Shown piece after piece: positions 1 to 64,000 of a DNA stretch of 64,000 nucleotides. A program made the position numbers and the translations under genes. The notes under the pieces are model-generated. The model was not told the DNA's origin. It made no database searches and was given only the letters and a program-made list of their open reading frames with translations. Position 1 is the first letter of the stretch. Each line of letters begins with the position of its first letter. Source of the DNA: Fluviirhizobium alvei (GTDB taxonomy: Bacteria > Pseudomonadota > Alphaproteobacteria > Rhizobiales > Rhizobiaceae); contig NZ_JAUOZU010000014.1 of the NCBI RefSeq assembly GCF_030551875.1, positions 1 through 64,000 of the forward strand, written 5' to 3'.

Positions 1-213
1 GCGCCAATCGCCGAAGCCGTTGACAGTCTCCTCGACCAGCGACGTCTGCCGCCCGCCCTCGAAGCCGAACTTGCCGCGATGATCGGGCGAGAGGCCGTGC
101 TGGACCTGATTGCGACGGTGGGCTTCTATTCCGTGCTCGGTTACATGCTGATGAGCTACGATACGCCGATCGATGACGCTATTGCTGCCGAAATGGCGGC
201 ACGCCCGCTGTAG
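1..213 (+). CDS. Carboxymuconolactone decarboxylase / AhpD-like family protein, C-terminal part (5' end outside window)
   Basis: The window opens inside this gene. Frame 1 encodes 70 residues to a TAG stop at 211-213. The visible tail has a helical pattern ending in a segment around residues 35-53 (VLDLIATVGFYSVLGYML) that is typical of the last helix of the carboxymuconolactone decarboxylase/AhpD fold. The catalytic CxxC or acidic residues of that family would lie upstream of the window, so neither decarboxylase nor peroxidase activity can be assigned. Some members act in protocatechuate-type aromatic catabolism, which would fit the neighbourhood, but the tail alone cannot show this. The gene converges on the SnoaL-like gene at 357-851. 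Confidence 0.6.
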   Translation, partial: APIAEAVDSLLDQRRLPPALEAELAAMIGREAVLDLIATVGFYSVLGYMLMSYDTPIDDAIAAEMAARPL

Positions 214-356
214 AGCGGAATACGACCTCGCCGGAGCACATCGACCTCTCCGCAGACAAGACCGGCGGTGACGCGAAAGATGCTTTATGAGCGGCGCTGG
301 ACGTGAAGGAAGGAGGCGTGCGTACCGCCCCCCACTCTGTTCCGGAGTGTTACCGA

Positions 357-851
357 TTATCTGTCGAAGGCACCCAGCTGGAAGAGGGCACCGGTCCAGT
401 CCTCAAGGTGCCAGGTGGTCTGAACCAGGCCCTCATCGTTGAACTCGTGGATGTCGATAGTCATGATCGTGAAAGAACGCCCCTTGGACGGGAAGCCCAT
501 GAAGGGGGCGGCCTGCGTGGCAGAGTAAGTCGACCGGACGACGACCTTGTTGCCCTCCTGGATCGTGTCTTCGGCAATCAGCTTTGCGTCCGTGAAAACC
601 TTCGCGAAGCCGGGCACTATTTTCTTGAAACCCTCACGACCAGGCTCAACGTCCGGGGTTGTGGGAACCCGAACCCAGTCCGGCGCGATAATCTGGTCGA
701 GAATCGCAGGATCGTTCTTGCGGAACGTGTCGTAGAAAAGCTGGATTTTGGTCTTGTAGTCGGTTTCGGCGAAAGCCGATCCGGCAAATAGCGAAATCGC
801 AGTCGTGACGGCGGCAAAGGTGAGTGTGGCGCGACGGGTAAGGTTAGACAT
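357..851 (-). CDS. Secreted SnoaL-like (NTF2-fold) ester-cyclase family protein
   Basis: 164 residues. The N-terminus (RRATLTFAAVTTAISLFAGS then AFA-E) is a clear Sec signal peptide with cleavage near residue 28, so the protein is probably periplasmic. The rest is one SnoaL/NTF2-like alpha+beta cone: an N-terminal helix pair (KIQLFYDTFRKNDPAILDQI), the loop APDWVRVP, and the C-terminal sheet ending HLEDWTGALFQLGA. The fold binds small hydrophobic or aromatic ligands; no reaction can be assigned. An upstream TTG at 857 is in frame, but AGGAG at 859-863 is better spaced for ATG 851. A LysR gene lies upstream on the same strand. A second, cytoplasmic SnoaL-like gene lies at 17053. Confidence 0.75.
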   Translation of the reverse strand: MSNLTRRATLTFAAVTTAISLFAGSAFAETDYKTKIQLFYDTFRKNDPAILDQIIAPDWVRVPTTPDVEPGREGFKKIVPGFAKVFTDAKLIAEDTIQEGNKVVVRSTYSATQAAPFMGFPSKGRSFTIMTIDIHEFNDEGLVQTTWHLEDWTGALFQLGAFDR

Positions 852-1150
852 TCTCAATCTCCTGATTGGCGTTATTGGGCCTGGGGGCGTCCGGGGTCTG
901 TTGTCATCGGAGCGTATTCGCCGTGGCGATTTGTTCCGATGAGTTGACAGTATTGATTTCCTATCTGGAGATCATCTGCCAGTTATTTGAGACAGAATTT
1001 CACATCAGGAAATGACAGGATGGAAATCCGGTTCAGAATTACTGGCCTCCCCTAGCCCGCCGACACCGTCCGGGCCTGCCACGAAATCGAGAAAGGTTCG
1101 GGTTTTGCCCAGCGACCTATCAACAATGTCCCAGCGCGCGATGATAGCGA

Positions 1151-2047
1151 TCAGGACATCTTTTCAGGAAAGCCGGCGGACACCAGAAAGTCCAGGAAGC
1201 TGCGCAACTTGGCCGGCATGAAACTACGATCCGGATAGACAGCGTGCAGAGGCGCTGCTGGTCGCACCTCATTTCCCAGTACATGCACCAGATGGCCGGC
1301 GGCCAGTTCGCCGTCGACCAGCCATTGCGGTAAAATCGTATAGCCCATGCCCTCGCACGCGCATTGCATCAGGAACGCCTCGTTACTGCTGATCAGCACG
1401 GGTTTGAATTGCACTTCAGCATGCCCTTCGCCAAAGGGAAGTCGCAGGTGACCGTCACGCGAGACCTGGGAATAGGCGAGGAACGGGCTGTTCTCCAATG
1501 CCTCGATGGTCTCTGGAGGTTCATGCTTTTCAAGAAATGCGGGGCTGGCGACCATCTTGAACTGAACCAGACCGAGCTTGCGCGCAATAAGCCCGGGCTC
1601 GAGCGACATGGCAACACGGATTGCAAGGTCGAAACCCTCTTCAACAAGGCCGATCTGGCGGGCGCTGAAATCGAGCTCCAGCACGACATCGGGATATTGC
1701 TCGCCGTATCGTGTGACCAATGATGCGAACGATACCGTTGCCATCCATACCGGGAGGCTGACCCGCAACCGGCCCGATGGCCGCACCCCTGTCTGCGATA
1801 TCTGGGCTTCCGCCTCATCTAGACCTTCCAGCAGCGGCCGCATGCGCTGGAGATAGATGCTACCGGCTTCCGTAAGGCTGACACTTCTGCTGGTCCGGTT
1901 CAGCAGCCGTGCCTTCAACCGGGCCTCGATATGTTTGACATGTTTGGTTGCCATCGCAGGCGACATTTCCAGCCGTTCCGCGGCGCCGACAAAGCTCTTG
2001 AGTTCGGCAACGGCATCCAGCACGCGCAAGCTCAGCAACGTATCCAT
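1151..2047 (-). CDS. LysR-family transcriptional regulator
   Basis: 298 residues, the usual LysR length. The N-terminal winged helix-turn-helix runs over residues 2-60 (LRVLDAVAELKSFVGAAERL, then NRTSRSVSLTEAG), followed by the two-lobe periplasmic-binding-protein-like effector domain from about residue 90. It belongs to the broad family with the signature RSVSLTEAG and the effector segment GRLRVSLPV. It is divergent from the DoxX-VOC pair starting at 2170, with 122 bp between the starts, the classic arrangement for LysR control of the divergent operon. The effector is probably a phenol, catechol or quinone if the DoxX-VOC pair is a catechol-detoxifying unit (inference). AGGAG lies 7 nt before ATG 2047. 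Confidence 0.9.
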   Translation of the reverse strand: MDTLLSLRVLDAVAELKSFVGAAERLEMSPAMATKHVKHIEARLKARLLNRTSRSVSLTEAGSIYLQRMRPLLEGLDEAEAQISQTGVRPSGRLRVSLPVWMATVSFASLVTRYGEQYPDVVLELDFSARQIGLVEEGFDLAIRVAMSLEPGLIARKLGLVQFKMVASPAFLEKHEPPETIEALENSPFLAYSQVSRDGHLRLPFGEGHAEVQFKPVLISSNEAFLMQCACEGMGYTILPQWLVDGELAAGHLVHVLGNEVRPAAPLHAVYPDRSFMPAKLRSFLDFLVSAGFPEKMS

Positions 2048-2169
2048 ATCATTTCTCCTGAAGAAACCATACCTTTCATATCAAGCCAATGATGCTTTCT
2101 CAAGAAACGATTACAAAGACAGCAAGACCTCAGACAGTCCTCTTTAAATCACCACGAAGGGTACAGATT

Positions 2170-2598
2170 ATGAACGCCGATTCCGCTGCAATCTCCAACA
2201 GCCCCTCCCGCGCCTGGTCCATCGGTCTCTGGGTCGCCCAGGTCGCTCTGGCCGCCGTTTACGGCATGGCAGGTTTCAACAAACTCACCATGAGCCCGGA
2301 TCAGCTGATCCAGATGGGAATGGGCTTTGTTGCCGATGCACCGCTATGGCTGGTGCGCTTCATCGGTTTCGCCGAGGTCATGGGCACGATCGGCATCCTT
2401 CTGCCGGCCGCCACCCGTATCATGCCGCAACTCACACCATTGGCGGCACTTGGCCTTGCAGCCATTCAGTTGCTGGCTATCCCCGTTCACATCACCCGCG
2501 GCGAATATATGGTTCTGCCGGTCAATCTCATTCTGCTCGCCATCGCCGTTCTCGTCTTTTGGGGTCGCCGCAACAAGGCGCCGATCCCATCGCGCTGA
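2170..2598 (+). CDS. DoxX-family integral membrane protein (CatD-like)
   Basis: 142 residues with four predicted membrane helices (residues about 17-36, 55-75, 83-103, 112-132). The first carries the DoxX-type segment QVALAAVYGMAGFNKLT. DoxX proteins accompany quinone, thiosulfate and catechol stress functions; in Bacillus subtilis the DoxX protein CatD is encoded with the catechol 2,3-dioxygenase CatE. Here too a VOC dioxygenase gene follows after 73 bp, and a LysR regulator is divergent. The open frame extends upstream to 2089, but AAGG at 2156-2159 and the hydrophilic N-terminus favour ATG 2170. Role in the membrane (electron transfer or redox protection) is inferred from family and context. 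Confidence 0.82.
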   Translation: MNADSAAISNSPSRAWSIGLWVAQVALAAVYGMAGFNKLTMSPDQLIQMGMGFVADAPLWLVRFIGFAEVMGTIGILLPAATRIMPQLTPLAALGLAAIQLLAIPVHITRGEYMVLPVNLILLAIAVLVFWGRRNKAPIPSR

Positions 2599-2671
2599 CA
2601 CGATCACTGTGAAGACGCCACGTCCCGGGACGTCCGAAGCCTCGGGGCTCCATTCAACCAGGAGCATGACC

Positions 2672-3610
2672 ATGACCACGCCCGCCATCAAGTTAGCGGA
2701 AGACTATCGTGCAGCTGGTACGCCCGAACGCCTTTCATGGGGCTCTATCGAGCTTCAGGTGACAAACCTCGACAGATCCGTCCAGTTCTGGACAGATGTC
2801 ATGGGCCTCAGGGCGCGTGCAACGCGATCATCGGGCGCCATCGAACTCGGCACGCGCCTGCAAACGCTGATCGTCTTGCATCCAGGCGCCAGGCAGCCGG
2901 TTCTTTCCGGCCATACCGGCATGTATCACGTGGCGATCGGCATGCCGTCGCAACAGGAGTTTTCCCGCTACCTCGCTCGCCTGATGGCGCGTCGAATTCA
3001 GGCCTTCCCGGTCGACCATACAATGTCAAAGGCGATCTATCTCAGCGACCCGGATGGCCACGGTATCGAGATTGCCTATGAAACGCCCGAAAGGTTCCAG
3101 CGCTTTGTCGATCATCCATCCGGCATCGCTATGATTGACGCCGATGGCAGGCTGCGCTTGGGGCGCGATCCCCTCGATCTGCGGTTCGAACTGTCGCATG
3201 CGCCGCGAGCGGGGCTGGATGGGCCGATTTCCGATGGTGCTTTCATCGCCCATCTTCATTTGCATGTTCGGGCGCTCGAACCGGCCATCCGCTTCTATGA
3301 GCAACTCGGGTTTATACGCAATCTGAACCTGCCAAAGATCGGTATGGCCGATCTTGGCGCTGGCGGCGCCTACACCCATCGCATCGCCGTCAACGTATGG
3401 CAGGGACCGAATGCCAAAAAACCGCCAGCCGACGCTGCCCGACTTCTTGGTTACGAAGTTCGCGTCAGCAATGCCCGGATTTTGGCTGAGGCCGCGACAG
3501 CGCTTCGAGGCGAGTTGCATACCTCTCATATGGTGACAGGCGATCTGGACGGCGCATCCCTGACGCTCAGGCTCCTCGAACAGCCAACGATGGCGCTGGA
3601 AAGCCTCTGA
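2672..3610 (+). CDS. VOC-family extradiol dioxygenase, CatE-like (catechol 2,3-dioxygenase family)
   Basis: 312 residues with two vicinal-oxygen-chelate (glyoxalase/bleomycin) modules, about residues 22-130 and 190-300. Module 1 starts SIELQVTNLDRSVQFWTDVM and contains MYHVAIGM and SDPDGHGIEIAYE, the metal-ligand regions of this fold. Module 2 starts HLHLHVRALEPAIRFYEQL. Order and length fit CatE-type catechol 2,3-dioxygenases rather than the homoprotocatechuate enzyme at 36425. ATG 2666 sits one base after AGGAG, so ATG 2672 (7 nt spacing) is preferred; the open frame itself extends further upstream. Cotranscribed with the DoxX gene. Substrate is probably a catechol or hydroquinone; the exact compound cannot be read from sequence. 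Confidence 0.82.
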   Translation: MTTPAIKLAEDYRAAGTPERLSWGSIELQVTNLDRSVQFWTDVMGLRARATRSSGAIELGTRLQTLIVLHPGARQPVLSGHTGMYHVAIGMPSQQEFSRYLARLMARRIQAFPVDHTMSKAIYLSDPDGHGIEIAYETPERFQRFVDHPSGIAMIDADGRLRLGRDPLDLRFELSHAPRAGLDGPISDGAFIAHLHLHVRALEPAIRFYEQLGFIRNLNLPKIGMADLGAGGAYTHRIAVNVWQGPNAKKPPADAARLLGYEVRVSNARILAEAATALRGELHTSHMVTGDLDGASLTLRLLEQPTMALESL

Positions 3611-3623
3611 TCTAACGGCCGGC

Positions 3624-3644
3624 GCGGGGCAAGAAATGCCCCGC
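3624..3644. terminator. GC-rich hairpin between convergent genes
   Basis: GCGGGGC (3624-3630), 7-nt loop, GCCCCGC (3638-3644): a perfect 7-bp stem in the 45-bp gap between the stops of the CatE-like gene and the HpaB-type gene. There is no strong T-run on either side, so termination efficiency is uncertain; the position suggests a bidirectional terminator. Confidence 0.5.
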
Positions 3645-3655
3645 ACCTATTGTCG

Positions 3656-5101
3656 TCAGCCCTGCTGCGCGAGATATTCGTCCAGCACCCCGAACCCGCC
3701 CTCTGCCAGCGTCTGCATATGCTCGCGGATGAAGTTGGTCGGCTGGCTGGCCAGGTAGAAATGCTCGTAGAGATCGACACGGGCACCCAGAGCCGAGCCG
3801 ACAAAATCCCAGGCAAGCCGGAAGATCCGCGCCCGCTCCTCGGCATCCTTGCCATTCGCCGACGGCATGTATTTGTCGAGCAATGGCTGCATGGCCGGAT
3901 TATTGAAAGCCTCGAGCGACGGCGTTGCAAGCAGGTTATGGGCGCCGATCGACTTTACCAGTTCGGACATGCGCGCCATCCATCCCGGCATTTGGGCACG
4001 CACGGCCCGAAGCGGACGATCATCGCAGAAGAAGGCGCCCGAACCCCAGTCGCGGGCATCGATCATGGCGGCGCGTGTGGCTGCGCGCGTCAATTGCGAA
4101 TAGGACCAGAGTTCACCCAGCCGCATGGCAACATCCGGCTTCTTCTCGACATTCATGATCTTTGCCATCTTCGTGCAGAGGTCATAAGCGAATTCGAGCT
4201 TCACGGCAGCGCGTGTCGAGGTCTGCTGGAACACATTGGCAGCCCAGCCGGCAGCGCGCAGATTGTTATAGGCATCGAGATCGCAATCGATGAACATGCG
4301 CTCGTGCGGCACCAGCACATCATCGAAGATCACATAGGTATCCTGCTCGTCGAACCGGCTCGAGAACGACTGGTCGGCCTGCGATGCCGTGGTGCCGTAG
4401 TGATCGCGGCAGACCTGGATCACGCCCTTGGTCTTGACCGGAATGGAGAACATCAGCGCATGTTCGACAGGGCTTCCGGGCGGCAGCGGTCCGGCCGGAT
4501 AGACGAAGATTTCATCCGCGAAGGGTCCGAGCGTGGCAAGGATCTTGGCGCCGCGAACGATGACGCCCTCGTCGGTGCGGCCCACGGCCTTGAGTGCGAT
4601 GTCGCCATTGAGGCCCATCAGTTCGCCGATGCTCTTGTCGATGGCCGGCTGGATGATTGTGTGCGTCATCGACAGGTCCTTCTCCACCACCTCGCGATAG
4701 AAGGCATGGAGACGGTCATAGGAGGTCGTGTCGCCCTTGGCGGTGAAGATATCCTTGCGGGCCACGAAACCGGCGAGTGTCACATTGACATAGTCCGGCG
4801 TACGGCCGAGCATACCGCAGGAATAGCGGGCGAAACGCTCAAACGCGCGATGGCGCTTTTCAAGATCCTCGGCATTGCGCGGCACGATGAGGCTGGCATT
4901 CATCGGCTCGCCGGTCACCGGATCGGGCACCAGGCAATCATCCGCATATGTGTGCTGCCAGTCGAAATAGCCGGCCATGCCCCTGACGGAGCCCGAAAGA
5001 ACAGGATGGGTTGTGACATCCTTCACGCGTTCGTTGCCGAGCCAGATTTCGCGATCGTCCTTCAGTCCTTCGATGAATTGTTTTCCTGTCCGTGCTGCCA
5101 T
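3656..5101 (-). CDS. hpaB: 4-hydroxyphenylacetate 3-hydroxylase family oxygenase (HpaB type, 481 aa)
   Basis: 481 residues, flavin-diffusible two-component monooxygenase of the HpaB/acyl-CoA-dehydrogenase fold. The N-terminal HpaB domain (residues 1-270) has the family opening RTGKQFIEGLKDDREIW, then VTTHP and YSCGMLGRTPDY; the C-terminal helical domain follows (FVGSALGARVDLYEHFYLA). It uses reduced FADH2 from a separate reductase, and no hpaC lies beside it; the hpaC at 21696 could serve both. The length is like that of the short bacterial enzymes (Thermus type) and 40 residues shorter than the second copy at 20119, from which it is clearly diverged. It is last in a minus-strand set hpaD-araC-hpaB. 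GGAGGAGAG precedes ATG 5101. The substrate may be 4-HPA or another phenol. Confidence 0.85.
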   Translation of the reverse strand: MAARTGKQFIEGLKDDREIWLGNERVKDVTTHPVLSGSVRGMAGYFDWQHTYADDCLVPDPVTGEPMNASLIVPRNAEDLEKRHRAFERFARYSCGMLGRTPDYVNVTLAGFVARKDIFTAKGDTTSYDRLHAFYREVVEKDLSMTHTIIQPAIDKSIGELMGLNGDIALKAVGRTDEGVIVRGAKILATLGPFADEIFVYPAGPLPPGSPVEHALMFSIPVKTKGVIQVCRDHYGTTASQADQSFSSRFDEQDTYVIFDDVLVPHERMFIDCDLDAYNNLRAAGWAANVFQQTSTRAAVKLEFAYDLCTKMAKIMNVEKKPDVAMRLGELWSYSQLTRAATRAAMIDARDWGSGAFFCDDRPLRAVRAQMPGWMARMSELVKSIGAHNLLATPSLEAFNNPAMQPLLDKYMPSANGKDAEERARIFRLAWDFVGSALGARVDLYEHFYLASQPTNFIREHMQTLAEGGFGVLDEYLAQQG

Positions 5102-5194
5102 GATCTCTCCTCCTGCGTGGCAAGGCGGGCTATGCCGCTTGTTTCTAGAGCTTGCTCTGTCGGCCGGGCCGCAACAATGGATACAATCCGGCTT

Positions 5195-6148
5195 CTACTG
5201 GACATTTTCAGGCGGGGTCGCCAGACGGGTCCGCTGACGGCATTGCGACGGCGTCTCACCGGTCAAGCGTTTGAAGAACCTGAAAAAATAGTTCACGTCT
5301 TCAAACCCGAGGATGCCGGCAATCTCCTTCATCGAACTGTCGGAGAAGGAAAGGTAGCGGCGCGCTTCCTGCACCAGCCGGTCGTTCAGAATGCTTTTGG
5401 GCGATCGGGCCGCATTGTGCAGGCAGAGTTCGTAGAGCCGGGACTGGGTGATGTTCAGCTGATCGGCATAGTGCGCGATCGCCCAATGGTCCGCATGATG
5501 TTGCTCGAGGAGATCGAGAAACCGCCTGTAGAGCGATATCTGGCGGTTGCCGGATACGGCTTCGAGCGGACTTTCCGTCCTGAGGTCGATGACTTTGGTG
5601 ACGACGAAGGCCACGAGCAGGCGCGCGGTCGCAGAGGCTCCATCGGAACCGAGCTCGCTGCGTAACAGATCGAGGCTGGCAGCAATCGATCGTGCTGCCC
5701 CTTGCCCTCGCGGACCGGCAAAGCCGGCGCAGAAGGGCAGAAGCCTTTCCCGTTGCAGCGGCAGATCATGCTGGCGGGCCATCGCCCAGAGCAGATCCTG
5801 ACGGATCGTCAGCACATGGCCGACAGCATCGCCACAGAGGGTGAAGGCATGCGGCACACCGGGAGGGGTGAGAAAGATCGCCGGCCCGGCGCCCGTGTAC
5901 CGGCTTTCATCCAGGGTGAAATCATATTGCCCGGCTTCGATGAAATGGATTTGCAGGCAATCGATATGCCTGTGCGGTGCCGGGCTGCGCCCCATCAGTT
6001 CCGCAAGACGGTTGATTGATTCATACTGGATCTCGGCGGCGGCATCCGCTCCACCGCAGAGGCCCATGACATCGATATCCGGGATGGGATGGCTGGCCCG
6101 GACCGTGCCGGTTCGGGCAGGCATCCAGGCAGGATTTGCACGCGACAT
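5195..6148 (-). CDS. AraC-family regulator between hpaD and hpaB
   Basis: 317 residues. The N-terminal half is a cupin-like sensing domain (HRHIDCLQIHFIEAGQYDF, FLTPPGVPHAF). The C-terminal AraC double HTH spans about residues 215-310, including DQLNITQSRLYELC and the second helix-turn-helix IAGILGFEDVNYFFRFFKR ending GETPSQCR. It resembles regulators of hydroxybenzoate and hydroxyphenylacetate genes (PobR/HpaA group). The frame is open for 51 codons upstream, but GGAGGAG lies just before ATG 6148, which I take as start. It sits 46 bp after hpaD and 93 bp before hpaB on the same strand, so it is probably transcribed with them. It likely senses a 4-HPA-type aromatic acid (inference). Confidence 0.85.
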   Translation of the reverse strand: MSRANPAWMPARTGTVRASHPIPDIDVMGLCGGADAAAEIQYESINRLAELMGRSPAPHRHIDCLQIHFIEAGQYDFTLDESRYTGAGPAIFLTPPGVPHAFTLCGDAVGHVLTIRQDLLWAMARQHDLPLQRERLLPFCAGFAGPRGQGAARSIAASLDLLRSELGSDGASATARLLVAFVVTKVIDLRTESPLEAVSGNRQISLYRRFLDLLEQHHADHWAIAHYADQLNITQSRLYELCLHNAARSPKSILNDRLVQEARRYLSFSDSSMKEIAGILGFEDVNYFFRFFKRLTGETPSQCRQRTRLATPPENVQ

Positions 6149-6194
6149 GACACGCTCCTCCACGCGACCGATCGTTGCGATGGTCAGCCCGCCA

Positions 6195-7058
6195 CTATTG
6201 CGGCAGGCTGAAGAGAACGTTGGTCTGGCCGGTCCCGGAGGAGGGGAAATATTCGGTGATGACCTCGCCGCGGCCCTTGTACTTGTCCCAGCCAAGAGCA
6301 CCGAACAGCATCACCGTGTCATGCATGTCGCCTTCGCCATCGCAATATTCGGCATAGTCGGGCAGCATCTTGAGGAATGTGTCGAAATCACCCTTCTGCC
6401 AGAGTTCGAGCACCCTGAGATCGACCTGACGGTTGAATTCGGACGAAATCGTCATCGTGCCATTGTTCTGGGCATAGATATCGTTCGGCCAGATCTTGTG
6501 CGACAGCGAGCCCGAGGCGATCAGTGCCACGTTGGAATCGCTCGCCTCGATGGCTTCCATGATCGCTTCTCCGAGCTTGCGGGAGGCTTCATGGCTGTGC
6601 ACCGTACACATGGCGCCCACCGACACAACCTTCATCTTCTTTTCGAGATCGCGCATCATGAAACGCATCGGCACGATGGTGCCATATTCGAGATCGAGAC
6701 TGTCGATCTGGTGCGAGAGGGTCGACACGCCCTTCGCATTGGCCTTTTCGGCGATCAGATCGCCAAGTGCCGGATTGCCTTCGAACTCGTAATCGAGATC
6801 CCGAATGAACTGCGGGAACTCATGGCTGGTGAAGGTGCCCTTGAAATGCTTGTTGGCATTGATGTGATAGCCGGCATTGACCAGCCAGTGCGTATCGAGA
6901 ACGATGGCCGTATCGGCGCCCGCCGCAATGGCGCGACGGCCGATTTCGGCGTGACCCTCGATCGCGGCTTTGCGCAATCCCTTCAGTGATCCTTCCATTT
7001 CCGAGAGCAGCATCGTCGGAACATGCGTGACCTTTGCGGCCAGAACCAGTTTACCCAT
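6195..7058 (-). CDS. hpaD: 3,4-dihydroxyphenylacetate 2,3-dioxygenase, class III (LigB-like) extradiol type
   Basis: 287 residues, close in length and sequence to enterobacterial HpaD/HpcB: it opens MGKLVLAAKVTHVPTM and carries VLDTHWLV, YEGN-like EFEGNPALG, LEYGTIVPMRFM, SGSLSHKIW and MHDTVMLFGALGWDKY, all hallmarks of that enzyme. His12 and His57 are in the expected metal-ligand positions. It opens homoprotocatechuate proximally to 5-carboxymethyl-2-hydroxymuconate semialdehyde in the cytoplasm using Fe(II). A 5-codon-longer start at 7073 lies within the Shine-Dalgarno GGAGGAGG, so ATG 7058 is chosen. First gene of a minus-strand operon; an HpaR-like palindrome lies 20 bp upstream. An unrelated enzyme for the same step is encoded at 36425. 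Confidence 0.92.
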   Translation of the reverse strand: MGKLVLAAKVTHVPTMLLSEMEGSLKGLRKAAIEGHAEIGRRAIAAGADTAIVLDTHWLVNAGYHINANKHFKGTFTSHEFPQFIRDLDYEFEGNPALGDLIAEKANAKGVSTLSHQIDSLDLEYGTIVPMRFMMRDLEKKMKVVSVGAMCTVHSHEASRKLGEAIMEAIEASDSNVALIASGSLSHKIWPNDIYAQNNGTMTISSEFNRQVDLRVLELWQKGDFDTFLKMLPDYAEYCDGEGDMHDTVMLFGALGWDKYKGRGEVITEYFPSSGTGQTNVLFSLPQ

Positions 7059-7078
7059 GGCTTCCTCCTCCATTTAGT

Positions 7079-7088
7079 TAACATGTTA
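7079..7088. promoter_or_regulatory. Palindrome TAACATGTTA, candidate HpaR operator upstream of class III hpaD
   Basis: A perfect 10-bp palindrome, TAACATGTTA, lies 20 bp before the hpaD start. The same core, extended to 12 bp, occurs in the hpaR-hpaF gap at 34390-34401. A half-site ATGTTAA (7247-7253) lies nearer the divergent AraC gene. MarR proteins bind AT-rich palindromes of this kind; assignment to HpaR is inference. Confidence 0.6.
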
Positions 7089-7306
7089 TCTATCACGATC
7101 TGGCGCCGATGAGTTGATCTGGATCAATCGCTGGCCTGCCTTATTCCGGAAGCAGGCGAAACCCTATGCAAACCGGTCTCTGGCAGTCGGAGGATTTCGC
7201 TACCGCAGATGGCTTGACCGGTTTGGGCGTTTGCCAGATACTGAATATGTTAAGTTCCTTGGCGTGGAGGCGCCAAAGGCGGGCTTTGTTCTGTTGGGAG
7301 GCGGAA

Positions 7307-8281
7307 ATGGAGCTATTGAACAGTCGCAGTCTGATGCCATCGGACTGGAACGCAATTTCTTATGATCAATGGGCTGATGACCTGCAATCCATCTGCGGCA
7401 GCTTCAACCCGCGCCTGACGGAGCGGGGCAAGTCCGTGCGGGGTGCCGCCCGCGGCATTGATGTCTGCGGCATGCAGTTCGCCCATGTCTCGAACGATCT
7501 CGACCGCGTTCATCGCGACTGGGACGATATTCGCCGCGACGCCAATGAACATCTCTTCCTCATCGTGCAGCTCGAAGGGTCCTGCGGCGTCGATCACATC
7601 GGCCAACGCAACACGCTCGATGTCGGTGATTGCATTCTGGTCGATTCCACCAAGCCGACCACCTTTCATTTCGGCGGCGTTTTCAGCAACCACCTGTCGA
7701 TGCATCTGCCGCGGCAGATCATGTTCTCGGAAACGCGGACTGCATTCGACATATCCCGCAAGCTCCAGGGTTTCGATCCGATGGCGATCATGCTCCGTGC
7801 GCTGATTGCCAAGATCCTCTCGACACCCGAGAGCGACACGAACTCGGCCCAGCTAAAGGACCTCATCTTCAGCGCCACGCGTCAGGCCTTCGTGTCCGAT
7901 GCCCAGACGCTGACAAGCTCGATCAACGACAGCACCAGCCGACGCCTGCAGATGGTCGATATCCTGATCGACCGTCACCTGACGGACACCAACCTCTCCG
8001 CCAAATGGCTGGCCACGCGCATCGGCGTTTCGATCCGCACCCTGCAGCAGGATTTCCAGGGACTGGGCGTTACCTGCACGACCATCATCCGTGACAAGCG
8101 GCTCAAGCTTGCCAAGGAAAAGATCGAACAGATCAAGGACCAACGCGGCAACAAGACGATTGCCGACGTGGCCTATTCCGCCGGCTTCAACGACATTTCC
8201 TATTTCAACCGCAGCTTCAAGGAACTGTTCAACTGCGCGCCGACGGACTGCCTCAAGCAAGGCTCCGATAAGCAGAACTGA
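7307..8281 (+). CDS. AraC-family regulator with FeaR-like sensing domain
   Basis: 324 residues. Residues 1-190 form the AraC_binding_2 type domain (HLFLIVQLEGSCGVDHIGQ, NTLDVGDCILVDSTKP, FSNHLSMHLPRQIM), as in FeaR, which controls aromatic-amine and phenylacetaldehyde oxidation in enteric bacteria. The C-terminal AraC HTH (about residues 220-320) has SAKWLATRIGVSIRTLQQDF and ADVAYSAGFNDISYFNRSFK. The open frame extends to 7166, but GGGAGG at 7296-7301 and loss of any recognisable domain upstream place the start at ATG 7307. It precedes an aldehyde dehydrogenase and a GMC alcohol dehydrogenase on the same strand, matching the FeaR-feaB logic. Divergent from hpaD. Confidence 0.85.
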   Translation: MELLNSRSLMPSDWNAISYDQWADDLQSICGSFNPRLTERGKSVRGAARGIDVCGMQFAHVSNDLDRVHRDWDDIRRDANEHLFLIVQLEGSCGVDHIGQRNTLDVGDCILVDSTKPTTFHFGGVFSNHLSMHLPRQIMFSETRTAFDISRKLQGFDPMAIMLRALIAKILSTPESDTNSAQLKDLIFSATRQAFVSDAQTLTSSINDSTSRRLQMVDILIDRHLTDTNLSAKWLATRIGVSIRTLQQDFQGLGVTCTTIIRDKRLKLAKEKIEQIKDQRGNKTIADVAYSAGFNDISYFNRSFKELFNCAPTDCLKQGSDKQN

Positions 8282-8422
8282 TCGCGCAATCTTGTGCGCT
8301 GCACCTGCGTTTTTCTCCAAGTCGCGGCGCGCAATCCTCCAAGACAGCAAATAGGCCGCGGTTCATAGTTCCCCCGTAAGATCAGCGCCGCCTCCCAAGC
8401 GGCGCCCGGGAGGAAGAGACCA

Positions 8423-9826
8423 ATGACCTATAATCTGATGATCGGCGGCGAAAGCGTGCCGACGGAGAACCACGCGCCCATTCGCAACCCGGCAAACTGC
8501 GATATCGTCGGTATGATGCCACTTGCGACCCCTGAGCAGCTCGACCAGGCCGTTGCAGCTGCCGCGGAAGCCTTCAAGAGCTGGAGCCAGACGCCGGACG
8601 AGGACCGCGCAGCCGCCTGCCGTGCCATCGCCGATGCCATTGCAAGCCACGCCGAGGAGCTGGCCCATCTTCTGACGCTCGAACAGGGCAAGCCGATGAA
8701 CGGTCTCGGTTCGCGTTTCGAGATCGGCGGCGCCATGGCCTGGACGCGCTATACCGCCGAACTTCAGCTGCCGGTCGAAATTCTTCAGGACGACAATGAG
8801 GGCCGCGTCGAATTGCACCGCAAGCCGATCGGCGTCGTCGGCTCCATCACGCCCTGGAACTGGCCGGTGATGATCGCCTGCTGGCATATCATTCCGGCAA
8901 TCCGCGCCGGCAATACGGTGGTGATCAAGCCGTCACCGATGACGCCTTTGTCGACCATTCGGCTAGTCGAAATCATCAATACCGTGCTGCCAGCCGGTGT
9001 CGTCAACGTGGTCACCGGCGACAACGCGATCGGTTCCCGGCTCTCGGCCCATCCCGGCATTGCGAAAATGACCTTCACCGGCTCGACCGAGACCGGCAAG
9101 AAGATCATGGCCTCCGCCGTCGAAACCCTGAAGCGTCTGACACTGGAACTCGGCGGCAATGATGCCGGCATCGTGCTCCCCGATGTCGATCCCAAGGGGA
9201 TCGCCGAGGGTCTTTTCTGGGGCGCCTTCATCAATAACGGCCAGACCTGCGCTGCGCTCAAACGCCTCTATGTCCATGACAGCATCTACGATCAGGTCTG
9301 CGAGGCGCTGGCAGCCTATGCGGCCAATGTTCCGGTCGGCGATGGCATGGACGAGAAGAGCATTCTGGGCCCGGTCCAGAACGAGATGCAGTTCAACAAG
9401 GTGCGCGAACTGGTGGAAGACGCCCGCGCCAACGGTGGCCGCATCCTGACCGGCGGCGAACCGATGGATCGGCCCGGTCATTTCTATCCGATCACGCTGG
9501 TGGCCGATGTGACCGACGGCATGCGGCTTGTCGATGAGGAGCAGTTCGGACCGGCCCTGCCGATCATCCGTTACTCCGACATCGATGAGGTGATCGAGCG
9601 TGCCAACCGCAATCCGGCCGGTCTCGGCGGGTCGGTCTGGTCGTCGGACCCGGACAAGGCGCGCCACTATGCGCTCAAGCTCGAATGCGGCTCCGTCTGG
9701 ATCAACAAGCACGGCGCCATCCAGCCGAACGCGCCCTTCGGCGGCGTCAAGAATTCCGGCATCGGCGTGGAGTTCGGCGCCGAAGGCCTCAAGGAATTCA
9801 CCACCATCCAGACCGTGCTGAGCTGA
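8423..9826 (+). CDS. NAD(P)-dependent aldehyde dehydrogenase
   Basis: 467 residues, full ALDH superfamily length. Motifs: ITPWNWPVM (142-150), FTGSTETGK (218-226), catalytic Glu242 in ELGGND, nucleophile Cys276 in NNGQTCAALKR, and EQFGPALPI near residue 374. It oxidises an aldehyde to the acid. The next gene, 3 bp downstream, is a GMC alcohol oxidoreductase, and the regulator upstream is FeaR-like, so the substrate is probably an arylacetaldehyde such as 4-hydroxyphenylacetaldehyde that feeds HpaB/HpaC (inference). GGGAGGAAGAG precedes ATG 8423. The 141 bp upstream contain two copies of CGCGCAATC (8283, 8328) that could be AraC half-sites, without further support. Confidence 0.88.
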   Translation: MTYNLMIGGESVPTENHAPIRNPANCDIVGMMPLATPEQLDQAVAAAAEAFKSWSQTPDEDRAAACRAIADAIASHAEELAHLLTLEQGKPMNGLGSRFEIGGAMAWTRYTAELQLPVEILQDDNEGRVELHRKPIGVVGSITPWNWPVMIACWHIIPAIRAGNTVVIKPSPMTPLSTIRLVEIINTVLPAGVVNVVTGDNAIGSRLSAHPGIAKMTFTGSTETGKKIMASAVETLKRLTLELGGNDAGIVLPDVDPKGIAEGLFWGAFINNGQTCAALKRLYVHDSIYDQVCEALAAYAANVPVGDGMDEKSILGPVQNEMQFNKVRELVEDARANGGRILTGGEPMDRPGHFYPITLVADVTDGMRLVDEEQFGPALPIIRYSDIDEVIERANRNPAGLGGSVWSSDPDKARHYALKLECGSVWINKHGAIQPNAPFGGVKNSGIGVEFGAEGLKEFTTIQTVLS

Positions 9827-9829
9827 ACC

Positions 9830-11425
9830 ATGGACAATTTCGACTACATTATCATCGGTGGCGGTTCATCCGGTTGCGTGCTGGCCAACCGCCTCTCCGA
9901 AAATCCGGCGCACAAGGTGCTGCTGATCGAATCCGGTCGCGCCGACAAGGATCCGTTCATCCATATTCCGGCCACCTTCTTCAAGGTGCTGGAAAAGGGC
10001 ATCGACATCCATCCCTACATGTCGGAACCCGAAAAGGGTCTCAATGGCCGCCCGTCGATCGTACCGCAGGGCAATGTGCTCGGCGGCGGCAGCTCTCTCA
10101 ATGCGATGATCTATATCCGCGGCCATCGCAACGATTACGATACCTGGTCGCAGATGGGGTGCAAGGGCTGGTCCTACGAGGATGTTCTGCCCGCCTTCCG
10201 TTCGCTGGAAAACAACCAGCGGATCAGCGACCAGTTCCACGGCAAGGCCGGAACGCTTTCTGTCTCCGATCCCCGCCATCGCCATCCGCTCAACGAAGCC
10301 TTCGTCAAGGCTGCGACCGAAATCGGCATTCCCTACAATGCCGATTTCAATGGTGCCGTCCAGGAAGGCGTCGGCTTCTACCAGAGCACGACGCGCAATG
10401 GCCGCCGCTGGTCGTCAGCACAGGCCTTCCTGCGTGATGCGGAAAAGCGGCCCAACCTGAAGATCATGACCGAAACGAAGGTCGGCCGCATTCTCTTCAC
10501 CGACAAGCGGGCGACCGGGGTCGAACTGCTCGACGGTCGCAGGATCGGCGCGACACGCGAGATCGTGCTCGCGGCCGGAGCGATCGCGACGCCGAAAATC
10601 CTGCAGCTCTCGGGGATCGGCGACGCTGAGCACCTCTCGTCACTCGGCATCGAGGTGGTCGCGGACCTTCCCGGCGTCGGCGCCAATTTCCAGGACCATC
10701 TCGAAGTCCCGGTACAAGGCGAGACGCGCGATCCGATTTCCATTCTGGGGGAAGACAAGGGCATTCGCGCAGCCATGCATATGCTGCGTTATCTCTTGAC
10801 CCATCGTGGCCTACTGAGTTCGAACGTGGTGGAAAGCGGTGGTTTCGTGGACTCCGCCGGTACCGGACAGCCCGATATCCAGTTCCACGTGCTGCCAGTG
10901 CTTGTCGGCTTTGCCGATCGCGAACCCGAGCCCGGCCATGGTCTTTCGATCGGCCCCTGTTTCCTGCGACCCCGCTCCCGTGGGACCGTGAAGCTCAAGT
11001 CCGCCGATCCGCGCGAAGGCGCGCTCTTCAACGCCAATTCGCTCTCCGATCCGCAGGATCTCGAAACGCTGGTCCGCGGCGTCGAGATTGCGATCCGGAT
11101 TCTCGAAGCGCCGTCGCTGGCGCGGATCCTCAAGCGGCGGGTGCTGCCCAAACCCGGCATCGAGAAGGATCCCGACGCGCTCAGGAACTATATCCGCCAG
11201 ACGGCGAAGACCGTGTTCCATCCGTCCGGCACCGCCAAGATGGGCCGTCCCGACGACCGGATGGCGGTGGTGGGTTCCGACCTCAAGGTGCATGGCGTCG
11301 AAGGTCTGCGCGTCAGCGATGCCTCGATCATGCCGACGCTCGTATCGGGCAATACCAATGCGCCAGCGATGATGATTGCAGCCCGTGCGGCATCCTTCAT
11401 CACCGGCAAGACAATTTCGGCCTGA
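9830..11425 (+). CDS. GMC-family FAD-dependent alcohol oxidoreductase
   Basis: 531 residues, the standard length of choline-dehydrogenase/alcohol-dehydrogenase GMC enzymes. The FAD Rossmann motif IIGGGSSGCVLANRL is at residues 7-21, the GMC signature 1 near residue 85 (GGGSSLNAMIYIRGH), the signature 2 around residue 253 (GAIATPKILQLSGIG), and the catalytic His region FHPSGTAKMG and VSDASIMPTLVSGNTNAPAM near the C-terminus. It oxidises a primary alcohol to the aldehyde, passing electrons to oxygen or quinone. The aldehyde dehydrogenase stop is 3 bp upstream, so alcohol to acid conversion is encoded as a unit. In this 4-HPA setting tyrosol or a related phenylethanol is a reasonable candidate substrate (inference). 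Confidence 0.88.
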   Translation: MDNFDYIIIGGGSSGCVLANRLSENPAHKVLLIESGRADKDPFIHIPATFFKVLEKGIDIHPYMSEPEKGLNGRPSIVPQGNVLGGGSSLNAMIYIRGHRNDYDTWSQMGCKGWSYEDVLPAFRSLENNQRISDQFHGKAGTLSVSDPRHRHPLNEAFVKAATEIGIPYNADFNGAVQEGVGFYQSTTRNGRRWSSAQAFLRDAEKRPNLKIMTETKVGRILFTDKRATGVELLDGRRIGATREIVLAAGAIATPKILQLSGIGDAEHLSSLGIEVVADLPGVGANFQDHLEVPVQGETRDPISILGEDKGIRAAMHMLRYLLTHRGLLSSNVVESGGFVDSAGTGQPDIQFHVLPVLVGFADREPEPGHGLSIGPCFLRPRSRGTVKLKSADPREGALFNANSLSDPQDLETLVRGVEIAIRILEAPSLARILKRRVLPKPGIEKDPDALRNYIRQTAKTVFHPSGTAKMGRPDDRMAVVGSDLKVHGVEGLRVSDASIMPTLVSGNTNAPAMMIAARAASFITGKTISA

Positions 11426-11508
11426 CGATCAGGACTGGAAAGACCGGACCATGGAGGTGGCCGGTCGCCCCGCCGCAAGGTGGGTTTAGCTTAACTGGAG
11501 GAGAAGTT

Positions 11509-12765
11509 ATGAAACGCACTGCCTATCTGCTCGCCGCATCGGCGGGCTTCATTCTGGCCAGTGGCGCAAGCGCCATGGCGGCCCCAAGCTGCGGTCTCAA
11601 CAATGGCAAGAAGGCCGAAGGCGAACCGATCCTGGTCGGCGCCGTCGTCGGCCGCACCGGTCCGGACGATTTCTCGTCTTCGTCCAAGGCCGCGCAGGCC
11701 TTCTTCAACTGCGTCAACGAAAATGGCGGCATCAATGGCCGGCCGGTCAAATACATGGTCGAGGACGACCAGTGGAACCCGGAAGTGGCCGGCCAGGTAG
11801 CCGCCAAGCTGGTCAAGGACAACAAGGTCGTCGCACTCGTTGCCAGCGCCTCCTTCGTTGAAATGGGCGTCAACGCCAAGCTCTATGCCGACGAGAATGT
11901 CATGTCGATGGCATCGGGCTGCGCCGTCGCCGAATGCTTCGAATCCAAGAACATCGTTTCGACCAACGAAGGCCCGCTGCCGTCGAGCGTCGGTGCCGCG
12001 CAATGGGCTGTAGCCAATCTCGGCTCGAAGAATGTCGTCTGCATCGGCCTGACGATCCCGACCGTCGGCCAGTATTCCTGCGGCTGGACCGAGAAATACA
12101 TGCAGTCCAAGAGCCTCAACGGTTCGAGCGTGCTGATCGATCCGGGCACGGCCGATATGAACTCTGCCTATCTGGAAGCAGTCGCTTCCGGTGCTGACAC
12201 CGTTCTCGTCAACCTGCCCGCCGGCATGGCTGCCGCCTTCCTGCAGGTGGTGATGGAGTCGGGCACCCAGGATGATTTCAAGTGGATCTCGTCCACGCCG
12301 CTTTACGACAAGGACGTTCCGGGCCTGCTCGGGGATGCCTGGTCGGGCAAGATGTATGTCAATGCAGAGCTGACCCCGATCGACGGCACCGGTCCAGACG
12401 CCACCAACTGGCGCGAGATCATGGACAAGTATGGCGATGTCAGCGATCCGCGCGACACGTTCAGCCAGGCTGGTTATCTCTCGGCCCGCTTCTTCGTCGA
12501 TGCGATGATGAAGCTCGACCCGGCCAAGATCGACCGCGCGACCGTCACTGAGGCTATCCGGGCGATCAAGAACGAGAAGTCCGATCTTCTCTGCGGTCCC
12601 TATTATGTCGGTCCCGGCGATCGCCACATGCCGAACCACGCCAACGTGATGATGCAGATGATCGATGGTGGCTTCAAGCAGGTCGGCGAATGCACGGACG
12701 TGGACAGCGCCTATCTCGATCCGATCCGCGCTCAGGAAAAAGAGCTCGGAATCTCCAGCAACTGA
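11509..12765 (+). CDS. LIV-type ABC transporter periplasmic substrate-binding protein (system 1)
   Basis: 418 residues. Signal peptide at residues 1-24 (KRTAYLLAASAGFILASGAS, then AMA-A). The mature protein is a type I periplasmic-binding fold of the LivK/branched-chain amino acid family: PILVGAVVGRTGPDDFSSSSKAAQAFF, then NENGGINGRPVKYMVEDDQ. Cys pairs occur (for example CAVAEC). Several members of this family bind aromatic acids rather than leucine, and the operon position behind alcohol and aldehyde dehydrogenases suggests an aromatic ligand (inference). The 83-bp upstream gap contains GGAGGAG before ATG 11509. First gene of a five-gene importer. Confidence 0.88.
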   Translation: MKRTAYLLAASAGFILASGASAMAAPSCGLNNGKKAEGEPILVGAVVGRTGPDDFSSSSKAAQAFFNCVNENGGINGRPVKYMVEDDQWNPEVAGQVAAKLVKDNKVVALVASASFVEMGVNAKLYADENVMSMASGCAVAECFESKNIVSTNEGPLPSSVGAAQWAVANLGSKNVVCIGLTIPTVGQYSCGWTEKYMQSKSLNGSSVLIDPGTADMNSAYLEAVASGADTVLVNLPAGMAAAFLQVVMESGTQDDFKWISSTPLYDKDVPGLLGDAWSGKMYVNAELTPIDGTGPDATNWREIMDKYGDVSDPRDTFSQAGYLSARFFVDAMMKLDPAKIDRATVTEAIRAIKNEKSDLLCGPYYVGPGDRHMPNHANVMMQMIDGGFKQVGECTDVDSAYLDPIRAQEKELGISSN

Positions 12766-12780
12766 TGAACGGATGATACG

Positions 12781-13653
12781 ATGGGTGCCTACGGCCTCTT
12801 CCTCGTATCCGGTCTTGCCGTGGGCGCGCTTTACGCCCTCGGCGGGGTCGGGCTGGTGCTGCTCAACCGCGCAACGGGCGTTTTGAATTTTGCCTATGGC
12901 GCGATTGGCGGTCTCGGCGCCATGGCGGCATGGCAGATTCTGCAATGGGGCTATCCGGAGCCGATCGCCTGGGCCGTCTGCTTGGCAATCGCCTTTCTGC
13001 TTTCGGCTGGTTATGGCGCGGCGATTGCGCCGAAGCTTGCCCATCGCGAGCCGGTCGTCAAGGCGGTGGCCACCCTCGGGTTCGGCATCGCCATCCTCGG
13101 TGCAATGAACCTGCTCTGGGTGGTCAATCCCCGCAAGCTCACCCTGGCACTCGATGGCATCGCCATCAACGTGCTGGGCCTGAGAATGACCGGCACCCGG
13201 TTGCTCGCCCTGATCGCGGGCTTCGCCATCACTGCCGGCATGAGCCTCTTTCTTGTCAAGACACGGCTTGGCCTGATGATGCGGGTGCTGGCCGACGATC
13301 GCCAGCAGGCAGCTGTGCTCGGAACGCCCATCCGCAAGGTGGAAACCATCGCCTGGGGCTTTTCCGGGGTAATGGCGGGGATCACGGGCATGCTGTTCGG
13401 CGATCTCGTGCGGCTCGATCCGGCCGTTCTGACCTTTATCGTCATTCCGATCATCGCCACCACCGTCGTCGGGCGGCTGACCTCGATCCGCACCACCTTC
13501 CTCGCCGGGCTGGCGATCGGTGTGATCGAGAGCTTCCTGACCCTTTACAAACCGCTTGCGCCCTTCCGCGTCGCATCGCCCTTCATCGTGGCGATCCTCG
13601 CCCTTCTGTGGCTGCAGCGCGGCCGCAAGCTGACATTCGCCGGAGCCGACTGA
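12781..13653 (+). CDS. livH: LIV-type ABC transporter inner-membrane permease (LivH family)
   Basis: 290 residues with about eight membrane helices. The N-terminus GALYALGGVGLVLLNRATGVLNFAYGAIG is the LivH hallmark and the EAA-like cytoplasmic loop (GLMMRVLADDRQQAAVLGT) is present around residues 165-185. It pairs with LivM to form the pore. The start lies 15 bp after the binding-protein stop; its stop overlaps the livM start in TGATG. The transporter's substrate cannot be deduced from the permease; context favours an aromatic compound. Confidence 0.9.
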   Translation: MGAYGLFLVSGLAVGALYALGGVGLVLLNRATGVLNFAYGAIGGLGAMAAWQILQWGYPEPIAWAVCLAIAFLLSAGYGAAIAPKLAHREPVVKAVATLGFGIAILGAMNLLWVVNPRKLTLALDGIAINVLGLRMTGTRLLALIAGFAITAGMSLFLVKTRLGLMMRVLADDRQQAAVLGTPIRKVETIAWGFSGVMAGITGMLFGDLVRLDPAVLTFIVIPIIATTVVGRLTSIRTTFLAGLAIGVIESFLTLYKPLAPFRVASPFIVAILALLWLQRGRKLTFAGAD

Positions 13654-14687
13654 TGCAAGTTCAGGTTCAAACATCCGAAGCTGCGGTGAGCCATCGCAGC
13701 GAAGGCGGCCGATCCCGCCTTCTTTCCGAGCTTGGCGCGCCCTTGGCCCTCCTGATCGTCGCCATGGTGCTGCCGGCCTTTGCGGCCGCACTCTGGCTCA
13801 AGGTCATGACGTCGGTCGTCATCTATACCTTGACCGCCGCCAGCATCGGCCTGCTTTACCGCAAGCTCGGCCAGGTTTCGCTGGCGCAGGTAGCATTCAT
13901 GGGCTGCGGCGGCTGGGTCGCTCTCAGGCTCGCCTATGGCACCAGCATGCCCTTCGAAATCAACATCTTGCTGGGCGGGCTGTTTGCGGCCCTTGTCGGA
14001 ATGATCTTCGCCTATCCGGCTTTGAAGATGCGCGGTCTCTATCTCGCGCTGGTGACGCTGATGGCAGCGGGCGGTTTCGGCATTCTCATCAATGTGCTGC
14101 AGTTTCCGAACGGCGGACCGGGCCTATTGGGTTTTGCCGTCAAGTCGGTTTCCTACATGCCCCGCCCCTGGCTGGCCCAGACCGATGCGGCCTATCTGCG
14201 CTATTGTGCCATCGTCGTCGCCCTCGGCTTCGGCCTCATCCATCTGCATGAACGGACGAAACCCGGCCGGGCCTGGTCGCTGATCCGTCGCAGCGAGGCG
14301 GTTGCCATGTCGGTCGGCATCAATGTCACCGGCTACAAGATCTGGGGTTTCGGCCTGTCGGGCTTCCTGGCCGGCGTTGCCGGCGGTCTGCTGGCCGGCA
14401 ATCTCCAGCTTCTCGATGCCCGGTCCTTCCCGCCGGCGGAATCAGTGATGATTTTCGCGCTCACGATCGTTGGCGGCGCATGGCACTGGTATGGCGCCGT
14501 CATCGCCGCCCTGCTCTATCGCTTCATGCCGGCGCTCCTGAACGATATCGGCGTCAATGGTGACGCTGCCTATATCATTTTCGGCGCAGCCCTTATTCAC
14601 GCGCTGATGACCGCGCCGCAGGGCATTGCCGGGCAGATTGCAGGCCTTGCAAACCGACTGACAGGACGCAAGGAGGATCGCCCATGA
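13653..14687 (+). CDS. livM: LIV-type ABC transporter inner-membrane permease (LivM family)
   Basis: 344 residues, about ten membrane helices. Family features are YTLTAASIGLLYRKLGQVSLAQVAFMG near residue 55 and FAYPALKMRGLYLALVTL near residue 120, plus the loop GRAWSLIRRSEAVAMSVGI. An in-frame extension reaches back to 12930 inside livH, but ATG 13653 overlaps the livH stop (TGATG) and gives the normal LivM length. Coupled downstream to the ATPase gene by a 4-base ATGA overlap. Confidence 0.88.
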   Translation: MQVQVQTSEAAVSHRSEGGRSRLLSELGAPLALLIVAMVLPAFAAALWLKVMTSVVIYTLTAASIGLLYRKLGQVSLAQVAFMGCGGWVALRLAYGTSMPFEINILLGGLFAALVGMIFAYPALKMRGLYLALVTLMAAGGFGILINVLQFPNGGPGLLGFAVKSVSYMPRPWLAQTDAAYLRYCAIVVALGFGLIHLHERTKPGRAWSLIRRSEAVAMSVGINVTGYKIWGFGLSGFLAGVAGGLLAGNLQLLDARSFPPAESVMIFALTIVGGAWHWYGAVIAALLYRFMPALLNDIGVNGDAAYIIFGAALIHALMTAPQGIAGQIAGLANRLTGRKEDRP

Positions 14688-15400
14688 TCTCGATCAGCGA
14701 CATCACCGTTGCCTTCGGCGGCGTGCGGGCGCTCAACAAAGTGAGCGTCGATCTCTCCGATCCCGTGGTCGGCATCATCGGCCCGAACGGCGCCGGCAAG
14801 ACCACGTTCCTCAATGTGCTTTCCGGCTTCATCACACCACTGTCCGGCTCGATCCGGGCCTTCGGCAGCGAAATTCTGCCGATGCCGCCGCACCGGCGCA
14901 GCCGCTGGGGCATCCGGCGCTCGTTCCAGAAGGAGCAGGTGGTGGACGAACTGACGATCGAGGACAATGTCGGCGTCGTGCTCGACAGCCTCGGTCTCGG
15001 ATCTGCCGAACGCGAACGGCATCTTGCAGCCGCCCTCGAATTCTGCGGCCTGTCGGCGCTGCGCAAGACGCGGGCCGGTGGCCTCAATGCCTTCGAGCGC
15101 CGCATGACCGAGATTGCCCGCTGTGCCGCCGGCAAGCCGAAGATCCTGATGCTCGATGAGCCCGGCGCAGGCCTCAGCCAGATCGAGATGGACAGGCTGC
15201 GCCAGGTCATTCTCGACATCCATTCTTTCAATGGCGCCATGACGCTCCTGATCGACCATGATGTCGACCTCATCCAGGCTGTGTGCAGTTCCACCATGGT
15301 GCTCGATTTCGGTTCGCTGGTCGTTGCCGGTCCCACGCGCGACGTGCTTAGCGATCCGCGCGTGCGCGCTGTCTATCTCGGCGTCGAGGAGGTCGCATGA
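14684..15400 (+). CDS. livG: LIV-type ABC transporter ATP-binding protein (LivG family) with degenerate signature
   Basis: 238 residues. Walker A GPNGAGKT at about residues 30-37, Q-loop SFQKEQV, Walker B ILMLDEPGAGLS, and the switch His in LLIDHDVDLI. The ABC signature, normally LSGGQ or LSYG, reads LNAFERRMTEIA and so lacks the usual Ser-Gly-Gly, as also seen in the second LIV system of this window (42114). Such asymmetry is known in heterodimeric ABC ATPases, where one of the two composite sites is weak. AAGGAGG precedes ATG 14684; overlaps livM and livF by 4 bp each. Confidence 0.88.
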   Translation: MISISDITVAFGGVRALNKVSVDLSDPVVGIIGPNGAGKTTFLNVLSGFITPLSGSIRAFGSEILPMPPHRRSRWGIRRSFQKEQVVDELTIEDNVGVVLDSLGLGSAERERHLAAALEFCGLSALRKTRAGGLNAFERRMTEIARCAAGKPKILMLDEPGAGLSQIEMDRLRQVILDIHSFNGAMTLLIDHDVDLIQAVCSSTMVLDFGSLVVAGPTRDVLSDPRVRAVYLGVEEVA

Positions 15401-16107
15401 GCCGCATTACCATTCACAATCTCAATGTCCGGCGCGGCCACAAGCGGGCCGTCGACGATTTCTCGCTCACTCTGGAAACGGGGCGCATCACAGCCCTTCT
15501 CGGCCCGAACGGGGCCGGCAAGAGCAGCCTTGTTCTGGCGCTCGCCGGCGTCCTGCCGATCGAGAGCGGTTCGGTAGAAATCGATGGCAAGGCGCTGGCT
15601 GGAAAGGCCCCGGAAGTGATCCGGGCCGCAGGCCTTGCCGCCGTTCCCGAAGGACACCGGGTGCTTTCGGGCCTCAGCGTGCTCGACAACCTGCTGGCGG
15701 CGGGCTTCGGCCACAGCCGGGTCGAAGCGGACAGGGCGGTTGCCGATGTCTTCGCGATCTTCCCCGAACTTGCCGAACGCAAGGCCCAGCTTGCCGGCTC
15801 GATGTCGGGCGGACAACAGCAGATGCTGGCGCTCGGTCAGGCCCTGGTGGCACGGCCGAAATTCATCCTGGCCGACGAAATGTCGCTTGGCCTGTCGCCT
15901 CTCATCGTCAAGCGTCTGATGGGCGTCATCGTCAAGCTCGCCGAACAGGGAACCGGCATTCTGCTGATCGAGCAGTTCACCCATATCGCGCTCAAGGTTG
16001 CGAGCGAGGCGAGCGTGATGTCGCGCGGTCGCCTGACATTCTCCGGCGCTCCGGCCACCTTGCTCGAGGAGCCGGAGATCCTGCACCGCGCCTATCTGGC
16101 ACAATAG
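15397..16107 (+). CDS. livF: LIV-type ABC transporter ATP-binding protein (LivF family)
   Basis: 236 residues with intact ATPase motifs: Walker A GPNGAGKS near residue 35, signature MSGGQQQMLALGQAL near residue 133, Walker B FILADEMSLGLSP, switch LLIEQFTHIAL. It completes the importer with the degenerate LivG. The start overlaps livG (ATGA). An AraC gene follows after 9 bp, so transport and regulation are cotranscribed. Confidence 0.9.
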   Translation: MSRITIHNLNVRRGHKRAVDDFSLTLETGRITALLGPNGAGKSSLVLALAGVLPIESGSVEIDGKALAGKAPEVIRAAGLAAVPEGHRVLSGLSVLDNLLAAGFGHSRVEADRAVADVFAIFPELAERKAQLAGSMSGGQQQMLALGQALVARPKFILADEMSLGLSPLIVKRLMGVIVKLAEQGTGILLIEQFTHIALKVASEASVMSRGRLTFSGAPATLLEEPEILHRAYLAQ

Positions 16108-16116
16108 GAGATGACC

Positions 16117-17052
16117 ATGGCAGGGGCATGTTCGGTGGCTAGCGGGCCAGATTTTCCGGCACTGGCCCGCCAACTGTTCGGAAATGTCCGGCTTTCCTTC
16201 GCCGGCGAACCCAACCAGAGCAAACGTCTTGCATCTGCCGCGCTGGGTTCGGTGCGGGTCTCGGATCTGCGGGCGGGTCCCCACACGGTACAGGGCGAAC
16301 ATGTGGTGAAGGCGACGCACGATCCGGATTGTCTCAAGCTGCTGTTCCAATCAGACGGGTCGTCGACAATTGAGCAGGGTGGACGGCAGGTGGAGTTCGG
16401 GCGCGCAAGGCCGGTGCTCTACGATCCGACGCGCGCCTATACGCTCGTCAATCAAACGCGGGTGCATCTGTTGATGTTGCAGGTGCCAAGAGAGGCTTTT
16501 TCGCGATCGGCCATCCAGTCGCTATCGTCGCCGGTTCTAATTCCGCGCGCTTTCTCGGGCCTATGCCGGGTGGTGCGTTCGATGATCGACAGCGGATTGT
16601 CGGAGGTCGATCACCTGGATGATGCCAGCCGGACCGGCATGGGCGACGGCTTGATTGGACTGATCCGCCCGCTGATCGAAGGCGGTCTCGCGCGATCGGA
16701 AATGACCGGCGCCCATTCGCTCAATCTCCTGCTGTATCGCGCCAGGATGTTCATCGATGACAACCTTGATCAGCCTGACCTCACTGTCGAACAGATCGCG
16801 ATCCGCATGGGTTGCTCGCAAAGCTATCTCTTCCGCGCTTTTCAGACCGAAGGCCTGTCGCCGGCACAGTATATCTGGGATCGGAGACTGGAACGTGCGC
16901 GGGCGGTACTGACATCGCCAGTTGCGCGGCACCGGTCTGTCACCGATATCGCCTTCGCGGCGGGCTTCACGTCGGGCGCGCATTTCTCGAGAGCCTTCCG
17001 TAGCCGGTTCGGCATGACGCCGCGCGACTTCCGCCGCGCGGCGCTTGGCTGA
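16117..17052 (+). CDS. AraC-family transcriptional regulator at end of LIV operon
   Basis: 311 residues. The N-terminal AraC_binding_2-like domain (residues 25-170) includes CLKLLFQSDGSSTIEQGGRQ and PVLYDPTRAYTLVNQ, the pattern of the FeaR/NphR-type sensors. The C-terminal AraC HTH (residues 215-308) has VEQIAIRMGCSQSYLFRAFQ and ITDIAFAAGFTSGAHFSRAF-like segments ending GMTPRDFRRA. ATG 16111 directly abuts AGGAG, so ATG 16117 with 6-nt spacing is preferred. Its stop (17050-17052) directly abuts the stop of the convergent SnoaL-like gene. It is probably a regulator of the transporter or of the 17-19 kb operon. Confidence 0.85.
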   Translation: MAGACSVASGPDFPALARQLFGNVRLSFAGEPNQSKRLASAALGSVRVSDLRAGPHTVQGEHVVKATHDPDCLKLLFQSDGSSTIEQGGRQVEFGRARPVLYDPTRAYTLVNQTRVHLLMLQVPREAFSRSAIQSLSSPVLIPRAFSGLCRVVRSMIDSGLSEVDHLDDASRTGMGDGLIGLIRPLIEGGLARSEMTGAHSLNLLLYRARMFIDDNLDQPDLTVEQIAIRMGCSQSYLFRAFQTEGLSPAQYIWDRRLERARAVLTSPVARHRSVTDIAFAAGFTSGAHFSRAFRSRFGMTPRDFRRAALG

Positions 17053-17442
17053 TCAGCCCATAGCCTCAGCCACTTTCAGGGTATCGGTGAACTGTTCGAA
17101 GCGGCGGATCTTCCCTCCGGATCCGCCCCAGACATGGACGACACGCACATTCATCGCCTTGCCGGTGCCCTTGTGGACTGCCGTGTAGTTGCCGATGCCG
17201 ATTGCGTCATCACCGGCATCCAGAAGCCGTTCGAGCGTGAACGTATAATTGTCGAACAGCGACCCGAGCCGCACGAACACCCCTTCGACAACAGCATCGG
17301 CACCGACATATGTGCCGGCACAGGGGAAGCCGTCCATCTCGGTCCAGCGGACATCGGGCGCGAGGTCGGCCAGCATTCCGGCCAGATCACGCCGGTCGTT
17401 GGCAGCATAATGGTCGCGAACCATTTCATAGGTCGAACGCAT
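17053..17442 (-). CDS. SnoaL-like (NTF2-fold) protein, cytoplasmic
   Basis: 129 residues, a single SnoaL-like domain: MVRDHYAANDRRDLAGMLADL, the acidic-aromatic segment APDVRWTEMDGFP, and the strand VHVWGGSGGKIRRFEQFTDT typical of this superfamily. No signal peptide. Members include ketosteroid-isomerase-like enzymes and cyclases acting on small aromatic or polyketide molecules. It is the last gene of a minus-strand trio with a MoaF-like protein (12 bp upstream) and an SDR. No catalytic activity can be named; an isomerase or ligand-binding role in the same catabolic route is plausible. Confidence 0.78.
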   Translation of the reverse strand: MRSTYEMVRDHYAANDRRDLAGMLADLAPDVRWTEMDGFPCAGTYVGADAVVEGVFVRLGSLFDNYTFTLERLLDAGDDAIGIGNYTAVHKGTGKAMNVRVVHVWGGSGGKIRRFEQFTDTLKVAEAMG

Positions 17443-17454
17443 GGGAATAGCCTT

Positions 17455-18231
17455 TCAGACGGGTTCCTGACCCGGAAGATAATAGGACATCGACACTTTG
17501 CGGATATGGGCACCAGCGGGGCTGTTCTGGATGGCACCGTCGCCGGTGATGCCCAGGAATTTTCCGGTCGAACGCATATCCTTGAAATTGTAGAAGAATG
17601 TCGAGGCCACCGCGATCTTGAACTCGCGGAAGGTGAAGATGTACAGATCCTCGTCGAACTTGTAGGTGGTGGTGAGATCCACATCGCCATGGCCACGCTG
17701 CACACCCACGAGGCACTGCCAGCAATAACGCTGCGATGACAGATAGGTGTGTTCGTAGACATGGTTCGGACTATAGGTGAAGTGGGCACGCAGTCCGATC
17801 AGGTCTCGGGTTTCCTGTGGTCTGAACCCCGTTGCCTCCCCTACTGTGCCAGCGCGGAAAATCTGCGCGACCTGCGGTTCGCCGATCGAATCCTCCTTGC
17901 TGCGAACAAGCGAGTAGATCGAGAGCACGCGGCGCGTGGCAACATTCAGGATCAGCGTTTCGGATTCTTTCGGACGCGACTTGAAGACGATCTCGATGAA
18001 ATAGGTATCCGGCGCCACCAGAATGACTTCGGCCGGATCGATGTCTGCTTCATCGCCATCCGACCATTCTACCGACCCGGCCATCAGCCGGAGCGAGAGC
18101 CAGCGGCCATCCTCGAAATCGATGACATGGCTCGTCCCGGCAAGCGCGTCGGTCGCGGGCAGGCGGTTGGTATCGATGCCGTAGGCGAACTGATCGTATG
18201 TCTTCCAATCCTTGGGGTTTTGCTGTTCCAT
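17455..18231 (-). CDS. MoaF-family protein
   Basis: 258 residues. The two-part MoaF architecture is visible: an N-terminal calycin-like domain (residues about 10-115; DFEDGRWLSLRLMAGSVEW, ILVAPDTYFIEIVFK) and a C-terminal domain (about 135-258; YCWQCLVGVQRGHGDVD, then IFTFREFKIAVASTFFYNF). The family was named after a Klebsiella gene in the tyramine-induced moaEF operon and is often labelled molybdenum cofactor biosynthesis protein F, but no molybdenum cofactor gene occurs in this window. Its place between an SDR and a SnoaL-like protein points to a small-molecule role. Tyramine is degraded through 4-HPA, so the MoaF link to monoamine catabolism fits the context (inference). Confidence 0.75.
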   Translation of the reverse strand: MEQQNPKDWKTYDQFAYGIDTNRLPATDALAGTSHVIDFEDGRWLSLRLMAGSVEWSDGDEADIDPAEVILVAPDTYFIEIVFKSRPKESETLILNVATRRVLSIYSLVRSKEDSIGEPQVAQIFRAGTVGEATGFRPQETRDLIGLRAHFTYSPNHVYEHTYLSSQRYCWQCLVGVQRGHGDVDLTTTYKFDEDLYIFTFREFKIAVASTFFYNFKDMRSTGKFLGITGDGAIQNSPAGAHIRKVSMSYYLPGQEPV

Positions 18232-18248
18232 ATCCTTCTCCCTCTGGT

Positions 18249-19037
18249 TCAGTTTGCAAAAGCCAATGTCGGCAGATCGACGGTACTGGCGCCGCCGTCG
18301 ACGGTCAGAATGGCGCCGTTGATCATCGCCGCTTCGGCTGAAGCCAGGAAGCAGACCGCATGCGAAACCTCCTCCGGGGTCGCAGGGCGGCCAAGCGGCA
18401 CGTCCTTCGTGACCAGCGCGTAGGCTTCCTCAATGGAATTGAGTCCATGTTTTTCGACCAGAACCTGCATCTGTTCGTCGGCCATGGCGGTGGTCACCCA
18501 TCCGGGGCAAACAGAGTTGGTGCGCACACCCTGGCGGCCATAATCGCGCGCCAGAGACTTGGCCAGACCGATGCAGGCATGTTTCATCGTCACATAGCCA
18601 GCCGCATCCGGGCCGGCAAAAAGTCCGGCAATCGATGCCAGCACCACGATGTTGCCCCTGCTGGTGATCAGATGCGGCAGACATTCGCGGGCACTGACAA
18701 AGGCAGTGTTGAGATTGAGACGAACGGCCTGTTCCCATGTATCATCAGACATGGAAATGGTTGGACCGACCCCGTGGCCGCCGGCATTTGCCACCAGAAT
18801 GTCAATGGATCCGAACTTTTCGACCACCGCCGTTACCGCAGCCTTCATCGACGCGGTATCGGCCGCATCTGCCGGCAGGACGGTGGCACCTGTCTCTGCT
18901 GCTACCGCTTGTAACGGCTCGAGCCGCCGTCCCACGAGCACAACATTGCCTCCATCGAGATGGATCTGTCGTGCGACGGCCGCGCCGATTCCGGTACCGC
19001 CGCCGGTGATAATCGCAGTCTTGCCTGAAAACCTCAT
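18249..19037 (-). CDS. Short-chain dehydrogenase/reductase (SDR)
   Basis: 262 residues, classical SDR. The cofactor motif TGGGTGIG is at residues 11-18, NAG at about 84-86, and the active-site YxxxK is seen in GYVTMKHACIG near residues 150-160, with Ser just upstream in VLASIAGL. The C-terminus has the usual PLGRPATPEEV and DGGAS signatures. It reduces or oxidises a carbonyl/alcohol with NAD(P). It heads the minus-strand operon SDR-MoaF-SnoaL, 17 bp before the MoaF-like gene. Its substrate is unknown; an aromatic side-chain alcohol or ketone would fit. Confidence 0.88.
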   Translation of the reverse strand: MRFSGKTAIITGGGTGIGAAVARQIHLDGGNVVLVGRRLEPLQAVAAETGATVLPADAADTASMKAAVTAVVEKFGSIDILVANAGGHGVGPTISMSDDTWEQAVRLNLNTAFVSARECLPHLITSRGNIVVLASIAGLFAGPDAAGYVTMKHACIGLAKSLARDYGRQGVRTNSVCPGWVTTAMADEQMQVLVEKHGLNSIEEAYALVTKDVPLGRPATPEEVSHAVCFLASAEAAMINGAILTVDGGASTVDLPTLAFAN

Positions 19038-19143
19038 GAGAACCTCCCTTTCGGGAGAAATCTATGAAGAGAAGATCAGGGTGTCTTGATCCGGAATGAA
19101 CATGATTTGACCCGGAATCCAGAATCTTGAAGGTAGCGCCGGG

Positions 19144-20025
19144 TCAGCCGGTTCCACCGTCGCCATGGCTGGCACGCCAGTCGCTCGGCGGCATGCCGAC
19201 CCTGAGCTTGAAGAAGCGCGAGAAATAGGCCGCATCCTTGAAGCCGATCTCGAAAGCGATATCTTCCAGCGACCGGATGGTGAAGAGCAGCAACCGCTTG
19301 GCCTCGAGAAGCCGCCGCTCGTTGAGAAAGGCCTTTACCGACAGGCCGAACGCCTGCTCGCAGGCTCGCGCGAGCAGATGCGGCGTGGTGCCGAGTGCGG
19401 CGACATAGCGCTCCACCGCCCAGTTGTCGCGAAAATGCTGGTCCACCAGACGGCGGAATTCCGAAGCCAGCAGGCGATGCTCCGAAACGGGGCTGATGGC
19501 GCGGTCCGGTCCCAGCCGCGCGATCTCCGTCAGCGCCACCGCCGTCAATGCCGAAAGCACCTGTTCGGCACCCGGGCGGTTGTCGCGATATTCGCCGGTA
19601 ATTTGGTCCATCAGGCCGCCGAGCCTCGCCCAATCCGCTTCTCCGCCTCCGCCGGCAATCATAATCGGCGCGTCCAGGGGCAGGATGGTCTGCTGGCGGA
19701 TCGGCAACAGCGCGCTGTCGGCCACCGAAACGACGATCGCATCGGAACTGGCCGGCTCGACGCTGAAGCCGTGGACGACCCCGCTCGGCACGAAGCTGAC
19801 GGCGGGCGCCAAAAAATCCAAGCGCCGATCTTCGATGAAATAGGTCCCGTGACCGCTGGTCCAGAAGGTAATCTGCGCCATCCGCGCATGGCGATGGGCT
19901 GAAACCTGGCCGAGATGCACATTTCGCCGCGCCATGACTGTCTCGACATGCATGAAGCCGACGTCGAGCGGACGATCCGGTTCGCCATAGACAAAGAAGG
20001 AAGGCACGGAACGTGGCACGGGCAT
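19144..20025 (-). CDS. hpaA: AraC-family regulator, HpaA-like (4-hydroxyphenylacetate regulator)
   Basis: 293 residues. It begins MPVPRSVPSFFVYGEPDRP, the N-terminal pattern (P-x-F-x-x-YGE) of the HpaA/PobR group that activates hydroxyphenylacetate or hydroxybenzoate hydroxylases. A cupin-like sensor follows (HRHARMAQITFWTSGHGTYF, FVPSGVVHGF), then the AraC HTH from about residue 185 (VAALGTTPHLLARACEQAF and IAFEIGFKDAAYFSRFFK). The frame is open for 121 codons upstream across the divergent hpaB promoter, so ATG 20025 is chosen; its Shine-Dalgarno is weak. Divergent from hpaBC with 93 bp between starts, the HpaA-hpaBC arrangement known from enterics and pseudomonads. Confidence 0.82.
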   Translation of the reverse strand: MPVPRSVPSFFVYGEPDRPLDVGFMHVETVMARRNVHLGQVSAHRHARMAQITFWTSGHGTYFIEDRRLDFLAPAVSFVPSGVVHGFSVEPASSDAIVVSVADSALLPIRQQTILPLDAPIMIAGGGGEADWARLGGLMDQITGEYRDNRPGAEQVLSALTAVALTEIARLGPDRAISPVSEHRLLASEFRRLVDQHFRDNWAVERYVAALGTTPHLLARACEQAFGLSVKAFLNERRLLEAKRLLLFTIRSLEDIAFEIGFKDAAYFSRFFKLRVGMPPSDWRASHGDGGTG

Positions 20026-20118
20026 ACCCGAAAAAGTACAAGTGATTTTGCCATTCTGTGCATGGAGGGCGGCGAGTTCAAGTCCTAATATCTTGATCAA
20101 CGTCAAAGGAGGAGTTGC

Positions 20119-21684
20119 ATGAACATTCAGGATCGCCGTCCCGGCCTGCTGCCCGAGGATTACCGCGCCGACAAGACCCGCCCCTTCACCGGCGAGGAAT
20201 ATCTCGCCTCCCTCCGCGATGGCCGCGAGGTTTATGTGAACGGCGAGCGGGTGGAGGATGTCACCACGCACCCGTCGATGCGCAATTCGGCCCGCTCGAT
20301 TGCCCGCATGTATGATGCGCTGCATGACGAGAAGACCAAGGACCGGCTGACCTCGCCGACCGACACCGGCAACGGCGGCTACACCCACAAATATTTCCGG
20401 GTTGCCAAATCATCCGAAGAACTGGTTGCCCAGCAGGGCGCGATCGCCGACTGGGCCCGCATGTCCTATGGCTGGATGGGCCGTACGGCCGATTACAAGG
20501 CCGCGCTGATGAACACGCTCGGCGCCAACGCCGACTGGTATGGTCCCTTCAAGGACAATGCGCTGGCCTGGCACAAGCGGGCGCAGGAATCGGTTCTGTT
20601 CATGAACCATGCGATCGTCAATCCGCCGATCGACCGCCACAAGCCTGCCGACCAGGTCAAGGACGTTTTCGTCCACATCACCAAGGAAACCGACGCGGGC
20701 ATCTATGTCTCGGGTGCCAAGGTCGTGGCCACCTCCTCGGCGCTCACGCATTACAACTTCCTCGCCCAGAGCTCGGCGACAGTAACGGAAGATCCCTCGC
20801 TCTCGGTCATGTTCATCGTGCCGATGAATGCGCCGGGCATCAAGATGTTCTGCCGCGTCTCCTACGAGCAGACGGCCAATACGGTCGGCACGCCGTTCGA
20901 CTATCCGCTGTCGTCGCGCTTTGACGAGAACGATGCCATCCTGGTGCTCGACAATGTCTTCATTCCCTGGGAAGACGTTCTGGTGCTGCGCGATGCGGCC
21001 AAGATCCTGTCTTTCCATCCTGCCTCCGGCTTCATGCATGGCTATTGCTTCCAGGGCTGCACCCGGTTGGCCGTGAAGCTCGATTTCATCGCCGGCCTTC
21101 TGGCCAAGGCGCTGCGCGCCACCGGCGGCGATGCCTTCCGCGGCAACCAGGCCATGCTGGGTGAGGTGATTGCCATTCGCCACCAGTTCTGGACCTTCTC
21201 GAACGCCATGGCCTACAACCCCATTCCCTGGGCCAATGGCGCCGTACTGCCGAACCTCGAAGCCGCGCTCTGCTACCGCACCTTCATGTCGGAAGCCTAT
21301 CCGAAGGTCATCGATATCGTCCGTCGCACCGTCGCATCGGGCCTGATCTACCTGCCGTCGTCGGCCAAGGATTTCGCCAATCCGGACATCGACCGCTATC
21401 TGATGCAATATGTGCGCGGCTCCAACGACATGGGCCATGTCGAGCGCATCAAGATCATGAAGCTGCTCTGGGATGCGACCGGCACCGAATTCGGCGGTCG
21501 CCACGCGCTTTATGAACTCAACTATGCCGGTGCGCCGGAAGAAGTGCGCCTGCAGGTTCTGAAGGGTGCCGAACGCGGTGGCCGCTTGCGCGAAATGGAA
21601 GCGCTGGTGGATACCTGCATGAGCGATTACGACGAGAACGGCTGGACGGGCAATACCTGGCTGCCGCCGCTCGGTCAGGGCTGA
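20119..21684 (+). CDS. hpaB: 4-hydroxyphenylacetate 3-monooxygenase, oxygenase component
   Basis: 521 residues, the size of the enterobacterial/Acinetobacter-type enzymes. N-terminal HpaB domain: PFTGEEYLASLRDGREVYVN, VEDVTTHPSMRNS, RMSYGWMGRTADYKAAL; FAD-region residues in NDAILVLDNVFIPWEDVLV; C-terminal domain with LPSSAKDFANPDIDRYLMQY. It ortho-hydroxylates 4-HPA to homoprotocatechuate using FADH2 supplied by HpaC, encoded 11 bp downstream. AAAGGAGGAG lies before ATG 20119. A second, shorter homologue is at 3656-5101. Probably activated by the divergent HpaA-like protein. Confidence 0.93.
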   Translation: MNIQDRRPGLLPEDYRADKTRPFTGEEYLASLRDGREVYVNGERVEDVTTHPSMRNSARSIARMYDALHDEKTKDRLTSPTDTGNGGYTHKYFRVAKSSEELVAQQGAIADWARMSYGWMGRTADYKAALMNTLGANADWYGPFKDNALAWHKRAQESVLFMNHAIVNPPIDRHKPADQVKDVFVHITKETDAGIYVSGAKVVATSSALTHYNFLAQSSATVTEDPSLSVMFIVPMNAPGIKMFCRVSYEQTANTVGTPFDYPLSSRFDENDAILVLDNVFIPWEDVLVLRDAAKILSFHPASGFMHGYCFQGCTRLAVKLDFIAGLLAKALRATGGDAFRGNQAMLGEVIAIRHQFWTFSNAMAYNPIPWANGAVLPNLEAALCYRTFMSEAYPKVIDIVRRTVASGLIYLPSSAKDFANPDIDRYLMQYVRGSNDMGHVERIKIMKLLWDATGTEFGGRHALYELNYAGAPEEVRLQVLKGAERGGRLREMEALVDTCMSDYDENGWTGNTWLPPLGQG

Positions 21685-21695
21685 GGAGAAGGACC

Positions 21696-22208
21696 ATGGA
21701 GGAGACGGTCTCGAAACTCGAATTCCGCGATGCGATGGCGCGGGTCTGCGCGCCGGTCAACGTCATCACCACCAACGGACCCGCCGGGCGCGGCGGCTTT
21801 ACCGCCACCGCCATGTGCAGTGTCACAGACGAGCCGCCGACGCTGCTCGTCTGCATGAACGGCAAATCGGCGCAATGCGGCCTTTTCCTCGAAAATCGTC
21901 GCTTCTGCGTCAATGTGCTCGCAAATGATCACCAGGAACTGGCCGGCTATTTTGCCGGCAAGCAGGCCGACATGGCCGCCCGGTATGCCGCCGCCAACTG
22001 GGTGGACATGCCCTCGGGCAGCGAGGCACTTGCCGATGCGATGGTGTCGTTCGACTGCCGACTGGTGGAAGCCAGGCTTGTCGGCACCCACCATATCTTC
22101 ATCGGCCAGGTGATCGGCATCCGCTCACGGCAGGATGGCAATGCCCTGCTCTATTTCGATCGCTCCTACGTCAACGTGCCGACGCAGGTTGGCAGCTTCG
22201 GGGGTTAA
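21696..22208 (+). CDS. hpaC: 4-hydroxyphenylacetate 3-monooxygenase, flavin reductase component
   Basis: 170 residues, flavin reductase-like (FMN-binding split barrel) domain across the whole protein: LEFRDAMARVCAPVNVITTNG, GGFTATAMCSVTDEPPTLLVCMN, FCVNVLANDHQELAGYFAGK, and HHIFIGQVIGI, the standard HpaC order. It reduces free FAD with NADH for HpaB. GAGGAGAAGG precedes ATG 21696. The stop TAA (22206-22208) overlaps the convergent stop of the orphan membrane protein gene in a shared TTAA. As the only hpaC in the window it may serve both HpaB copies. Confidence 0.92.
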   Translation: MEETVSKLEFRDAMARVCAPVNVITTNGPAGRGGFTATAMCSVTDEPPTLLVCMNGKSAQCGLFLENRRFCVNVLANDHQELAGYFAGKQADMAARYAAANWVDMPSGSEALADAMVSFDCRLVEARLVGTHHIFIGQVIGIRSRQDGNALLYFDRSYVNVPTQVGSFGG

Positions 22209-22909
22209 GAACCTGCTCGCGCCCGCAGGGAGTAGAGGGAACTGCCGGTTTTCTGCGAAACGGTTTCCTCGACGATTGCCTGTTTCACAAGCTCCGACAG
22301 GGCCAGCTTGACGCTGGTTCTGTCGAGCTCCGTATCCTTTGCCAGCCCGCCGATCGTCCGTTTTGTAAAGCCGGACCTACTGAATGCGGCAAAAAGCTTC
22401 GCCTCGGCGGAGGATGGCGCAAAACTGCTTTTGAGATCGGGCGCCATGGTCTCCATCGACAGTCTGGCATCGAAGGGCGTCTCGGCAGGCGGAGAAGCCT
22501 CCGGACTGTTCTCGATCACCTCGGAAACCGCTTCCACCTTGTTCTCGACGATTTCGCTGCGGGCCTTGGCCTCTTCCTTCGCCTCCTCCGCGGTTTGCAG
22601 GGCCCGCTGAGCCAGGGCATTGATAAAGGTTGGGGCGGAGACGCCGGCCAGGATGCAGAAACCGGCGATGACAAAGAGATTGTGCCAGAAATCCACGCCG
22701 CCAGCGAGCGCATCCTTGAAGATGCCGCTATCGCCGACCGACAGAAACAGCGGCACGACGAAGGCCGCTGCGAGACCCGGCAACATGACCTTCGATCGGG
22801 CACGTTCCGTTTCGTCCTTTTCCCAGATCTTGCGACAATAGGATCCGAGAATTCCGAAAACGCCCATGACGCATGCGACCAGGATCGCCCTGAAGACTTC
22901 GGTCCACAT
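22205..22909 (-). CDS. Orphan three-TM membrane protein with coiled coil and C-terminal winged helix
   Basis: 234 residues, no recognised enzyme domain. Three predicted membrane helices at about residues 4-23, 42-60 and 74-96 are followed by a Lys/Glu-rich coiled coil (about 100-140; AEEAKEEAKARSEI), a linker with Pro and Ser, and a C-terminal winged-helix-like segment (about 160-230; GFTKRTIGGLAKDTELDRT, then VKLALSELVKQAIV). The layout resembles the three-TM 'YEATS-associated' proteins, but I cannot confirm that from sequence alone. A membrane-anchored DNA- or signal-linked regulator is possible. It is tail-to-tail with hpaC and unrelated to the catabolic genes. Codon use looks like its neighbours. 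Confidence 0.65.
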   Translation of the reverse strand: MWTEVFRAILVACVMGVFGILGSYCRKIWEKDETERARSKVMLPGLAAAFVVPLFLSVGDSGIFKDALAGGVDFWHNLFVIAGFCILAGVSAPTFINALAQRALQTAEEAKEEAKARSEIVENKVEAVSEVIENSPEASPPAETPFDARLSMETMAPDLKSSFAPSSAEAKLFAAFSRSGFTKRTIGGLAKDTELDRTSVKLALSELVKQAIVEETVSQKTGSSLYSLRARAGS

Positions 22910-23020
22910 TATCTTGCACCCCGTTGATTACTCTCAGTTGATCACAAAGGGATATTGCAATCAACTCACTTCGCAATCCCACAGACTAGCTGAGCGCGGG
23001 ATTCGGTAGGGCATTAGACG

Positions 23021-23048
23021 AAAAACCCCGCCTCGAACCGAGACGGGG
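23021..23048 (-). terminator. Rho-independent terminator of DHDPS-like gene
   Basis: On the minus strand CCCCGTCTC, 5-nt loop, GAGGCGGGG (23048-23040 and 23034-23026), then a T-run at 23025-23021. One pair is a G-U wobble only in the minus-strand RNA, which supports that direction. It lies 33 bp beyond the stop at 23081. Confidence 0.8.
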
Positions 23049-23080
23049 TGATTTTATGCAAGAGTTCAGTAGTCGATCGC

Positions 23081-24013
23081 TCAGGCGTAGCGGGCCGCAT
23101 ACCAGGCCTTGAACAGGGCATACTGGTTTTCGAGATGGCGCTGCTGGCTGGCACTGAGCTTGTCGGTCTCGTTGAAATGCAGCGTATATTCGGTGTCGCC
23201 ATTCAGCACCATCAGATGCTTGTAGTGCAGAACGAGATCCGGACCTTCGTCATAGGTCGACAGAACCATCAGCGCTTCTTCAAGTTCGAGCGCTTCGCGA
23301 CGGGCCGCTGCATCGCCCTTGGCAGCCTTTTCGCACAGCGATACCAGATGCAGCACTTCCTTCGGCAGCGCATTGCCGATGCCGGTGATGGCACCACCTG
23401 CGCCGCAATTGACGAAGCCGTGATAGACGCCGGTATCGACGCCGACCATCAGCGTCAGCGCATCATCACCCGAGGTGATGTTTTCCGCCGCATAGGTCAT
23501 GTCCTTCTTGCCGCCGAATTCCTTGAAACCGACCAGATTGGAGAATTTCGAACGCAGATCGAAGAACAGATCGGCGCGGGTGGCAAAGCCATAGTAGGGG
23601 CTGTTGTAGATGACAGCCGGCAGATCCTTGGCAGCCGACAGGATGGCCGAGAAATGATCGCGCTGGGCTGAGACGGAGGTTCCACGCGACAGCACGCGCG
23701 GGATGACCATCAGGCCCTTGGCGCCCACCTTTGCAGCATGGGCGGCATGGCTGACGGCCGACTTGGTGTTGATCGCACCGGTGCCGACGACGACGGGAAC
23801 GCCGGCTTCGACGAGACGGCGCACGCCTTCCTGGCGTTCTTCGTCGGTGAGCAACGGCCAGTCGCCCATCGAGCCGCAATAGACGACGGCGGACATACCG
23901 GCAGAAATCAGTTCCTTGCCCTTGCGGACCAGGAGGTCGAAATTCGGCGTGCGGTCCGGGTTGCAAGGGGTCATGAGTGCGGGCATGCAGCCGCTGAATA
24001 CATTTGCCGTCAT
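23081..24013 (-). CDS. Dihydrodipicolinate synthase (DHDPS/NAL) family lyase or deaminase
   Basis: 310 residues, class I aldolase TIM barrel. It has the family lysine region VIYNSPYYGFATR (substrate-Tyr), FKEFGGKKD (Schiff-base Lys) and the entrance motif CGSMGDWPLLTDEER in place of the DHDPS GTTGE motif, so it is not a lysine-biosynthesis DapA. Members with the SMGD motif act on hydroxyproline-derived or sugar-acid-like keto compounds; the hydroxyproline route deaminase is one candidate. Two ATGs are close; AGGAG abuts 24019, so ATG 24013 is chosen. Last gene of the minus-strand set permease-ALDH-DHDPS, but with its own palindromic upstream site and terminator, so it may be separately controlled. 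Confidence 0.82.
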   Translation of the reverse strand: MTANVFSGCMPALMTPCNPDRTPNFDLLVRKGKELISAGMSAVVYCGSMGDWPLLTDEERQEGVRRLVEAGVPVVVGTGAINTKSAVSHAAHAAKVGAKGLMVIPRVLSRGTSVSAQRDHFSAILSAAKDLPAVIYNSPYYGFATRADLFFDLRSKFSNLVGFKEFGGKKDMTYAAENITSGDDALTLMVGVDTGVYHGFVNCGAGGAITGIGNALPKEVLHLVSLCEKAAKGDAAARREALELEEALMVLSTYDEGPDLVLHYKHLMVLNGDTEYTLHFNETDKLSASQQRHLENQYALFKAWYAARYA

Positions 24014-24058
24014 TGTCATCTCCTGCGTTTGCAGCGCCAGCCGCGTTTGATCTGATGC

Positions 24059-24074
24059 ATCTGATATATCAGAT
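24059..24074. promoter_or_regulatory. 16-bp perfect palindrome upstream of DHDPS-like gene
   Basis: ATCTGATATATCAGAT reads identically on both strands and lies 46 bp before the DHDPS-like start. The TGATATATCA core resembles GntR/FadR-type operators. No GntR gene is in the window; the cognate regulator is unknown. Confidence 0.55.
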
Positions 24075-24204
24075 TGAAATTCAGAAGTCCAGAGGGCTCT
24101 CTTTTTCATTTCCTAACGCATTAGACATCGCATTTTCAGGAGCTTGAAGGCATATTTTCTTGATATTTCAACTGGGCAAGACCGGGTTCTTTCGCACCAA
24201 CGCA

Positions 24205-24234
24205 AAAGGCCCTCTCCATCCGGAAAGGGCCTTT
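24205..24234 (-). terminator. Rho-independent terminator downstream of aldehyde dehydrogenase
   Basis: AAAGGCCCT (24205-24213) pairs perfectly with AGGGCCTTT (24226-24234), 12-nt loop. It lies 24 bp past the aldehyde dehydrogenase stop at 24258 on the minus strand, followed there by the T-rich TTTTGCG. Confidence 0.75.
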
Positions 24235-24257
24235 GATCAGGAGGATGTATGATCGCG

Positions 24258-25736
24258 TCAGAGCTGGATCCAGGCGGTCTTCAGATCGACATACTTGTCG
24301 AGCGCATGCAGCGACTTGTCATGGCCATTGCCGGATTGCTTGACGCCGCCGAGCGGCACCGTGTTGTCGCTACCGCCATAGGTATTGACATGGACGACGC
24401 CGGCCTTGATGCCACGCACCATGCGGTGCGCCCGCGACAGGTTCGAAGTCCAGACGGCTGAGGCGAGACCGTAATCGGTGGAATTGGCAATGCGCAGGGC
24501 CTCCTCCTCGCCATCGAAGGGGATGATCGCGAGAATCGGGCCAAACACCTCTTCCCTTGCGAGCGTCATCGTCGGTTCGACCTCGAAAACGGTAGGCTGC
24601 ATGAAGTAACCACCGGTTTCGGCGAAGATGCGCTGGCCGCCGGCCCTGAGGCGCGCGCCTTCGCCGAGAGCCTGTTCGGCATAGCCCAAATCCTTCAGTA
24701 GCTGGATCTCGCTCGAAACGGCGCCGGCTTCGGTCTTGAGATCGAGCGGATCACCGAGCTTCATCGACTGGGCGATCGCCGCTACCTTTTCGGAGAATTC
24801 GGCAAGGATGGAGCGCTCGACCAGCAGGCGCGAACCGGCAACGCAAACCTGTCCGGAATTGCGGAAGATACCATAGGCCGAGACCTTGGCGGCCTGATCG
24901 AGATCCGGCGCATCGGCAAAGACGATGTTGGGCGATTTGCCGCCGAGTTCGAGATAGACCCGCTTGAGATTGGATCGGGCCGAATATTCGAGCAGGCGCC
25001 GCCCGACCGGACCCGAACCGGTAAAGGCCAGCACATCGATATCCATATGCAGGCCCAGCGCCTCACCGGTCACCGCGCCGCGGCCCGTGACGACATTGAG
25101 AACACCTTCCGGCAGGCCCGCCTCGGCACAAATGGCTGCAAGCCTGAGGAGCGTGAGTGAGGCTCCCTCGGCGGGCTTGAGCACCACCGAATTGCCGGCC
25201 GCGAGCGCCGGCGCGATCTTCCAGGCGCCGATCATCATCGGGAAGTTCCAAGGCACGATGGCGGCGACGACACCCACCGGTTCGCGATGCACCAGACCGA
25301 GCACATTGCCGGCCGTGGGCGCAATCTCGCCATAGATCTTGTCGATCGCTTCGGCATAGTAGCGGAAGGTGCCCGCCGCACTTGCGGGTTCGGCTTTCAG
25401 CGCCATGGAAATTTCGGTGCCGTTGTCACGCACGCCCAGCACGGCGAGTTCGAGCGCATGTTTCTCGATCAGATCGGCGATCCTGAGCAACACCTTCTTG
25501 CGTTCTGCCGGCGCAGCCCTGGACCAGATGCCCTTGTCGAAGGCCGATCGCGCGGCCTTGACGGCGAGATCGACATCGTCGGCACCCGCATCTGCAATGG
25601 TCGTGAGCCGTCGCCCGTCGAGCGGCGAGATCACCTCCATGGTGGCGCCGCTTGCGGCTGGCGTCCAGCGTCCGCCGATGAACAGCGATTGCGTTTCCAC
25701 CGGCAGTTGGCGGAGTTGGTCGATCTTGTCCTGCAT
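24258..25736 (-). CDS. Aldehyde dehydrogenase, PuuC/aminoaldehyde type
   Basis: 492 residues. Motifs: VPWNFPMMIGAWKIAPAL (161-178), FTGSGPVGRRL (238-248), catalytic Glu264 in ELGGKSPN, nucleophile Cys298 in RNSGQVCVAGSR, and EEVFGPILAII. Residue pattern and the GGVKQSGNGHDKSLHALDKY C-terminus are like gamma-glutamyl-aminobutyraldehyde (PuuC) and other omega-aminoaldehyde dehydrogenases. Open frame extends 31 codons upstream, but GAGGAACGACGAG precedes ATG 25736. It lies 61 bp after the amino-acid permease on the same strand. It would oxidise the semialdehyde formed by the aminotransferase or phospho-lyase encoded across the divergent IclR promoter (inference). Confidence 0.88.
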   Translation of the reverse strand: MQDKIDQLRQLPVETQSLFIGGRWTPAASGATMEVISPLDGRRLTTIADAGADDVDLAVKAARSAFDKGIWSRAAPAERKKVLLRIADLIEKHALELAVLGVRDNGTEISMALKAEPASAAGTFRYYAEAIDKIYGEIAPTAGNVLGLVHREPVGVVAAIVPWNFPMMIGAWKIAPALAAGNSVVLKPAEGASLTLLRLAAICAEAGLPEGVLNVVTGRGAVTGEALGLHMDIDVLAFTGSGPVGRRLLEYSARSNLKRVYLELGGKSPNIVFADAPDLDQAAKVSAYGIFRNSGQVCVAGSRLLVERSILAEFSEKVAAIAQSMKLGDPLDLKTEAGAVSSEIQLLKDLGYAEQALGEGARLRAGGQRIFAETGGYFMQPTVFEVEPTMTLAREEVFGPILAIIPFDGEEEALRIANSTDYGLASAVWTSNLSRAHRMVRGIKAGVVHVNTYGGSDNTVPLGGVKQSGNGHDKSLHALDKYVDLKTAWIQL

Positions 25737-25797
25737 CTCGTCGTTCCTCAATTGGTGCGATGGCGGGCACAAGACCCGCCATCCGAAGTCGTTGCTA

Positions 25798-27249
25798 TCA
25801 GTTGTCCTGGCCGGCGCCCAGTCTTGCAAAGGCGGCCGGATCGGCAGCCTTCAGACGCGCCGCCAAAGCCAGTCCTATGACGCCAGCGATGACCACCAGC
25901 CCCGGCAGGACGATCGCGAGGACGCCATTCGCACCGGCAATCGCGCCAAAATCCACTGCAATCTTGTAGACGAGCGCAAGCAGGATGACACCGGTGATGA
26001 CCGGCAGAACCTTGGTCACGATCGCATTCTTCTCAAGGCCTGGGTTGCGGCTGAAGAACATCAGGATCGCAAAAGCGGTGAATGCCATCAGCAGGATGAT
26101 TGCGAGCGTACCGACATTGGTGAGCCAGGAGAACAGTGCCAGCACCGGATCCTGCCCGGTCACAGCAAACAGGGCCACTACCAGAATGGCAATCACGGTC
26201 TGGATGACGGAGCCGACATGCGGGCTCTGATATTTCGGATGCGTGACTCCAACACTTCTCGGCAGCAAGCCTTCGCGGCCGGCAACATAAATGTAGCGGG
26301 CGACGCCATTGTGAAAGGCCAGCACGCCGGCGAACAGGCTGGTGACCAGCAGGATGCCCATGATGGTGCCGATGCCGTGACCGACATAGCGATCCGCCAG
26401 GATGAACAGGAAGGTGGTGGGGTCCTGCAGGCCCTGCAGTTCGGGCACCAGCTTGTCGACACCGGCACCGTTGACCATCAGCCAGGAGGTGAGCATGTAG
26501 AAGAGGCCGATGATGAGCACCGAGATATAGGTGGCGCGCGGCACGGTCTTGTGCGGTTCGCGAGCCTCTTCGCTGTAGATCGTGGTGGCTTCAAAGCCGA
26601 TGAAAGCGGCAAAGCAGAACAGGATACCGATTGCCGGCACGCCGCTCATGAAGGCTGTAGGCGTGAACGGCGCCATCGAAAGTCCGCTATCGCCACCGGT
26701 TGTAACGATTGCCGCATCGATGACGAGCACGACGAGATATTCGAGAATGACGAGGATCGTCAGAACCTTCGCCGAGAGATCAACCCGGCGGTAGCCGAAC
26801 ACTGCAACGATGGCAATGCCGATATAGGTCCAGACCCACCAGGGCATTTCCAGTCCCCAGCCGGCGAAAAGTCCGGATGTGGCCGCGCCGAACAGGCCGA
26901 AGACGCCAATCTGCATGGCATTATAGGCCAGAATGGCGATCATGGCAGCAGCGCCACCCATCATGCCACCCAGTCCCTGGGCGGTATAGGCGTAGAAGGC
27001 GCCCGCATTGCGGATATGCCGCGCCATGGCGACATAGCCGACGGCAAACAGGATCAGGATAACGGTGACCAGAAGGAAGGTCAGCGGAATGCCCACGCCA
27101 TTGCCGAGCAGCATGGCCAGCGGTACGCCGCCAGCGACCGCTGTCAAAGGCGCGGCGGCAGAAACCACCAGAAAGGTAACGGCGCTGACGCCGAGACTGT
27201 TTTTGCGCAGCTGGTTGTCACCGCTGGCTTGTGTGCCTGAATTGCTCAT
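25798..27249 (-). CDS. APC-superfamily amino acid/amine permease
   Basis: 483 residues with about 12 membrane helices. The family start SLGVSAVTFLVVSAAAPLTAVAGG (unwound TM1 region) and GAFYAYTAQGLGGMMGG, plus EEAREPHKTVPRATYIS after TM6, are hallmarks of APC amino-acid permeases. It imports an amino acid or amine into the cytoplasm. First gene of the minus-strand operon; the promoter region is shared with the divergent iclR gene and holds tandem inverted-repeat boxes. Substrate is unknown; the adjacent transaminase, phospho-lyase and kinase suggest a hydroxylated or omega-amine amino acid. Confidence 0.88.
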   Translation of the reverse strand: MSNSGTQASGDNQLRKNSLGVSAVTFLVVSAAAPLTAVAGGVPLAMLLGNGVGIPLTFLLVTVILILFAVGYVAMARHIRNAGAFYAYTAQGLGGMMGGAAAMIAILAYNAMQIGVFGLFGAATSGLFAGWGLEMPWWVWTYIGIAIVAVFGYRRVDLSAKVLTILVILEYLVVLVIDAAIVTTGGDSGLSMAPFTPTAFMSGVPAIGILFCFAAFIGFEATTIYSEEAREPHKTVPRATYISVLIIGLFYMLTSWLMVNGAGVDKLVPELQGLQDPTTFLFILADRYVGHGIGTIMGILLVTSLFAGVLAFHNGVARYIYVAGREGLLPRSVGVTHPKYQSPHVGSVIQTVIAILVVALFAVTGQDPVLALFSWLTNVGTLAIILLMAFTAFAILMFFSRNPGLEKNAIVTKVLPVITGVILLALVYKIAVDFGAIAGANGVLAIVLPGLVVIAGVIGLALAARLKAADPAAFARLGAGQDN

Positions 27250-27362
27250 ATCGCTTAAGCTCCCCTTTGGCGTTGCGATCTTAACCGTCGCCCGAAAACG
27301 ACGATCCTCCAGTTAGAACCTGCTGCCGATTTTGTTGTTGTTCTTGGCAGTGCAGTTCGCTA

Positions 27363-27398
27363 CGGTTCAAATATTGAACCTTCGCTTCAAATATAGAC
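27363..27398. promoter_or_regulatory. Tandem IclR-type operator in the permease/iclR divergent promoter
   Basis: GGTTCAA (27364-27370), ATA, TTGAACC (27374-27380) is a perfect 7-3-7 inverted repeat. A diverged copy, CGCTTCAAATATAGAC, starts exactly 20 bp later (27383-27398). Two boxes two helical turns apart fit cooperative binding by the IclR dimer encoded at 27524 (inference). Confidence 0.6.
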
Positions 27399-27523
27399 TT
27401 GCAAAATGCCATATCACCTGTCAAGTTATTTCGCATGTTAAGTATCTAGGCGCCGCCAGAAGCGCACTTGACAGGTGGGCAACCACCAGAGCCGGGCGTC
27501 AAAACCCGGCAGACGAGGAAAAA

Positions 27524-28312
27524 ATGGGAACGATCAGTAAGGCGCTGACATTGCTGGACACGCTGTCGCTCATGGAGAAGGATGCCGGCCTCACCGAGGT
27601 CGCGACCGCCTGTGGGCTGGACAAGGCGACGACCAGGCGATTCCTGGTCGAGCTTGAGAAGCATGGCTTCGTCGAGCAGGTCGCAGACAGTCGAAAGTAC
27701 CGATTGGGTTCAGCACCCGTCAGGCTCGGACGCATTCGCGAAGCCCGCTATCCGTTTCTCAAGACCGCCCTGCCCTTTGTACGGCAATTGATGGAGGAAA
27801 GCGGCGAAACGGTTCATCTGTCGGAATATTCCGGCGGGCGCCTTTCGACCGTCCATGTCGAGGATTCGACCAAGGCCCATCGCGTCTTCATCGCCATCGG
27901 CACCCTGTTGCCATTTCATGCCACGGCTTCAGGCCTCGCTTTCATCGCCGCCTGTCCCGACAAGGATGTCGAAGCAGCACTTGCTTTGCCCCTTACTGCC
28001 TACACCGACCACACGACCCGCGACGCAGCCTCTTTCCGCAAGGCGGTCGAGCAGACGCGGCGCGATGGCTATTCCGTCAATCGCCAGGGCATGGAAATCG
28101 GCGTGTTCAGCACTTCGGCGGCAATCGCTGCACCGGGCGCCCGACCGATCGGCTGCGTTACCGTCGCAGCCCCCCTGGCGCGCACCGATCCCGATACCAT
28201 TCGCAAGCATGGGGAGGCAGCCGCAGCGGCCGCCAGACGGATTTCACAAGCATTTTTCGGCGCTGACCGCAAGGAACCGGCTGCGCTGCAAGAAGGGAGA
28301 AAATCGGGATGA
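27524..28312 (+). CDS. IclR-family transcriptional regulator
   Basis: 262 residues. Winged HTH at residues 3-65 (ALTLLDTLSLMEKDAGLTEV, TTRRFLVELEKHGFVEQ) and the IclR effector domain from about residue 75 (PFVRQLMEESGETVHLSEY, AIGTLLPFHATASGLAFIA, VNRQGMEIGVFSTSAAI). The frame is open for 64 codons upstream through the promoter region, but GAGGAA lies 5 nt before ATG 27524. Its stop overlaps the next gene by 4 bp (ATGA), so it is cotranscribed with the plus-strand operon while facing the divergent permease operon. It probably controls both from the tandem operator at 27363-27398. Confidence 0.9.
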   Translation: MGTISKALTLLDTLSLMEKDAGLTEVATACGLDKATTRRFLVELEKHGFVEQVADSRKYRLGSAPVRLGRIREARYPFLKTALPFVRQLMEESGETVHLSEYSGGRLSTVHVEDSTKAHRVFIAIGTLLPFHATASGLAFIAACPDKDVEAALALPLTAYTDHTTRDAASFRKAVEQTRRDGYSVNRQGMEIGVFSTSAAIAAPGARPIGCVTVAAPLARTDPDTIRKHGEAAAAAARRISQAFFGADRKEPAALQEGRKSG

Positions 28313-29562
28313 GCCAAACGGCGCAAAGGCCCAGAATTTTGGTCATCGGTACGGGTGACACGAAGAGCGACGAACTGAACTTCATGGCTGGCAAGATTTC
28401 GGAAGCCGGCGGCGAAGCCATCATGGTCGATGTCAGCGTGCTGGGCGATCCGCCCTACGTACCGGAATATTCCAAGCATGACATCGCCTTTGCGGCCGAA
28501 ACAACCATAGAGGACATCATCGGCAGCGGCGACGAAAATACATCCATGGCGCTGATGGCGAAGGGCGCCTGCAACCTCATACGTACGCTTCATGACGAAG
28601 GGCTGATGGACGGGATGATCGCGCTTGGCGGCTCCATGGGCACCGATCTGGCGCTCGATGTCGCCGCTGTTTTACCGCTCGGCGTCCCGAAATTCGTGGT
28701 CTCCACGATCGCCTATTCGCATCTTTTGCCGCCCGAGCGGATCGCGCCCGACCTGATGATGATCCTCTGGGCCGGCGGTCTCTACGGGCTCAACGATATC
28801 TGCAGTTCGGTTCTGTCGCAGGCCTGTGGCGCTGTCGTGGGTGCGGCCAAGCATGGCACGCGCCCGAAGGGCGACCGGCCGCTGATCGGCATGACTTCGC
28901 TCGGCTCTTCCTGCCTCAAATACATGAAATATCTCCGGCCCGAGCTGGAACGCCGCGGCTATGACGTGGCGGTCTTCCATGCAACCGGCATGGGCGGCCG
29001 CGCCTTCGAGGCCATCGCGGCGCAGAAGGGCTTTGCCGCCGTCTTCGATTTCTGCATTCAGGAAATCTCCAACCACCATAACGGCACTGTCGTCACCTCC
29101 GGCCCGGACCGGATGGAAAATGCCGGTCGCTTCGGTATTCCGCAGATCGTGGCACCGGGTGCAGTCGATATGGTGGATCTGCAGGCCTGGCGCCCCCTGC
29201 CCGACCGTTTCGCCGAACGGCCCTTCCATGCCCATAACCGCCTGATCGCTTCGGTCACCACCGATCCGAATGGACGTCGCGAGATTGCCCGCGTCATCGG
29301 CGAGAAACTGGCAGCGGCTCATTCGCCCGTCGCCTTCATCCTGCCCGTCCGGGGCATCCAGGAATGGGACCAGGAGGGTGAGCCGCTCTATGAGCCCGAG
29401 GCGCTCGACGCCTTCGTCGACGCCATGCGTCAGGCCGTGCCGGCCAAGGCACGCTATGAGGAAATCGACGCCCATATCAATGCACCCGAATTTGCTGCCA
29501 AGGCACTCGAGATTCTCGATGCCTGGGTGGATCAGGGACTGGTTGCGAAAGGACGCCCATGA
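28309..29562 (+). CDS. Tm-1-like ATP-binding protein, UPF0261 family
   Basis: 417 residues, the whole UPF0261/Tm-1-like fold: N-terminal GTGDTKSDELNFMAGKI (residues 14-30), then DGMIALGGSMGTDLA and MTSLGSSCLKYMKYLRPELE, and the second half with PQIVAPGAVDMVDL and FILPVRGIQEWDQEG. Tm-1 in tomato uses this domain to bind ATP and block tobamovirus replication; bacterial members have no agreed function and often sit in catabolic operons. It lies between the IclR gene and a HAD gene, with 4-bp overlaps on both sides, so a metabolic role linked to the aminotransferase/kinase genes is likely. Confidence 0.85.
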   Translation: MSQTAQRPRILVIGTGDTKSDELNFMAGKISEAGGEAIMVDVSVLGDPPYVPEYSKHDIAFAAETTIEDIIGSGDENTSMALMAKGACNLIRTLHDEGLMDGMIALGGSMGTDLALDVAAVLPLGVPKFVVSTIAYSHLLPPERIAPDLMMILWAGGLYGLNDICSSVLSQACGAVVGAAKHGTRPKGDRPLIGMTSLGSSCLKYMKYLRPELERRGYDVAVFHATGMGGRAFEAIAAQKGFAAVFDFCIQEISNHHNGTVVTSGPDRMENAGRFGIPQIVAPGAVDMVDLQAWRPLPDRFAERPFHAHNRLIASVTTDPNGRREIARVIGEKLAAAHSPVAFILPVRGIQEWDQEGEPLYEPEALDAFVDAMRQAVPAKARYEEIDAHINAPEFAAKALEILDAWVDQGLVAKGRP

Positions 29563-30218
29563 GCAACGACAATTCTAAAAAGGCGCTGATTCTCGATTTC
29601 GGCGGCGTCGTTACCCGGACCCTCTTCGAAACCCACGATGTGACCGAACGTGCCCTGAGCCTTCCGCCGGGAAGCCTGACCTGGCGCGGTCCGTTCGATC
29701 CGTCGACCGATCCGCTCTGGGTCAGCATGCAGAACCGCGAGATTACCGAACGCGATTACTGGATGACCCGCACCCGCGAAGTCGGCGAACAGCTCGGCGA
29801 GACCTGGACCGACATGAAGACCTTCGTCCAGCGCGCCCGTGGCGCCGAGCCGGAGCTGGTGCTGCGGCCAGAAGCGCGTGACGCGATCCTCAAGACCAAG
29901 GCGGCGGGGGTGAGACTCGCCATCCTGTCGAACGAACTCGACCTGTTCTATGGCGTCGAGTTCCGCAAGCGCTTTCCGCTGATCGATCTCTTCGATGTCA
30001 TCGTCGATGCGACCTACACACAGATCCTCAAGCCCGATCCGCGCGCCTATGAGCTGGTGCTCGCCGAACTCGGGCTCGACCGCGAGAACTGCGTCTTCGT
30101 CGACGACCAGAAAAAGAACATCGAGGGCGCCGTCGCCGTCCATTTGCCGCATGTGCATTTCGACGTCACCCGCCCTGCCGAAGGCTACCACCGCGCACTA
30201 GCGATGCTCGGACTCTGA
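29559..30218 (+). CDS. HAD-superfamily protein with Gly in place of the acid/base Asp
   Basis: 219 residues, HAD subfamily IA. Motif I is LDFGGVV (residues about 12-18): the nucleophilic Asp is present but the second Asp of DxD is Gly, so phosphatase turnover would need another acid. Motif II LSN, motif III KPDPRAY, and motif IV FVDDQKKNIEGA are intact. The DFGGV form is common among epoxide-hydrolase-like and dehalogenase-like HAD proteins. It overlaps the UPF0261 gene by 4 bp. In a cluster with a kinase it could act on a phosphorylated intermediate, but the motif I change makes that unsure. Confidence 0.82.
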   Translation: MSNDNSKKALILDFGGVVTRTLFETHDVTERALSLPPGSLTWRGPFDPSTDPLWVSMQNREITERDYWMTRTREVGEQLGETWTDMKTFVQRARGAEPELVLRPEARDAILKTKAAGVRLAILSNELDLFYGVEFRKRFPLIDLFDVIVDATYTQILKPDPRAYELVLAELGLDRENCVFVDDQKKNIEGAVAVHLPHVHFDVTRPAEGYHRALAMLGL

Positions 30219-30244
30219 AACAACCGAAACTATGAGGAACCCCC

Positions 30245-31603
30245 ATGCGTGAGACCAATTTCCTGATCGAGAACAATGCCCGCCACATGTGGCACCCGAT
30301 GGCGCATCCTGCCGAGATGCAAGCCAATCCACCCCATATCGTCCAGGCGGCCAAGGGCGTCGAAGTCACCGATGTCGAAGGCAAGACGCTGCTCGATGCG
30401 GTCGGCGGCCTGTGGAACGTCAATCTCGGCTATTCCTGCGAGCCGGTGAAGCAGGCCATCCGCGACCAGCTCGATGCGCTGCCCTATTATTCGACCTTCC
30501 GCGGCACCTCGACCGACACGGCGATCGAGCTTTCCTATGAACTGGCCGAATGGTTCAAGACGGATGGCCTGACGCGTGCCTTCTTCACGTCGGGCGGTTC
30601 CGATTCGGTCGAGACTGCCCTTCGGCTTGCCCGCCAGTATCACAAGATCAACGGCCAGCCGGAGCGCACCAAGTTCGTGGCGCTCAAGAAGGGCTATCAC
30701 GGCACCCATTTCGGCGGCGCCTCCGTCAATGGCAATGCGAATTTCCGCCGCAACTACGAGCCGCTGCTGCCGGGCGTGTTCCATCTCGCCGCTCCCTACA
30801 GCTACCGCAACCCCTTCAACACCACTGATCCGGCGGAAATCGCCCAGGCAATCGCCCGCCAGTTCGAGGACGAGATCGCCTTCCAGGGCGCCGATACGAT
30901 CGCGGCCATGATCATGGAGCCGGTTCTGGGGTCGGGTGGCGTCATCGTTCCACATGAGACATTCATGCCGCTGATGCGCGCGATCTGCGATCGCCACGGC
31001 ATTCTGCTGATCGCCGACGAAGTGATCACCGCCTTTGGCCGTACCGGCGCCTGGACCGGATCGCGCGGCTGGGGTGTGAAGCCGGACCTGATGTGTACGG
31101 CGAAAGCCATCACCAACGGCTATTTCCCGTTCGGTGCCGTAATGATCGCCGAAAAGGTCGCCGCCGTGTTCGAAGGATCGAAGGGTGCGGTCGGCTCGAT
31201 CGGCCATGGCTACACCTATTCCGGCCATCCGGTTGGTGCTGCCGCAGCCCTCGCAACGCTCAAGGAAACGAACCGGCTTAACGTGGCCGCCAATGCCGCA
31301 GCCCGTGGCGCCGAGCTTCTTGCCGGCCTTGAAGACCTGAAGGCCAAGCACGAACTCGTCGGCGATGTCCGTGGTCGCGGTCTGATGTGCGCGCTCGAAC
31401 TCGTCTCCGACCGCAAGACCAAGGCAGGCGCCGCCAAGGATACGGTCCAGAAAGTCTTCGACACGGCCTATGCCGAGGGCGTCATGATCCGCACCTCGGG
31501 TTACAACGTCATCATCTCGCCGCCGCTCGTCATCACCGCCGATGATGTATCGCGGATCGTTTCTGCACTCGACGCCGGGCTTACCGCCGCCGGAGGGAAA
31601 TGA
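30245..31603 (+). CDS. Class III aminotransferase (omega-amino acid:pyruvate/polyamine type)
   Basis: 452 residues, fold-type I PLP enzyme. It has FFTSGGSDSVETALRLARQY, YHGTHFGGASVNGN, the cofactor Asp in LIADEVITAFGRTG, and the Schiff-base Lys in CTAKAITNGYFPFGAV. These features are those of omega-amino acid--pyruvate and putrescine-type transaminases (TIGR/SpuC-like group). GAGGAA precedes ATG 30245. Followed by a second class III enzyme after 1 bp. It transfers an amino group from an omega-amino or diamino compound to pyruvate, giving a semialdehyde that the divergent aldehyde dehydrogenase could oxidise (inference). Confidence 0.88.
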   Translation: MRETNFLIENNARHMWHPMAHPAEMQANPPHIVQAAKGVEVTDVEGKTLLDAVGGLWNVNLGYSCEPVKQAIRDQLDALPYYSTFRGTSTDTAIELSYELAEWFKTDGLTRAFFTSGGSDSVETALRLARQYHKINGQPERTKFVALKKGYHGTHFGGASVNGNANFRRNYEPLLPGVFHLAAPYSYRNPFNTTDPAEIAQAIARQFEDEIAFQGADTIAAMIMEPVLGSGGVIVPHETFMPLMRAICDRHGILLIADEVITAFGRTGAWTGSRGWGVKPDLMCTAKAITNGYFPFGAVMIAEKVAAVFEGSKGAVGSIGHGYTYSGHPVGAAAALATLKETNRLNVAANAAARGAELLAGLEDLKAKHELVGDVRGRGLMCALELVSDRKTKAGAAKDTVQKVFDTAYAEGVMIRTSGYNVIISPPLVITADDVSRIVSALDAGLTAAGGK

Positions 31604-31604
31604 G

Positions 31605-32891
31605 GTGAGCGACAAGACCGCGCTTCTTGCCCGTCGCCAACGTCTTCTCGGCCCCAACATGTCAACCTTCTACGACGACCCCGTGCATATCGTGCGGGGA
31701 GAAGGTGTGTGGCTCTGGGATGCCGACGGGCGCAAATATCTCGACTGCTACAACAATGTGCCACATGTCGGCCATTGTAATCCGCGCGTTGTGGAGGCCA
31801 TCTGCAGTCAGGCCTCGACGCTCAATACCCACACGCGTTACCTGCATGAGGGTATTCTCGACTATGTCGAGCGCCTGACGGCAACCTTCGAGGAACCCCT
31901 GAAGACGGCAATCCTGACCTGTACCGGCTCTGAGGCGAATGATATCGCGCTGCGGATGGCCGAAGCCATGACCGGCAAGCGCGGCATCATCGCCACCGAC
32001 GCCACCTATCACGGCAACACGACGCTGGTCAGCCATCTGTCGAAGAGCAATGTGCCGGAAGTGGGCTTCGGTCTGGGCCAGTATCTCAGCCATGTCGAAG
32101 CGCCGGACAGCTACCGCATCGCCGATCCTGACGGGCAGCGCTTTGCCGCAAAGGTGCAGGAAGCGATCGACGATCTCGAACAGCGCGGCATCGGCTTTGC
32201 AGCACTGATCGTCTGCCCCCTCTTTCTCAACGAGGGCTTCCCGACGCAGGCAGAGGGCTGGCTGAAACCGGCCGCCGAAGCTGTCCGGCGCGCTGGAGGC
32301 CTGCTGATCTGCGATGAGGTCCAGTCCGGTTTCGGCCGCTCAGGCAGCCGTTTCTGGGCCCACCAGAAGCAGGGCGTGGTTCCCGACATCGTCACCATGG
32401 GCAAGCCGATGGGCAATGGCCATCCGGTTGCGGGGCTGGTCACCAGCACCGAAATCATGACCCGCTTCCGAAAATCCTTCCGGTACTTCAACACGTTCGG
32501 TGGCAATCCCGTCAGTACGGCCGCAGCCATGGCCGTGCTCGAGGAACTGCAGGAGAAGAACCTGCAGGCCCACGCCGCAAGGATGGGCAAACTGGCCCGT
32601 GAGCGTCTGAGCCAGCTTGCCGGAAAGTACGAAATAATTGGCGATGTCCGCCAGTCCGGCATGGTGTTCGGCGCCGAATTCGTCCTCGACCGGGAAACAA
32701 AGGAACCGGCGGTCGCCTTCACGGACAGGGTCGTCAACCGGATGCGCGAGCGCGGCATCATTCTGTCGAAGCTCGGTCGCCACAAGAATACCCTGAAGAT
32801 CCGGCCACCGATGCCCTTTGCCGAGGAGCATCTCGATCTCCTGATGACCACGCTCGATGCGGTGATCGCTGAAACGCTGGAGGCGGCATGA
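31605..32891 (+). CDS. Class III aminotransferase-fold enzyme, phospho-lyase-like (ETNPPL/PHYKPL type)
   Basis: 428 residues from a GTG start at 31605, chosen because GGAGGG lies 8 nt upstream and the longer frame to 31542 overlaps the previous gene. The N-terminal block PVHIVRGEGVWLWDADGRKY, then NVPHVGHCNP and LNTHTRYLHEGILDYVERL, closely follows the pattern of vertebrate AGXT2L proteins, which are ethanolamine-phosphate and 5-phosphohydroxylysine phospho-lyases. PLP residues: TCTGSEANDIAL, ICDEVQSGFGRSG, and Lys in TMGKPMGNGHP. The next gene, with a 4-bp overlap, is an APH-type kinase, as expected for a kinase plus phospho-lyase pair. A true aminotransferase cannot be excluded. Confidence 0.75.
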   Translation: MSDKTALLARRQRLLGPNMSTFYDDPVHIVRGEGVWLWDADGRKYLDCYNNVPHVGHCNPRVVEAICSQASTLNTHTRYLHEGILDYVERLTATFEEPLKTAILTCTGSEANDIALRMAEAMTGKRGIIATDATYHGNTTLVSHLSKSNVPEVGFGLGQYLSHVEAPDSYRIADPDGQRFAAKVQEAIDDLEQRGIGFAALIVCPLFLNEGFPTQAEGWLKPAAEAVRRAGGLLICDEVQSGFGRSGSRFWAHQKQGVVPDIVTMGKPMGNGHPVAGLVTSTEIMTRFRKSFRYFNTFGGNPVSTAAAMAVLEELQEKNLQAHAARMGKLARERLSQLAGKYEIIGDVRQSGMVFGAEFVLDRETKEPAVAFTDRVVNRMRERGIILSKLGRHKNTLKIRPPMPFAEEHLDLLMTTLDAVIAETLEAA

Positions 32892-33817
32892 CCCTGCCGG
32901 TGGATGCATCGCTTTGCGCATGGGGTCTCGAAGGCGCGCCCTGCTCCTTCGTCGCCGGCCGGGAAAACCAGGTTTTTCGGGTAACGACAAAGGCGGGCGA
33001 TTTCGCGCTCAGGATCAAGCGGCCCGGCTATCGCGATGAAGCCGAGCTTGTTTCCGAACTGAACTGGTTGCAGGCGATGGAACGGGCGGGGCTGCGAGTG
33101 CCGCGCCCGCTTCCATCACGCGCCGGACGCCTGCTCGAAAAGATCGACGCCTATCATGTCGACATGGTCAGCTGGCTGCCCGGCAAACCGCTGGGCAAGA
33201 GCCGGCAGCCGCTCGAACTGGCCGACCGATGCGGTACGGTTTTCGCTATCGGCGAAACCATGGCGCGCCTGCATGCGGCGTGCGACAGCTGGCAGCGCCC
33301 GGACGGTTTCAAGCGTTGCCACTGGGATCTCGAGGGACTGCTGGGCGAGGCTCCGCTATGGGACCGTTTCTGGGACAATCCCTCGCTCTCGGATGCGACG
33401 CGTGCCCTCTTCGTTCGCTTTCGGAACCAGGCCCGCGACCGGTTGACGGATTTGGCGCCCTCTCTCGATTACGGATTGATCCACGCCGATCTGGTTCGCG
33501 AAAACGTTCTTCTCGACGGCGGCAGGATTGCGCTGATTGATTTCGATGACGGTGGCTTCGGTTTTCGCGCGTTCGATGTGGCGACGGTGTTGCTGAAGAA
33601 CAGGGCCGAGCCGGATTATGCCGATCTCAGGGCGGCTCTCATCGAAGGCTATGCCAGCGTCCGGTCGCTCGATCTTGCCAATCTCGATCTCTTCCTCGCG
33701 CTCAGGGCCCTGACCTATGTCGGCTGGATCATCACGCGCATGCATGAGCAAGGCGGCATCGAACGTAACGAACGTTTCGTGATCGAGGCCGAAAGCCTGT
33801 GTGAGGCCCTGTGCTGA
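32888..33817 (+). CDS. APH-fold kinase (hydroxylysine kinase/homoserine kinase II-like phosphotransferase)
   Basis: 309 residues, aminoglycoside-phosphotransferase/choline-kinase fold. Brenner's motif HADLVRENVLL (His199, Asp201, Asn206) and the metal-binding Asp218 in IDFDDGGFGF are intact; the glycine-rich and lysine region FRVTTKAGDFALRIKRP is at residues 30-46. Homologues phosphorylate hydroxyl groups of small amino compounds, including hydroxylysine kinase (HYKK). Overlaps the phospho-lyase-like gene by 4 bp, and is convergent with hpaR. I infer it phosphorylates the hydroxyl that the phospho-lyase then eliminates. Antibiotic resistance is unlikely in this setting. Confidence 0.8.
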   Translation: MTLPVDASLCAWGLEGAPCSFVAGRENQVFRVTTKAGDFALRIKRPGYRDEAELVSELNWLQAMERAGLRVPRPLPSRAGRLLEKIDAYHVDMVSWLPGKPLGKSRQPLELADRCGTVFAIGETMARLHAACDSWQRPDGFKRCHWDLEGLLGEAPLWDRFWDNPSLSDATRALFVRFRNQARDRLTDLAPSLDYGLIHADLVRENVLLDGGRIALIDFDDGGFGFRAFDVATVLLKNRAEPDYADLRAALIEGYASVRSLDLANLDLFLALRALTYVGWIITRMHEQGGIERNERFVIEAESLCEALC

Positions 33818-33824
33818 GCGGAGG

Positions 33825-34298
33825 TCAGGCGCCCTCGTTGAAGGTCGAAACCTCGTCGAGAAGATCGAGCAGCAAATCGATCTTCTCGCGACCAAACTGC
33901 TTCTCGAGGCGATCGTAGATGAGGCGGCTCTCCGGTGCGACCTCGTTGATGATTGCCATGCCCGCAGGCGTGATCTTCAGCAGGACGCGGCGACCGTCAT
34001 TCTCGTCCTTGAGCTTGGCAATGATGCCGCGTTCTTCGAGCGAACGGATAATGCGCGTGAGGCTGGGCGCCAGGATGAAGGCCTTGTCGGCCATCTCGGA
34101 AGCATCGACCGTCTCCTGCTCGGCGAGAAGACGAATGACCCGCCACTGCTGTTCGGTAATGTCATGCGCGCTCAGCATCGGCCGAAAATGGCTCATCACA
34201 GCTTCACGGGCACGCAACAGTGCGATCGGCAAAGAACGCCGCGTGTTGCGTGGCAGAAAGGCATCCTGGGCGAGTTTGTTTTTCGGAGCGTCGGTCAT
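33825..34298 (-). CDS. hpaR: MarR-family repressor HpaR
   Basis: 157 residues, single MarR winged-helix domain: NTRRSLPIALLRAREAVMSHFRP-type start (residues 18-40), EQQWRVIRLLAEQETVDASE, recognition helix LAPSLTRIIRSLEERG, and wing DGRRVLLKITPAG. The opening RRSLPIALLRAREA is the HpaR hallmark. It represses homoprotocatechuate operons and is released by 4-HPA or homoprotocatechuate in E. coli. Divergent from hpaF-I with 128 bp between starts, and the palindrome at 34390 lies between. AAGGA precedes ATG 34298. A second copy of the operator sits before hpaD at 7079. Confidence 0.9.
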   Translation of the reverse strand: MTDAPKNKLAQDAFLPRNTRRSLPIALLRAREAVMSHFRPMLSAHDITEQQWRVIRLLAEQETVDASEMADKAFILAPSLTRIIRSLEERGIIAKLKDENDGRRVLLKITPAGMAIINEVAPESRLIYDRLEKQFGREKIDLLLDLLDEVSTFNEGA

Positions 34299-34368
34299 GC
34301 CGGGTTCTATCCTTCATTTCCCGGCCTTTTGCAATTGGGACAACCTTCGCATCACCGGCCGAAAGGGC

Positions 34369-34396
34369 TTGACATTCGCAGCCGTTTTATTAACAT
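34369..34396 (+). promoter_or_regulatory. Sigma70-type promoter of hpaFEDGHI
   Basis: TTGACA (34369-34374), 16-bp spacer, TAACAT (34391-34396; four of six consensus). The -10 lies inside the palindromic operator at 34390-34401, so a bound repressor would mask it. Confidence 0.55.
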
Positions 34397-34401
34397 GTTA
34401 A
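34390..34401. promoter_or_regulatory. 12-bp palindrome TTAACATGTTAA, candidate HpaR operator
   Basis: Perfect palindrome in the hpaR-hpaF gap, 25 bp before the hpaF start. Its core TAACATGTTA recurs at 7079-7088 before the class III hpaD. Two copies at the two ring-cleavage loci, one beside hpaR, support HpaR as the binder. Confidence 0.7.
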
Positions 34402-34426
34402 ATATAAGAACGGATCGGGAGGATCC

Positions 34427-34819
34427 ATGCCCCACTTCACGATGGAATATTCCGCCAATCTCGATGGCGCGGTGGACTTTGCGGATCTGTGCCGTCTGGT
34501 GCACAAGGTGATTCTCGACACCGGCCTGTTCGAACTCGGCGCCGTGCGGGTGCGCGCCATTCGCTGCGAGGCCTATGCGGTGGCAGACCTGCTGGCAGAG
34601 AACGGCTTCATCGATATGTCCTTCCGTGTCGGCAAGGGTCGCAGCGAAGAGGATCGCAAACGCACGGGCGATGCGATCTTTGCCGCCGTTACCGACTTCC
34701 TCAAGCCGCAATTTGCCACGCCGCATTTCGCGTTGACACTCGAGATCCGCGAGATCGACCCCGTGCTGAGCTGGAAGAAGAACGCCATCCACCCGCGGCT
34801 GCGCGCCCAGGGCGCCTGA
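34427..34819 (+). CDS. hpaF: 5-carboxymethyl-2-hydroxymuconate delta-isomerase
   Basis: 130 residues, tautomerase fold (CHMI). Pro2, which becomes the catalytic N-terminal base after Met removal, starts MPHFTMEYSANL, and Arg residues RVRAIRCEAY and FRVGKGRSEEDRKRTG follow the family pattern. It isomerises 5-carboxymethyl-2-hydroxymuconate to 5-oxo-pent-3-ene-1,2,5-tricarboxylate in the cytoplasm. GGGAGG lies 5 nt before ATG 34427. First gene of the hpaF-E-D-G-H-I operon and closest to the HpaR operator. Confidence 0.92.
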   Translation: MPHFTMEYSANLDGAVDFADLCRLVHKVILDTGLFELGAVRVRAIRCEAYAVADLLAENGFIDMSFRVGKGRSEEDRKRTGDAIFAAVTDFLKPQFATPHFALTLEIREIDPVLSWKKNAIHPRLRAQGA

Positions 34820-34889
34820 CCTTTCACATCCGACTACCCTTTTTGCCCGAAGCCTGACCTCGGGCGCCTGACTGACCGATGGAGACGAC

Positions 34890-36404
<1,515 letters not shown>

Positions 36405-36424
36405 TCTTACCCGAGGAGGAACCC

Positions 36425-37405
36425 ATGGCTCTGCCGACCCCCAATCTCTACCCGCCCTTCAACATCGTGCGCCTGAGCCATGTCGAGTTCGGCGTCACCG
36501 ATCTTGCCAAGTCGCGCGCCTTCTATGTCGATACGCTCGGCCTGCAGGTGACCGACGAAACCTCCGACGCGATCTATCTGCGCGCCATGGAGGAACGCGG
36601 TCATCACTGCATCGTGCTGCGCAAGTCCGACAAGGCCGAAGCCCGCGACCTCGGCTTCAAGGTCTATGACGAGGACGAACTCGACAAGGCGGCGAAATTC
36701 TTCGACGCCAAGGGCCTCGGTGTCGAATGGGTCGAGAGGCCCTATCAGGCCCGCACGTTCCGCACCCGCGACCCGCACGGCACGCCGCTCGAATTCTATT
36801 CGAAGATGGACCGTCTGCCGCCGATCCATCAGAAATACGCGCTCTACAAGGGTGTGAAGCCGCTCCGCATTGACCATTTCAACTGCTTCTCGCCGAATGT
36901 CGATGAAAGCGTGGCCTTCTATAACGAAATCGGCTTCCGGGTGACGGAATATACCGCCGACGAGGAAACCGGTCGTCTCTGGGCAGCCTGGACCCACCGC
37001 AAGGGCGGTGTGCATGACATCGCCTTTACCAATGGCCGCGGTCCGCGCCTGCACCACACCGCCTTCTGGGTGCCGACGCCGCTCAACATCATCGACCTGC
37101 TCGATCTGATGTCGACCACCGGCTGGCTGCCGAACATCGAACGCGGCCCCGGCCGCCACGGCATCTCGAACGCCTTCTTCCTTTATGTCCGCGATCCCGA
37201 TGGCCATCGTATCGAGATCTACTGCTCGGATTACCAGACGGTCGATCCCGATCTCGAACCGATCAAGTGGGACCTCAAGGATCCGCAGCGCCAGACGCTG
37301 TGGGGGGCGCCTGCCCCGCGCTCCTGGTTCGAGGAAGGCAGCCTGTTTGCCGGCGCCGATGTCCGGGAATCCGATCTCAAAGCGCAACCGATCATCGCGC
37401 CCTGA
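36425..37405 (+). CDS. hpaD: 3,4-dihydroxyphenylacetate 2,3-dioxygenase, class I (VOC) extradiol type
   Basis: 326 residues with two VOC modules (about 15-125 and 150-280) and a C-terminal tail. Metal ligands of the HPCD family are visible: His in RIDHFNCF, His in LHHTAFWV and Glu in RIEIYCSDY. The tail WGAPAPRSWFEEGS matches the Arthrobacter/Brevibacterium homoprotocatechuate dioxygenases. It cleaves the same ring as the class III enzyme encoded at 6195 but is of unrelated fold, so the window holds two non-homologous enzymes for one step. GAGGAGGAAC precedes ATG 36425. Within the hpaF-I operon, 20 bp after hpaE. Confidence 0.92.
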   Translation: MALPTPNLYPPFNIVRLSHVEFGVTDLAKSRAFYVDTLGLQVTDETSDAIYLRAMEERGHHCIVLRKSDKAEARDLGFKVYDEDELDKAAKFFDAKGLGVEWVERPYQARTFRTRDPHGTPLEFYSKMDRLPPIHQKYALYKGVKPLRIDHFNCFSPNVDESVAFYNEIGFRVTEYTADEETGRLWAAWTHRKGGVHDIAFTNGRGPRLHHTAFWVPTPLNIIDLLDLMSTTGWLPNIERGPGRHGISNAFFLYVRDPDGHRIEIYCSDYQTVDPDLEPIKWDLKDPQRQTLWGAPAPRSWFEEGSLFAGADVRESDLKAQPIIAP

Positions 37406-37483
37406 TCCGACGCCAGACATTTCAGAAAACGAGCAGGCGGACCTGATCCGCCTGCATCCGCCCAGCATGAGCAAGGAACCGAA

Positions 37484-38347
37484 ATGACCGCCAGATTTGT
37501 CACCTACTCCACCGCATCGGGCCATGGCTATGGCCTCCTGAAGGATGATGGCCTGGTGGATCTCTCGTCCCGCCATCCGGAATGGCCGACCTTGCGCGAA
37601 GTCATCGAAGCCGGTGCGCTCGCGAAACTGGCAGAGGAAGGCGCCGACCTTGCGCCGGATCTCGCGCCAGGAAGCTTCCGCTTCGAAATCCCCATTCCGC
37701 AGCCCGAAAAGCTCATCTGCGTCGGGGTGAATTTTCCCGATCGCAACGAGGAATACAAGGACGGCCAGGCGGCACCTTCCAATCCGTCGCTGTTCATCCG
37801 CTTTCCGCGCTCCTTCACCGGCCACGACCAGCCGCTGATCCGGCCGCCGGAAAGTCCGCAGCTCGATTACGAGGGCGAGATCGTCATCGTCATCGGCAAG
37901 GGCGGTCGCCGCATTGCCGAAGCCGATGCGCTCGATCACATCGCAGCCCTCTCGCTCTGCAACGAAGGCACGATCCGCGACTGGGTGCGGCACGCGAAAT
38001 TCAACGTCACCCAGGGCAAGAATTTCGACCGGACCGGCTCGATCGGCCCCTGGCTGGTGCCCTATACCGATGAAAGCCAGATCGCCGACATCGAACTCAC
38101 CACCCGCGTCAATGGCGAAGTGCGCCAGCAGGACCGCACCAGCCGGATGATCTTTTCCTTCCGCAAGATCATCAACTATATATCGACCTTCACGACGCTC
38201 GTGCCCGGCGATGTGATCGTCACCGGTACGCCGACCGGCGCAGGTGCGCGGTTCGATCCGCCGATCTGGCTGAAACCGGGCGATGTCGTTGAAGTCGAGG
38301 CCGATGGTATCGGTCTTCTGCGCAACACGATCGCCGACGAGGGCTGA
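37484..38347 (+). CDS. hpaG: Fumarylacetoacetate-hydrolase family isomerase/decarboxylase (HpaG)
   Basis: 287 residues, one FAH domain: ICVGVNFPDRNEEYKDG, PSLFIRFPRSFTGHDQPL, LDYEGEIVIVIGKGGRRI (metal-binding Glu pair), and DVIVTGTPTGAGARFDP near the C-terminus. In E. coli HpaG is a 429-residue fusion of two FAH domains; here a single domain replaces it, so isomerase and decarboxylase steps may share one active site or need a partner. It acts on 5-oxo-pent-3-ene-1,2,5-tricarboxylate to give 2-oxo-hept-4-ene-1,7-dioate (OHED). AAGGAA lies before ATG 37484, and hpaH follows after 3 bp. Confidence 0.85.
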   Translation: MTARFVTYSTASGHGYGLLKDDGLVDLSSRHPEWPTLREVIEAGALAKLAEEGADLAPDLAPGSFRFEIPIPQPEKLICVGVNFPDRNEEYKDGQAAPSNPSLFIRFPRSFTGHDQPLIRPPESPQLDYEGEIVIVIGKGGRRIAEADALDHIAALSLCNEGTIRDWVRHAKFNVTQGKNFDRTGSIGPWLVPYTDESQIADIELTTRVNGEVRQQDRTSRMIFSFRKIINYISTFTTLVPGDVIVTGTPTGAGARFDPPIWLKPGDVVEVEADGIGLLRNTIADEG

Positions 38348-38350
38348 CCC

Positions 38351-39154
38351 ATGCTGACACAGAACCAGATCGCTGCCGCCGCCGACGCGCTGGAACAGGC
38401 GGAGAGGAGCCGGACACAGACCGGGCTCCTGTCGCTCAGGCATCCGGACATGACCATGGACGATGCCTATGCCGTTCAGGCCGCCTGGGTGCGCCAGAAG
38501 ATCGCGTCCGGTCGGCGCGTCATCGGCTGGAAAATCGGGCTCACGTCGAAAGCGATGCAATATGCGCTCAACATCGACATTCCCGATTCCGGTGTTCTGC
38601 TCGATGACATGGCGTTCGAAGACGGCGCAGTGATCGCTCCCGATCGCTTCATCCAGCCACGCATCGAGGCCGAAATCGCCTTCGTCATGAAGTCGCCGCT
38701 CAAGGGTCCGGGCGTTACCCTGTTCGACGTGCTCAATGCCACCGATTATGTGACGCCGGCACTCGAGATCCTCGACACCCGCATCCTGCGTGTCGATCCT
38801 GAAACGAAGAAGACGCGCACGATCGTCGATACGATTTCAGACAATGCCGCCAATGCCGGCATCGTCATCGGTGGCCGCCAGATGCGTCCCGATAGCGTCG
38901 ACATGCGCTGGATGGGTGCGATCGTCTCGCGCAACGCCGAGGTCGAGGAAACCGGTCTGGGCGCCGGCGTGCTCAACCATCCGGCCCGCGGCATCGCCTG
39001 GCTTGCCAATCGTCTCGCCCAGTATGGCGACGGGATCGAGGCCGGCCAGATCGTGCTTGCCGGCTCCTTCATCCGGCCGATCGAAGCGCGCCATGGCGAC
39101 ACGATCACCGGCGATTTCGGCCCTTACGGCACCATCAGCTGCCATTTCAAGTAG
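38351..39154 (+). CDS. hpaH: 2-oxo-hept-4-ene-1,7-dioate hydratase
   Basis: 267 residues, the standard HpaH/MhpD length and FAH-related fold. Segments VIGWKIGLTSKAMQ, RFIQPRIEAEIAFVM (metal Glu residues) and YVTPALEILDTRIL are typical, as is the C-terminal AGSFIRPIEARHGDTITGDFG. It hydrates OHED to 4-hydroxy-2-oxoheptane-1,7-dioate with Mg2+. The start is 3 bp after the hpaG stop; hpaI follows after 8 bp. Confidence 0.92.
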   Translation: MLTQNQIAAAADALEQAERSRTQTGLLSLRHPDMTMDDAYAVQAAWVRQKIASGRRVIGWKIGLTSKAMQYALNIDIPDSGVLLDDMAFEDGAVIAPDRFIQPRIEAEIAFVMKSPLKGPGVTLFDVLNATDYVTPALEILDTRILRVDPETKKTRTIVDTISDNAANAGIVIGGRQMRPDSVDMRWMGAIVSRNAEVEETGLGAGVLNHPARGIAWLANRLAQYGDGIEAGQIVLAGSFIRPIEARHGDTITGDFGPYGTISCHFK

Positions 39155-39162
39155 GATTGACC

Positions 39163-39969
39163 ATGCCCGCGCCCAGGAACAACTTCAAGGCAGCGCTCGC
39201 CGAAGGCCGCACCCAGATCGGTCTCTGGGCTGCCTTGACGAGCCCTTTCACTGCCGAAATCTGCGCTGGCGCGGGCTATGACTGGGTTTTGCTCGATGCC
39301 GAACATGCGCCCAACGACATTCCGACGCTCGTCGCGCAGCTGCAGGCGATGGCGCCGCATCCTACCCATGCAATCGTGCGCCCACCGATCGGCGAAGCCT
39401 GGCTGATCAAACAGATTCTCGATATCGGTGCCCAGACAATTCTTGTGCCGATGGTGGAATCGAAAGAGCAGGCCGAAGCCTTGGTACGGGCCGTGCGCTA
39501 TCCGCCGCACGGCATCCGCGGTGTCGGCGCTTCGCTGGCGCGCGCATCCGCCTTCAACCGCATTCCCGATTACCTGCAAACCGCCAATGACGAGGTCTGC
39601 CTGTTGTTGCAGATCGAAAGCCGGGCGGGCCTTGCCAATATCGATGCGATCGCCTCGACTGACGGCGTCGACGGCGTCTTCATTGGTCCGGCCGATCTTG
39701 CCGCCGATATGGGTTTTCTTGGAAAGCCCGGCGCCGAAGAGGTTCAGAAAGCCGTTACCGACGCGCTCGTGCGGATCCAGTCTTTCGGCAAGGCCGCCGG
39801 TATTCTGACCGCCGATCAGACGCTCGCACGTCGCTATGTCGAGCTGGGCGCAACGTTTGTCGGAATCGGCAGCGATGTTGGCCTCCTGGTCAATGCCACG
39901 TCCAACCTGCTCAAGAGCTTCCGAGACGGCGCAGAACTGCCGCAATCCTCTAAGGGTCAGGTTTACTAG
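39163..39969 (+). CDS. hpaI: 4-hydroxy-2-oxoheptane-1,7-dioate aldolase
   Basis: 268 residues, class II metal-dependent aldolase of the HpaI/citrate-lyase-beta superfamily. Hallmarks: TQIGLWAALTSPFTAEICAGAGYDW, LLDAEHAPNDIPTL (catalytic His), LLLQIESRAGLANIDAIA (metal Glu), and DGVFIGPADLAADMG. It splits the substrate into pyruvate and succinic semialdehyde. A TTG at 39157 is in frame, but AGGA is better spaced for ATG 39163. Last gene of the operon; its stop TAG lies inside the left terminal repeat of the element at 39966, so the element inserted exactly at the gene end or supplies the stop. Confidence 0.9.
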   Translation: MPAPRNNFKAALAEGRTQIGLWAALTSPFTAEICAGAGYDWVLLDAEHAPNDIPTLVAQLQAMAPHPTHAIVRPPIGEAWLIKQILDIGAQTILVPMVESKEQAEALVRAVRYPPHGIRGVGASLARASAFNRIPDYLQTANDEVCLLLQIESRAGLANIDAIASTDGVDGVFIGPADLAADMGFLGKPGAEEVQKAVTDALVRIQSFGKAAGILTADQTLARRYVELGATFVGIGSDVGLLVNATSNLLKSFRDGAELPQSSKGQVY

Positions 39970-40243
39970 AGCACTTCCTGCCAATTCGGGGTCAGTTCTG
40001 TTTCTTGATTGGTGCGTGTGATCCGGTGGTGAGCCGGTTGAAGCGCGATACTGATGTATCGGGCAAGACCGCATCGCCATCGGGCACCCACCAATCAGAA
40101 ACCCGAAGAGACGGGCGCTTTTGCACCAATTCCTGCACAAAGGCCCTTGAACGTATCTAAGGATATGCCCTGCGGGCCTTTGCTTGATCTTGCCGCAAAA
40201 TCGCTCCGTCAGAATGACCCGGAATTTGCAGGAAGTGCTCTAG
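39966..40243. mobile_element. 278-bp MITE-like element with 29-bp imperfect terminal inverted repeats
   Basis: The left end (39966-39994, starting CTAGAGCACTTCCTGC) and the right end (40243-40215, read on the other strand) match at 27 of 29 positions. Inside are a second inverted pair, TGATTGGTG (40006-40014) with CACCAATCA (40089-40097), and a hairpin AAAGGCCC (40139-40146) with GGGCCTTT (40174-40181). No transposase frame fits inside. Short structured intergenic elements are common in Rhizobiales; this may be a non-autonomous transposon (MITE) or a mosaic repeat such as RIME. The hpaI stop codon falls inside its left repeat. No target duplication is obvious. Confidence 0.7.
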
Positions 40244-40433
40244 CAGGCTTTCAGGACAGGCGTTCGATCTGATCGGGGTTGGTCTGGCATAACGCGTCAG
40301 ACTTTCTTAACCATCTGCAAGCGTTAGAAACTGCTGATAATCAATTCACAAGAAACTGCTCATAGTCTCGCTCGATGAGGAAACCTCCAACAGGCTTCCG
40401 ATGTCGCGAACGCTGGTACTATGAGGTCAGGAA
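40244..40433. other. Intergenic region between element and GGDEF gene
   Basis: With the 278-bp element this makes the 464-bp gap between hpaI and the GGDEF gene. After the element, 190 bp precede the GGDEF gene and contain several imperfect repeats of the phrase AAACTGCT (near 40329 and 40352), with no coding frame or clear promoter that I can support. Confidence 0.4.
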
Positions 40434-41453
40434 ATGCACATGCGTGCGATTGCAGATATCGCCGATGCTCTGCAGGACAAGGGCTTGGCCATCCTCGATT
40501 TCCTGCCAATTCCGATTTCCTACGCGACCCTTGCCGATCGGATCATCCGTTTCAACAACCGCGCATTTCACGACACTTTCGGCTACCTGCCACCAACCTG
40601 CATCACTGTGGAAGACTGGGTCGAACAATATTACCCACTTCCCGAACAGCAGCAAACAGCGCGCGAGACCTGGCGAGACCTGTGGGCCGACGGTTTGACC
40701 GGTGTCTCGGAAATAAGAACGCAGGTGTATCAGGTCAAACGACGCGACGGCACCATTTCGACCTTTGAAAATCGTGGCATCCTGTTGCATGATCTGAAGA
40801 TCGGCGTCGCACTTTTCGAAGATATTTCCGAGCGCGTGCGACTGGAGACCGAACTTCGTGCTGCAGCATATCAGGATCCCCTGACCGGACTTGCCAACCG
40901 CCGCGACCTGGAAAGGCGCTGGGACCATATCCGCAACAGGCTGCAAGGCACCGGGGCCGAAGTGGCCCTGGCCATGATCGATCTCGATGGTTTCAAGCTG
41001 GTGAACGACAATCTCGGCCATGCCGCCGGTGATTTCGTGCTGATGGAAACCGCGAAGCGCCTCAGATCCCTGGTCGGCGAGAACGACATTCTGTGCCGGA
41101 TGGGTGGCGACGAGTTCGTCATCGTCATTCCCGATTTTGCCGCCGCCCATGAGATCGCGTCACTCTGTGCCTCGGTGCAGGCCGTGATGAGTCGACCTAT
41201 GAGCTATCGCGGCGAACAGTTGCGGATCGGTGCCACGATTGGCGCCACGCTGTCGTCAGGCGACAACGAGACGCTCGATCAACTGATGCGCAAAGCCGAT
41301 ACGGCGCTTTACCACGGCAAGGCCACCGGCAAGGGAACCTGGCATCTTTACGGAACGACGATCGGTCGGGGGATCGAGACCAGCGACATGGCTCTCGCGC
41401 CGCTCAAAGAGCAGCCGCTTTCTCTCCCTCGCCAAGATAGAGCCGGTGCATGA
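40434..41453 (+). CDS. PAS-GGDEF diguanylate cyclase
   Basis: 339 residues. N-terminal PAS-like sensor (about 20-132; PISYATLADRIIRFNNRAFHD, RRDGTISTFENRGILLHD) and GGDEF domain (about 142-300) with LTGLANRRDLERRWD, IDLDGFKLVND and the intact active-site MGGDEF (224-228). It should make cyclic di-GMP from two GTP. The inhibitory RxxD site five residues before GGDEF reads GEND, so feedback inhibition is probably lost. Soluble, no membrane segment. ATG 40440 (residue 3) is an alternative start with a better-spaced AGGA. Its last 50 bp overlap the convergent livF-like gene, which ends at 41404. Confidence 0.85.
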   Translation: MHMRAIADIADALQDKGLAILDFLPIPISYATLADRIIRFNNRAFHDTFGYLPPTCITVEDWVEQYYPLPEQQQTARETWRDLWADGLTGVSEIRTQVYQVKRRDGTISTFENRGILLHDLKIGVALFEDISERVRLETELRAAAYQDPLTGLANRRDLERRWDHIRNRLQGTGAEVALAMIDLDGFKLVNDNLGHAAGDFVLMETAKRLRSLVGENDILCRMGGDEFVIVIPDFAAAHEIASLCASVQAVMSRPMSYRGEQLRIGATIGATLSSGDNETLDQLMRKADTALYHGKATGKGTWHLYGTTIGRGIETSDMALAPLKEQPLSLPRQDRAGA

Positions 41454-42117
41454 GGGCCGGATCATCGGCGAGTGTCTTGCAGCCACCATCATAAACGATT
41501 TCCCCCCGCCGCAGAACATAGGCGCGGTCGCCGATCGACAGGGCCAGCGAGGCGAACTGTTCGACAAGAATCACCGCCATGCCCGAATCGGCCAGTTTCC
41601 GCACAGCCCGCATCAGACGGTTGACGATCACCGGTGCCAGACCCGATGACATCTCGTCGATCATGATCACACGCGGTCGATTGACGATCGACCTTGCGAT
41701 GACGACCATCTGCTGCTCGCCGCCGGACAACATGCCGGTCTTGACGTTGCGCCGCTGCAGGAGTTCCGGGAAGAGGTCATAGGCGTCCGAGAGGTCGGCC
41801 TCCTCATGCAGGGCCACCTTGAGATTTTCCTCGGTGGTCATGTCGCTGAAGACGGTGCGCCCCTGCTCCACGTGGCTGATGCCTGCCTTAGCCCTTGTAC
41901 CCGGCCGCAGCCGGGCGAGTTCCACCCCGTTGAGGCTGATCGAGCCCGCCCGGGATGGAATGATGCCCGAAAGGCTTTCGAGAAGCGTGGTCTTGCCTGC
42001 GCCGTTAGAGCCAAGCAGGACGCTGATTTCGCCGCTTTGAGCAACAAGATCAACGCCACGGATCACGGCAATACCCGAGCGATCGACTTTCAGCCCTTCG
42101 ATCTGGAGCGATGTCAT
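41404..42117 (-). CDS. livF: LIV-type ABC transporter ATP-binding protein (LivF family, system 2)
   Basis: 237 residues with complete motifs: Walker A GSNGAGKT near residue 34, signature LSGGEQQMVVIARSI near residue 131, Walker B VIMIDEMSSGLAPV, switch LVEQFASLAL. It is the last gene of the minus-strand importer operon and overlaps the livM-livG fusion by 4 bp. The C-terminal 16 codons overlap the end of the GGDEF gene on the other strand. Partner of the fused ATPase, whose signature is degenerate. Confidence 0.9.
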   Translation of the reverse strand: MTSLQIEGLKVDRSGIAVIRGVDLVAQSGEISVLLGSNGAGKTTLLESLSGIIPSRAGSISLNGVELARLRPGTRAKAGISHVEQGRTVFSDMTTEENLKVALHEEADLSDAYDLFPELLQRRNVKTGMLSGGEQQMVVIARSIVNRPRVIMIDEMSSGLAPVIVNRLMRAVRKLADSGMAVILVEQFASLALSIGDRAYVLRRGEIVYDGGCKTLADDPALMHRLYLGEGEKAAAL

Positions 42118-43829
42118 TGCGCAGCCTCCTCGAACTCAATTCCCATATAGGCTTTCTGGACGATCGGCGTGGCAAGCACGCTTTCGGGCGCTCCATGCGC
42201 GATGACCCGGCCGAAGTCGAACACCGTGATTTCCGAACAGGCGCTGCGCACGAGATCCATGTCATGCTCGATCAGTAGCACCGCGCTACCAAAGGTCGCG
42301 GGAATGGCCGCAATCCGCTCACCGAGCTTCAGCGCCTCGTCATAGGATACGCCGGCGGCCGGCTCATCGAGCAGAATGACGGGCGGCCGGGCCGCGACGA
42401 CACCGGCGACATCGAGCAGGCGACGGGTCCCGGCATCGATCGCGGCGATCGGGGTCTCGGGTGCCGGCGCGCCCGCCCAGGCTAGCAGCGCCTCGATTTC
42501 GCTCGCGGAAACGCCCCCGGCCGCCAGCTTCATATACTCGCCGACGCTGAGTTCGGGCGCGATGCGGGTGGTCTGCCAGGTCCGCCGCACGCCAGCACGG
42601 GCGCGATCGGTGGCAGACAGTCCCTCGAGCGGCCGGCCCTCGAGCAGGATCGAACCGTCGTAGCGGGCCAGAAATCCCGCGATGGCATCGACAAGCGTCG
42701 ACTTGCCGGCACCGTTCGGTCCGACGAGGCCGACAACCTTGCCGGCAGGAACCGACAATGTGACCTTGTCGAGCGCCGTAACCGAACCGTAGCGCACCGT
42801 CAGATCGCGGATCTCAAGCGCAGTCCCGCTGGCATGATGCGCCTTCTGCGGCAGATGATCCAAAGCGCCGGCAGATCGTTCGATGGTTTTGGTCCGACGA
42901 AACTTGCGGCCAAGCCTGATCCAGGTTTCCGCGATCGTTTCTCCGGTGGAAAGGGCCTGGACGGCGCCGAGTGCGAAGACGACATTGCCGATATCCTGCG
43001 GCAGGCCGAGCCGGCGCAGAATCTCGGGAAACAGTGTGATCATCAGCCCGCCGATGATGGCACCGAGGGCGAAATGCGCCCCCACCATGGTCGAGACGGC
43101 GAACAGAACCAGCGACTGCATCATCGAGAAATTATCGGCGACAAGCGTACCGAGATAGCCGGCAAGCAATCCGCCCGAAATGCCCGAGATAAAGGCACTG
43201 ATGGCAAAGGCGCTGAGCTTGGCGCGCGGGATCGAGATGCCGTGGGCCGCTGCGGCCCGCTCCGAATGGCGCACCGCCAGCCAGGAGGCCCCGAGCCGCG
43301 AATGGCTGAGAAATTCGAGCGCCACGGCAATGACACCATAGACCAGGAGCACGAAGACGAAATAGCCCCGGTCGGTATCGAACAGTGCCGGACGCGCAAC
43401 CTGCGTGAAGGTGGTCTGGCCCGGAAAGGTGATTGTTGCGAGAACCGTATCAAAAGCGGCGGCAAATCCAAGCGTAACGATGGCCAGATTGATGCCGCGC
43501 AACCTGAGTGCAGGCAGACCGAGCGCAATGCCGACCGGAACGGCGGCAAGTCCGCCCAAAATCGTCCAGACGACGAGCCCGCCCGGCGCATCGATAACGT
43601 TGAGATAGCCCGTGACCCAGGCCCCGACGCCGGCAAAGGACAGCTGTGACAACGAGATCATGCCGGTTCGGCCGGCAACCAGCCCGAGGCTCTGCAGCGC
43701 AATCCCGACGATGAAGACCGCAGTCAGCAGAAAGACCCAGTATTTCGGAAGCAGCAACAGCACCAGAATGCCAATGACCGCAAGCGACAGCGCCGTGGTG
43801 AGAGCGCCTTTCATGTTAGCGTGCTTCAT
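42114..43829 (-). CDS. Fused LIV-type permease-ATPase (LivM-LivG)
   Basis: 571 residues. Residues 1-300 form a LivM-type permease with about ten membrane helices (FIVGIALQSLGLVAGRTGMISLSQL start and GLPALRLRGINLAIVTLGFA). Residues about 335-571 form a LivG-type ATPase: Walker A GPNGAGKS, Walker B VILLDEPAAGVSYD, switch LLIEHDMDLV. The ABC signature is replaced by DAGTRRLLDVAG, without Ser-Gly-Gly, just as in the livG of the 12-kb system. Such M-G fusions occur in proteobacterial aromatic and amide importers. It overlaps the livH stop by 14 bp. Confidence 0.88.
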   Translation of the reverse strand: MKHANMKGALTTALSLAVIGILVLLLLPKYWVFLLTAVFIVGIALQSLGLVAGRTGMISLSQLSFAGVGAWVTGYLNVIDAPGGLVVWTILGGLAAVPVGIALGLPALRLRGINLAIVTLGFAAAFDTVLATITFPGQTTFTQVARPALFDTDRGYFVFVLLVYGVIAVALEFLSHSRLGASWLAVRHSERAAAAHGISIPRAKLSAFAISAFISGISGGLLAGYLGTLVADNFSMMQSLVLFAVSTMVGAHFALGAIIGGLMITLFPEILRRLGLPQDIGNVVFALGAVQALSTGETIAETWIRLGRKFRRTKTIERSAGALDHLPQKAHHASGTALEIRDLTVRYGSVTALDKVTLSVPAGKVVGLVGPNGAGKSTLVDAIAGFLARYDGSILLEGRPLEGLSATDRARAGVRRTWQTTRIAPELSVGEYMKLAAGGVSASEIEALLAWAGAPAPETPIAAIDAGTRRLLDVAGVVAARPPVILLDEPAAGVSYDEALKLGERIAAIPATFGSAVLLIEHDMDLVRSACSEITVFDFGRVIAHGAPESVLATPIVQKAYMGIEFEEAAQ

Positions 43830-44685
43830 CCCAGCGGGCTCCCCTCTGCGACCACAAGAGAACGACGAGAATGATGAGGAAGGGGACCGTACTGCGATAC
43901 TGGCTGACGAAATCCACTGCGCTGACGGCGCCCTCGATTACCCCGATCAGGACACCACCGAGAAGGGCGGCCCTGAGGCTCGTAAAGGCGCCGATGAGCG
44001 CAGCAGCGAGCGCCGGCACGACCAGGAGGCTGAGCGAGGCGAAATCGGGAGAGCGCAGCGGCGCGATGATCATGAGCGCTGAGGTCGTGACAGCTCCGGT
44101 AACGGCCCAGACGCCCAGTGCCAGCGTCCGCACCCGAATGCCGATCAGTTCCGCTGCCATCGGTCGCTGCGAAAGCGCCCGCAATTGCAGGCCGGTCCGC
44201 GTACGGGCCAGGAACTGTTCGGTCGCGATCGTAAAGGCGATCGCCAGCACCAGCGTTGCGATAGACGCCCAGGTCACCTCGACACCGGCAAGCCGGAAGG
44301 CCGAACCCTCTATGAGCTCGGGAAAATAGTGCGGATGCTGGCCGCCGGTGAGCCGCAGGCCCAGGGCGATGACGCCGACAAGAAGGGCTGCCGTAACGGC
44401 CGCCTTGGTTGAGGCATTGGCATTGGCAAACCAGGTCGTCATGACTAGGCCGACAAGAATACCGGCAATCGCCCCGCCTAGAATGCCGAGGATCAACGCA
44501 AGAAACAGCGGCGTGCCGAGATCATAGAGGCCAACCATGACGAAGGTACCGGCAGCTCCGATGGCGGCACCTGTAAAATTGACGACCGCAACGAGGCGGT
44601 AGGTGAAGATGGCGCAGACTCCGAGGATGGCATAGGCGCCACCGGCCGAAAGTCCCGCCACCGCGGCAGTCAGGAGAGAGTTCAC
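43816..44685 (-). CDS. livH: LIV-type ABC transporter permease (LivH family, system 2)
   Basis: 289 residues from GTG 44685, which has GGAG 6 nt upstream; a TTG 12 bp earlier (44697) is less well placed. About eight membrane helices; LivH signature AVAGLSAGGAYAILGVCAIFTYRLVAVVNF near the start and the loop TGLQLRALSQRPMAAELIGI around residue 165. Gene order on the minus strand is amidohydrolase, binding protein, livH, livMG, livF. A 195-bp gap with a CGGATCCG hairpin separates it from the binding-protein gene. Confidence 0.87.
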   Translation of the reverse strand: MNSLLTAAVAGLSAGGAYAILGVCAIFTYRLVAVVNFTGAAIGAAGTFVMVGLYDLGTPLFLALILGILGGAIAGILVGLVMTTWFANANASTKAAVTAALLVGVIALGLRLTGGQHPHYFPELIEGSAFRLAGVEVTWASIATLVLAIAFTIATEQFLARTRTGLQLRALSQRPMAAELIGIRVRTLALGVWAVTGAVTTSALMIIAPLRSPDFASLSLLVVPALAAALIGAFTSLRAALLGGVLIGVIEGAVSAVDFVSQYRSTVPFLIILVVLLWSQRGARWDEAR

Positions 44686-44834
44686 GCAATGCTCCAATGG
44701 TCACGGGGTCTCTGCAAGGCAAGCATTAACCCAGCCAATGTGCCGAAAGACAAGAAGGTTGCTGCGGTGAGATCGGGACCGCAGGGGCGGATCGCTTTCG
44801 CCCTGTCCTTGTCCCGCCCCGATGGCGCGACAGG

Positions 44835-44861
44835 CGGATCCGATGGGGACCACCGGATCCG
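44835..44861. repeat. Inverted repeat in binding protein-livH gap
   Basis: CGGATCCG at 44835-44842 and again at 44854-44861; each copy is itself palindromic and the two can pair as an 8-bp stem. It lies 20 bp after the binding-protein stop on the minus strand. It may stabilise the upstream mRNA or partly terminate, which would give more binding protein than permease. Confidence 0.45.
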
Positions 44862-44880
44862 GGCCGTCCGCGCAAACGCC

Positions 44881-46059
44881 TTACTCAGGCTTGGTCAGGG
44901 TGAACCATTCCGGTGTCTTGACGGTCCATTTGCCATCGACCAGCTGCATGATCTTGGAGGCCTTCATCGGCGAATGGACTGCAGCATCGCCAAAGACATA
45001 GGGCGTACCGGCGATCGGATAGGTGAGCGGCTTGCCTGCCTTCAGTGCGGCTGTCAGGCTTTCGCGTGTCACTTCGCCCTCGATGCCGGAAATCGTGTCG
45101 ATGATTACCTTCGCCGCCATGTAGCCACCCTGCGAGAAAGCGGTCTTCGGCAGGCCGGCCTTGTCCATGGTGGCAGCCCATTCCTTGTTCGCATCGCTTG
45201 ATGCTTCGGTGTAGGGCTCCCATTCGGTGCCGATATAGAGCGGCTGCTTGCTGTCGGCGAGCGCCTTGGCAACGCCTTCCGTGTAGCCAGGCGCCAGGAA
45301 CAGCCAGTTGATGCCGGAGATCTTCTGCGAATCCGCAGTCTTGATCCACTGGACGATGCCCGGTTCGACCTGGTTGGTGATCACCGCATCGCAGCCGGCA
45401 TCGCGAGCCTTGATGAGGTAGGGGGTGAGATCGCCCTGCAACGGCAGCGTATAGTCGGCAAGCGTAATCGTCTTGCCGCTCATCTTCTCCCAGTCGGCGA
45501 TGGCACCGGCATAGGCTTCCTGGGTGCCACCGATAACGGCGATGAAGGCGCAAGCTTTTTCAGCGCCCAGATTCTTGGTCGCATAATCCAGCATTACGGT
45601 GGTGAGCGTGTAGGGACCGACATTGACCGGCGCAACGCTCGGCGCATTGAAGCAGAGCGGATCGACCCCGACGCCCTGAACCGAAAGCACGTCATTCTTG
45701 GCATAGGTGCCGGCATTGACGGCGCAATCGAGCAGGCTGGCGCCGCCCGACAGGGCATAGACTTCCTGGTTGTCGATCAGGTCGCGAGCAGCCTGCGCGG
45801 CCACCTGCGGATCGGCCTTGTCGTCGGCCATCGTATATTCGATCTTGCAGCCATGGATGCCGCCAGCCTCATTCAGCTGGTCGAACACCGCTTTGGCAGC
45901 CTTCGGCGCATCGGAGAAATCGACGATGCCGGTGATGGTGGAAACGGACCCGATCTTGATCGGGCCGGCCTCGCAGGTCGGTGCGGCCTGAGCGGCACCA
46001 TAGGGCAAGGCCATGCTGATAAATGCGCCGATGGCCGCGGCAAAAAGTCTGGTTTTCAT
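44881..46059 (-). CDS. LIV-type ABC transporter periplasmic substrate-binding protein (system 2)
   Basis: 392 residues. Signal peptide at residues 1-25 (LFAAAIGAFISMALPYGAAQ, then A-A). Type I periplasmic-binding fold: CEAGPIKIGSVSTITGIVDFSD at the mature N-terminus and NEAGGIHGCKIEYTMADDKADP. Several cysteines suggest periplasmic disulfides. It is 51 bp after the amidohydrolase gene. The operon partner amidohydrolase suggests an amide, ureido or cyclic nitrogen compound as cargo, but the ligand cannot be read from the sequence. GGGGAG lies before ATG 46059. Confidence 0.87.
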   Translation of the reverse strand: MKTRLFAAAIGAFISMALPYGAAQAAPTCEAGPIKIGSVSTITGIVDFSDAPKAAKAVFDQLNEAGGIHGCKIEYTMADDKADPQVAAQAARDLIDNQEVYALSGGASLLDCAVNAGTYAKNDVLSVQGVGVDPLCFNAPSVAPVNVGPYTLTTVMLDYATKNLGAEKACAFIAVIGGTQEAYAGAIADWEKMSGKTITLADYTLPLQGDLTPYLIKARDAGCDAVITNQVEPGIVQWIKTADSQKISGINWLFLAPGYTEGVAKALADSKQPLYIGTEWEPYTEASSDANKEWAATMDKAGLPKTAFSQGGYMAAKVIIDTISGIEGEVTRESLTAALKAGKPLTYPIAGTPYVFGDAAVHSPMKASKIMQLVDGKWTVKTPEWFTLTKPE

Positions 46060-46110
46060 ATGTAGTCTCCCCTTTTCTTTTGATCCAGGTGATCTTTGTT
46101 GCGCGCCGCC

Positions 46111-47763
46111 TCATGCCTGATGCACGACACGGCCTTCGAAATAGGTAGTCAGGACCTTGGTCTTGCCGATGCGGCTTGCAGGCACATCGAAGACATTCTG
46201 GTCGAGGATGATGAGATCGGCCGATTTGCCCGGCTCAAGCGAGCCGGTGAGATCGTCGATACCCATGGCCGTCGCCGGATTGATCGTATAGGCGCGAATG
46301 GCGCTTTCGAGATCGATTGCCTGTTCGGCCCAGAGCGAGACGCCCGGAAAATCGCCGAACGGGTTCTGGCGGGTCACCATGCCTTCGATGCCGATCCACG
46401 GATTGGGCAGCGGAACCACGGGCCAGTCCGACCCACCGGCAATCAGCGCGCCGGCATTCTTGAGGTCGGCGATCGGCCAGAAGGCAGTCGCACGCTCGAC
46501 GCCCATGACTTCCTTGTGCCCTTCGAGGAAGGCGGTTGGGAACCACATCATCGGGCAGAGATCGGCCACGACGCCAAGCTCGGCGAAACGTTTGATGTCC
46601 TCCGGCCGGATATAGCTTGCATGAGCAATCTGATGCCGAAGCGTGGTCGGCCCGTTGAAATGACGGACAGCCTCGACGGCATCGAGCATGGTGCTGACCG
46701 AAAGGTCACCGGTGCAATGGATCTTGAGCGCCATGCCGAGCTTTTCCGACTTGTCGATCATGCGGATCAGTTCCGGCATCTCGACCAGCATCTCGCCACG
46801 ATGGCCATGCGGATGAGCGCCATCCGGCAAGTAGGCTTCATGGAAGGCAGCTGTCTGGGCTCCGGGAACGCCATCGAGGAAAAGCTTGGTGAAATTCGGC
46901 TTCACATGCGTGGTGCGATACTGATGACGGACGTCGAGCAGCGCATCGCCTGCCGTGCCGAACAGGAAGCCCGGCTGCACCAGCGGCAGCGACCCGACGG
47001 CCCAGCCACTCAGTTCGCCGGCCCGATCGAGATCGGCGAGCGCCTGCAGGATCGGCAGCGCCGTGGCCGCTTCCTGGAAGCCGGTGATACCGAGACCATT
47101 GGCAATCTCGACCGCCCGCTTCACCGAAGCCTTGCGCATCTCGTCCGTGAAGGCCTGGTCGGCGGCAAACTCCACCGCGCCCGAGGCGGCTTCGATCAGA
47201 ATGCCGGTCAGGCGACCGGTTTCCGGATCGCGACCGAAACCACCCTGGGGCGGCGGGCTGACATTGTCGGAAATGCCGACGATCCGCATCGCGACTGTGT
47301 TGACCCAGCGGTTATGCATGGATTCGTCACGCAGCATCACAGGGTTGTCGGGGCTTGCCGCATCGAGTTTGGCAAGCGAGGTCTCCTTGTTGAGCGCCGT
47401 GATCATGTCGGCGCCCCAGGCATTGCCCACTACCCACTGGCCGGGCTTCATGCGGCTGGCATGGTTGCGGACATGGTCGCAGATCTCGTCGACCGAGGCG
47501 CTCGAAGGAAATTGCAGCTCGTAAAGCGCTGACTGGCCTGCGAGCAGAATGTGATTATGGACATCGTTGAAGGCAGGCATGACCATGCGCCCGGCAAGGT
47601 CGACGGTTTCGGTGTCGGTTCCTTGCAGTCCCTTCATCTCCGCCGCTGTGCCGATGGCGAGGATGCGGCCACCACGAACGGCAACGGCTTCCACCCAGCG
47701 CCCGCCAGGATCGGCGGTATAGATGCGTCCTCCGGTCAAAATCAGGTCGGCTGTCTTGTTCAT
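46111..47763 (-). CDS. YtcJ-like metal-dependent amidohydrolase
   Basis: 550 residues, amidohydrolase 3 (YtcJ/N-substituted formamide deformylase-like) family. The metal-binding His69 and His71 (FNDVHNHI) follow the N-terminal beta-sandwich (ILTGGRIYTADPGG and ILAIGTAAEMKG). Later LKIHCTGDLSV, RHQIAHASYI and GGSDWPVVPL supply further metal ligands. It has no signal peptide and should be cytoplasmic. It hydrolyses an amide-like C-N bond of an unknown substrate, presumably the one imported by the binding protein encoded 51 bp downstream. First gene of the minus-strand operon, under a 314-bp leader with a lux-box-like palindrome. Confidence 0.85.
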   Translation of the reverse strand: MNKTADLILTGGRIYTADPGGRWVEAVAVRGGRILAIGTAAEMKGLQGTDTETVDLAGRMVMPAFNDVHNHILLAGQSALYELQFPSSASVDEICDHVRNHASRMKPGQWVVGNAWGADMITALNKETSLAKLDAASPDNPVMLRDESMHNRWVNTVAMRIVGISDNVSPPPQGGFGRDPETGRLTGILIEAASGAVEFAADQAFTDEMRKASVKRAVEIANGLGITGFQEAATALPILQALADLDRAGELSGWAVGSLPLVQPGFLFGTAGDALLDVRHQYRTTHVKPNFTKLFLDGVPGAQTAAFHEAYLPDGAHPHGHRGEMLVEMPELIRMIDKSEKLGMALKIHCTGDLSVSTMLDAVEAVRHFNGPTTLRHQIAHASYIRPEDIKRFAELGVVADLCPMMWFPTAFLEGHKEVMGVERATAFWPIADLKNAGALIAGGSDWPVVPLPNPWIGIEGMVTRQNPFGDFPGVSLWAEQAIDLESAIRAYTINPATAMGIDDLTGSLEPGKSADLIILDQNVFDVPASRIGKTKVLTTYFEGRVVHQA

Positions 47764-48077
47764 GTCTTCCCCAAAACCTTCTCATGTTCATGACAGGCAG
47801 CGTGCAGAGCAGCCGCCAGCGTTCAGCGCGGAGCATGGCTCCGTCCGTTGTCCTTTCAGGCCACTGCCAGCGGCAGCGACTTCTATGTTCGAGAACCTCC
47901 CAGTTCACGCTTGTCCGTTCCGGACATCGCCTCCATGCTTCAACACAGGGCTTTTGTTGTGGTTGATCTTAGGGGAGCCTTAAGACGAGAATATAGTGCA
48001 TTTGCACTACAAAGCGGCAGCAAATCGTCTACAGGAGCGCTTTTACGTCAGCCCTATGAAGAGGCGATCCCTGAGGA
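47764..48077. other. Intergenic region between luxR-type gene and amidohydrolase operon
   Basis: 314 bp with no coding frame I can support. It holds the palindrome at 47994-48009, described separately. The rest shows no clear terminator for the luxR-type gene, so partial read-through into the amidohydrolase operon is possible. Confidence 0.5.
47994..48009. promoter_or_regulatory. Lux-box-like palindrome upstream of amidohydrolase operon
   Basis: TAGTGCA, TT, TGCACTA: perfect 7-bp arms, 2-bp centre. The TGCA arms resemble the TGTGCA-type tra box bound by LuxR proteins of Agrobacterium. It lies 231 bp before the amidohydrolase start, just past the luxR-type gene's stop. Binding by that protein is inference. 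Confidence 0.55.
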
Positions 48078-49058
48078 TCAGTCTGCTGCCTCCACCGGCA
48101 GACGTTCCTTGTCCTGGTCCTGCGGACCGGCAAAGCGTGCAAGTTCCACCTTGTTGTGAACGCCCATCTTCCGGTAGATCGAACTTGTCTGGTTGCGCAC
48201 GGTATTGACCGACACGCCCAGACTGTCCGCAATCACCCGGGCCGTCATGCCCGCGCAGATCATTTCCGCAATCCGTCGCTCCTTGGTCGACAGCATCTTC
48301 CAGGGGCTGCGAGGCTGGACGGAGACGATCCACAGTTCGTCCGAATAGCGCTGGCGGGAAAAGACGGTGCCGTGACGGCTGGAAAAGCGCTCCTGCTGGG
48401 CCAGTTCGCGCAAACGCGTGGGCCTTCGCTCGCCACGATTGAGGGTCGATGTCAGGGCCGCATCGAACCCGGACGAACTCAGAAACAGCTCGCCATCATG
48501 ATCGAGCAGCGCCCATTGGCTGTGCGGATCGACCCGCAGGCTGAGATCAAACTGCAGGCTGAGCGACAGGGCCTGTTCGAGGTGGCGCAGGATGGCCAGG
48601 AAATCGGCATTCTCGGTCTCGGAGAAGGCGGGCGCCTTGCCGAACCGATAAAGCGACATGAAGAAATTGAACGGTCCTTCGCGCACATTGCAATGGCCGT
48701 TCAGCATCTGTGTCAGATTGAATTCGTCGCCCAGGGATCGAAAGGTCGGATCCACGGCAGACTCCGCCATGGTGAGCGACTTGGTGAACAGTTTGAGGGT
48801 GCGGCCCGTGCGTACGAACGGATCGCTGAGCAGACGCGACCGCACCGCCGTCTCGAATTCCGGCGGCAGGCCGCTGAGATTGGTGTGGACAATGGAGATG
48901 CGGCCGCCGCGAAACAGCGACCAACCCCACCAGGCCGCATCGAAGACGATCACGTCGCGGACCAGATCGATCATGAACTGCTGGAACCGCAAGGGCGTGT
49001 GGGTGTTCGCCTTGTCGATCAGTGTCAGGACGAATTCGCTCAGTTCATAGCGGTTCAC
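48078..49058 (-). CDS. LuxR-type transcriptional regulator
   Basis: 326 residues from GTG 49058. The C-terminal LuxR/GerE HTH (about 255-315) has STKERRIAEMICAGMTARVIADSLGVS and VNTVRNQTSSIYRKMGV. The N-terminal 230 residues are not an acyl-homoserine-lactone domain, which is shorter and has conserved Trp/Tyr/Asp residues; they look like a PAS/GAF-like sensor of the long stand-alone LuxR regulators. It probably senses the substrate of the amidohydrolase/ABC operon that follows on the same strand. The start is uncertain: the nearest purine-rich stretch (GAAAGG) is about 13 nt upstream. Confidence 0.82.
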   Translation of the reverse strand: MNRYELSEFVLTLIDKANTHTPLRFQQFMIDLVRDVIVFDAAWWGWSLFRGGRISIVHTNLSGLPPEFETAVRSRLLSDPFVRTGRTLKLFTKSLTMAESAVDPTFRSLGDEFNLTQMLNGHCNVREGPFNFFMSLYRFGKAPAFSETENADFLAILRHLEQALSLSLQFDLSLRVDPHSQWALLDHDGELFLSSSGFDAALTSTLNRGERRPTRLRELAQQERFSSRHGTVFSRQRYSDELWIVSVQPRSPWKMLSTKERRIAEMICAGMTARVIADSLGVSVNTVRNQTSSIYRKMGVHNKVELARFAGPQDQDKERLPVEAAD

Positions 49059-49172
49059 GTTGTGCAGGCGCCTTTCGGTTTGTCCTCCGGAATGATTTTC
49101 CGAACCGGACAGACACCGATATTAGGGCTTTTGCGCTTCGGCGCAATGATGCCGGGACAACAGGCGTGGCGG

Positions 49173-49442
49173 TCAGGTCAGAACGGCAACCAGGTCCGTG
49201 TGGGTGATCTCGACCAGCGCCTTGTGGATGGAAACCTGCCAATTTGGTTGTCCGCTGGGCATGAAGATGATGACCGTTTCCTTGGGCGCACAGCCGGGAA
49301 CGGAACAGGCCAGTTCATTGACGAAGATGATGTCGGCAAAGCCGAGATCGAGCAGTTCGCGAGCCCATTTCTTCAGGTTGCGCGAGGCCGCGAGCGTTTC
49401 GGGCGATTGCCGCGCGAGCGGATTTGCAAGAAGTGTCGTCAT
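49173..49442 (-). CDS. Small conserved-looking protein divergent from COG0523 GTPase
   Basis: 89 residues from ATG 49442; the frame is open 17 codons further, into the regulatory region. No domain recognised. The sequence has NLKKWARELLDLGFADIIFVNELACSVPGC, a CSVPGC cysteine pair, and a C-terminal beta-rich part ending THTDLVAVL. The two cysteines might bind a metal. It shares its promoter region with the GTPase gene and the Zur-like palindromes, so it may be zinc-responsive (inference). Strong divergence between two promoters over 155 bp supports a real gene, but expression evidence would be needed to be sure. Confidence 0.55.
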   Translation of the reverse strand: MTTLLANPLARQSPETLAASRNLKKWARELLDLGFADIIFVNELACSVPGCAPKETVIIFMPSGQPNWQVSIHKALVEITHTDLVAVLT

Positions 49443-49493
49443 GGGTTTCCCCCTTTCCTGATCGTCAATTTGCGCAGCTTCCGCCGGTGGCAC

Positions 49494-49521
49494 TTGACAG
49501 CAATGTCCTATGTAATGTTAT
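49494..49521 (+). promoter_or_regulatory. Promoter of COG0523 GTPase gene
   Basis: TTGACA (49494-49499), 16-bp spacer, TGTTAT (49516-49521; four of six consensus). The -10 lies inside the first Zur-like palindrome. Confidence 0.5.
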
Positions 49522-49560
49522 TACGTTCGTCAACTTGAATGTTATACCGTTACATTCAAG
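49512..49560. promoter_or_regulatory. Two Zur-like palindromes upstream of COG0523 GTPase genes
   Basis: GTAATGTTATTAC (49512-49524) is a perfect 5-3-5 palindrome. A longer one has 9-bp arms CTTGAATGT (49534-49542) and ACATTCAAG (49552-49560) around a 9-bp spacer. Both contain AATGTTAT, as in proteobacterial Zur boxes, and they repeat AATGTTATNNCGTT at a 24-bp step. Zinc repression of both divergent genes is inferred. Confidence 0.7.
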
Positions 49561-49597
49561 CAATCCCCGATCAGACATTGCCCGCGAGGATGAAACC

Positions 49598-50599
49598 ATG
49601 ACCGAGACACAGCCAGAGCCGATCGCTCCGACACCGGTAACCGTGCTCACCGGCTATCTTGGTGCCGGCAAGACGACGCTTCTCAACCGCATCCTGTCCG
49701 AACCGCACGGGCGCAAATATGCGGTAATCGTCAACGAATTCGGCGAGATCGGGATCGACAACGACTTGATCGTCGATGCCGATGAAGAAGTGTTCGAGAT
49801 GAACAATGGCTGCATCTGCTGCACCGTGCGCGGCGATCTCATCCGCATCATCGAGGGTCTCATGCGGCGGCGCGGCCGTTTCGACGGGATCCTGATCGAA
49901 ACGACGGGTCTTGCCGATCCGGCGCCTGTGGCCCAGACCTTCTTCGTCGATGACGACGTTCGCTCCAAAACGCGCCTTGATTCAATCATCACGGTCGTTG
50001 ATGCCAAACATCTGCTCGGGGAGATCGATGAGGCCCACGAGGCGCAGGAGCAACTGGCGTTTGCCGACACGATCATTCTCAACAAGATCGATCTGGTCAC
50101 GGAAGCGGAGATTGCAACAGTCGAAGCGCGCATCCGGCGCCTCAACCCGTTTGCCTCGATTGAGCGCACGAGCCGCTGCGATGTCGATATTGCGAGCCTG
50201 CTCGACCGTCACGCCTTCGATCTCGATCGCATCCTCGAAATAGAGCCCGGCTTTCTGGAAGAGGTGCATGAGCATGATCATGACGACCACGTCGCCAGCA
50301 TTTCGCTCCTTGAGTCGATGCCGCTCGATCCGTCGAAATTCTTCCGCTGGATCGAGTATATCGTCCAGGCCTACGGCACCGATATCCTGCGCATGAAGGG
50401 CATTCTGTCCTTCGAAGACGATGACGACCGCTATGTGGTGCAATCGGTGCATATGCTGATGGAAGGCAACCACCAGCGCGCCTGGAAGGCCGGAGAAACC
50501 CGCCTTTCCCGCCTCGTCTTCATCGGACGGAACCTGCCGCGCGACATTCTCACCGACGGGTTCGGCAAGTGCAGGGCCTTGCCGGTTGCAGCCCAATAG
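49598..50599 (+). CDS. COG0523 (CobW/YjiA-type) metal-dependent GTPase
   Basis: 333 residues. Walker A GYLGAGKT (19-26), the metal-binding GCICC (Cys72, Cys74, Cys75), Walker B-like LIETTGLADP, and NKID for guanine. A His/Asp-rich stretch EVHEHDHDDH near residue 225 should bind metal. The C-terminal CobW domain follows (SKFFRWIEYIVQAYG, RLVFIGRNLP). These proteins hand zinc or cobalt to client enzymes, coupling GTP hydrolysis to metal transfer. GAGGA precedes ATG 49598; an in-frame upstream extension crosses the Zur-like boxes and is rejected. The palindromes upstream favour a zinc-limitation role over cobalamin synthesis. Followed after 119 bp by a ZigA-like gene. Confidence 0.9.
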   Translation: MTETQPEPIAPTPVTVLTGYLGAGKTTLLNRILSEPHGRKYAVIVNEFGEIGIDNDLIVDADEEVFEMNNGCICCTVRGDLIRIIEGLMRRRGRFDGILIETTGLADPAPVAQTFFVDDDVRSKTRLDSIITVVDAKHLLGEIDEAHEAQEQLAFADTIILNKIDLVTEAEIATVEARIRRLNPFASIERTSRCDVDIASLLDRHAFDLDRILEIEPGFLEEVHEHDHDDHVASISLLESMPLDPSKFFRWIEYIVQAYGTDILRMKGILSFEDDDDRYVVQSVHMLMEGNHQRAWKAGETRLSRLVFIGRNLPRDILTDGFGKCRALPVAAQ

Positions 50600-50718
50600 C
50601 GCGGCGATTTTGACGCTCCGACTGCCGGAGAAAATCATCAACTCGTTCAATCCGTCTGAACGGCGCAGCCTGCCAGCGCGCAGGCGGCGCGGACCGGAAC
50701 GACCAAAGGAGACCAAGC

Positions 50719-51924
50719 ATGAAGAACAGGTTGCCCGTCACCGTCTTGTCGGGATTTCTCGGCGCCGGCAAAACGACAATGCTCAACCACATCCTCGCCA
50801 ACCGCGAAGGTCTGCGCGTTGCACTGATCGTCAATGACATGAGCGAGATCAACATCGATGCGGCACTGGTGCGTGATGGCGGCGCCAACCTGTCGCGCAC
50901 GCAGGAGCAACTGGTCGAAATGACCAATGGCTGTATCTGCTGCACCCTGCGCGACGACCTGCTCAAGGAGGTGCGCGCGCTCGCCGAACAGGGTCGTTTC
51001 GACTATCTGCTGATCGAATCCACTGGCATTGCCGAACCACTCCCCGTCGCCGCGACCTTCGATTTCCGCGACGAAGACGGCCAGAGCCTGTCGGATGTCG
51101 CCCGGCTCGATACGATGGTGACCGTTGTCGATGCCGCCAATCTGCTCAAGGACTATTCCTCCTCCGACTTCCTGGCCGATCGCGGCGAAATCGCCGGCGA
51201 AGGCGATACGCGCACGATCGTCGACCTTCTGGTCGAGCAGATCGAATTCGCCGATGTGGTGGTGCTCAACAAGATCGGTCTGGCGACGCCGGCAGAGCGC
51301 GATGCGGCGCGCAAGATCGTCGTCGCCCTCAACCCCGATGCACGGATCATCGAGGCCGATTTCGGCCAGGTGGCGCTGAAGGACGTGCTGGGAACCAATC
51401 TGTTCGATTTCGAGCGCGCTTCGGAACATCCGCTCTGGTTCAAGGAACTGCATGGTTTCAAGGACCATGTGCCCGAAACCGAGGAATATGGCATCCGCTC
51501 CTTCGTTTATCGCGCCAAGGCTCCCTTCGAACCCGCCGCCTTCAAGCGATTCATCGACCGCTCCTGGCCGGAGGTGGTGCGTGCCAAGGGCTTCTTCTGG
51601 CTCGCGACAAGGCCGAACCATGTCGGCGAGATCAGCCAGGCAGGCGCCCAGGTCCGCTCCGGAAAGGCAGGGCTCTGGTGGGCGTCGGTTCCCTTCGACC
51701 GCTGGCCGCAGGATCCCGACTTCGTTGCCCGCATGCGCCCCTATCTCGATCCGGTCTGGGGCGACCGACGCCAGGAGATCGTCTTCATCGGCACAGCCGA
51801 CATGGACGAAGCGGTTCTGAGGGCAGAACTCGATGCCTGCCTGGTCAAGAGCGCGACCTTCACGCCCGAACAATGGCGCCAGTTGCCGGATCCGTTCGAA
51901 CGCTGGGACCGGCAGGCCGCTTGA
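50719..51924 (+). CDS. zigA: ZigA-like zinc metallochaperone GTPase
   Basis: 401 residues, long COG0523 form like ZigA. GFLGAGKT (12-19), [27 protein letters not shown] (Cys72, Cys74, Cys75), [19 protein letters not shown] in place of NKxD, and a C-terminal domain with [18 protein letters not shown] and [11 protein letters not shown]. ZigA moves zinc to enzymes during zinc starvation. The guanine motif change (Asp to Gly in VVLNKIG) may lower GTP specificity. AAGGAG precedes ATG 50719. The gene ends 30 bp before the cobalamin riboswitch, which controls the next operon, so the two units are adjacent but separately controlled. Confidence 0.87.
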
Positions 51925-51954
51925 CAGAAAGGTCATTCGTCAACTAACTGGACG

Positions 51955-52143
51955 GACGGTTCCCGATGGCCAAGCCGGAGGGATTAAAAGGGAACGCGGT
52001 GAGGACGACCCGTCAAACGGGGCCGAAACCGCGGCTGCCCCCGCAACTGTAAGCGGTGAGGTTTCGTCGAAAACGCCACTGATCGGAAGATCGGGAAGGC
52101 CGACAAACCATCGACCCGCGAGCCAGGAGACCTGCCGTATCCA
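51955..52143 (+). promoter_or_regulatory. Cobalamin (AdoCbl) riboswitch
   Basis: Conserved elements in order: AAAAGGGAACGCGGTGAGG (about 51987-52005), GCTGCCCCCGCAACTGTAAGCGG (about 52034-52056), CCACTG (52076-52081), GGGAAGGCCGAC, and the B12 box core GCCAGGAGACCTGCC (52122-52136). This matches the class I cobalamin riboswitch. It leads the DUF1636-ABC operon (52255-55371) and should reduce its expression when adenosylcobalamin is high. A TTGACA at 51921 may be the -35 of the leader promoter; the -10 is unclear. The first translated codon lies 112 bp past the aptamer. Confidence 0.95.
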
Positions 52144-52254
52144 GTGAGCGACAAACCGGACGGGGTGTGCCGGAAGCGTTTGAAAGCGCCGCGCCTGTGC
52201 GATGGCGGTCTCTCATCCGTTCCCCAGACCCCGATCCTGACAGGGATCAAAGAC
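52144..52254. other. Expression-platform region between riboswitch and first gene
   Basis: About 110 bp between aptamer and GTG 52255. It contains GGAAGCGTTTGAAAGCGCC and C-rich segments that could form alternative hairpins, but I cannot resolve the switching structure. A frame is open through it, yet no ribosome binding site supports translation there. Confidence 0.4.
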
Positions 52255-52623
52255 GTGTCGAAGCACGCCTATACCATTCATGTCTGCGATCGCTGCGGTA
52301 CGGACAAGGTCCGGGATCCGCAGGCCATCAACGACTTGACCGAGCAATTGGCCTCAAAAGCCGAGGATTGCGGCGCCCGCGTTGTGTCCGTGCGCTGCAT
52401 GGCGGGCTGCGAACGGCCGATGGTGGTGGGTTTCACCGCACCCGACAAGGCCTCCTATCTCTTTGGCGACATCGACCCCGTAAACGATATCCCGGCATTG
52501 CTCGCGTTTGGAGCGCTCTACTCAAGGCTTGACGATGGCTGGTGCAACGAGGGTCACCGGCCCGAAGGTCTGCGCGGCAAGACGCTGGCCCGCATTCCGG
52601 CAAGCGGAGGCTGGAACCCATGA
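52255..52623 (+). CDS. DUF1636 (ferredoxin-like thioredoxin-fold) protein in B12 operon
   Basis: 122 residues from GTG 52255, with AGGGA about 9 nt upstream. Two cysteine pairs, HVCDRCGTDK (near residue 11) and VRCMAGCERPM (near 46), match the metal- or cluster-binding DUF1636 proteins, which often sit in cobalamin and cobalt uptake operons. The C-terminal half carries SYLFGDIDP. Its role is unknown; an iron-sulfur or redox job tied to corrinoid uptake or processing is a reasonable guess. Overlaps the ABC ATPase gene by 4 bp. Confidence 0.8.
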   Translation: MSKHAYTIHVCDRCGTDKVRDPQAINDLTEQLASKAEDCGARVVSVRCMAGCERPMVVGFTAPDKASYLFGDIDPVNDIPALLAFGALYSRLDDGWCNEGHRPEGLRGKTLARIPASGGWNP

Positions 52624-53399
52624 CCAATCTCGCCATTGCGGGCGACAGCCTCGCCTATTCCCCTCGCTCGGGCCGCAACCTTCTTGAGGATGTGTCGATT
52701 TCCGTTGCCGATGGCGAAAGGCTTGCCATCATCGGTCCCAACGGTGCCGGCAAGACTACGCTTCTGCGCCTTCTCGCCGGCTTGCAAGGTCCGACGAGCG
52801 GGACCGTGCGGCTCTACGATCGCGATATCCGGGCCATGCGCCCGGTCGATCGCGCCCGACTGGTGGCCGTTGTCGGCCAGGTCGACCAGCCCGACCATCG
52901 TATCTGCGTTCGCGACTATGTCGGGCTCGGGCGCGTTCCGCATCATGGCCAGGTGAAGAAAACCGATGACAGGGCCATTGTGGATGCGGCGCTCGTGCGG
53001 ACCGGCATCGAAGCCTTCGCCGGACGCGAAATGGGGTCGCTTTCCGGTGGCGAGCGGCAAAGGGCACAGATCGCCCGCGCACTGGCCCAGGAACCGCGCA
53101 TCCTCTTCCTCGACGAACCCACAAATCACCTCGATCCCCGCGCCCGTTCGGACCTGATGCGCTTCGTCGCCGGGCTCGATCTGACGGTGGTGGCGGTGCT
53201 GCATGACCTTCATGTCGTGCCGGAATTCGCAACCCAGGTCGCGGTGGTCGATGCCGGCCGCATCGTCGCCTGCGGACCGCCCGACCAGGCCCTGTCGCGC
53301 GAGACGGTCCAGCGGGTTTTCGGCATCGATCTCTTCCGGCTTCCCCATCCGGTCGAGAACCGTCAGGTGACCGTGTTCGACATTCCATCCCAACTTTAA
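52620..53399 (+). CDS. Cobalamin/siderophore-type ABC transporter ATP-binding protein
   Basis: 259 residues. Walker A GPNGAGKT (39-46), signature LSGGERQRAQIARAL near residue 141, Walker B ILFLDEPTNHLD, switch VLHDLHVV. The sequence belongs to the FepC/BtuD group of importers for iron complexes and vitamin B12. The riboswitch upstream and the downstream FecCD-type permease and binding-protein genes place it as the ATPase of a cobalamin or corrinoid importer. ATG 52620 overlaps the DUF1636 stop; a 26-codon in-frame extension upstream is rejected. Confidence 0.9.
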   Translation: MTNLAIAGDSLAYSPRSGRNLLEDVSISVADGERLAIIGPNGAGKTTLLRLLAGLQGPTSGTVRLYDRDIRAMRPVDRARLVAVVGQVDQPDHRICVRDYVGLGRVPHHGQVKKTDDRAIVDAALVRTGIEAFAGREMGSLSGGERQRAQIARALAQEPRILFLDEPTNHLDPRARSDLMRFVAGLDLTVVAVLHDLHVVPEFATQVAVVDAGRIVACGPPDQALSRETVQRVFGIDLFRLPHPVENRQVTVFDIPSQL

Positions 53400-53413
53400 C
53401 AACAGGAGTTTTC

Positions 53414-54361
53414 ATGAAGCGCCTTATTCTGGCTTCGCTGCTTTCCCTCGCTGCATCGAGCGCATTTGCCTTTCCGGTGACGGTGGAAAGCTGCGGTACG
53501 CCGATCACCTTTGACGCGGCACCCAAGCGCGCCGTCATCCAGGACATCAACATGTCGAAGATGGCATTCGCCCTTGGCCTGCAGCCGTCGATTGTCGGCG
53601 TTGCCGGCATTTCCGGCTGGTACAAGCTGGACGATACGTTCAAGGCGCAGCAAGGCTCTATCCCGGAACTGTCGCCGAAATATGCGTCGATGGAGAATAT
53701 CCTCGCCGCCAATCCGGATTTCTTCTTCGCCGGCTGGTACTATGGCATGAAGCCGGGTGGCGAAGTGACGCCGGACACGCTGGCGCCGCACGGCATCAAG
53801 ACGCTGGTCTTGACCGAGAGCTGCGTCCATCTCGACAAGAACCGTCCGGCTGCCTCGATGGATCTGCTGTTCGGCGATATCGAGAAGCTCGGAAAGATCT
53901 TCGGCAAGGATGCCGAAGCCGAAAAGCTGGTCTCCGGCTGGAAGGCGGAACTGGCCGAGATCAAGACCAAGGTCGGCGACAAGGGCGGTTCGCGCGTGTT
54001 CCTCTATGATTCCGGCGAGGACAAGCCGTTCACGGCCGGCAAATTTGCCATCACCACCGCCATGATTGCCGCTGCCGGCGGCGAAAACATCATGTCCGAC
54101 ATGGAAACCAGCTGGGGTACGACCGACTGGGAATCCGTTGCCGCCCGCAATCCGGAATTCCTCGTTCTCCTCGATTACCAGGATGGTGCCGGCTACCGCA
54201 AACTGCTCGATTTCCTCAAGGCCCATCCGGCCATGAAGGAAACCGATGCCGTGAAGAACGAACGTTTCGTGGCGCTTCGTTATGAAGAACTGACCCCGGG
54301 TCCGGACAATATCGCGGCGATCGGCAAGATTGCCAGGGCGCTGCATCCCGAAGCATTCTGA
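53414..54361 (+). CDS. Periplasmic binding protein of B12-type ABC importer (BtuF-like)
   Basis: 315 residues. Signal peptide at residues 1-18 (KRLILASLLSLAASSAFA). Type III periplasmic-binding fold of the BtuF/FepB group: FPVTVESCGTPITFDAAPKR and MENILAANPDFFFAGWYYG-like segments and NPEFLVLLDYQDG near the C-terminus. Riboswitch control and the operon partners make corrinoid the likely ligand, although this family also binds iron chelates. AGGAG precedes ATG 53414. Its stop overlaps the permease start by one base. Confidence 0.88.
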   Translation: MKRLILASLLSLAASSAFAFPVTVESCGTPITFDAAPKRAVIQDINMSKMAFALGLQPSIVGVAGISGWYKLDDTFKAQQGSIPELSPKYASMENILAANPDFFFAGWYYGMKPGGEVTPDTLAPHGIKTLVLTESCVHLDKNRPAASMDLLFGDIEKLGKIFGKDAEAEKLVSGWKAELAEIKTKVGDKGGSRVFLYDSGEDKPFTAGKFAITTAMIAAAGGENIMSDMETSWGTTDWESVAARNPEFLVLLDYQDGAGYRKLLDFLKAHPAMKETDAVKNERFVALRYEELTPGPDNIAAIGKIARALHPEAF

Positions 54362-55371
54362 TGGTGAAACCGACCTTCACCGTGGCAATGTCGGCGGCCC
54401 TTCTGGCCGTCGTCCTTCTGGCCTGCCTTTCGGTCGCTTATGGTTCGACCGTCATTCCGATCGATGAGGTCCTGTCTGCACTTGCCCGCGCCACCGGGCT
54501 GGCACCAGAAGCGGTTGCGGGACCGATCGACCGGATCGTCGTCGATCTCAGGCTGCCGCGCGCCATCCTGGCGATCGCGGTCGGGGCCGGTCTCGGCGTG
54601 GTGGGTCTGCTGTTGCAGACCGTCACCCGCAATGACCTCGCCGATCCGTTCCTGTTCGGTCTTTCGGCGGGTGCCGCCGCCGGTGCCGTTGCCGTCATCA
54701 CCCGTATCGGCGATGCGGTGGGAACCTTGACCCTGCCCTTGGCTGCCTTTGCCGGCGGCATGTGTGCGACCTTCGTGGTGCTTCTCCTCATTCAGCGCAC
54801 CCGTGGCCACGGGCCCGAACGGCTGATCCTGGCCGGGCTTGCCGTCTCCTTCCTCTTTACCGCCCTCACCAACTATCTCGTCTTTTCCGGCGATCAGCGC
54901 GCTGCCCATTCGGTGCTGTTCTGGACCATGGGCGGGCTGGGTCTCGCGAACTGGCAGAATATCGGCATCGGCATTGCCGGGGCGATGCTGGCGCTCGTCT
55001 ATGCGCTTGTGCGTCATCGCAAGCTCGATGCGTTGCTGGGCGGCGAGCAGACCGCCGAGAGCCTCGGTGTGCCGGTAACGCAGCTACGCACGGTTACCTT
55101 CGTCGTCTCGAGCTTTGCAACGGCACTTCTCGTCTCGGTCGCGGGCGTGATCGGCTTCATCGGACTGATGGTTCCCCACATTGCCCGCCCGCTCGCCGGT
55201 CCCCTCCATCTAAGGCTTGCATTGCTTTCGGCCCTCCTCGGTGCCGGCCTTCTACTCGGCAGCGATCTTCTGGCGCGAACCATCCTGCCGCCGCAGGAGC
55301 TTCCTGTTGGCGTCATCACCAGTTCCATCGGAGCGCTGTTCGTCATCGCCACACTGCTGCGCCGTCGCTGA
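54361..55371 (+). CDS. FecCD-family ABC permease of B12-type importer (BtuC-like)
   Basis: 336 residues with about ten membrane helices. FecCD signatures: LRLPRAILAIAVGAGLGVVGLLLQTVTRN (residues 61-89), FGLSAGAAAGAVAV, and GVIGFIGLMVPHIARPL near the C-terminus. It is the pore of the importer, as a homodimer in this family. It starts at ATG 54361, the last base of the binding-protein stop. Gene order binding protein-permease after the ATPase, all after the riboswitch, supports corrinoid uptake. A BtuB-type outer-membrane receptor is not in this window. Confidence 0.9.
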   Translation: MVKPTFTVAMSAALLAVVLLACLSVAYGSTVIPIDEVLSALARATGLAPEAVAGPIDRIVVDLRLPRAILAIAVGAGLGVVGLLLQTVTRNDLADPFLFGLSAGAAAGAVAVITRIGDAVGTLTLPLAAFAGGMCATFVVLLLIQRTRGHGPERLILAGLAVSFLFTALTNYLVFSGDQRAAHSVLFWTMGGLGLANWQNIGIGIAGAMLALVYALVRHRKLDALLGGEQTAESLGVPVTQLRTVTFVVSSFATALLVSVAGVIGFIGLMVPHIARPLAGPLHLRLALLSALLGAGLLLGSDLLARTILPPQELPVGVITSSIGALFVIATLLRRR

Positions 55372-55461
55372 TCGAACCGAAGAAAAAATGGATTACCCAC
55401 TGTTTTAGGACATTTTTCATGAATCTGAGTCTTAGATCGCGTTCTGGGACCGGAGATCCGA

Positions 55462-56370
55462 ATGCTTGTGCATATTGCCAAGGAGCAGCTTAAACCGGGA
55501 ATGTTCGTTGAGGCCGTCGAGTGCCCCGTCGCCGAGTTTTCGCGCCGCCGCTTTCTTCTGACCGACCCTTCGGAACTGGCCGCGATTCAGGCAACCTCAG
55601 CTGTCAAGGTTCTCATCAACACGCGTGCCGGCCAATCAAAGCCGCGACAAAGCGCGTCCAAACGCGTGATGCAGGACGATCCGGTCCTGGCTGCAGCTGC
55701 ACCTGAATTGCTGCAGAACACGGTCACCCAACTGAAGGAAAGCATCGGCGACCTCCGGGAAAACCAGACCGTCGATATGGACAGGATCGTCCCGGCGGCC
55801 GCCATCATGCAGAATCTCGCTGTCGAAGCTCCCAATGCCTTCCAGCAGCTCAGTCGCATGCGGACTAAGAACGAGAGCACCTTTCAGCATTCGATCGCGG
55901 TCGGTGGCCTGATGGCACAGGTCGGCAACAAGCTCGGCTACGATATCGAGATGCAGCAGGAGCTAGCGACTGCCGGCCTCTTGCATGATATCGGCAAGAA
56001 TCTCATGCCCAACAGCATTCTCGACAAGAACGGCCGGTTGACCCAGGAAGAACTCGTCGCGATGCGGCAACATCCCACGCTCGGCTATGATCTGCTGCTA
56101 CGGCAACCGGAGATCTCCGAGATCATTCTCGATGTCTGTCATCTCCATCATGAATCGCTGGATGGCAAGGGCTACCCTCTCGGCCTCAAGGGCCGCCAGA
56201 TCAGCATGCCGGTACGCATCGCAACGGTGTGCGACGTCTTCGATGCGCTCACCTCGCTTCGGCCCTACAAGAAGCCCTGGACGACACAGGATGCGCTGAA
56301 CTGGATGTTCGAGCGCAGCGAAAAGTTCGATCGCAAGGTGGTTTTAAAACTCGCCGCGACGGTTGGATGA
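55462..56370 (+). CDS. HD-GYP cyclic-di-GMP phosphodiesterase, short C-terminus
   Basis: 302 residues. An N-terminal DUF3391-like segment (residues 3-60; IAKEQLKPGMFVEAVECP) precedes the HD-GYP domain. Metal residues are intact: HS at 143-144, HD175-176 (LLHDIGKN), HPTLGYD, HH229-230 and the family signature DGKGYPLGLKG (234-244). It should break cyclic di-GMP. Full proteins of this architecture are often about 400 residues, and here the frame stops soon after FDRKVVLKLAATVG; no shifted frame restores the usual tail. It may work against the GGDEF protein at 40434. GGAG precedes ATG 55462. Confidence 0.85.
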   Translation: MLVHIAKEQLKPGMFVEAVECPVAEFSRRRFLLTDPSELAAIQATSAVKVLINTRAGQSKPRQSASKRVMQDDPVLAAAAPELLQNTVTQLKESIGDLRENQTVDMDRIVPAAAIMQNLAVEAPNAFQQLSRMRTKNESTFQHSIAVGGLMAQVGNKLGYDIEMQQELATAGLLHDIGKNLMPNSILDKNGRLTQEELVAMRQHPTLGYDLLLRQPEISEIILDVCHLHHESLDGKGYPLGLKGRQISMPVRIATVCDVFDALTSLRPYKKPWTTQDALNWMFERSEKFDRKVVLKLAATVG

Positions 56371-56641
56371 CGAGAATGTGCCCGGTGAGGGCCAAATCCT
56401 GATACCGGAATCCATCATACTTATTGACCTGTACAGAGCCGAAGCGATGCTTTCTCTGACCGCCGAAAAGCATCAATTATCCCGCAAAAAAGCCGGGAAA
56501 TCTCTAAGGGTTACGCATTTAGTCCTTCGAGCTGTGGGTACCCTTCAGCGGAGTCGACCGTCATCTTCGAAACATCAAAGCGACCCCGACATGGCTGTTT
56601 GGAGACCGCCACGATGGCAGTGGACATGACGAAAACAAAAT
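56371..56641. other. Intergenic region after HD-GYP gene
   Basis: About 270 bp, the first part of the 424-bp gap before the Fe-ADH gene. A weak hairpin TCCCG with CGGGA around 56478-56497 is the only structure I see, perhaps a poor terminator. No frame here has a recognisable domain. The operator described next begins at 56642. Confidence 0.35.
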
Positions 56642-56668
56642 AAGTCATTTGCTTCATGCAAACGACTT
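56642..56668. promoter_or_regulatory. 27-bp operator-like palindrome upstream of Fe-ADH gene
   Basis: AAGTCATTTGC (56642-56652), 5-bp spacer, GCAAACGACTT (56658-56668): arms match at 10 of 11. A TTGACA -35 overlaps its right end (56667-56672), so a bound repressor would block transcription. A related site lies before the Baeyer-Villiger gene (62538-62564). The TetR protein at 58047 is the likely binder. Confidence 0.65.
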
Positions 56669-56794
56669 GACAAAATGGGCAAAAATCAAGCTATCTAGCT
56701 AAGGCGTTTGCTTTAGATCGCAGCATCGGGAGAGAGTTGCGGGTCCAGTGACCGGCAGAACGCTTTAAAAGCCGTATGGCACCGAGGAGGAAAC

Positions 56795-57973
56795 ATGACC
56801 GAGTTGAAACAGGGCGTCATCACGCTCACCCACACCGAACGCGTCCACACCGGCATTCCGGCAGGGGAAGCCTTGCGCAACGAGGCCGAACAGCTGGGCG
56901 CTCGCCGCGTGCTGATCGTCGCCAGCGATACGCTGGCCAAAAAGACCGACGAGATCCGCAAGATCGAAACCCTGCTCGGTGACCGCCATGCCGCCACCTT
57001 CACGGGTGTTGCGCCTCATGGTCCCCGGACCGATGTCATCGCCGCCACGGAAGCCGCGCGTGCCGCCAAGGCCGATCTGATCGTTTCGGTTGGCGGTGGT
57101 TCGGTGACCGACGTCGCCAAGATCGTGCCGATCATGCTCGCCAACGATGTCCGTACCGCCGAAGAGATGGGCGGCTACCATGTTTATGTCACGCCTGAGG
57201 GCGCGCTCGTCAATCCGGATTTCAAGACCCAGGACATTCGCACCATCTGCGTGCCGACAACCCTTTCCGGCGGCGAGTTCAATCCGCTCTCCGGCTCGAC
57301 CGATCCGGTGACGCGCCACAAGCAGGGCTACAACAAGCCGCTGATGGCGCCGATCGCCGTCGTTCTCGACCCGCGGCTGACCGTGCATACGCCGGAATGG
57401 CTGTTCTTCTCGACCGGCGTTCGCGCCCTCGACCATGCGATCGAAACCCTGCAGAGCTTCCAGTCGAATGATTTCTGCGATGGCCTGGCCGAAAGCGCAT
57501 TGCATCTTCTGACCGAAGGTCTTGCGCGCGTGAAGGCCAATCCGAACGATCTCGAGGCACGCCTGAAGTGCCAGATCGGCGTCTGGCAGTCGATGCTGCC
57601 GATCATCGGTGGCGTTCCGATGGGGGCGAGCCATGCGATCGGCCACGTTCTCGGCGGGCTCTGCGATGTTCCGCACGGCTATACGTCCTGCGTCATGTCG
57701 CCCTTCGTCCTGCGTTACAACGTGTCGGTCAATGCTGCCCGGCAGGCCCGCATTGCGGCGGCTTTCGGACGGCCCGGCGAATCCGCCGGCGATGTGGTCG
57801 ACGAGTTCATCACAAAGCTCGGCATGCCGCGCAGCCTTTCGGCGGTCGGCGTTACCGAGGACAAGCTGCAGTCGATTGCCGAATACACGATGCAGGATAT
57901 CTGGGGCCGGACCAATCCGCGCACCATCAGCCAGCCCTCCGACGTTATGGAAATCCTGCGCGCGGCTGTGTGA
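56795..57973 (+). CDS. Iron-containing alcohol dehydrogenase (maleylacetate reductase-like)
   Basis: 392 residues. Group III Fe-ADH fold: VASDTLAKKTDEI near the start, the NAD-binding VSVGGGSVTDVAK (residues 93-105), and metal-binding Asp/His residues in the region GVRALDHAIETLQS and GASHAIGHVLGGL and VPHGYTSCVM. The sequence sits near maleylacetate reductase and related Fe-ADHs. It could reduce an aldehyde or oxidise an alcohol in the aryl-ketone pathway, or reduce maleylacetate after hydroquinone cleavage. The second would match 4-hydroxyacetophenone catabolism, but no ring-cleavage gene for it is in the window. GGAGG precedes ATG 56795. Confidence 0.85.
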   Translation: MTELKQGVITLTHTERVHTGIPAGEALRNEAEQLGARRVLIVASDTLAKKTDEIRKIETLLGDRHAATFTGVAPHGPRTDVIAATEAARAAKADLIVSVGGGSVTDVAKIVPIMLANDVRTAEEMGGYHVYVTPEGALVNPDFKTQDIRTICVPTTLSGGEFNPLSGSTDPVTRHKQGYNKPLMAPIAVVLDPRLTVHTPEWLFFSTGVRALDHAIETLQSFQSNDFCDGLAESALHLLTEGLARVKANPNDLEARLKCQIGVWQSMLPIIGGVPMGASHAIGHVLGGLCDVPHGYTSCVMSPFVLRYNVSVNAARQARIAAAFGRPGESAGDVVDEFITKLGMPRSLSAVGVTEDKLQSIAEYTMQDIWGRTNPRTISQPSDVMEILRAAV

Positions 57974-57987
57974 TCCTATAAAATCAG

Positions 57988-58008
57988 AAGGGGCCGTCCT
58001 GGCCCCTT
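57988..58008 (+). terminator. Rho-independent terminator of Fe-ADH gene
   Basis: AAGGGGCC (57988-57995), 5-nt loop, GGCCCCTT (58001-58008), then CCTTGG. Perfect 8-bp stem 15 bp past the stop. It also serves as a boundary to the convergent TetR gene. Confidence 0.7.
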
Positions 58009-58046
58009 CCTTGGTCCCTTAGGTCGGGATCAAACTTTGAGCACCC

Positions 58047-58706
58047 TCAATCGGCAGGGCCAATCAGGCTCGCCGTGAGGCTGTCGATGAGGTTGTCGAG
58101 TGCATCGGCCTGGCCCCAGAGGCGACCGCCCGAAGAGGACGCGATGAAGGCTGCTTCGCGCGCCGACAGGCTTGCCTGGGCAAACTGATAGAAGAAGGCG
58201 ATGCGCTGGTTGAGCACCGCGCGCGGCAGGGCCGGAAGCGCGCGCACGATGTGGTCGATGCAGCGCTGGAAGCTCGGATCGCCCTCATCACCCACTGCAG
58301 CCATGAACTTGTCGCGATGATTGAGCTGCATGGCGGAAATGAAGCGCATATGGCCGAAGCCGATGGGCGGCTCGGCAATCTGCTCGGCATCGCCGGTACC
58401 GGTCGTCTCGACGCGAACGATGACATCGACGATGTCGCGCACGCCGATTCCTGTCTTGCGCATTTCCAGCGCATCGAGCGCCGCATGGCGTGCCCGACGG
58501 GTGCGACGTAAGGCATCGACAACCAGTTCGCGGATCAGATCGTCCTTTGTCCGGAAGTAATAATGGATTCCGGCCGAATTCTTGACGCCGGCGCCGGTCA
58601 GGATGCTGCGGATCGAAACACCATCGATGCCGTGCTGGGCAAACAGCCGTATCGCGGTCGCCTTCAGTCGCTCGCGCGTGCCATCATCCTCGGAAATTCC
58701 ATTCAT
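58047..58706 (-). CDS. TetR-family transcriptional regulator
   Basis: 219 residues from ATG 58706 (residue 20 of a longer open frame). N-terminal TetR HTH: TRERLKATAIRLFAQHGIDG and IRSILTGAGVKNSAGIHYYFRTKDDLI, then a helical ligand domain. It lies convergent with the Fe-ADH gene and downstream of the ligase gene on the minus strand, inside the regulon marked by two AAGTC-N17-GACTT sites. It is the only local candidate to bind them; the ligand is probably an aryl ketone, acid or CoA thioester (inference). Confidence 0.88.
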   Translation of the reverse strand: MNGISEDDGTRERLKATAIRLFAQHGIDGVSIRSILTGAGVKNSAGIHYYFRTKDDLIRELVVDALRRTRRARHAALDALEMRKTGIGVRDIVDVIVRVETTGTGDAEQIAEPPIGFGHMRFISAMQLNHRDKFMAAVGDEGDPSFQRCIDHIVRALPALPRAVLNQRIAFFYQFAQASLSAREAAFIASSSGGRLWGQADALDNLIDSLTASLIGPAD

Positions 58707-58800
58707 TGCCTTGCCTTTTCCTGCGCCTGCCGGGTTGGATAGCAAATTCGCGACCCTGTGCAAATCGCCATCCGCGACGTAAGCGCTCTCATGCCGTCAT

Positions 58801-58831
58801 TGCAAAAGGGCACCGGGTGGATCCGGTGCCC
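58801..58831 (-). terminator. Rho-independent terminator of acyl-CoA ligase gene
   Basis: GGGCACCGG (58808-58816) pairs with CCGGTGCCC (58823-58831). On the minus strand the stem is followed by TTTTGCA (58807-58801). It lies 15 bp past the ligase stop. Confidence 0.8.
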
Positions 58832-58845
58832 CTTTGTAGATCCTG

Positions 58846-60495
58846 TCAGGAGGCGAAGCGTTCCGCCGTGATGCGAATGCCGGCCTTTTCGCGATCCCAG
58901 GTGTCGGCGGTCACGCCCTCGCGGCGCAACTCCTCCTTCATGATCTTGGCGCTCGGTGTCTTGGGCAATTCGCTCATGACGCGGACATAGCGCGGGACCA
59001 TGAAATAGGGCAGTTCGTGGCGCATGAACTCGGTCAGTTCGATAAGATCGATCGTCTGCCCTGCCTTGGGTGCAAGGCACAGCATCACGTCATCCTCGGT
59101 GACCTCGGAAGGGACGCCGATGATGGCCGCTTCCAGAATGGCCGGATGACGCAGGATCAGCCCTTCGAGTTCGAGCGAGGAAATGTTCTCGCCACGGCGA
59201 CGAATGGAATCCTTGGTCCGGTCGACGAAGAAGAAATCGCCATCCGCATCGCGCCGGAACGCATCGCCGGTATGGAACCAGCCGTTGCGCCAGGCCTTGG
59301 CGGTGGCTTCGGGATTCTTGTAGTAGCCCGAATTCATCGCCCAGGGCCGATCCGTGCGGATGATCATCTCACCCACCTGCCCCACCGGCACTTCGCAATC
59401 ATTGGCATCGACCAGGCGAACCTCGACGCCGGGGCGTACACGACCGCAGGTGCCGCGCTTGGTCGGGTTCTTTTCCGACACGCAGGGCGAGGAAATCTCG
59501 GTCATGTTGAAGATCGTGTATAGATCGATGCCGAAGCGCTGCCGGAAGCGTTCGAGTTCCGGCGTGACCGGAACCACGATCGCCTTCTTTAGCCCGTGGC
59601 CGCGGTCTTCTTCCGAAGGATCCTGCTTTTCGAGGAAGGTGGCCATGACGCCGAGCAGGAAGGCGACGGTGACGCCATTCTTGCGCACCGAAGACCAGAA
59701 GGTCTTGGTGTCGAACCGGTCGACCAGTGCGAAGGAGGCGCCGCGCGCCATCATCACATACATCGGCCCCATGCCGCCGATATGGAACATCGGCGCATTG
59801 ATGAGGTATCGATCGGTGGAATCCACGAAGGTCCAGGTCTCTGGTCCGGCATTGGAGAAGAGCTGCAGATAGGAGATCAGCACGGCCTTGGATGGGCCTG
59901 TCGTGCCGGAAGTGAAGACGATCGCCATCGGGTCCCAGGGCTCGATGGCCCGCGGCGACGCCTGCACCGAACCCGATGCCGGCAACAGCACGTCCTCATA
60001 GCGGCTGACCTTCAGGCTGCCGATAGCAATCGGCTCGCCACCCTGGATGATGACATGGTCAAGTGCTGCGGTGGAAATGTCGAGGAGCCGATCGGCCAGA
60101 CTTGCGTGAACGATCGCAAGTTTCGCATCCGAAAGCGCCACCACATGTTCGAGCAGACCACCCCGGTAGGCAGTGTTCATCGGCACATAGACGGCGCCGA
60201 TATAGTTGAGCGCGAAGAAGATGCGGATCTGGTCACGATTGTTCGGCATCCAGACCATTACATTGTCGCCCATGGCGACACCCTGGGCCTGCAGTCCGAC
60301 CGCCGTCTGGCGGACGAGATGCTGAAAGGCGCCGTAGGTCCATTCCTCGCCATTGTCGTCAAATTTCACGAACACCGCCTCGGGTTGTTCGCTTGCCAGC
60401 CGGTCGAGCAGCGGCCGTGTGACCAGCCGGTCCGGTGCGGGAATGCGGCTGTCGTGAATAGGCGTGCCTTCCGGCATCGCAATAGCGTCAAACAT
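58846..60495 (-). CDS. AMP-dependent acyl/aryl-CoA ligase (CaiC-like)
   Basis: 549 residues from ATG 60495; GGGAGG lies 7 nt upstream. ANL-superfamily motifs: A3 VFTSGTTGPSKAVLISY (about 190), A5 YTIFNMTEISS, A7-A8 FHTGDAFRRDADGDFFFVDRTKDSIRRRG-type hinge, and the C-terminal Lys in LPKTPSAKIMKEELR. It activates a carboxylic acid to its CoA thioester with ATP. Overall it resembles crotonobetaine/carnitine-CoA ligases and many aryl-CoA ligases; the substrate cannot be fixed. It follows the Baeyer-Villiger gene by 62 bp on the same strand, so an acid from that route is a fair guess. Confidence 0.87.
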   Translation of the reverse strand: MFDAIAMPEGTPIHDSRIPAPDRLVTRPLLDRLASEQPEAVFVKFDDNGEEWTYGAFQHLVRQTAVGLQAQGVAMGDNVMVWMPNNRDQIRIFFALNYIGAVYVPMNTAYRGGLLEHVVALSDAKLAIVHASLADRLLDISTAALDHVIIQGGEPIAIGSLKVSRYEDVLLPASGSVQASPRAIEPWDPMAIVFTSGTTGPSKAVLISYLQLFSNAGPETWTFVDSTDRYLINAPMFHIGGMGPMYVMMARGASFALVDRFDTKTFWSSVRKNGVTVAFLLGVMATFLEKQDPSEEDRGHGLKKAIVVPVTPELERFRQRFGIDLYTIFNMTEISSPCVSEKNPTKRGTCGRVRPGVEVRLVDANDCEVPVGQVGEMIIRTDRPWAMNSGYYKNPEATAKAWRNGWFHTGDAFRRDADGDFFFVDRTKDSIRRRGENISSLELEGLILRHPAILEAAIIGVPSEVTEDDVMLCLAPKAGQTIDLIELTEFMRHELPYFMVPRYVRVMSELPKTPSAKIMKEELRREGVTADTWDREKAGIRITAERFAS

Positions 60496-60557
60496 GTCAA
60501 TCCTCCCATTGAACATTGGCGTGTAGGCCGACCGCTGTCGAGACGGCCGGTATCTTG

Positions 60558-62480
60558 TCAGCTGGAAAAAATATAGTCTGCCGGATCGGCGTCGCGCGTC
60601 ATCCGCCAGAAGTCGTCGTTCCGCCAGGGCGAGATCGCGACAACCCGCCCACGCGAATTGCGGTACCAGTTCTCCGTCCCCTCATGGGTCCAGACCATCC
60701 TCCCATGCGCTTCGTCGATCCGGCGATTATAGTCCTCGTAGGTCTCCTCCCGCACTTCGACGGTGCGCGCGCCGGCCTCCACCATCCGTGCAATCACGCT
60801 GAAGATGTAGGATGTCTGCAACTCGATGGCCTTGATCATGCTGCCGCCATGGCCGAGCCCGACATTCGGCCCCAGAATGGTGAAAAAGTTCGGGAAGCCG
60901 GGAACGGTGGAGCCGATATAGGCGCGCGGATTGTCGCCCTCCCAGACATCGCGCAACTGCTGTCCTTCCTTGCCGGTGATGCTGTAGGAGGACTGCATTT
61001 CCGCAGCCTTGAACCCGGTCGCATAGACCAGCACATCGGCGTCGACCCGGGTGCCGTCGCCGGCAATCAGCGTCGAACCTTCAATCTTCGCCAACCGTTG
61101 CGGCACAAGCGTCACATTGGGCCGACGCAGGGTCCGGTACCAGCCATTGTCGAGCAGGATACGTTTGCCATAGGGCGGGAAGTTGGGCAGCACGAGATCG
61201 AGCAGATCCTGACGATCATCGAGCTCGGCCTTCACATAGTCGGTGAAATGCTGGCGGTGACGATCGTTGATCGCATTGAGCGACAGCTTCGGCTCCGGCC
61301 AGTCCGGATCCTTCTGCAAGGACGCATGGATGCGATCGTTGAAGGTCCAGAACTGCCGGATGCGATACCATTCGTGATAGAGCGGCACGGTCTGCAGCAG
61401 ATAGCGGACCGGATCCGGCACCACCTTGCCGAATTGCGGAAACGGTGCGGCCCACTGCTTGGATCGGGCGAAGATGGTGAGCGACTTGACCTTGGCGGCA
61501 ATCGCCGGCGCCACCTGCATGCCCGAAGCGCCATTGCCCACCAGCGCCACGCGCTTTCCCGTCACATCGAGCCCTTCGGGCCAGGTGGCGGTGTGGGTTG
61601 CGACACCCGTGAACGTCTCGGCACCGGCAATCTCGGGAATCTGCGGCAGGTTGAGAATGCCGACGGCGGACAAAAGGATATCGGCCCGCTCTTCCCGCGC
61701 CTTTCCATCGGCGCCCGTTACCGAAACAACCCACTGGCTTGTCTCGGCATCCCAACGCGCCGCCGTGACACGCACGCCGAACTCCGTATGCGGACGCAGG
61801 CCGATCTGGTCGGCAACGCCGCGGAAATAATCGAGCAGTTCGCCCTGCAGCGCGAAATAGCGCGACCAGTCATTCTTGGCGAATGAAAAGGTGTAGATGT
61901 GGTTCGGCGTATCGACCCCGGCGCCCGGATAGCGGTTCTCGTACCAGGTGCCGCCGAAATCGTCATTCTTCTCGAGAATGCGGAAATCGACCCCGAGACG
62001 CTTGAGGTTCCAGCCGGCGCAGATGCCGGAGACGCCGGCGCCGATGACGAGCACCTTGAGACCAGCCGGCATCGGAACTTCCGGGGTCTTGCGATGGGCC
62101 GTCAGCCCCATATCTTCGGCGATGATCTCGCCGTAATTCTCCGGCACCGGTTCCGCCATCGAAACGGAGAGCATGCGCGCCAGCTGGGCCGAGTCAGGCG
62201 CGGGAATCGCAACCGGACGGCCCTGTTTCCAGGCGAGGATCGCCTCTTCGGCGGCCGAACGAACCTCGTCCTGGATGTTTTCGGGCAGTCCGCCATCGTC
62301 ATTGTCATCCAGTCCCTTGCCACGCGCCGGGCAATAGGGCGGCTCGAGCCAGCGACTTTCCCCGGTCATCTGATAGAGCACGCTGAGCAGGGAGGGAATG
62401 TTGGCGAGCCTGATCCCCTCACGCAGGAGCGCTGCGTCATCGTCGGTCGGAAGCTTCCTCGCTCCGGTTGCTGCGGTCAT
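60558..62480 (-). CDS. Baeyer-Villiger monooxygenase, 4-hydroxyacetophenone monooxygenase (HAPMO)-like
   Basis: 640 residues, the same length as Pseudomonas 4-hydroxyacetophenone monooxygenase, with its long N-terminal extension (about 140 residues before the first Rossmann motif). FAD motif GAGVSG (147-152), Baeyer-Villiger fingerprint FTGVATHTATWP (290-301), NADPH motif GNGASG (315-320). It inserts oxygen beside a ketone to form an ester; 4-hydroxyacetophenone gives 4-hydroxyphenyl acetate, which an esterase then splits to hydroquinone and acetate. A serine esterase gene is divergent at 62684. A TTG codon just upstream (62483) is in frame, but GGAGGAGG spacing favours ATG 62480. Aryl or cyclic ketones are both possible substrates. 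Confidence 0.86.
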   Translation of the reverse strand: MTAATGARKLPTDDDAALLREGIRLANIPSLLSVLYQMTGESRWLEPPYCPARGKGLDDNDDGGLPENIQDEVRSAAEEAILAWKQGRPVAIPAPDSAQLARMLSVSMAEPVPENYGEIIAEDMGLTAHRKTPEVPMPAGLKVLVIGAGVSGICAGWNLKRLGVDFRILEKNDDFGGTWYENRYPGAGVDTPNHIYTFSFAKNDWSRYFALQGELLDYFRGVADQIGLRPHTEFGVRVTAARWDAETSQWVVSVTGADGKAREERADILLSAVGILNLPQIPEIAGAETFTGVATHTATWPEGLDVTGKRVALVGNGASGMQVAPAIAAKVKSLTIFARSKQWAAPFPQFGKVVPDPVRYLLQTVPLYHEWYRIRQFWTFNDRIHASLQKDPDWPEPKLSLNAINDRHRQHFTDYVKAELDDRQDLLDLVLPNFPPYGKRILLDNGWYRTLRRPNVTLVPQRLAKIEGSTLIAGDGTRVDADVLVYATGFKAAEMQSSYSITGKEGQQLRDVWEGDNPRAYIGSTVPGFPNFFTILGPNVGLGHGGSMIKAIELQTSYIFSVIARMVEAGARTVEVREETYEDYNRRIDEAHGRMVWTHEGTENWYRNSRGRVVAISPWRNDDFWRMTRDADPADYIFSS

Positions 62481-62537
62481 CAATTTTCCTCCTCCACGCC
62501 TTGCCGATTGACGAAATGCAAACAGCTGGCTAAAAAC

Positions 62538-62564
62538 AAGTCAAGCACCTCAAGCAAATGACTT
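62538..62564. promoter_or_regulatory. Second AAGTC-N17-GACTT operator between BVMO and esterase genes
   Basis: AAGTC (62538-62542), 17 bp, GACTT (62560-62564); one arm is the 11-mer GCAAATGACTT (62554-62564), identical to the arm at 56642-56652 on the other strand. The other arm is degenerate beyond AAGTC. It lies in the divergent promoter of the monooxygenase and esterase genes, 58 bp before the monooxygenase start. Confidence 0.6.
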
Positions 62565-62683
62565 AGCAGCGAGACGCGCTTCTTGCAACCCGCTTTTAAC
62601 AAAGGGCAAGTCAGCTACATTGCTTGGGGAAGGCGGGCGGACCCAACCGGTTTACCCGCAAGGCTCGAAAGGGAGGATCGAAC

Positions 62684-63937
62684 CTGACACAGAACGCGCA
62701 AGAATGGCGTCGGACCATAGAGGTAGCCGGCGACGGTCAGCCGTCTGAACAGGAAGCGAGGCTTGTTGTCAGCGGCACGGTGGCGCCCGGCTATGAAGCG
62801 ATCGCCGAGACGTTTGCCGACAATTTCGCGTGCCGCAATGAGCGTGGCGCCTCGCTCCATATCCGGCATCGCGGCCAGACGATCGTCGATCTTCACGGAG
62901 GATGGGCGGATGCTGGCCGGCCATGGACCGAGGAAACGGTCGGCATCATCTTTTCGGCGACAAAGGCGGCCACCGCGCTCTGCATCCATCTCCTCCATGC
63001 CCGCGGCAAGCTCGATCTCGATGGACGGGTCGCGGATCACTGGCCGAATTATGGCGTGCATGGCAAGGAAGCAACCACGATCCGGATGGTGCTCGACCAT
63101 TCGGCGGGCGTTCCTGCCATTCGGGCGCCGCTGCCGGCCCATGCCCTGACCGATCATGATCTGATGGCCGCAGCCATCGCGGCAGAGACGCCGTTCTTTT
63201 CACCCGGCAGCCGCACCGCCTATCATCCGGTCACCGGCGGATACATTCTAGCCGAACTTGTCCGGCGGATCGACGGCCGCAGCCTCGGCCGGTTCTTTGC
63301 CGAGGAAATCGCTGGCCCGCTCGGCATCGATTTCTGGATCGGCTTGCCCGAGGCGATCGAGCCAAGGGTGGCCCCGATCGAACATTTCCGACCGATGAGG
63401 GGTGGGGCGCCAACCGCTTTCGGAACCGCCGTCCGCGAAACCGGCTCCCTGCAAAACCTGTTCTTCTTCAATCACGGCGACTGGATGGCATCCGGCGTCA
63501 ATACAAGGGCGGGCAGAGCAGCCGAAATCGGTGCCGCCTCTGGCATCACCAATGCACGCGGTCTCGCCGGGCTCTATGATGCCATGCGGCCGGACGGTTC
63601 GCTTGGCCTTGGCGAGCGACAGATTACCGGTTTTTCGCAGGCGACATCGGCGACCCATTGCGATGGCATGTTGTTGCAACCCACCCGCTTTGGTCCCGGC
63701 TTCATGCTTTCGATGGACAACGACGGCACACCGCCAAGGGGCGACAGTTTCAGGATCGGACCACAAGCATTCGGGCACGTTGGCGCCGGCGGCTCGTTCG
63801 GCTTCCGGGATCCTGACCTCGACCTGTCAATGGCCTATACAATGAACCGAATGGGGCCTGGCTTCCTGGTCAATCCGCGCGGCCAAACGCTGATCGACGC
63901 CACCTACGCCTGTCTCAACCAGAATTTTCGACGTTAA
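62684..63937 (+). CDS. Serine beta-lactamase-fold esterase (EstB/class C-like)
   Basis: 417 residues if translation starts at CTG 62684, which is 7 nt after GGGAGG; no ATG or GTG is well placed, and the upstream TTG at 62624 lacks a ribosome site. The catalytic SATK (SxxK) is near residue 91 in IIFSATKAATAL, the Tyr of the YxN-like motif is in TAYHPVTGGYILAEL, and HVGAGGSFGFRDP matches the late HxG-type motif. This family holds esterases as well as beta-lactamases and peptidases. Divergent from the Baeyer-Villiger gene, it probably hydrolyses the ester that enzyme makes. No signal peptide, so cytoplasmic. Confidence 0.78.
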   Translation: MTQNAQEWRRTIEVAGDGQPSEQEARLVVSGTVAPGYEAIAETFADNFACRNERGASLHIRHRGQTIVDLHGGWADAGRPWTEETVGIIFSATKAATALCIHLLHARGKLDLDGRVADHWPNYGVHGKEATTIRMVLDHSAGVPAIRAPLPAHALTDHDLMAAAIAAETPFFSPGSRTAYHPVTGGYILAELVRRIDGRSLGRFFAEEIAGPLGIDFWIGLPEAIEPRVAPIEHFRPMRGGAPTAFGTAVRETGSLQNLFFFNHGDWMASGVNTRAGRAAEIGAASGITNARGLAGLYDAMRPDGSLGLGERQITGFSQATSATHCDGMLLQPTRFGPGFMLSMDNDGTPPRGDSFRIGPQAFGHVGAGGSFGFRDPDLDLSMAYTMNRMGPGFLVNPRGQTLIDATYACLNQNFRR

Positions 63938-63949
63938 TCCGGAGCTCCA

Positions 63950-64000
63950 ATGAATATTCAAGGCAAAAGCATCATCGTCACCGGCGCCGGGTCAGGCCTC
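63950..64000 (+). CDS. Short-chain dehydrogenase, N-terminal part (3' end outside window)
   Basis: ATG 63950 opens MNIQGKSIIVTGAGSGL, the start of an SDR with the TGxxxGxG cofactor motif; the frame runs off the window. It follows the esterase gene by 12 bp with GGAG upstream, so it is cotranscribed. In ketone pathways an SDR often forms the ketone for the Baeyer-Villiger enzyme by oxidising a secondary alcohol, which would fit here. Confidence 0.7.
   Translation, partial: MNIQGKSIIVTGAGSGL

What the first reader, a model, noticed from the sequence alone, without database searches (positions are those of the whole stretch)
23081..33817. Kinase plus phospho-lyase-like cluster with UPF0261 and HAD proteins: a candidate hydroxylysine or amino-alcohol pathway
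An APH kinase gene overlaps a class III enzyme with the sequence pattern of vertebrate ethanolamine-phosphate/5-phosphohydroxylysine phospho-lyases. Around them are a second transaminase, an aminoaldehyde dehydrogenase, an APC permease, a DHDPS-fold enzyme, a UPF0261 protein and a HAD protein, all about one IclR promoter. In animals hydroxylysine is phosphorylated, then eliminated to aminoadipate semialdehyde and oxidised. A bacterial operon with all three activities plus two uncharacterised families would be a good place to learn what UPF0261 does.
Basis: partly seen in the sequence, partly recalled or inferred. Interest (0 to 1): 0.78.

Follow-up and report, generated by a model that had tools for sequence, protein, structure and literature searches.

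The report
Aromatic amino-alcohol pathway feeding homoprotocatechuate genes
A tight bacterial operon joins an amino-alcohol kinase, a phosphate-removing lyase, a transaminase and a protein of a family now linked to phenol kinases, and it sits inside the genes for 4-hydroxyphenylacetate breakdown, so it most likely lets soil and marine bacteria eat octopamine- and noradrenaline-like amines rather than hydroxylysine.

Summary
The genes are as described: a packed operon IclR-UPF0261-HAD-class III aminotransferase-class III phospho-lyase-APH kinase (27.5-33.8 kb), divergent from an APC permease and an ALDH. The phospho-lyase is closest to the proven phospho-lyases 5g4i (A1RDF1) and human ETNPPL. 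This recurs: hpa genes lie within 10 kb in 31 of 80 named orthologous loci and in 0 of 33 control loci with other phospho-lyases. Some loci also carry an aromatic amino-acid decarboxylase, MoaF or a flavin N-demethylase-like gene. The UPF0261-HAD-aminotransferase-ALDH-permease set also occurs beside hpa without kinase or lyase. UPF0261's best sequence match among solved structures is Saro_1862 with bound acetovanillone, which I infer is the phenol kinase MarK. Best reading: an upper pathway for 4-hydroxyphenethylamines. Tyramine/dopamine would go through the transaminase, octopamine/noradrenaline through kinase plus phospho-lyase. Both would enter arylacetaldehyde, ALDH and hpa, with UPF0261/HAD adding and removing a phenol phosphate. 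Hydroxylysine is not supported. No activity has been shown; the substrates are inferred from context.

The parts
27524..28312 (+). IclR-family regulator, first gene of the operon
   Evidence: Pfam HTH_IclR and IclR_C; start; the ORF listing gives 27332 as the longest start
28309..29562 (+). UPF0261 protein; proposed phenol (aryl-OH) kinase of the Saro_1862/MarK kind
   Evidence: Pfam UPF0261 N and C domains, NCBIfam PRK02399.1-4 over cut-off; best solved sequence relative 9mpy, with bound acetovanillone; AF2 model pLDDT 94.3
29559..30218 (+). HAD-superfamily protein; proposed aryl-phosphate phosphatase
   Evidence: Pfam Hydrolase and HAD_2; all 44 HAD loci also have the aminotransferase and 42 have UPF0261
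30245..31603 (+). class III aminotransferase (PRK07481 type); proposed tyramine/dopamine transaminase
   Evidence: NCBIfam PRK07481.1 over cut-off; nearest solved enzyme by score is omega-transaminase 5lh9
31605..32891 (+). class III PLP phospho-lyase; proposed elimination of phosphate and ammonia from an O-phospho aryl amino alcohol
   Evidence: 5g4i 5.1e-114 and 6tor 1.3e-99; GTG start shortly after a GGAGGG-like site
32888..33817 (+). APH-fold kinase; proposed amino-alcohol (benzylic OH) kinase
   Evidence: Pfam APH; catalytic HxDxxxxN in 73 of 73 relatives; my loose pattern for the second (metal) motif matched 42 of 73
24258..25829 (-). aldehyde dehydrogenase (PuuC/StyD/KauB-like), proposed arylacetaldehyde oxidation
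   Evidence: the NCBIfam scores shown are below their cut-offs; 54 of 80 named loci
25798..27249 (-). APC permease, proposed amine uptake; many relatives have TctABC-type transporters instead
   Evidence: Pfam AA_permease_2; APC 18, TctC 33, TctA 28 of 80; Tct families confirmed on L084
23081..24109 (-). DHDPS-fold enzyme, linked here but not part of the conserved set
   Evidence: Pfam DHDPS, 2hmc/4mpq/5czj
19144..20040 (-). HpaA-like AraC-type regulator
   Evidence: TIGR02297 HpaA 137.6 bits, below its cut-off 274.65
20119..21684 (+). HpaB-like 4-hydroxyphenylacetate 3-monooxygenase, oxygenase part
   Evidence: TIGR02310 771.5 bits, below cut-off 885.2
21696..22208 (+). HpaC/RutF-like flavin reductase
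   Evidence: RutF 189.5 and HpaC 152.8 bits, both below their cut-offs
33825..34298 (-). HpaR homoprotocatechuate operon regulator
   Evidence: TIGR02337 over cut-off
34427..34819 (+). HpaF, 5-carboxymethyl-2-hydroxymuconate isomerase
   Evidence: Pfam CHMI 3.8e-47
34890..36404 (+). HpaE dehydrogenase
   Evidence: TIGR02299 over cut-off
36425..37405 (+). HpaD 3,4-dihydroxyphenylacetate 2,3-dioxygenase
   Evidence: TIGR02295 over cut-off
37484..38347 (+). HpaG-like isomerase/decarboxylase
   Evidence: TIGR02303 167.5 bits, below cut-off 276.4
38351..39154 (+). HpaH hydratase
   Evidence: TIGR02312 over cut-off
39157..39969 (+). HpaI aldolase
   Evidence: TIGR02311 over cut-off
17455..18231 (-). 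MoaF protein (family recalled from the Klebsiella monoamine regulon)
   Evidence: Pfam MoaF and MoaF_C; the link to monoamines is recalled, not from a call
18249..19037 (-). short-chain dehydrogenase beside MoaF
   Evidence: Pfam adh_short; same protein cluster in 14 loci, window included

Best explanation
The operon is an upper catabolic pathway that turns 4-hydroxyphenethylamines into 4-hydroxyphenylacetate or 3,4-dihydroxyphenylacetate for the hpa genes around it. For compounds with a beta-hydroxyl (octopamine, noradrenaline) the APH kinase phosphorylates the benzylic hydroxyl. The class III enzyme then eliminates phosphate and ammonia to give the arylacetaldehyde, as ethanolamine-phosphate and 5-phosphohydroxylysine lyases do with H2N-CH2-CH(OP)-R. 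Compounds without that hydroxyl (tyramine, dopamine) go to the same aldehyde through the transaminase. The ALDH oxidises the aldehyde. UPF0261 phosphorylates the ring hydroxyl, as its relative MarK is taken to do with acetovanillone, and the HAD protein removes that phosphate. Masking the phenol would keep the benzylic phosphate from leaving through a quinone methide, and would trap the amine in the cell. Shown by sequence: gene content, families, operon packing, recurrent linkage to hpa, modularity. Inferred: every substrate, the order of steps, and the roles of UPF0261 and HAD.
For: Families and packing. Phospho-lyase nearest to 5g4i and ETNPPL. hpa genes on both sides, HpaD, E, H, I and R over curated cut-offs. 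hpa genes within 10 kb: 31 of 80 named loci, 5 of 7 order-level orthologues, 0 of 33 control phospho-lyase loci. HpaD over cut-off anywhere in the genome: 63 of 80 named genomes (34 of 45 named plus 29 of 35), against 39 of 297 in the order sample. In that sample 15 of 17 genomes with UPF0261 at 48% identity or more have HpaD, against 24 of 280 others (Fisher 4e-13; three genomes with UPF0261 at 35-36% are among the others). Genomes with only other phospho-lyases have it in 15 of 77, or 11 of 73 without those carrying UPF0261. The placing of hpa relative to the lyase differs among lineages. The 7 fetched loci with aminotransferase plus UPF0261 but no lyase have hpa genes near: L164-L167, L169 and L171; L168 has HpaD about 19 kb away. 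An aromatic amino-acid decarboxylase-like gene is in 10 of 80 loci (one representative identified); MoaF in 6 of 80 and the window. UPF0261 matches Saro_1862 with acetovanillone. UPF0261 lies directly beside the kinase, same strand, in 23 of 71 loci and beside HAD in 30 of 71; in L084 lyase, kinase and UPF0261 overlap by 4 bases each.
Against: No enzyme activity is known to me for any member. 49 of 80 named loci show no hpa gene within the stretch held, at most 10 kb each side and less on short contigs. 17 of 80 genomes have no TIGR02295 HpaD over cut-off. Of 11 of these tested further, 2 have HpaE over cut-off (L096, L156), 3 only below it (L101, L120, L121) and 6 none (L087, L095, L098, L104, L110, L137); only L096 has the other HpaD family. 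The remaining 6 were not tested. TctABC transporters are named for acids, which fits a cationic amine poorly. UPF0261 is shared by the transaminase-only and lyase-only versions, so its step must be common to both; phenol phosphorylation fits but is not shown. Foldseek gives Tm-1 a higher TM-score than 9mpy (up to 0.75 against 0.57-0.59). The 82 lyase orthologues group together, but with local support of only 0.215. ALDH and HAD families are too broad to fix a substrate, and the HAD proteins lack the second Asp of the usual DxD motif (42 of 44 read LDFGGV). The 297-genome background is one order, not a matched control for the Rhodobacterales and others among the 80, and relatedness inflates all counts.
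Confidence: 0.6

Rival explanations
1. Hydroxylysine, ethanolamine or 1-amino-2-propanol pathway: the kinase and lyase handle an aliphatic amino alcohol and the hpa linkage is a coincidence of location.
For: Known chemistry of this enzyme family (5g4i, 6tor). HGLS for aminoadipate breakdown is in the genome.
Against: hpa linkage recurs in several arrangements and was not seen in 33 control phospho-lyase loci. UPF0261 is aromatic-linked. A separate PRK06149 protein (1473 bits) exists in the genome. HGLS is on another contig.
Confidence: 0.12
2. The natural substrates are N-methylated (synephrine, adrenaline) and the operon works after an N-demethylase; octopamine and noradrenaline are intermediates.
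For: DMGDH-like FAD/folate enzyme in 8 of 80 named loci and in L033, beside UPF0261 in 9 of 71 loci; an OYE-type flavoenzyme beside UPF0261 in L033 and L170.
Against: These genes were not found in most loci, including the window. Both families are broad.
Confidence: 0.2
3. Only the transaminase branch (tyramine/dopamine) belongs to the hpa pathway; the kinase and lyase are a passenger pair for another amino alcohol sharing the ALDH.
For: The base module occurs without kinase and lyase next to hpa in L164-L167, L169 and L171.
Against: Lyase and kinase also sit with UPF0261 and hpa where no aminotransferase was found (L106), and next to hpa with neither in view (L105, L162; short contigs). Lyase, kinase and UPF0261 overlap in L084. 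The lyase orthologues have specific invariant residues.
Confidence: 0.12

Closest known systems
5g4i phospho-lyase (A1RDF1 of Arthrobacter aurescens, name recalled) and vertebrate ETNPPL/PHYKPL with hydroxylysine kinase
   Same: Class III PLP fold, best-scoring solved relatives; an APH kinase as partner
   Different: hpa and UPF0261 neighbours; residues T135, N210, E211, F213, P214, H254, R290 (counted from window base 31602) set the orthologues apart from 33 other bacterial phospho-lyases; proposed aromatic substrate
Fused proteins PRK06148 and PRK06149 (kinase/M23/phospho-lyase, make-up recalled)
   Same: Same two activities predicted; highest NCBIfam profiles for the lyase (484 and 400 bits)
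   Different: Window genes are separate and below both cut-offs; the genome has its own PRK06149 protein elsewhere
MarK of Novosphingobium aromaticivorans (Hall et al. 2025; seen only as a reference entry and as described in the introduction of PMC13101465) and Saro_1862 (9mpy)
   Same: UPF0261 family; 33 of the 38 residues invariant in A3 are kept in 9mpy (compared by eye on the alignment)
   Different: 31% identity; other gene partners here (transaminase, lyase, ALDH, hpa); that Saro_1862 is MarK is my inference
Hpe/Acv pathways for hydroxyacetophenones
   Same: Phenol phosphorylation, side-chain chemistry, then a phosphatase (passages of PMC9618137; introduction of PMC13101465)
   Different: There the kinase is a two-component dikinase related to rifampin phosphotransferase (abstract and passages of PMC12167813) and the side-chain step is carboxylation
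Aromatic biogenic amine catabolism via homoprotocatechuate in Pseudomonas (Cuskey and Olsen 1988; Arcos et al. 2010; both seen only as reference entries)
   Same: Phenethylamines funnelled to 3,4-dihydroxyphenylacetate (by their titles)
   Different: Known entry enzymes are oxidases or dehydrogenases and an unsequenced octopamine dehydratase (all recalled); I recall no kinase/phospho-lyase route

Membership tests
Class III phospho-lyases (ETNPPL/PHYKPL/A1RDF1) | Aminotran_3 fold, closer to proven phospho-lyases than to transaminases | tested here: met
   385 and 337 bits against 187 for the next solved enzyme
Class III phospho-lyases (ETNPPL/PHYKPL/A1RDF1) | Partner small-molecule kinase | tested here: met
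   APH kinase overlapping by 4 bases; kinase in 77 of 80 named loci
Class III phospho-lyases (ETNPPL/PHYKPL/A1RDF1) | Phosphate and ammonia release without transamination | not testable with these tools
   needs assay
Hydroxylysine degradation cluster | Linked aminoadipate semialdehyde/aminoadipate catabolic genes | tested here: not met
   The annotated neighbours are hpa genes; the one marker searched for, HGLS, is on contig 15 and the window on contig 6; other aminoadipate genes were not searched for
Hydroxylysine degradation cluster | Kinase specific for 5-hydroxylysine | not testable with these tools
   needs assay
Homoprotocatechuate (hpa) catabolic cluster | Ring-cleavage and lower-pathway enzymes HpaD, E, F, G, H, I with HpaR | tested here: met
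   HpaD, E, H, I, R over curated cut-offs, HpaF by Pfam; HpaG below its cut-off
Homoprotocatechuate (hpa) catabolic cluster | HpaBC 4-HPA 3-hydroxylase | tested here: inconclusive
   HpaB 771.5 of 885.2 bits; the HpaC-like gene scores higher as RutF; all below cut-off
MarK-type UPF0261 phenol kinase | Both UPF0261 domains with the family's invariant residues | tested here: met
   which of these residues act in catalysis is not known to me
MarK-type UPF0261 phenol kinase | ATP-dependent phosphorylation of a phenol | not testable with these tools
   needs assay
Fused kinase/phospho-lyase (PRK06148/PRK06149) | Single polypeptide over curated cut-off | tested here: not met
   separate genes, scores below cut-off

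The most novel reading that the evidence does not exclude
A doubly phosphate-dependent route for catecholamine-like compounds: UPF0261 puts a phosphate on the ring hydroxyl, the APH kinase puts a second one on the benzylic hydroxyl, and a dedicated phospho-lyase clade removes phosphate and ammonia, giving the molecular identity of bacterial octopamine/noradrenaline deamination and making UPF0261 a general phenol kinase of aromatic catabolism.
Probability: 0.35. Interest if true: 0.85.

Novelty: new variant of a known kind. Interest (0 to 1): 0.7.

Why it matters
If right, it gives genes to an activity that biochemists saw decades ago without sequence (octopamine dehydratase, recalled), extends the phospho-lyase reaction from aliphatic to aromatic amino alcohols, and places the uncharacterised UPF0261 and HAD proteins in a testable phosphorylation cycle. 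It would explain how root and marine bacteria use plant and animal signalling amines (octopamine, tyramine, noradrenaline), and would give a marker to find that ability in genomes.

Tried and rejected
Hydroxylysine/ethanolamine as substrate: considered first, set aside because of the hpa linkage. DHDPS as a pathway member: rejected, seen in 3 of the loci examined. [quoted passage not shown] Structure model of the lyase from 8 sequences: poor (pLDDT 63.5), not used. Paper searches: exact phrases for an octopamine/synephrine dehydratase, synephrinase, octopamine hydrolyase, octopamine kinase or octopamine catabolism gave 0 papers. Broader searches listed nothing by title describing a kinase/phospho-lyase route, but showed only the first 20 of 412, 20 of 44, 20 of 501 and 7 of 7. 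All cover open-licence PMC papers only. UPF0261 gave 5 papers, none on a bacterial enzyme function by title. The lyase tree did not strongly support the ortholog clade (0.215). Gene-caller counts (lyase in 83 loci) miss a few genes that tblastn finds (80 of 80 named loci); tblastn counts are used for the named loci. An earlier count said 7 of 7 order loci carry the ALDH; one search shows 6 of 7 (not L033).


Full report
What is there. The window holds a compact six-gene operon on the + strand: IclR regulator, UPF0261, HAD, class III aminotransferase, class III phospho-lyase-like enzyme and APH kinase (about 27524-33817). The genes overlap by 4 bases or lie 1-26 bases apart. Divergent from it are an APC permease, an ALDH and a DHDPS-fold enzyme. 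The lyase start is a GTG at 31605, one base after the aminotransferase stop codon, which ends at 31603. Among solved proteins the lyase is nearest to the phospho-lyase 5g4i and human ethanolamine-phosphate phospho-lyase 6tor, well ahead of any transaminase.

Both flanks are homoprotocatechuate genes: HpaA-like, HpaB-like and HpaC-like genes on the left, and HpaR, HpaF, HpaE, HpaD, HpaG-like, HpaH and HpaI on the right. HpaR, E, D, H and I pass their curated cut-offs; HpaA, B, C and G do not. A MoaF gene and a short-chain dehydrogenase lie further left. I recall MoaF from the monoamine-inducible regulon of Klebsiella; no call confirms that (one search listed no paper with the word MoaF among its first 20).

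Conservation. In 297 genomes of the order, 85 have some relative of the lyase at E 1e-60 or better, but only 8 (window included) reach about 60% identity. I took up to 20 kb around the 7 others and around 33 of the lower-scoring phospho-lyase places as controls; the controls were mostly the higher-scoring of more than 100 such rows, and one is the own genome's second copy. All 7 carry UPF0261, aminotransferase and kinase orthologues, 6 the ALDH, 4 HAD and 4 APC. None of the 33 controls has UPF0261 at E 1e-15, and only aminotransferases of 35-36% identity are seen, in two of them. By tblastn, 77 of 80 have the kinase, 55 UPF0261, 54 the ALDH, 53 the aminotransferase, 34 HAD, 18 APC, 33 TctC and 28 TctA. 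Several loci are short contigs, so these are minima.

Link to hpa. One or more hpa genes lie within 10 kb of the lyase in 31 of 80 named loci (28 have two or more), in 5 of 7 order orthologues and in 0 of 33 controls. The arrangement differs among lineages: downstream same strand 23, upstream opposite strand 4, upstream same strand 1 of the 28 loci where hpaD, E, G or H could be placed. HpaD over cut-off anywhere in the genome: 34 of the 45 named genomes (which also held two order genomes, one with HpaD) plus 29 of 35, so 63 of 80, against 39 of 297 in the order sample. Within that sample, genomes with UPF0261 at 48% identity or more have HpaD in 15 of 17 against 24 of 280 (Fisher 4e-13; the identity limit was chosen, and three genomes at 35-36% were counted as without), and lyase-orthologue genomes in 6 of 8 against 33 of 289 (8e-5). 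Genomes with only other phospho-lyases have it in 15 of 77; leaving out the four that carry UPF0261, 11 of 73, which is background. Of 13 genomes without a TIGR02295 match over the cut-off (11 named, plus those of L032 and L038), 4 have HpaE over cut-off and 2 the other HpaD family. Six further named genomes without HpaD were not tested that way. Relatedness inflates all these counts, and the order sample is not a matched background for the Rhodobacterales and others among the 80.

Modules. Twelve UPF0261 loci without an orthologous lyase were fetched. L164-L167 carry IclR, UPF0261, HAD, aminotransferase, APC and ALDH beside hpa, with no kinase or lyase in the stretch. L168, L169 and L171 have UPF0261 and aminotransferase, with hpa genes in view or, for L168, about 19 kb away. 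The other five are looser: L170 has UPF0261 with TctC, TctA and an OYE-type flavoenzyme; L172-L175 share little. Conversely the lyase and kinase occur with UPF0261 and no aminotransferase in view in L094, L097, L100, L102 and L106, and next to hpa with neither in view in L105 and L162, which are short contigs. So there is a base module (transaminase branch) and an add-on (kinase plus lyase), with UPF0261 common to both. HAD is seen only with the aminotransferase, 44 of 44, and with UPF0261 in 42 of 44. UPF0261 is directly beside the kinase in 23 of 71 loci and beside HAD in 30 of 71, same strand, within 60 bases.

Extra genes that point to aromatic amines. A decarboxylase gene in 10 of 80 loci is, by its representative in L130, of the DOPA/tyrosine decarboxylase kind: best solved relative 7xin, DOPA decarboxylase, 2.4e-116. 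A DMGDH-like FAD/folate enzyme in 8 of 80 and in L033 suggests N-demethylation. MoaF is in 6 of 80 and the window.

UPF0261. Its model (59 sequences, pLDDT 94.3) matches 9mpy, 'Saro_1862, a UPF0261 domain protein from Novosphingobium aromaticivorans with bound acetovanillone', and Tm-1. 9mpy is first by E-value in sequence and fold searches, while Tm-1 chains have the higher TM-scores. [quoted passage not shown] The MarK paper is not held. That Saro_1862 is MarK is my inference from the organism and the ligand. Of the 38 residues invariant in the 59 UPF0261 sequences, 33 are the same in Saro_1862 (by eye). This makes UPF0261 a candidate phenol kinase, and gives HAD a natural role as aryl phosphatase, as HpeD has in the Hpe pathway (passages). 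The HAD proteins lack the second Asp of the usual DxD motif (LDFGGV in 42 of 44), so phosphatase activity is not certain.

Mechanism proposed. The lyase family acts on H2N-CH2-CH(OP)-R (from the known substrates ethanolamine-phosphate and 5-phosphohydroxylysine; chemistry recalled, reference entry seen). With R = 4-hydroxyphenyl the substrate is O-phospho-octopamine, and the product is the aldehyde that ALDH and hpa would consume. A free para hydroxyl would make a benzylic phosphate unstable, so ring phosphorylation first is chemically sensible. Everything after 'gene families and linkage' is inference.

The lyase clade. Residues T135, N210, E211, F213, P214, H254 and R290 (counted from window base 31602) are kept in at least 79 of 82 orthologues and in under 10% of the 33 controls; I take them to lie near the active site by homology (recalled, not modelled). 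The tree puts the 82 together without any control, but with weak local support.

Verdict.

Noticed in passing
window 7166-11425: AraC regulator, ALDH and GMC oxidoreductase trio; a similar-looking trio lies in L168 (16208-19998), next to a base module without lyase (seen by eye).
   Followed up: no
window 11509-16107 and 41404-46059: Two branched-chain-type ABC transporter sets flank the hpa region, each with a Peripla_BP_6 binding protein.
   Followed up: no
window 22205-22909: Membrane protein with a YLATT domain (Pfam YEATS-Like-Associating Three TM) between hpaC and the DHDPS gene.
   Followed up: no
window 46111-47763: Amidohydrolase (Amidohydro_3), 62% identical to one in L154, whose protein cluster is in five lyase loci. 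Could release amines from plant amides.
   Followed up: partly
L053 11397-14312: The same genome has a PRK06149 protein (1473 bits), the fused kinase/phospho-lyase kind, on another contig.
   Followed up: partly
L163 744-2081; also L089, L096, L102, L129, L137, L139, L157: A glutamine-synthetase-like gene and a cytochrome P450-like gene recur together in eight lyase loci; role unknown.
   Followed up: partly
L168 13206-14591: A HemL-like class III transaminase (PRK07046) follows the ALDH, where several relatives have the phospho-lyase.
   Followed up: no
L170 7553-10827: UPF0261 directly beside an OYE-type flavoenzyme and Tct transporter genes, without transaminase or lyase in view: possibly another UPF0261 pathway.
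   Followed up: partly
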